From Pseudomonadota bacterium (GTDB lineage: Bacteria > Pseudomonadota > Alphaproteobacteria > Sphingomonadales > Sphingomonadaceae), in the NCBI GenBank assembly GCA_023386515.1, contig JAEWJQ010000348.1, positions 1-14,348 of the forward strand: a stretch of 14,348 nt of DNA. Reading direction: 5' to 3'. Position 1 is the stretch's first letter; each line of letters starts with the position of its first letter. This document shows positions 1-14,348 of the stretch, one piece after another. The translations under genes and the position numbers were made by a program. Under the pieces are notes generated by a model. The model was not told where the DNA came from and made no database searches. It saw nothing but the letters and a program-made list of their open reading frames with translations.

Positions 1-232
1 CAACGATCCGGCGGCCGATCGCTGGTATTCCCGGGATGTCGCCGCGATCGCCGCGCGACGCGGCCTCGGCGTCACCGCCCCCTATTTCGTCGACGCCAGT
101 CAGCCGACTCAGGGCTGGCCGCGCGGCGGGTTGACGGTGGTGCGCTTCCCCAACAACCATTTGCTCTACGCCTTCACCTGGTTCGGCCTCGCCGCACTGA
201 TCGTCGTCATGGCCTGGCGGGCGCGGCGCTGA
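1..232 (+). CDS. SURF1 family cytochrome c oxidase assembly protein, C-terminal part
   Basis: Only the last 76 codons are present; the reading frame enters from the left edge at base 2 and stops with TGA at 230-232. The visible end has the typical SURF1 finish: a stretch around RFPNNHLLYAFTWFGLA followed by a hydrophobic segment (about the last 20 residues) and a short basic tail. In the family this is the second of two transmembrane helices, and the conserved NNHLxYAxTWF block lies at the membrane boundary. SURF1 proteins assist assembly of the haem-copper oxidase in the inner membrane. The upstream neighbours, which would show whether this sits in a cox operon, are outside the window. The gene ends four bases before the stop of a converging minus-strand gene, so the two transcription units meet tail to tail here. 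Confidence 0.88.
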   Translation, partial: NDPAADRWYSRDVAAIAARRGLGVTAPYFVDASQPTQGWPRGGLTVVRFPNNHLLYAFTWFGLAALIVVMAWRARR

Positions 233-236
233 CGCG

Positions 237-503
237 TCAGCAATTGGCGACGAACTCGCGCAGTTCCTCGTCGCGGATCTCGAACACGGCGAACAGGTCG
301 AGCGCCTGCAAGGCCGGCACCGCCGCCGCGATCGCTTCCGACAGCAGCTCCCGCGCGGCAGGGTCGATCTCGGGATCGGACCAGCGCTGCGCGTTGCGGA
401 CGAAGGCGGCCACCGTGCCCTTGCGCAGCGTCGTGCCGTCCACGTCGAGATAATCGTCGCCGTCCGCCAGGATATCCTCCGGCCGGGTCGCCTCACCGCT
501 CAT
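237..503 (-). CDS. conserved-looking hypothetical protein, 88 aa
   Basis: A small acidic, soluble protein with no signal peptide or membrane segment. It reads through a DGDDYLDVDGTTLRKGT-like opening and ends in FVANC. I do not recognise a family. Support for a real gene: the ATG at 501-503 is preceded on the minus strand by a purine-rich GAAAGGGG Shine-Dalgarno-like stretch about six bases upstream; the codon use is typical of the neighbourhood; and it lies 16 bases downstream of the 118-residue gene on the same strand, so it is probably the last gene of a three-gene minus-strand operon. It converges with the SURF1 gene with almost no space, leaving no room for an intrinsic terminator between them. 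Function unknown. Confidence 0.6.
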   Translation of the reverse strand: MSGEATRPEDILADGDDYLDVDGTTLRKGTVAAFVRNAQRWSDPEIDPAARELLSEAIAAAVPALQALDLFAVFEIRDEELREFVANC

Positions 504-519
504 CGTCGCCCCTTTCTGC

Positions 520-876
520 TCACGCCAGTTCCATCATCACTATAGCGGACGCGAGCGCCCCGGCGAACATTCGGTCCGTTTCGGCTCTTCGGCGTGCCGC
601 CACGCACCGCGGCAGACGATCGAGCCGGCTGGGGTCGGCGAGCAGGCCGCAGATCAGCGCCTCGTCGCCGCCCGCGCCGAAGGGGCAGGCCTTGCAAAGC
701 GGCCGGCCGAGGCACCCCTCGCCCAGCGTCATCACGCTGTCGATCACCGGCGCCAGCATGTCGAAGCCGAGCGGCGCAAGCAGGGCGTGCAGGCGTTGCT
801 GGACCGGCAATCGCGCGTCACGTGCGGCACGCCAGCAGCGCGCGGCCTGCGCAATGACGGCCGCCGGCACCGTCAT
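520..876 (-). CDS. hypothetical protein with a cysteine cluster, 118 aa
   Basis: The start codon at 874-876 overlaps the stop of the upstream methyltransferase-like gene in an ATGA arrangement, so the two are very likely translationally coupled. The protein begins MTVPAAVIAQAARCW, is mostly helical in character and carries a central cysteine cluster, CLGRPLCKACPFG (about residues 55-67), with further Cys at about 76 and 91. Spacing C-x5-C-x2-C plus a later Cys suggests possible metal binding, but I cannot name a matching family. A longer reading frame extends upstream to 1194 inside the methyltransferase gene; I reject that part because it is antiphase to a clear family member. Function unknown; coupling suggests it works with, or is regulated with, the membrane methyltransferase-like protein. 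Confidence 0.68.
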   Translation of the reverse strand: MTVPAAVIAQAARCWRAARDARLPVQQRLHALLAPLGFDMLAPVIDSVMTLGEGCLGRPLCKACPFGAGGDEALICGLLADPSRLDRLPRCVAARRRAETDRMFAGALASAIVMMELA

Positions 877-1586
877 GACCGGGTCGCCGGCCACAACCGC
901 CCGACCCTCGCCGCATAGATGTCGTAACGGGTGCCGAACTGCTTGCGCATCATCGCCTCCTCGCGCGGCACGCGCAGCGTCCACATCGCCGCGAAGGCGG
1001 GGATGGCGAGCGCGCCGGCGATGACATTGTGGATCAGCAACGGCTGGATGAGCACCGCCAGCCAAATGGCGACATACATCGGATGCCGCCAGCGCGCGTA
1101 GACCCCGTCGGTGACGAGGCGATGTTCCGCGTGCAGCTCCAGTCCCGGGCTCCAGTTGCGCCCCAGATCGGCGTGGCTGCGCCAGAACAGCCACAGCGTC
1201 GGCAGCAGCATGATCGCGCCAGCGGCCGTCACCACACCGGGGAGGCGAAAATCCGCAAAGCCGAACAGCCCGGTCGCCAGGTGGAGCAGCGGCAGAACCA
1301 TCATCGTGGCGAACATGCCGAGCAGCAGCGCGCGCTCCGTGGCATCGCTACGCGCATGGACGACGGCGTTGGCGCGATTTCGTGCCGCATGCGGCAGGCG
1401 GATTGCGGTCATCGCGACGAACAGCACAAGCCAGAGCAGCCCGCCCAGGCCGATGTCCCGCCAGCGTAGCGTGGCCAGGCCTACAAGCACTGCACAGGCG
1501 GCCAACATCGCGACCGTCCCGATCCCGCTCATCATCGGCCGGCGACCGCTGGCCGGTACATGGCCCCGCTCCGCGTGATCGACCAT
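873..1586 (-). CDS. isoprenylcysteine carboxyl methyltransferase (ICMT)-like membrane protein
   Basis: A 237-residue integral membrane protein with about five hydrophobic segments (roughly residues 20-40, 48-64, 86-110, 116-136 and 170-202). The C-terminal half has the ICMT/PEMT family pattern: an RHPMYVAIWL block (HPMY at 168-171), then a conserved Glu around PREE (207-210), then FGTRYDIYAARVGRLWP near the end, the region that binds S-adenosylmethionine in the family. Bacterial members are usually annotated only as methyltransferases because there is no prenylated-protein substrate; the true substrate is unknown. The start is well supported by GGGAGG seven bases before the ATG. It is transcribed divergently from the sensor kinase gene and heads a probable three-gene operon. 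Confidence 0.85.
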   Translation of the reverse strand: MVDHAERGHVPASGRRPMMSGIGTVAMLAACAVLVGLATLRWRDIGLGGLLWLVLFVAMTAIRLPHAARNRANAVVHARSDATERALLLGMFATMMVLPLLHLATGLFGFADFRLPGVVTAAGAIMLLPTLWLFWRSHADLGRNWSPGLELHAEHRLVTDGVYARWRHPMYVAIWLAVLIQPLLIHNVIAGALAIPAFAAMWTLRVPREEAMMRKQFGTRYDIYAARVGRLWPATRS

Positions 1587-1621
1587 CGCTAGACCTCCCG
1601 TGATTGCTGCTATTGCGAGTC

Positions 1622-1634
1622 TATAGCATCTATA
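1622..1634. promoter_or_regulatory. inverted repeat between divergent genes
   Basis: TATAG-CAT-CTATA, a perfect 5+5 bp inverted repeat with a 3-base spacer, lies in the roughly 110-base region between the ICMT-like gene (minus) and the sensor kinase gene (plus). The A+T-rich arms also resemble -10 elements on both strands, so this may be a promoter, an operator, or both. No binding protein can be named. Confidence 0.35.
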
Positions 1635-1682
1635 CGCGGGCGCGGCAATCGCGATGCGTCGTGCCTTCGCCGATCGCAGCGG

Positions 1683-1688
1683 CTATAG
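1683..1688 (+). promoter_or_regulatory. possible -10 element immediately before the kinase start
   Basis: CTATAG lies seven bases before the preferred ATG at 1696, with no Shine-Dalgarno sequence between. If used as a -10 box, transcription would begin at or next to the start codon and give a leaderless message. I see no convincing -35 box at standard spacing, so this is tentative. Confidence 0.3.
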
Positions 1689-1695
1689 CGATGCC

Positions 1696-2964
1696 ATGCC
1701 CTTCGCCCCGCCCGCCCGCGCCGATGCCGCCGCGCGCAACATGCGCCAGCTGGTGCTGTTGCGCTGGCTCGCGGTCGGCGGTCAGCTTGCCGCAATCGTC
1801 ATCGTCCACGCGGGGTTCGCGATCCGGTTGCCGTTGCTGCCGATGGTGTCGGTGCTCGGCGGGCTGGTCTTCCTCAATCTCGTCACGTTGCTGCGGCTGC
1901 ACCGCTGGCCGGTGACACATGCCGAATTGTTCGGCAGCCTGCTGGTCGACGTTACCGCGCTGACCGTGCAGCTCTACCTCAGCGGCGGCGCGACCAATCC
2001 GTTCGTGTCACTCTATCTGTTGCAGGTGGTGATGGGCGCCGTGCTGCTCGACGCCTGGTCGAGCTGGGCGCTGGTCGGCGTCACCGGTGCCGCCTTCGCG
2101 CTGCTCGCCGTCGAGCACCGGCCGCTGCTGCTGCCGGACGCGTTGGCGACCAGCCTGTCGCCGGTCTATATCTTCGGCAGCTGGCTCGCCTTCGTGCTCG
2201 CCGCGGTGCTGCTGGTGCTGTTCGTCACCCGCATCGCCGCCAATCTGCGCAGCCGAGACGCCCACCTGGCGGAGATGCGCCAGCGCGCGGCGGAGGAAGA
2301 ACAGATCGTTCGCATGGGCCTGCTCGCCAGCGGCGCCGCGCACGAGCTGGGAACGCCGCTGTCGTCCATCTCCGTCCTGCTCGGCGACTGGAAGACGGAG
2401 GCCGCGATCCGCGCCGATCCGCGCCTCGCCACTGAGGTCGACGAGATGCAGGCGGAGGTGAAGCGCTGCAAGGCGATCGTCTCCGGCATCCTGTTCGCCG
2501 CGGGCGAGGTGACCGGCGAGGCGCCGGCGCGGACGACGCTGCGCCGCTTCCTGGCCGCGATCGTCACCACCTGGCCGGGCAAGGTGACGTTCGAGGACCG
2601 GCTGGGCGCCGACCGGCCGATCGTCGCCGACCGCGCACTCGCGCAGGCGCTGACCGCCCTGCTCGACAATGCGGCGGAAGCATCGGCGAACTCGATCGCG
2701 CTCGTCGCGCGCACCGCCGACGATGCGCTGGTGCTGGCGGTGCAGGACGACGGCATCGGCTATCCGGACCAGGTGCTCGAAAGCCTCGGCCGCCCCTATA
2801 ACAGCAGCAAGCCGCGCCAGGGCGCCGGCCTCGGCCTGTTCCTCGCCACCAACGTACTGCGGACGCTGGGCGGGACGCTGGAGGCGCGCAACCTGCCCGG
2901 CGGCGGCGCGGAGACGCGGCTGACGCTGCCGCTCGTCAGCCTGGCGCTGGAGGAGGACGCATGA
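1696..2964 (+). CDS. regB: RegB/PrrB/ActS-type redox-sensing histidine kinase
   Basis: A 422-residue membrane sensor kinase. The N-terminal half holds about five to six hydrophobic segments (residues 18-180) with the RegB signature GGATNPF at 97-103, the loop that in RegB binds ubiquinone. The kinase core follows: H-box AAHELGTPLSS with the phosphoacceptor His216, N-box LLDNAAEAS (Asn325), DDGIG (351-355) and GAGLGLFLA (376-384). Cys258 in EVKRCKAI sits about 42 residues after the His, close to the place of the redox-active Cys of RegB. The family autophosphorylates under reducing conditions and passes phosphate to RegA. An in-frame ATG at 1654 would add 14 residues; I prefer 1696 because the extra residues look non-native to the family and neither start has a clear ribosome site. 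It overlaps the response regulator gene by ATGA. Confidence 0.9.
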   Translation: MPFAPPARADAAARNMRQLVLLRWLAVGGQLAAIVIVHAGFAIRLPLLPMVSVLGGLVFLNLVTLLRLHRWPVTHAELFGSLLVDVTALTVQLYLSGGATNPFVSLYLLQVVMGAVLLDAWSSWALVGVTGAAFALLAVEHRPLLLPDALATSLSPVYIFGSWLAFVLAAVLLVLFVTRIAANLRSRDAHLAEMRQRAAEEEQIVRMGLLASGAAHELGTPLSSISVLLGDWKTEAAIRADPRLATEVDEMQAEVKRCKAIVSGILFAAGEVTGEAPARTTLRRFLAAIVTTWPGKVTFEDRLGADRPIVADRALAQALTALLDNAAEASANSIALVARTADDALVLAVQDDGIGYPDQVLESLGRPYNSSKPRQGAGLGLFLATNVLRTLGGTLEARNLPGGGAETRLTLPLVSLALEEDA

Positions 2965-3515
2965 CCGACATCGCGACGGATATGGCCACGGACCGGCGCC
3001 TGCTCGTCGTCGAGGACGACGCCAGCTTCGCCCGCACGCTGGCGCGCAGCTTCGAACGGCGCGGCTATCAGGTGGAGATGCTCGCCGGCCCCGACGGACT
3101 GGAACCGGCGGCGCGCGACTTTCGGCCCAGCCATGCGGTGGTCGACCTGCGCCTGGGCGGCGCGTCCGGCCTCGCCTGCGTCGCCGCGCTGCACGCGCTC
3201 GACCCGGCGATGAAGATCGTCGTGCTGACCGGCTTCGCCAGCATCGCCACCGCGGTCGAGGCGATCAAATTGGGCGCGACCAACTATCTGACCAAGCCCG
3301 CCAACACCGATGACATCGAAGCCGCCTTCGCGCGCGAGGACGGCGATGCCGCGGTCGACATCTCGGCACCGCCGACCTCGATCAAGACGCTCGAATGGGA
3401 GCATATCCACCAGACGCTGGCGGATGCCGACTTCAACATATCCGAAGCGGCGCGGCGGCTGGGCATGCACCGGCGGACGCTGGCACGGAAGCTCGACAAG
3501 CGGCACATGGGCTGA
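2961..3515 (+). CDS. regA: RegA/PrrA/ActR-type response regulator
   Basis: 184 residues: a receiver domain (about 12-125) with acidic pocket Glu18-Asp19-Asp20, phosphoacceptor Asp62 in VVDLRLG, Thr90 and Lys112 in YLTKPAN. A short linker rich in Ala/Pro leads to a Fis-type helix-turn-helix at the C-terminus (about 144-182), containing LEWEHI, ISEAARRLGMHRRTLARKL and a basic end. GFASIATAVEAIKLGATNYLTKPAN and MHRRTLxRKL are hallmark blocks of the RegA/PrrA/ActR family, global regulators of respiration, carbon and nitrogen metabolism by redox state. The start overlaps the kinase stop (ATGA at 2961-2964), with GGAGGA just upstream, so stoichiometric coupled translation with the partner kinase is expected. 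Unlike the classical arrangement in photosynthetic relatives, no SenC/PrrC gene lies between or beside the pair in this window. Confidence 0.93.
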   Translation: MTDIATDMATDRRLLVVEDDASFARTLARSFERRGYQVEMLAGPDGLEPAARDFRPSHAVVDLRLGGASGLACVAALHALDPAMKIVVLTGFASIATAVEAIKLGATNYLTKPANTDDIEAAFAREDGDAAVDISAPPTSIKTLEWEHIHQTLADADFNISEAARRLGMHRRTLARKLDKRHMG

Positions 3516-3526
3516 GCCATGAACGT

Positions 3527-3554
3527 CGTCATTCCCGGCTGCGCCCGAATGACG
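3527..3554. repeat. REP-like palindrome between convergent genes
   Basis: CGTCATTC (3527-3534) is perfectly complementary to GAATGACG (3547-3554) across a GC-rich 12-base middle. The sequence resembles the widespread GTCATTCCCG...CGGGAATGAC dispersed palindromes of proteobacterial genomes, here with an imperfect inner stem. It occupies most of the 48 bases between the stop of the response regulator gene and the stop of the converging PHA-system gene, where it could act as a transcription end in both directions. Confidence 0.55.
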
Positions 3555-3563
3555 GAACGGCGA

Positions 3564-3863
3564 TCAGCGCAGCAGCTTCGGCGCCTCCTGCTGCAGCACC
3601 TCGCGGATCTTGCCCGAGAACATCGCCAGGAACATCGGCACGTCGACGACCATGTGAACATTGTCCGCGGCGACCGTCGCACGGGTCGCCAGCGCCTGTC
3701 CCATCGCCTCCACCTTGAAATGCAGCGTGTCGCCGTCCCAGCGCTGTTCGGTGATCGAGCCGCCGGGAATCACCTTGCCGATCTTGCCGATGCCGCCGTC
3801 CAGCCGCGCCCTGGCGGCGTCCTTGCCGAGCTGGTGGGGGATGTTGACGTCGATCTGGCTCAT
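3564..3863 (-). CDS. polyhydroxyalkanoic acid system family protein
   Basis: 99 residues, [21 protein letters not shown] at the start and [21 protein letters not shown] near the end. The pattern (an opening HxLGxxxARxRL, a central GxWxGDTLxF-type strand, a closing hydrophobic VDVPxxLAMF-GKI helix) matches the small PHA-system family (PHA_gran_rgn type), found near polyhydroxyalkanoate granule genes in some bacteria; its biochemical role is poorly defined. No PHA synthase or phasin is visible here, so a granule role is only family inference. The ATG overlaps the stop of the upstream VOC-protein gene (ATGA at 3860-3863), indicating coupled expression. A longer frame continues upstream to 4598, but it runs antiphase through the VOC gene and into lnt and is not credible. 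Confidence 0.82.
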
Positions 3864-4315
3864 GCCGGTTCCTTTTCCTCTACCGCCGTCGCGAACAGCA
3901 TAGCGTCGTTGGCAAACGCCTTGAACTCGAGCGCGTTGCCCGAAGGATCGGTGAAGAACATCGTCGCCTGTTCGCCGACCTGGCCGGGAAAGCGGACGTG
4001 CGGCGGGATGCCGAAGCGGACGCCCGCCGCCTGCAGACGATCCACAAGGTCCCGCCAGTCGGCCATGGTCCGCACCACGCCGAAATGCGGTACCGGCACA
4101 TGATGACCGTCGACCGGATTGGCGACGGCGACCGGCTGCGCGGCCTGATCGAGATGCGCGACGATCTGATGGCCATAGAGGTCGAAGTCGATCCACTGGT
4201 CGCTCGACCGCCCCTCCCGGCAGCCGAGCAGCCCGCCGTAGAATGCGCGCGCCGCGGCGAGGTCGTGGACGGGAAAGGCGAGGTGAAATGGGCGCAGGGT
4301 CATAAGGGCTTGCAT
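3860..4315 (-). CDS. VOC superfamily (glyoxalase/dioxygenase-like) protein
   Basis: 151 residues with the paired beta-alpha-beta-beta-beta layout of vicinal-oxygen-chelate proteins: [23 protein letters not shown] at the N-terminus, then VPHFGVV in the middle and [16 protein letters not shown] near the end. His11, His77 and Glu130 are in the positions of metal ligands in the family, so a metal-dependent enzyme is plausible. The substrate cannot be deduced. The chosen ATG has GGAG about ten bases upstream; a second in-frame ATG at 4303 (MTLRPF) is a possible start and lies closer to the first strand of the fold. The gene is first of a two-gene minus-strand unit with the PHA-system protein and diverges from lnt across a gap of about 86 bases. 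Confidence 0.85.
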
Positions 4316-4401
4316 AGCCTATTCTCCGCGGCATCGGATAGCCTGCCCTGACACGACGAACCCCTCCCCGCCCCGACCCGGATTTGCTAGGCGCACGAGC
4401 G

Positions 4402-5931
4402 ATGACCCGCCGTCCCGCCCTTCTCGCTCTGCTGTTCGGCGCGCTCGCCGCCACCGGTTTCGCGCCGCTGCAGCTTTGGCCGCTGATGCTGGTCGGACTC
4501 GCCGGCCTGGCCTGGCTGATCCATCGAGCGCCGACGATGCGCAGCGCCGCGTGGCTCGGCTGGTGCTGGGGCCTCGGCCATTTCACCGTCAACAACAACT
4601 GGTTCCAGCACGCCTTCGACTTTCAGGACAAGATGCCGCCGGTGCTGGGCTATTTCGCCGCGGTCGGCCTCGCGCTCTACCTCGCGGTCTTCCCGATGGC
4701 GGCGGCAATGGCGACATGGCGGCTGGGTCGCCGGGAACGGCCGGACGCCGCCTTCGCACTGACCTTCGCCGCGACGTGGATCGCGACGGAATATCTCCGC
4801 TCGATATTGTTCACCGGCTATGCCTGGGACCCGGTCGGTGTCGTCTGGCTGCCGGTCATCGGCGTCGCGCGCCTTTCCGCCCTGATCGGCACCTATGCGC
4901 TGTCCGGCGTCACCGCGTTGGCCGCGGCGTCGCTGCTGTTGCTGCCGCAGCGGCGCTGGACCCTGCCGGGGCTGATCTTCGCCGCCCTGACGGTCGCGGC
5001 CATCCTCGCCCCGCTGTCGCGTGCGCCGGACGCCGCGCCGGATGCGCCGCTGCTCCATGTCGTCCAGCCCAATATCGGCCAGAATGCGCGCGGCGAGGAC
5101 GATCAGGAGGCGATGCTCGCTGCGCTTACCCGCTGGTCCGGCCGCCCGGGCCCGCGCCCACGCCTGGTGCTGTGGCCGGAAGGCGTGATGCGCGACTATC
5201 TAGAAAGCGGCTATCCCGGCTGGATCTATGACGGGCAGAGCCCGCTGTTCAACCGCTGGCGTCTGGCCCGCCTGCTCGGCCCGCGCGACATTCTGCTGAC
5301 CGGCCATACGCCGCTGCGCTTCGACAAGGCCGGCGACGTCGCGGGGGCGTCCAATTCGGTGTTCGCGCTCGACTCGCGGGCGCGGATCGTCGGCCGCTAT
5401 GACAAGGCGCATCTCGTCCCCTATGGCGAATATCTGCCGATGCCCTGGCTGCTCAAGCCGCTCGGCCTCGCCCGACTCGTGCCCGGCGACTTCGACTTCG
5501 ACAGCGGCCCCGGCCCCCGTACCCTGACCCTGCCCGGCTTCGGCGCGATCGGCTTCCAGATCTGCTACGAGATCATCTTCTCCGGCCGCGTCGTCGACGA
5601 GGCGCATCGGCCGCGGCTGATCTTCAATCCGTCAACCGATGCCTGGTTCGGCCGCTGGGGCCCGCCGCAGCATCTGGCGCAGGCGCGGATGCGCGCGATC
5701 GAGGAAGGGTTGCCGATCGTCCGCTCGACGCCGACCGGCATCTCCGCCGTCATCGTTGCCGACGGCCGCCTGCTCGCCACAGTCCCGCATGAGCATGCCG
5801 GCGCGATCGAGGTCGCGATGCCGCCAGCCCTGCCGCCGACGCCGTTCAGCCGCATCGGCAATTGGGCGGCTCTGCTCACGGCAGCGGTCTTCGCCGCGGT
5901 CGCGATTGCCATCCGCCGTCGCGCGCTATAG
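4402..5931 (+). CDS. lnt: apolipoprotein N-acyltransferase
   Basis: 509 residues, normal length for Lnt. The N-terminal part (1-205) has about six to seven membrane segments; the C-terminal part is a periplasmic nitrilase-like domain, followed by a last membrane helix (about 486-504). The catalytic triad is visible: Glu260 in LVLWPEG, Lys335 in [16 protein letters not shown] and Cys388 in [10 protein letters not shown]. The enzyme transfers an acyl chain from phospholipid to the N-terminal cysteine of lipoproteins, the last step of lipoprotein maturation in the inner membrane. An upstream in-frame TTG at 4384 would add six residues, but ATG 4402 gives the usual MTRRP-type short basic start. 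No Shine-Dalgarno is visible; a GCTAGG hexamer lies 10 bases before the ATG. metK follows after 40 bases. Confidence 0.95.
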
Positions 5932-5932
5932 T
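5906..5932 (+). promoter_or_regulatory. candidate metK promoter
   Basis: TTGCCA at 5906-5911 and TATAGT at 5927-5932 look like -35 and -10 boxes, overlapping the 3' end of lnt. The spacer of 15 bases is shorter than ideal, so the -10 is more convincing than the -35. Transcription would start about 5938-5940, inside the inverted repeat that follows. Confidence 0.4.
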
Positions 5933-5936
5933 GGTC

Positions 5937-5956
5937 ATATAAAGGCATCTTTATAT
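5937..5956. promoter_or_regulatory. metK operator: 8+8 bp inverted repeat
   Basis: ATATAAAG (5937-5944), GCAT, CTTTATAT (5949-5956): a perfect 8 bp inverted repeat that stands out as A+T-rich in GC-rich DNA. It lies directly after the -10-like hexamer and ends 15 bases before the metK ATG. The form AAAG-N4-CTTT with flanking A/T matches, as far as I recall, the sites proposed for ArsR-family SAM/SAH-responsive repressors (SahR/SamR) of methionine-cycle genes in proteobacteria. The repressor gene is not in this window. Confidence 0.65.
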
Positions 5957-5971
5957 CGTTATGAGGCAGTG

Positions 5972-7174
<1,203 letters not shown>

Positions 7175-7182
7175 TCCCGGCT

Positions 7183-7205
7183 GGCCCCGGGCAAAAGTCG
7201 GGGCC
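7183..7205 (+). other. short hairpin after metK
   Basis: GGCCCCG (7183-7189) pairs with CGGGGCC (7199-7205) across a 9-base loop, beginning eight bases after the metK stop. It has no following T run, so it is not a terminator by itself; it may stabilise the 3' end or assist the terminator just downstream. Confidence 0.4.
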
Positions 7206-7219
7206 GATGGACGCCATGC

Positions 7220-7260
7220 AAAAGACCGCCGCGGTCCACCGCGGCGGTCTTTTTCTTTTT
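7220..7260 (+). terminator. intrinsic terminator of metK
   Basis: A perfect 15 bp stem (7220-7234 with 7239-7253), loop TCCA, GC-rich core, directly followed by TTTTCTTTTT. This is a textbook Rho-independent terminator for metK. The lower strand has four A/T pairs at its end and could weakly terminate the converging PilZ-operon transcript as well. Confidence 0.93.
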
Positions 7261-7300
7261 CGTAGCTATGCCCGCCGGCAGTCTGCCGGGGACTGCGCCG

Positions 7301-7666
7301 CTACCGCCGGTAGGCGTGCCGCATCTCATCCATCCAGCCGACCTGCACGTTCGACGCGGGCGCACCCGACGACGCCGACGAGCGCGGTTTGCGCGCCGCT
7401 TCCAGATCGATCGGCTGCGCGAAATTCAGGCCCGCAAGCCGATCGGTGACCCACATCACCATCGCGGGCAGTCCTTCGAGCAGGCCCATGTCGACGACGA
7501 TGGGCATGTCGGCCTTCAATTCGCCGCGATGCTCAACACAGGCACCGGTCAGCGACAGATTGCGGACACGTTGCAGCGTCGGGCGCGACAGCCCTGGGAC
7601 GTGCAGATAGGCGCGTACAATGACGCTGCTGCGCTTCTGCCGGGGGGATTCTAGCGACTGATCCAT
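7301..7666 (-). CDS. PilZ domain protein
   Basis: 121 residues. A single PilZ-like beta-barrel fits: basic start SPRQKRSSVIVRAYLHV, then NLSLTGACV (the family's N/D-x-S-x-x-G motif at 36-41), then MVMWVTDRLAGLNFAQPID, matching the VVW...aGl.F..p ending of the fold, with a charged tail after residue 90. PilZ proteins often bind cyclic di-GMP; here the arginine motif before the barrel is R-x-x-R (9-12) rather than R-x-x-x-R, so binding is uncertain. ATG 7666 has GAGG five bases upstream; a GTG one codon earlier is too close to it. Last gene of a minus-strand cluster, 19 bases after the preceding unknown gene. Confidence 0.85.
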   Translation of the reverse strand: MDQSLESPRQKRSSVIVRAYLHVPGLSRPTLQRVRNLSLTGACVEHRGELKADMPIVVDMGLLEGLPAMVMWVTDRLAGLNFAQPIDLEAARKPRSSASSGAPASNVQVGWMDEMRHAYRR

Positions 7667-7685
7667 CACAACCTCGTTGCCGCCG

Positions 7686-8069
7686 CTATGCCGGCTGCGT
7701 AGTTACCGAACTATGAATTTCGGCAGCTAATCCGGAGGTTTCGCTCGCATGCTCGGCCGCACCGTGCGGCTTCCGCAGCGCCGCGAGAGCCGCCGCCGTC
7801 GCCCGCTCGATCATCGCGGCGGTGATCCACGACGGCAGTCCGTGCCGCGTGTCGGGACCGCCCAGCCGACGCGCCGCCACCGCCCCCACGGCGACCACGA
7901 TCTGGCTCGCCAGCATCCGTGTGCCGCCGCGCGTCAACCGCGGATTGCGCAACGCCAGTCCCTCCGCCACCGCGCCCGCCGCGGCGACCAGCATCAGCGG
8001 CTCGCGCGCAGCCTCGTGCCAGACGGCGGCGATCGGGCCGGCTTCGGCCTCCCTGGAATCATGGCTCAC
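7686..8069 (-). CDS. hypothetical protein, 127 aa, coupled to FNT channel gene
   Basis: Starts at GTG 8069, which overlaps the TGA stop of the upstream transporter gene (8066-8069). The protein has two moderately hydrophobic stretches (near PLMLVAAAGAVAEGLAL and MLASQIVVAVGAVAARR) and a polar C-terminus. I do not recognise a family; a small membrane-associated protein is possible. The frame is open further upstream to 8672, but that portion is antiphase to the transporter gene and rejected. Overlap with the transporter and a 19-base gap to the PilZ gene suggest all three are one transcript. Confidence 0.6.
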   Translation of the reverse strand: MSHDSREAEAGPIAAVWHEAAREPLMLVAAAGAVAEGLALRNPRLTRGGTRMLASQIVVAVGAVAARRLGGPDTRHGLPSWITAAMIERATAAALAALRKPHGAAEHASETSGLAAEIHSSVTTQPA

Positions 8070-8887
8070 GATCGTTTCTCCGTCATCTCGCCGCGCACCT
8101 GCGCATGCGCCAGCAACGCAAAGATCCCCGCACCGCCGATCAGATTGCCCAGCACCGCCGGCGCGATCAACCCGCCCAGCGCCTGCGCAAGGTCGATCCG
8201 CCCGGCGAACATCAGGGTGAAGGCCTCCGCCGAGCCGACCACCGAATGGCTGAAGCCGGCGATGGTCAGCGCATAGGTGAAGGCGAGAATCACCCAGAAG
8301 CTCTGCTCGCGCGCATTGGGCAGCACCCAGGCGACGATCGCGATCATGAAGCCGGCGGGAATGGCGTTGACGATCGTCCGCCCGGCCGACAATTCGGTGA
8401 TCTTGTCCGACACGGCCAGCGCCGCCTCGCGCAGCGTGGCATCGCCGATGATGCCGTGCGCGATCGCATAGCCGGCGATCGCGGTGCCGATCAGATTGGC
8501 GAACAGCACGATCCCCCACAGCCGCAGCGTCGCCATCGCCGCCCGCCCCGATGGGCGGGTGACCAGCGGCAGCATCGCGGTGATCGTGCTTTCGGTGAAC
8601 AGCTGCATGCGGCCGAGGATCACGATCAGGAAGCCGACCGGATAGCCGAGCGCCGCGATCAGCTCCCGCCATGGCGTATCGGGCAAGGCGCGATGCAGCG
8701 CCGCCTCCGCCAACAGCGAGGTGCTGATCGCGATGCCCGCCGCCAGTCCCGACCAGAATAGCGAACGGGCGGGCCGCCGCATCTCATCCTCGCCAGCCTC
8801 GCGCACGGTGCGGTGCAGTTCGCGCGCGTCCGCCGCCTTCAGATCGTCATCGTCGTCATCGCGGTCGGCGGGAGGGGGATCGGCCAT
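8066..8887 (-). CDS. formate/nitrite transporter (FNT) family membrane protein
   Basis: 273 residues. A charged N-terminus with a run of aspartates (about 9-15), then six hydrophobic segments. Family blocks: FLIVILGRMQLFTESTITAMLPL (86-108), IPAGFMIAIVAWVL, and GFSHSVVGSAEAFTLMFAG, where His214 is in the place of the pore histidine of FNT channels. FNT proteins are pentameric channels for small anions such as formate or nitrite. The LGRMQLFTE block is closer to the uncharacterised YfdC-type branch than to FocA, so the cargo is unknown. No formate or nitrite enzyme is nearby. The gene diverges from trmB across about 86 bases and heads the FNT-unknown-PilZ unit. No clear Shine-Dalgarno before ATG 8887. 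Confidence 0.85.
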   Translation of the reverse strand: MADPPPADRDDDDDDLKAADARELHRTVREAGEDEMRRPARSLFWSGLAAGIAISTSLLAEAALHRALPDTPWRELIAALGYPVGFLIVILGRMQLFTESTITAMLPLVTRPSGRAAMATLRLWGIVLFANLIGTAIAGYAIAHGIIGDATLREAALAVSDKITELSAGRTIVNAIPAGFMIAIVAWVLPNAREQSFWVILAFTYALTIAGFSHSVVGSAEAFTLMFAGRIDLAQALGGLIAPAVLGNLIGGAGIFALLAHAQVRGEMTEKRS

Positions 8888-8973
8888 GGGCGGCCAACGG
8901 GCGGCGCCACGCTTTTGCTCCGCCGGGCGCGGTGCTTTGCGCCGCGACGCGAAGCGGCTAAGGCCCCGCTCCC

Positions 8974-9654
8974 ATGAACGATCCCGTCACCATCCGCCGC
9001 CTCTACGGCCGCCGCCAGGGCCACAAGCTCCGCCAGGGCCAGGCCGCACTCGTCGAGGAGCTGTTGCCGCGTGTCAGCGTCCCCGACGACGGCGCGCTCG
9101 ACGCCGCGACGCTGTTCGGTGACGACCGTCCGCTGGAGGTGGAGATCGGCTTCGGCGCAGGCGAGCATCTCGCCGGCCAGGCGGAGGCGCGGCCCGGCAC
9201 CGGCTTCATCGGCTGCGAACCCTTCCTCAACGGCGTCGTCGGCGCGCTCGGCCATATCCGCGACCGCGACCTCGGCAACGTCCGCCTGCACATGGGCGAT
9301 GCGCTCGAGGTGCTGGAACGGCTGCCCGACGCCGGCCTGGACCGCGTCTATCTGCTCCACCCCGATCCCTGGCCCAAGGCGCGCCACGCCAAGCGGCGGA
9401 TGGTCAACCACGGCCCGCTCGACGTCATCGCCGCCAAGCTGAAGCCCGGCGCGGAATTCCGCCTCGGCACCGACGACCCGACCTATTGCCGCTGGTCGAT
9501 GATGGTGATGAACCAGCGTCGCGACTTCGTCTGGACCGCCGAAGGGCCGCAGGACATCCTCACCCGCCCCGCCGACTGGCCGGAGACCCGCTACGAGCGC
9601 AAGGCCCGCCGCCAGGGGCACGAGCTGTGGTATTTCAGGTATATCCGACAGTAG
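8974..9654 (+). CDS. trmB: tRNA (guanine(46)-N7)-methyltransferase
   Basis: 226 residues. The N-terminus has the characteristic RRLYGRRQGHKLRQGQ block. The SAM-binding motif is VEIGFGAGEHL (56-66), the acidic residue after it is in IGCEPF, and the catalytic/tRNA-binding region is LLHPDPWPKARHAKRRMV (127-144) with the closing TRYERKARRQGHELWYF (205-221). It forms m7G at position 46 of the variable loop of many tRNAs. The last residues lead directly into the mobile element, so this gene marks the chromosomal boundary. No Shine-Dalgarno is evident; GGCTAAGG lies about ten bases before the ATG. Confidence 0.96.
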   Translation: MNDPVTIRRLYGRRQGHKLRQGQAALVEELLPRVSVPDDGALDAATLFGDDRPLEVEIGFGAGEHLAGQAEARPGTGFIGCEPFLNGVVGALGHIRDRDLGNVRLHMGDALEVLERLPDAGLDRVYLLHPDPWPKARHAKRRMVNHGPLDVIAAKLKPGAEFRLGTDDPTYCRWSMMVMNQRRDFVWTAEGPQDILTRPADWPETRYERKARRQGHELWYFRYIRQ

Positions 9655-9678
9655 GCTGCGGGTTTCACGATCCGTTCA

Positions 9679-9696
9679 CGCCCTGCACAGAGGGCG
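9679..9696 (+). other. hairpin downstream of trmB
   Basis: CGCCCT (9679-9684) pairs with AGGGCG (9691-9696) over a 6-base loop, 24 bases after the trmB stop. No T run follows, so terminator function is doubtful; an inverted repeat here could also belong to the recombinase core site. Confidence 0.35.
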
Positions 9697-9699
9697 CCT

Positions 9700-9735
9700 G
9701 TTCCCGCCGTTCCCTTGCTGTTCCCTGCACTTCCC
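9700..9735. repeat. four TTCCC repeats at helical spacing before the integrase
   Basis: TTCCC occurs at 9701, 9710, 9721 and 9731, three of them as GTTCCC, at steps of 9, 11 and 10 bases, that is about one DNA turn. The array fills the space between trmB and the integrase, where arm-type recombinase sites or excisionase sites are expected. Function is inference. Confidence 0.45.
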
Positions 9736-9740
9736 GCTAC

Positions 9741-9759
9741 GGTGATTGTCAGGTGATTG
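9741..9759 (+). repeat. tandem GGTGATTG repeat before the integrase
   Basis: GGTGATTG at 9741-9748 and again at 9752-9759, start to start 11 bases, ending 15 bases before the integrase ATG. The position fits a binding site for a protein controlling the integrase or bending the attachment site. Confidence 0.4.
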
Positions 9760-9774
9760 CCAGCGAGGCTCCTG

Positions 9775-11016
9775 ATGGCGACGGGCAAGGTCAATAAGCG
9801 GACGGTCGACGCGCTGAAGCCGGGCGCTGGCGTCGACTTCCTGTGGGACGACGACCTGAAGGGCTTTGGCGTGAAGATCACGCCGGCTGGTGCCGTGGCC
9901 TACGTCTACCAATACCGGATGGGCGGTCGTGAGGCGAAGCCGCGTCGCTACACGATCGGAGCGCATGGCTCGCCTTGGACGCCGACGACCGCACGGACTG
10001 AGGCCGAGCGACTGGGGCTTCTCGTCGCCCAGGGCATCGATCCCGCCGAAGCCGACAAGAAGCGTCGCCACGAGGCTGTCAGCCTCGCCTTCAGATCCTA
10101 CGCCCAAACCTTCCATGACAGCTGCAAGGGTGACGGCTGGCGCAAGCTGGTCGAACGCTCCCTGCGGCTGCACGTCGTCCCGGTGCTTGGTAGCAAGGCG
10201 CTGCCGTCAATAACGCGCGCGGACGTGGTCGCCGTATTCGACGCGATGCCGACCGAGCAGCAGGCAGGACGTCGCAACACGTTCGCCATCCTGCGCCGGC
10301 TTTTCAAATGGGCGATCTGGCGTGGCGACCTCACTCGCTCGCCTATGGACGGCATGGAGACGCCGCCGCCGGTAAAGGCGCGTGATCGTGTGCTGAGCGA
10401 CGACGAGCTGCGGCGGGTGTGGCTGGCCGCCCCCGGTTGCCACCGATGCTTCGGCCCGATCCTCCGCCTCCTGATCGTGACCGGACAGCGGCGCGAAGAA
10501 GTCACCGGAATGGCGTGGACTGAACTGGATCGCGGCGGCGCGATGTGGCGCATCCCTGGCGAGCGCACGAAAAATAGCGAGCCGCATACCGTGCCGCTCA
10601 GCACGCTGGCCATCGAGACGATCGACAAGCTAGCCAAGGGCGAGAAGTGGCCGCGTCGAGGCGCCGTCTTCACCACGTCGAATGGCGAACCCTTCGCCGC
10701 CCATGCCAAGGGCAAGCAGAAGATGGACAAGTTGCTGGCCGCTGACGGTGGCGATCCCATTCCCGCCTGGCGTCTGCACGATCTGCGCCGCACGCTGGCC
10801 ACCGGATTCCAGGTTCTCGGCATCAGGTTTGAGGTGACCGAAGCTGTGCTGAACCACCTGTCAGGCGCACGATCTGGCGTGGCTGGCGTGTATCAGCGCC
10901 ACCATTGGACCGACGAGAAACGCACCGCGCTTCAGGCGTGGGCCGACCACATCAACCGGCTGTTAGCAGCCGGCGACAATACCAACGTGATCCCGCTCGC
11001 CGCTCGGCGGGCGTGA
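9775..11016 (+). CDS. int: tyrosine-type site-specific integrase (P4-like, DUF4102 type)
   Basis: 413 residues, full length. The N-terminal arm-binding domain (about 1-95) has the family's pattern TVDALKPG..VDFLWDDDLKGFGVKITPAG and YTIGAHG; a core-binding SAM-like domain follows (about 105-195); the catalytic domain runs from 205 on. Active-site residues are all present: Arg239 in TGQRREEV, Lys266 in GERTKNSEP, His335 and Arg338 in LHDLRRT, His361 in LNHLSG and the nucleophile Tyr373 in AGVYQRH. It should integrate and excise the element at a nearby attachment site, probably at or just after the 3' end of trmB. ATG 9775 has GAGG seven bases upstream; a TTG at 9757 is less likely. Confidence 0.95.
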   Translation: MATGKVNKRTVDALKPGAGVDFLWDDDLKGFGVKITPAGAVAYVYQYRMGGREAKPRRYTIGAHGSPWTPTTARTEAERLGLLVAQGIDPAEADKKRRHEAVSLAFRSYAQTFHDSCKGDGWRKLVERSLRLHVVPVLGSKALPSITRADVVAVFDAMPTEQQAGRRNTFAILRRLFKWAIWRGDLTRSPMDGMETPPPVKARDRVLSDDELRRVWLAAPGCHRCFGPILRLLIVTGQRREEVTGMAWTELDRGGAMWRIPGERTKNSEPHTVPLSTLAIETIDKLAKGEKWPRRGAVFTTSNGEPFAAHAKGKQKMDKLLAADGGDPIPAWRLHDLRRTLATGFQVLGIRFEVTEAVLNHLSGARSGVAGVYQRHHWTDEKRTALQAWADHINRLLAAGDNTNVIPLAARRA

Positions 11017-11045
11017 TGCTGGAGCGGCTAGGGTAGCTCCCGAAC

Positions 11046-11064
11046 GGCCGGCTTCCGCCCGGCC
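11046..11064 (+). other. GC-rich hairpin after the integrase
   Basis: GGCCGG (11046-11051) pairs with CCGGCC (11059-11064), 7-base loop, in the 87-base gap between the integrase and the next gene. There is no T run, so it is at best a weak or factor-dependent end. Confidence 0.35.
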
Positions 11065-11103
11065 TGCCGCCCCTTCAACAATGCGGACGCCTACGGAGGG
11101 CAA

Positions 11104-11769
11104 GTGGTTGCTGTATTCGTAAGCGTGCCCGAGCAGCACGCAGGAAAACCGATGTCGATCGAGGATGCCCTCCGGCGTTTGGAGGATTTGACGGCTGTGC
11201 CCACCTTTCACGATGCGTTGACCGCAAAGGGCACGTTCTCGGAGAGAGATGGGGCTTGGTTGCTCCTTAATGCTGCCCTGAAGGTCGGAGGCGTCGAAGG
11301 CTTCATCCAGGCTGAACCCGGTCAACCTTACTGCAAGATTCCGTCTGCGTATTGGGAGCGGTTTAGCACAATTGGTGGGCAGCAGGACGTCTTTCGTGAA
11401 ATGCCGGATGGAGTAGGCTACGACGAGAGGCACCTTGGCCGCCCTATAGTGATATGGGAGTCCGGCTTAGGAGATTTGATCGAGCTGATCTCGCATCTCG
11501 GCCTGATCATGAAAGACGGGCTTTCTGCCGACGATGACCAGGACGATCCTGCGATGAACGGGCCCTTTGACCGCTCATCCACATGGGGTGAGATCAGTGA
11601 GTGGTATTTGCGCTACATAGCAGACGCCCCTGACGAGGGTTATACCCGCGTCGAAGACGAGCAAGCCGCCCGGTCGCTTGGTATCGGGCGCGATCGTATT
11701 CGCGAGCTTCGAAGATCATTTAAGCCAGCCCATTGGCGTGATGGCGGCCGGCCTAAGAGCAAAAACTAG
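11104..11769 (+). CDS. unrecognised protein with a helix-turn-helix-like C-terminus, 221 aa
   Basis: Starts at GTG 11104 with a strong GGAGGG four bases upstream; an ATG at 11152 (MSIEDAL) is an alternative. The protein is soluble and acidic in the middle. It contains WLLLNAALKVGGVEGFIQ, YWERFS, a hydrophobic helix LIELISHLGLIM, and an acidic stretch DDDQDDP (144-150). The C-terminal 40 residues, VEDEQAARSLGIGRDRIRELRRSF followed by basic GGRPKSKN, look like a small helix-turn-helix, so DNA binding is possible. I do not recognise a family. Base composition is clearly less GC-rich than all genes to its left, with A/T-ending codons frequent, indicating different origin. It lies between integrase and the AlpA-like regulator, the place where satellites and islands often carry cargo. 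Confidence 0.7.
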   Translation: MVAVFVSVPEQHAGKPMSIEDALRRLEDLTAVPTFHDALTAKGTFSERDGAWLLLNAALKVGGVEGFIQAEPGQPYCKIPSAYWERFSTIGGQQDVFREMPDGVGYDERHLGRPIVIWESGLGDLIELISHLGLIMKDGLSADDDQDDPAMNGPFDRSSTWGEISEWYLRYIADAPDEGYTRVEDEQAARSLGIGRDRIRELRRSFKPAHWRDGGRPKSKN

Positions 11770-11794
11770 GCGGAAACTCCCCGAAACTAGGCGG
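11763..11794. repeat. AAACTAGGCGG direct repeats, helically phased
   Basis: The 11-mer AAACTAGGCGG occurs at 11763-11773 and 11784-11794, exactly 21 bases apart, and a third AAACT lies between them at 11774-11778, giving steps of 11 and 10. The first copy contains the stop codon of the preceding gene. The block lies about 80 bases before the AlpA-like gene and may be its operator or an excisionase site. Confidence 0.5.
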
Positions 11795-11843
11795 TTGCCA
11801 CGTTAGACTGCCAAGTTTGCGTCCTCGACATTCCCTCCGTCAC

Positions 11844-11861
11844 CCGCTCAATCCCGAGCGG
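11844..11861 (+). promoter_or_regulatory. leader hairpin before the AlpA-like gene
   Basis: CCGCTC (11844-11849) pairs with GAGCGG (11856-11861), loop AATCCC. The 3' arm abuts the Shine-Dalgarno GAGGAG (11863-11868), so folding could influence translation of the following gene. Confidence 0.35.
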
Positions 11862-11874
11862 TGAGGAGATGAAA

Positions 11875-12069
11875 ATGGAAAATCTTCTTTCGCCCGAAGA
11901 AGCCGCCCCCCGCGTGGGGGTAGCCGAGAAGACGTTGGCCAATTGGCGCGTTCTCGGCCGCGGCCCGAAGTTCATCCGCGCTGGGAGTAGGATCGCTTAC
12001 GACCCGGCCGACATCGAAGCATGGAAAGCCGATAATCGCTTCGGCTCGACGTCCGAGCAGGCTGCGTGA
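11875..12069 (+). CDS. AlpA/excisionase-type helix-turn-helix DNA-binding protein
   Basis: 64 residues from ATG 11875. The whole protein is one MerR-like winged helix-turn-helix of the kind found in AlpA regulators and excisionases: LLSPEEAAPRVGVAEKTLANWRVLGRGPKF, then the wing strand IRAGSRIAYDPADIEAWKAD. Such proteins activate or repress integrase, direct excision, or switch on the replication genes of P4-like and PICI satellites. GAGGAG (11863-11868) is at good spacing for ATG 11875; the ATG at 11869, giving two more residues, is only two bases from GAGG and less suitable but cannot be excluded. It stands in front of the small-gene cluster and primase, consistent with control of that transcript. 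Confidence 0.88.
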   Translation: MENLLSPEEAAPRVGVAEKTLANWRVLGRGPKFIRAGSRIAYDPADIEAWKADNRFGSTSEQAA

Positions 12070-12072
12070 GCA

Positions 12073-12279
12073 ATGCCGTCCGCATCGGCAGGGGCGCCGA
12101 AGCCCTGTAAGAGAAAGGGCCGGACTGTGGCGGTCCGACCCTTCCAGAACTTTCACAGCATCAGCACCAACGGAGATAGCGCGTCCGCTCTTCGCCTGCA
12201 ACGCCTGCTCGCGTTCGGCATCACAGGATCGCGAGCAGCGCTGATCGCGACGATGGTGTGGGAGGTGGCCAATGGTTGA
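12073..12279 (+). CDS. small hypothetical protein, 68 aa
   Basis: Begins three bases after the stop of the AlpA-like gene. N-terminus is Pro/Lys-rich; the C-terminal half, ALRLQRLLAFGITGSRAALIATMVWEVA, is a clear pair of helices of the type seen in short proteins of integrated elements, so this part is probably genuinely coded. The start is uncertain: ATG 12073 has no good ribosome site, whereas GTG 12127, with AAAGGG seven bases upstream, would give a 50-residue protein keeping the helical part. A strong imperfect hairpin (12115-12143) covers this GTG. The stop overlaps the next start by eight bases. Function unknown. Confidence 0.5.
   Translation: MPSASAGAPKPCKRKGRTVAVRPFQNFHSISTNGDSASALRLQRLLAFGITGSRAALIATMVWEVANG
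12115..12143. other. strong imperfect hairpin inside or before a small gene
   Basis: AAGGGCCGGAC (12115-12125) pairs with GTCCGACCCTT (12133-12143), ten of eleven positions, 7-base loop TGTGGCG that holds a possible GTG start. Read on the minus strand the stem is followed by CTCTTACAGG rather than a clean T run. It may hide a ribosome site or be an old repeat. Confidence 0.45.
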
Positions 12280-12469
12280 TCTCCGCACCGTCGCCTTGGC
12301 GCTGCTCAACGCAGACCCCGCAACCGTGCGGCTGAGCCGCCGCGCTGGATCGTTCCTCGGCCAGTGCGTGGCAGATCCGCTGCCGCTGACCGACAAGCAG
12401 GCGGAATGGCTCGCCTCCTTGCTCAACCGCGCCGGCCTGTCGGCGCTGAACAGCGGGGGTGAGGCATGA
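12272..12469 (+). CDS. small hypothetical protein, 65 aa
   Basis: ATG 12272 has an excellent GGAGG six bases upstream and overlaps the previous gene by eight bases. The protein is a mix of short amphipathic helices: VDLRTVALALLNADPATVRLSRRAGSFLGQ and LPLTDKQAEWLASLLNRAGL. The part FLGQCVAD-LTDKQAEWLASLLNRAGL resembles a pattern frequent in small genes beside phage-type primases in alphaproteobacteria, but I cannot name a family. Its stop overlaps the next start as ATGA (12466-12469). Function unknown; the context suggests an accessory role in replication or its control. Confidence 0.68.
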   Translation: MVDLRTVALALLNADPATVRLSRRAGSFLGQCVADPLPLTDKQAEWLASLLNRAGLSALNSGGEA

Positions 12470-12978
12470 CCAAGCGCAAAACCGATACGAGCTCGGCGGC
12501 CTTCAACGGCATCATCAAGAAGTCCGAGCGGCTGCGCGCCGTGGTGTACCGGACGTTGTACGATCATCCGCAGGGGCTGACCGTCGACGAGACGTGCTCC
12601 GCTGCTCGATACCCGCGCTACAGCCTCCAGCCCCGCTTCACCGAGCTGCGCGACAAGAACCTCATCGAGGACACGGGTCTGCGTCGTCGGAACAACAGCG
12701 GCGCGAAAGCCATCGTATGGCGGCTGTCGATGTATGCGCAGGGTGCAAAGCAGCCCGAAGATGGTGGCACCAAGATCGTCATCTCCGACGGCCTTATCGG
12801 CTGGCACGTGTGGGAGCAGACCGCCGAAGGCGACATGCGCCACGCCATGTTCTTCGACAACCGGCGTTGGGCGGGCGATTACGCCTTCGGCCTGCACATC
12901 GGCTCCTCCTACCGTCACCCCATCGTCGATCAGTCGACCGATTATCCGATCACCCGCTTTCAGGAGGAGGTGGAATGA
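12466..12978 (+). CDS. hypothetical protein with winged-helix-like N-terminus, 170 aa
   Basis: Coupled to the preceding gene by ATGA and to the following by ATGA. The first 90 residues read like a winged helix: ERLRAVVYRTLYDHPQGLTVDET (helix 1 and turn), a recognition-helix-like PRYSLQPRFTELRDKNLIE, then a basic wing TGLRRRNNSGAKAIVWRL. Comparable domains are common in element-encoded regulators. The rest (about 100-170) has GWHVWEQTAEGDMRHAMFFDN and FGLHIGSSYRHP and looks like a small beta-rich domain I do not recognise. A DNA-binding regulator or replication accessory protein is plausible but unproven. Confidence 0.72.
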   Translation: MTKRKTDTSSAAFNGIIKKSERLRAVVYRTLYDHPQGLTVDETCSAARYPRYSLQPRFTELRDKNLIEDTGLRRRNNSGAKAIVWRLSMYAQGAKQPEDGGTKIVISDGLIGWHVWEQTAEGDMRHAMFFDNRRWAGDYAFGLHIGSSYRHPIVDQSTDYPITRFQEEVE

Positions 12979-13577
12979 GCAATCAAACGGCGAATCCTCC
13001 TCGCCTGGTCGTATTGCGCCAGGTCGAAGGCCCGAAATGGTGTGTGGTCGAGCACATGCTCGAGAACGGCAAACGCCAGTTCGCTTCGCGCATCGCGACA
13101 TCGCGTGATTATGCGAGCGCGGCCCAGATTGCTATGCGAGCAGCGGATGGCAAACGCTTGCCGCTCGTGATCGAGGCCAGCGGACGGCTGCCGCGGCGGT
13201 TTGATCCAGCGCGGGGACATTCCCGCGCCGCAGGTCAACGCCTCCTCGGCTTTTTCCAACGTCTACGATCGGGAGGGCGGACAATGACCGCTTGTATCCT
13301 GCCGCTGCGCCGCCCCCTCCCCACCCTGCCGTTCCGCGGCACCGTCGTGGTAATGGGCAGCAAGGAAACCGGCTTCCAAGTCGGGCACGAAAGCTCGTCC
13401 GGCAATAGCTGGGGACACTTCTCCGGCCCGTATCCGAATGGCGTCGACGCTATCGCCGCCGCCTTCGCGCTGAACCGCGACGTCTACATGGGCGGCTGCG
13501 ATGTCGAGATCTGCGACAGTGCGCTGGCCGACCAGAAGGCCAATGCCAAACCGAAGGGAGGACGTGATGAGTTCTGA
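12975..13577 (+). CDS. hypothetical protein, 200 aa; possibly two joined reading frames
   Basis: ATG 12975 overlaps the previous stop and has GGAGGAGG five bases upstream. The N-terminal part (1-100) starts MSNQTANPPRLVVLRQVEGPKW and has a short beta-rich look, ending in a basic stretch RRFDPARGHSRAAGQRLLGFFQRLR. From residue 104 on, MTACILPLRRPLPTLPFRG starts what looks like a second independent small protein of 97 residues, with its own GGGAGGG and ATG at 13284. The frame is continuous, so either one fused protein is made or two proteins start separately. No family recognised for either part. The stop overlaps the primase start by 11 bases. Confidence 0.6.
   Translation: MSNQTANPPRLVVLRQVEGPKWCVVEHMLENGKRQFASRIATSRDYASAAQIAMRAADGKRLPLVIEASGRLPRRFDPARGHSRAAGQRLLGFFQRLRSGGRTMTACILPLRRPLPTLPFRGTVVVMGSKETGFQVGHESSSGNSWGHFSGPYPNGVDAIAAAFALNRDVYMGGCDVEICDSALADQKANAKPKGGRDEF
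13271..13286 (+). promoter_or_regulatory. internal ribosome binding site and alternative start
   Basis: GGGAGGG (13271-13277) lies six bases before an in-frame ATG (13284-13286), within the 200-codon frame. The site is as strong as those of the true starts around it, so a separate 97-residue product (13284-13577) is likely. Confidence 0.5.
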
Positions 13578-14348
13578 TCCGTTTTCCCTTCACGGCCGCC
13601 GCAGCCGCCGGATTGACGATGCCGAGCTGTCCCGCATCGTTGCCAGCATTCAGGATCGATTCCCGCTGTCGGGCGTCGCTGCCAGGGCAGGCGTGAAGCT
13701 GCAGCGCGCCGGGCGGGAGTGGAAGGCATGTTGCCCGTTCCACCCCGACCGAACCCCGTCCTTTACGATCTACGCCGATGATCGCCGGGCGCATTGCTTC
13801 GGCTGTGGCTGGTCGGGCGATGTGCTCGACTTCGTGAAGCAGGCCTATGGCGTGAAGCTGTTGCCGGCGATCGAAATGCTGGACGGCGGCGCATTGCGCG
13901 AGCTGGAACAGCAACGCACGCCGGCGAAGCCCAAGGCTGATCTCCGGCGAGTGGCGCAGCGCATTGTGGATGGCTCGTCGTCGATCGAGGGGACGCCCGC
14001 CGCGGTGTATCTGCGCTCGCGCGGCATCACCATGGATCCGCCGCATACGCTGCGCTTCGCCCGCATTGCGCCGCCGCAGATTGAGGGCAACGGGTTGGTC
14101 GCTGCCAACGGCACCGATCCACTCCCGGCGCTGATCGCGATCGTCACGGACGCCGCTGGTCAGCTTGTCGGGCTCCAGCGCACCTATCTGACCGAGAAGG
14201 GTGAGAAGGCGGCAACGAAGCCCACTGACAAGGACCGCAAACCCAAGGTGAAATACAGCCTCGGCAACGTCGTCGGCGGCGCCATCCAACTCGGGCCGCC
14301 GGCTGCCAGCATGATAGTCACCGAAGGCCGGGAGGACGGGCTGCCGCT
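13567..14348 (+). CDS. CHC2 zinc-finger primase, N-terminal part, cut by window edge
   Basis: Opens at ATG 13567 with GGGAGG five bases upstream and stays open for 260 codons to the edge. The zinc finger is complete: C56-x2-H59 in CCPFHPDRTPSF and C77-x2-C80 in HCFGCGWSGD, followed by a helix VLDFVKQAYG, as in DnaG and phage primases. A helical linker (105-150) leads to YLRSRGI, a block usual before the Toprim part of phage/plasmid primases. At the edge, ASMIVTEGREDGLP looks like the first Toprim motif with the catalytic Glu (EGxxD), so the catalytic core begins here. It would make RNA primers for replication of the element. Whether a helicase is fused behind, as in P4 alpha, lies outside the window. 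Confidence 0.92.
   Translation, partial: MSSDPFSLHGRRSRRIDDAELSRIVASIQDRFPLSGVAARAGVKLQRAGREWKACCPFHPDRTPSFTIYADDRRAHCFGCGWSGDVLDFVKQAYGVKLLPAIEMLDGGALRELEQQRTPAKPKADLRRVAQRIVDGSSSIEGTPAAVYLRSRGITMDPPHTLRFARIAPPQIEGNGLVAANGTDPLPALIAIVTDAAGQLVGLQRTYLTEKGEKAATKPTDKDRKPKVKYSLGNVVGGAIQLGPPAASMIVTEGREDGLP

Follow-up and report, generated by a model that had tools for sequence, protein, structure and literature searches.

The window, the whole 14,348-nucleotide stretch analysed here from a Sphingomonas near S. beigongshangi, probably ends in the left part of an integrated phage satellite, one that would be packaged by a helper phage, form chimeric particles in many members of its family and be controlled through a regulator cassette. 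The element is inserted in trmB and has a replication module (a primase, joined by a helicase in relatives), and no head genes were found in the relatives scanned. Because the right end lies outside the window, our argument is built on these relatives. We regard the element as satellite-like because the scanned relatives have no terminase, portal or capsid, while podoviral controls give head proteins. It would thus seem to be neither P4 nor a canonical PICI, as its family is larger and carries a partial set of virion genes.

Insertion in trmB and gene order

The left 4.7 kb of the element occupies positions 9626–14348, beginning in the 3' end of trmB. This host gene for tRNA (guanine-N7)-methyltransferase (8974–9654, + strand; PF02390, E 4e-37) is 91% identical to S. 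beigongshangi trmB, in agreement with the sphingomonad host proposed in the earlier note. The trmB site of S. beigongshangi is empty and its DNA similarity with the window ends at 9636; the last trmB codons, past this point, appear to come from the element. The G+C content is 0.688 to the left of 9626 and 0.638 to the right. The attL consists of the core TGTGGTATTTC (9626–9636, + strand), located inside trmB, and a conserved extension up to 9649. Six related trmB elements have a further copy on their right side and are thus closed by matching attL and attR. The repeat is identical over 11–24 bp in five of them and differs by one base in the sixth, G126. Furthermore, trmB lies immediately upstream in 19 of the 20 integrase homologues that were fetched from 29 matching places. 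The insertion at the 3' end of trmB that the earlier note had read from the letters is therefore borne out, and so, in relatives, is its attachment repeat, although the core lies upstream of the interval 9640–9774 in which the repeat had been expected. The six closed relatives measure 21.8, 22.1, 22.2, 24.0 and 34.1 kb, plus one of 6.3 kb (G247) that has no alpA or primase match; five of the six thus exceed the predicted 10–15 kb. Eleven further fetched islands also occupy trmB; in the sequence visible, neither AlpA nor primase was matched in them. For other trmB islands no convincing right repeat was found within the stretch searched.

All genes of this left part lie on the + strand in the order integrase, a near-orphan gene (11104–11769), AlpA, a tightly spaced set of four small genes and then a CHC2 primase, which is the order and direction first described. 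The tyrosine integrase (9757–11016; phrog_1, E 9e-48) starts with TTG at 9757, with an in-frame ATG at 9775, and belongs to a family found at trmB. Its Phage_integrase (PF00589) and Arm-DNA-bind_3 (PF13356) domains score above the cut-off and the central PF22022 below it; a search for the integrase in viral contigs gave no match. The AlpA-type regulator or excisionase (11869–12069) matches HTH_17 (PF12728, E 1e-6) and phrog_66, an excisionase/regulator family. From alpA through the primase the intergenic distances are +3, −8, −4, −4 and −11 nt. A pattern scan for promoters and terminators gave no signal clearly exceeding chance.

The four small genes had been said to match no family, which is nearly right: the exception is orf170 (12466–12978; 170 aa), which matches phrog_1123 (E 2e-16), a PHROG without assigned function, and has homologues elsewhere. 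The 68-aa orf68 (12073–12279) and the 65-aa orf65 (12272–12469) are conserved in position; homologues of the former occur both in trmB elements and among the primase relatives, those of the latter in other elements. The fourth, a 200-aa ORF (12975–13577), matches two overlapping S. beigongshangi ORFs and is possibly a fusion of the two. Relatives of all four keep the same order in other elements, which would not be expected of chance ORFs. The primase (13567–14348; PF01807, E 1e-20; DUF7146, PF23639) is truncated by the window end and shares 95% identity with its S. beigongshangi counterpart. Whether a helicase is fused to it, as the earlier note asked, has a divided answer among relatives: in the closest primase relative, primase (350–361 aa) and AAA_25 helicase are two genes, whereas in the trmB relatives G104 and G090 a single 700-aa primase-helicase replaces both.

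Virion genes in related elements

PHROG scans of four trmB elements (G042, G126, G104 and G152), with all matched families listed and 120 of 150 predicted genes covered, revealed no terminase, portal or capsid; 61 proteins taken from 16 related loci likewise gave none. In the control, a major head protein matched 4 of 55 proteins of four Sphingomonas podoviral loci, one per locus. Podoviral major head, head-closure, adaptor and portal profiles had no match to element-locus ORFs of at least 150 aa. Among the proteins scanned, the relatives thus show no full head set, as the earlier note had expected. A mixed PHROG scan of L196, L199, L201 and L206 gave one head-closure match among the 25 of 59 families listed, and the profile placed it in L199, a locus not classed as a satellite.

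Some virion genes are present. We surveyed 33 related elements, each visible over 10 kb or more, and found homologues of P22-type ejection proteins in 15, a tape measure in 7, both in none and no match in 9, with 2 classed as other. A gp7 homologue is recognized by PF25688 in S. beigongshangi and by phrog_598 in G042, where two larger proteins follow it. In size, the G042 trio (245, 308 and 918 aa) is similar to the three proteins annotated for ejection in Pseudanabaena phage Pan3 (275, 280 and 946 aa); its 918-aa member has 30% identity to the largest of these along roughly half of its sequence. In G126/G104 one protein has a match to an endolysin family (E 3e-7).

Such incomplete virion genes would also be expected of a decaying prophage that has lost its head and packaging genes and kept tail or ejection fragments; the 6.3 kb G247 element, which looks like a remnant, and the single endolysin-family match fit this explanation as well. 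Yet the same partial sets, with long uninterrupted reading frames, are present in many genomes, the ejection set (15 of 33) and the tape-measure set (7 of 33) never occur together, and three scans over the four trmB elements found no head gene, so that we consider decay unlikely. It is quite improbable, too, that the element is an integrative mobilizable element whose MobV relaxase rides conjugative systems and whose phage-like genes are cargo. A relaxase marks such elements, and an ICE would in addition have a type IV secretion system. A G104 protein does match Mob_Pre (PF01076, E 3e-11) and contains the stretch HLDEYTPHIH, which fits the relaxase motif, and relatives of this relaxase occur in 7 of 295 genomes. 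But just 6 of the 33 surveyed elements show a relaxase, a count that may miss some as many loci stop 14 kb past the primase, and none was found in G042 and G152; the integrase–alpA–primase order and the ejection or tape-measure genes point instead to phage particles. A complete prophage whose satellite look is confined to its left end would suit a window that stops 4.7 kb into the element, but is very improbable, as the close integrase relatives G104 and G152 have no head protein in the scans, and head profiles, which covered podoviral head types only, matched nothing in the locus of G090 or in that of the closest primase relative.

The satellite reading itself meets contrary observations: 9 of the 33 relatives match neither the ejection nor the tape-measure set, G126/G104 have the endolysin-family match, and some relatives have the relaxase. 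Two candidates for packaging evidence were set aside. DUF5681 was considered as a terminase small subunit, but its AF2 model (pLDDT 78) had no PDB match below E 0.001, and there was no sequence match below E 0.7, the best named viral models being DUF5681 or uncharacterised. Contigs MT836812 and MT837765, fecal sequences labelled 'Bacteriophage sp.', likely derive from a study of DNase-treated particles (PMC8361208), although neither accession occurs in the text of that paper or of its protocol paper. MT837765, which belongs to the present family, begins in the 3' end of chromosomal trmB and therefore represents integrated DNA rather than proof of particles.

Variable gene and repeats upstream of alpA

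The near-orphan gene between int and alpA (11104–11769, + strand; 221 aa) sits in the position of iolg/icg in PICMIs. No family was found for it, and its single database relative is 99% identical over 67% of its length. The predicted fold reached a pLDDT of 39 and the model was set aside. In 11 of 30 elements this variable gene overlaps int by 4 nt, while in the window there is an 87-nt gap. Two copies of AAACTAGGCGG (11763–11773 and 11784–11794, + strand), 21 bp apart, lie ahead of alpA, where the variable gene ends, and form a candidate operator. None of 500 dinucleotide shuffles equals their direct-repeat score (p 0.002; p 0.005 in another run).

We found that the repeats covary with the C-terminal domain of the variable protein: nine homologous pairs score 17.0, compared with 6.3 for 426 other pairs (permutation p 0.0002), a result carried by two or three domain families. 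The comparison left out L216 and L223, in which the ORF resembled AlpA or junk, L008 and L226, which have no such ORF, and elements without a located integrase. Individual pairs depart from the pattern: L112/L228 show no repeat covariation, L214/L229 share only a common leader, and G042/L215 have similar repeats with non-homologous C-termini. We infer that the variable gene is a candidate DNA-binding regulator whose C-terminal domain may bind the tandem repeats that directly precede alpA.

Proposed cycle and comparison with known systems

Taking these features together, we propose that a helper phage would turn on alpA, that the element would then excise and replicate, and that its DNA would be packed into helper heads. 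The particles of many family members would be chimeras, with DNA-delivery parts of their own in place of the helper's, P22-type ejection proteins being parts for a short-tailed helper and a tape measure with tail-completion proteins being parts for a long-tailed one. By analogy with what PLE satellites do with tails, we infer that these satellites may replace the DNA-delivery parts of their helper. The variable gene and repeats upstream of alpA would be a swappable cassette resembling a phage immunity region. The full proposal, with chimeric particles bearing their own delivery apparatus, a bypass of superinfection exclusion, and a heteroimmunity-like cassette that is swapped as a unit and gates induction, is tentative and somewhat doubtful as a whole. 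If true, satellite DNA may pass superinfection exclusion directed at the helper's ejection proteins, and a slot holding either a tape measure or ejection proteins would mean that satellites commonly swap the part that delivers DNA across the envelope.

P4-like satellites are marked by a fused primase-helicase alpha plus psu/sid/delta/epsilon. A P4-type element finds no clear support here: primase and helicase are separate in the closest primase relative but form one 700-aa protein in G104 and G090, and no P4 capsid-gene name occurs among the PHROG matches of the four trmB elements, where many PHROGs are unnamed. Like the Gram-negative PICIs (EcCICFT073 and kin), as the portion of their description used here presents them, the family has integrase, AlpA and a replication module in conserved order, with no capsid or terminase detected, in our case among the relatives scanned; it differs in adding the variable gene and repeats ahead of alpA (PMC6092414). 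PICIs are also about 12–15 kb, whereas five of six closed trmB relatives span 21.8–34.1 kb and one 6.3 kb; they have no structural or lytic genes, whereas many relatives have ejection or tape-measure genes and one endolysin-family match was found. Their att site is by criterion never used by prophages; the trmB site is shared with the 11 other islands, which may or may not be prophages. The P4-like or canonical PICI assignment of the earlier note is thus not upheld, the MobV-type relaxase of some relatives being a further departure.

The Vibrionaceae PICMIs share the order int, variable gene adjoining or overlapping int, alpA and primase, and the part of the report drawn on here gives a 6.1 kb prototype in which its authors report no packaging genes (PMC10803314). 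PICMIs, at about 6 kb and with no particle-remodelling genes, are not matched by our relatives, which extend longer downstream and carry virion genes. If our reading is right, the covarying gene and repeats bear on two points left open by the PICMI authors, the role of iolg-type essential genes and the helper's alpA switch.

P22-type podoviruses encode the ejection proteins gp7, gp20 and gp16; a gp7 homologue is common to them and our family, in which the search beside it gave neither a head or portal gene nor a tailspike gene (PMC10883804, cited from a partial text). Tail rewiring by satellites has been shown only recently, for the PLEs, which carry their own tape measure next to tail-assembly genes and take the remaining virion genes from phage; the same account, as far as the excerpt used here extends, records tmp genes in some cf-PICIs (PMC12987554). 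The tape-measure swap thus has a precedent in PLEs, whereas no description of P22-type ejection proteins in a satellite was found in the literature searched. The likeness to PLEs lies in the satellite-encoded tape measure and concerns gene roles, and our family differs in having a second type that carries P22-type ejection proteins instead (PMC12987554, same excerpt).

The trmB attachment site and its occupants

The left edge of the element lies in the last codons of trmB (from 9626), and the genes that follow are all on the same, forward strand: a tyrosine integrase (9757–11016), a 221-residue ORF of no family (11104–11769), an AlpA-type protein (11869–12069), four small ORFs in close succession and, cut at the window end (14348), a CHC2 primase. 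The account of the element beyond that point is drawn from relatives. No tRNA gene was found in the window by ARAGORN. The host, a Sphingomonas, stands close to S. beigongshangi (trmB identity 91%). Most of positions 1–9636 aligns, in pieces, to one S. beigongshangi genome stretch at 80–86% DNA identity; the similarity ends at 9636, within the trmB 3′ end, and the trmB site of S. beigongshangi is empty.

Searching 295 genomes of S. beigongshangi's genus for the integrase (E 1e-100 or better) returned 29 places in 26 genomes; 20 of the 29 were fetched. trmB lies directly upstream and in the same direction in 19 of the 20, the exception being locus L140. We located the right end in six elements, where T(G/C)TGGTATTTC recurs ahead of a trmB-like end. 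These closed elements, designated by their genomes, measure 21,764 bp (G104), 22,210 bp (G090), 34,070 bp (G152), 22,094 bp (G126), 24,043 bp (G042) and 6,307 bp (G247). The att core is identical over 11 to 24 bp in five of them and has a single-base interruption in G126. The window's copy occupies 9626–9636, and the trmB reading frame runs on through it without a stop. A further eleven fetched islands at trmB lack both an AlpA match and a primase of the window's family, so the site serves other elements too. All six closed elements encode, near attR, a protein of about 135–245 residues (one sequence cluster) with homologues in G230, G282 and G114, elements fetched elsewhere; the G104 copy has no match in Pfam or PHROG.

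Two unverified records of human fecal origin labelled "Bacteriophage sp.", MT837765.1 (L235) and MT836812.1 (L153), are parts of a trmB-integrated Sphingomonas-type island. We rejected them as a sign of packaging, because MT837765 starts in the chromosomal trmB end and is thus integrated DNA.

Possible exchange of the replication module and the variable gene

The window primase fragment is 95% identical to an S. beigongshangi primase that follows a different integrase (26% identity to the window's) and is not at trmB. At the DNA level, window 13276–14346 is 89% identical to this S. beigongshangi element, and because the match begins at 13276, replication modules seem to pass between elements. 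Position 13276, inside a 200-residue ORF (12975–13577), is a likely recombination joint; the S. beigongshangi counterpart of this ORF is a pair of overlapping ORFs (L001 9464–10011). Downstream of the S. beigongshangi primase (350 residues from the likely ATG, 361 open) come an AAA_25 helicase encoded by a gene of its own, a DUF5681 protein and a protein homologous to gp7, one of the ejection proteins of P22. The primase–helicase fusion raised in the earlier note holds for some relatives only: a single 700-residue primase-helicase is present in G104 and G090, and the genes are separate in S. beigongshangi. We obtained no tie between DUF5681 and a terminase small subunit; one Salmonella phage is reported to have a DUF5681 protein among its virion proteins, as detected by proteomics (PMC8954984). 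S. beigongshangi (G001) has a second related element on contig C18 (L209), with a primase of 47% identity at C18:282013 and a partial ejection-protein match at C18:271323.

The ORF between int and alpA, here called the variable gene, was compared in the 30 elements, the window included, that have a usable ORF in this position. Direct repeats between −13 and +60 bases around its stop codon reach p < 0.05 against dinucleotide shuffles in 11 of 30, versus 1.5 expected; the window has two AAACTAGGCGG copies, 21 bp apart. The repeats covary with the C-terminal 75 residues of the protein: repeat-region similarity averages 17.0 in the 9 pairs with homologous C-terminal parts versus 6.3 in 426 others (14.2 versus 5.6 with the 42 bases past the stop), with a permutation p of 0.0002 that overstates independence because it rests on a small number of mutually related domain families. 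Fourteen pairs homologous in the N-terminal part only score 5–10.

L015 (Croceicoccus) has the domain and TTGATC repeats in common with Sphingomonas elements of a different integrase. In L235 the integrase is 97% identical to the G090 one, yet the variable gene (58%) and the repeats are of the G152 type. G090 and G126 are alike in the N-terminal part (46%) and differ in both the C-terminal part and the repeats. The AlpA proteins of the window and G090 are 89% identical, although variable gene and repeats differ. There are counter-examples: L112/L228 (homologous proteins, dissimilar repeats), L214/L229 (a conserved leader is the sole shared part), G042/L215 (similar repeats, no detectable homology) and G152, whose repeats resemble those of G104/G126 with weak domain similarity (hhalign probability 36%).

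Search for head genes and candidate delivery genes in the relatives

PHROG scans (E 0.001, all hit families listed) covered 33 of 36 predicted genes in G042, 27 of 30 in G126, 20 of 27 in G104 plus four more proteins scanned separately, and 40 of 57 in G152, where int, primase and helicase are among the 17 left out. No terminase, portal or capsid match appeared among the scanned genes of these four trmB relatives. One G126/G104 protein matches an endolysin family (E 3e-7). As a control we scanned 55 proteins of four Sphingomonas loci found via the 918-residue protein of G042; the matches listed include at least four each to major head, head-closure and DNA-ejection families and at least three each to head–tail adaptor and endolysin families. 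A major head, a head-closure and an adaptor protein are present in every one of the control loci, and the four look like podoviral prophages and are candidate helpers. Profiles of their head proteins, which represent podoviral head types only, matched no ORF of at least 150 residues in the element loci. For 17 further loci we scanned 93 proteins (90 of 127 ORFs of at least 150 residues, plus three smaller), and the matches listed are mostly to tape-measure families. A subset of 61 proteins from 16 loci, with the large slot proteins among those omitted, matched 24 families at E 1e-6; all are listed, terminase, portal and capsid are not among them, and tail fibre, baseplate hub, internal virion and tail-completion families have single matches.

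The slot is a downstream place that holds ejection-protein or tape-measure genes. The gp7 homologue of the S. beigongshangi element matches PF25688 (E 3e-10) and phrog_598. In G042 a gp7 homologue is followed by proteins of 308 and 918 residues, and half of the latter aligns at 30% identity with one of the three ejection proteins (275, 280 and 946 residues) of Pseudanabaena phage Pan3. G104, G090 and G126 encode a related large protein (phrog_5880 in G104 and G126). In G152 the matches are instead to tape-measure, tail-completion and tail-tube proteins.

A census took in the 33 elements in which 10 kb or more can be seen after the primase; it does not count the window, nor eleven loci that are shorter or lack a primase. 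Genes were assigned by tblastn, home-made profiles and PHROGs. Ejection homologues occur in 15 (G104, G090, G126, G042, G001, L006, G025, L214, L217, L218, L225, L226, L233, G282 and G230), a tape measure in seven (G152, G238, G114, L215, L220, L224 and L231), other large proteins in two (L221, tail-fibre family; L228, unknown) and neither kind of match in nine, with some calls resting on a single set member and G104, G090 and L214 linked via the G126 protein. None of the 33 combines ejection homologues with a tape measure. G025 and G238 were found by queries with ejection or tape-measure proteins; leaving both out, the counts are 14, 6, 2 and 9 of 31.

Other genes recur. A MobV-type relaxase in G104 (Pfam match; L124 15085–16242), with homologues in G090 and G126, is a possible second transfer route. 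Its relatives occur in seven of the 295 genomes, also including G230, G238, G282 and G120, and lie on the opposite strand after the slot in the elements read. A VOC-family (glyoxalase-like) gene is present as cargo in the G104, G152, L216 and L224 elements, in L236, and on S. parapaucimobilis plasmids NZ_CP155753 and NZ_CP155750. Named by sequence inspection, an SRAP-like (HMCES) cargo ORF recurs in G126, G152, G042, L216, L217, L224, L227 and L229, and UmuDC-like genes are found in G152 and L219.

A possible exchange of the delivery part, and known satellites

The P22 ejection proteins gp7, gp16 and gp20 are reported to form a conduit through the envelope; hybrid P22 virions take up foreign ejection proteins, and ejection-protein mutants or hybrids evade SieA exclusion at least partly (PMC10883804). 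PLE satellites are described as placing their own tape measure in chimeric tails, and tape-measure deletion in three PLE variants reduced transduction by 96%, 99% and about 99.9% (PMC12987554). By analogy with these findings, we propose that satellites of the trmB-integrase/primase family may exchange the part of the helper particle that delivers the DNA. The strongest hint is that one and the same slot holds a delivery part of the long-tail kind in some elements and of the short-tail kind in others. A dependence of satellites on ejection proteins is not a general rule, since the ejection protein gp44 of phage 80alpha is reported as required by the phage and dispensable for SaPI transduction (PMC7290940). 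In our searches of the open-access literature on satellites with Sphingomonas, Alphaproteobacteria, ejection proteins or tape measures, the papers listed describe tape measures for PLE and cf-PICI, and we found among them no satellite with its own ejection proteins.

The variable gene overlaps int by 4 nt in 11 of the 30 elements, which is the commonest arrangement described for iolg of PICMIs; iolg is reported as needed for excision, and iolg and icg together comprise 13 families of unknown function (PMC10803314). The likeness to PLE lies in a satellite-encoded tape measure, here predicted in seven relatives of the census.
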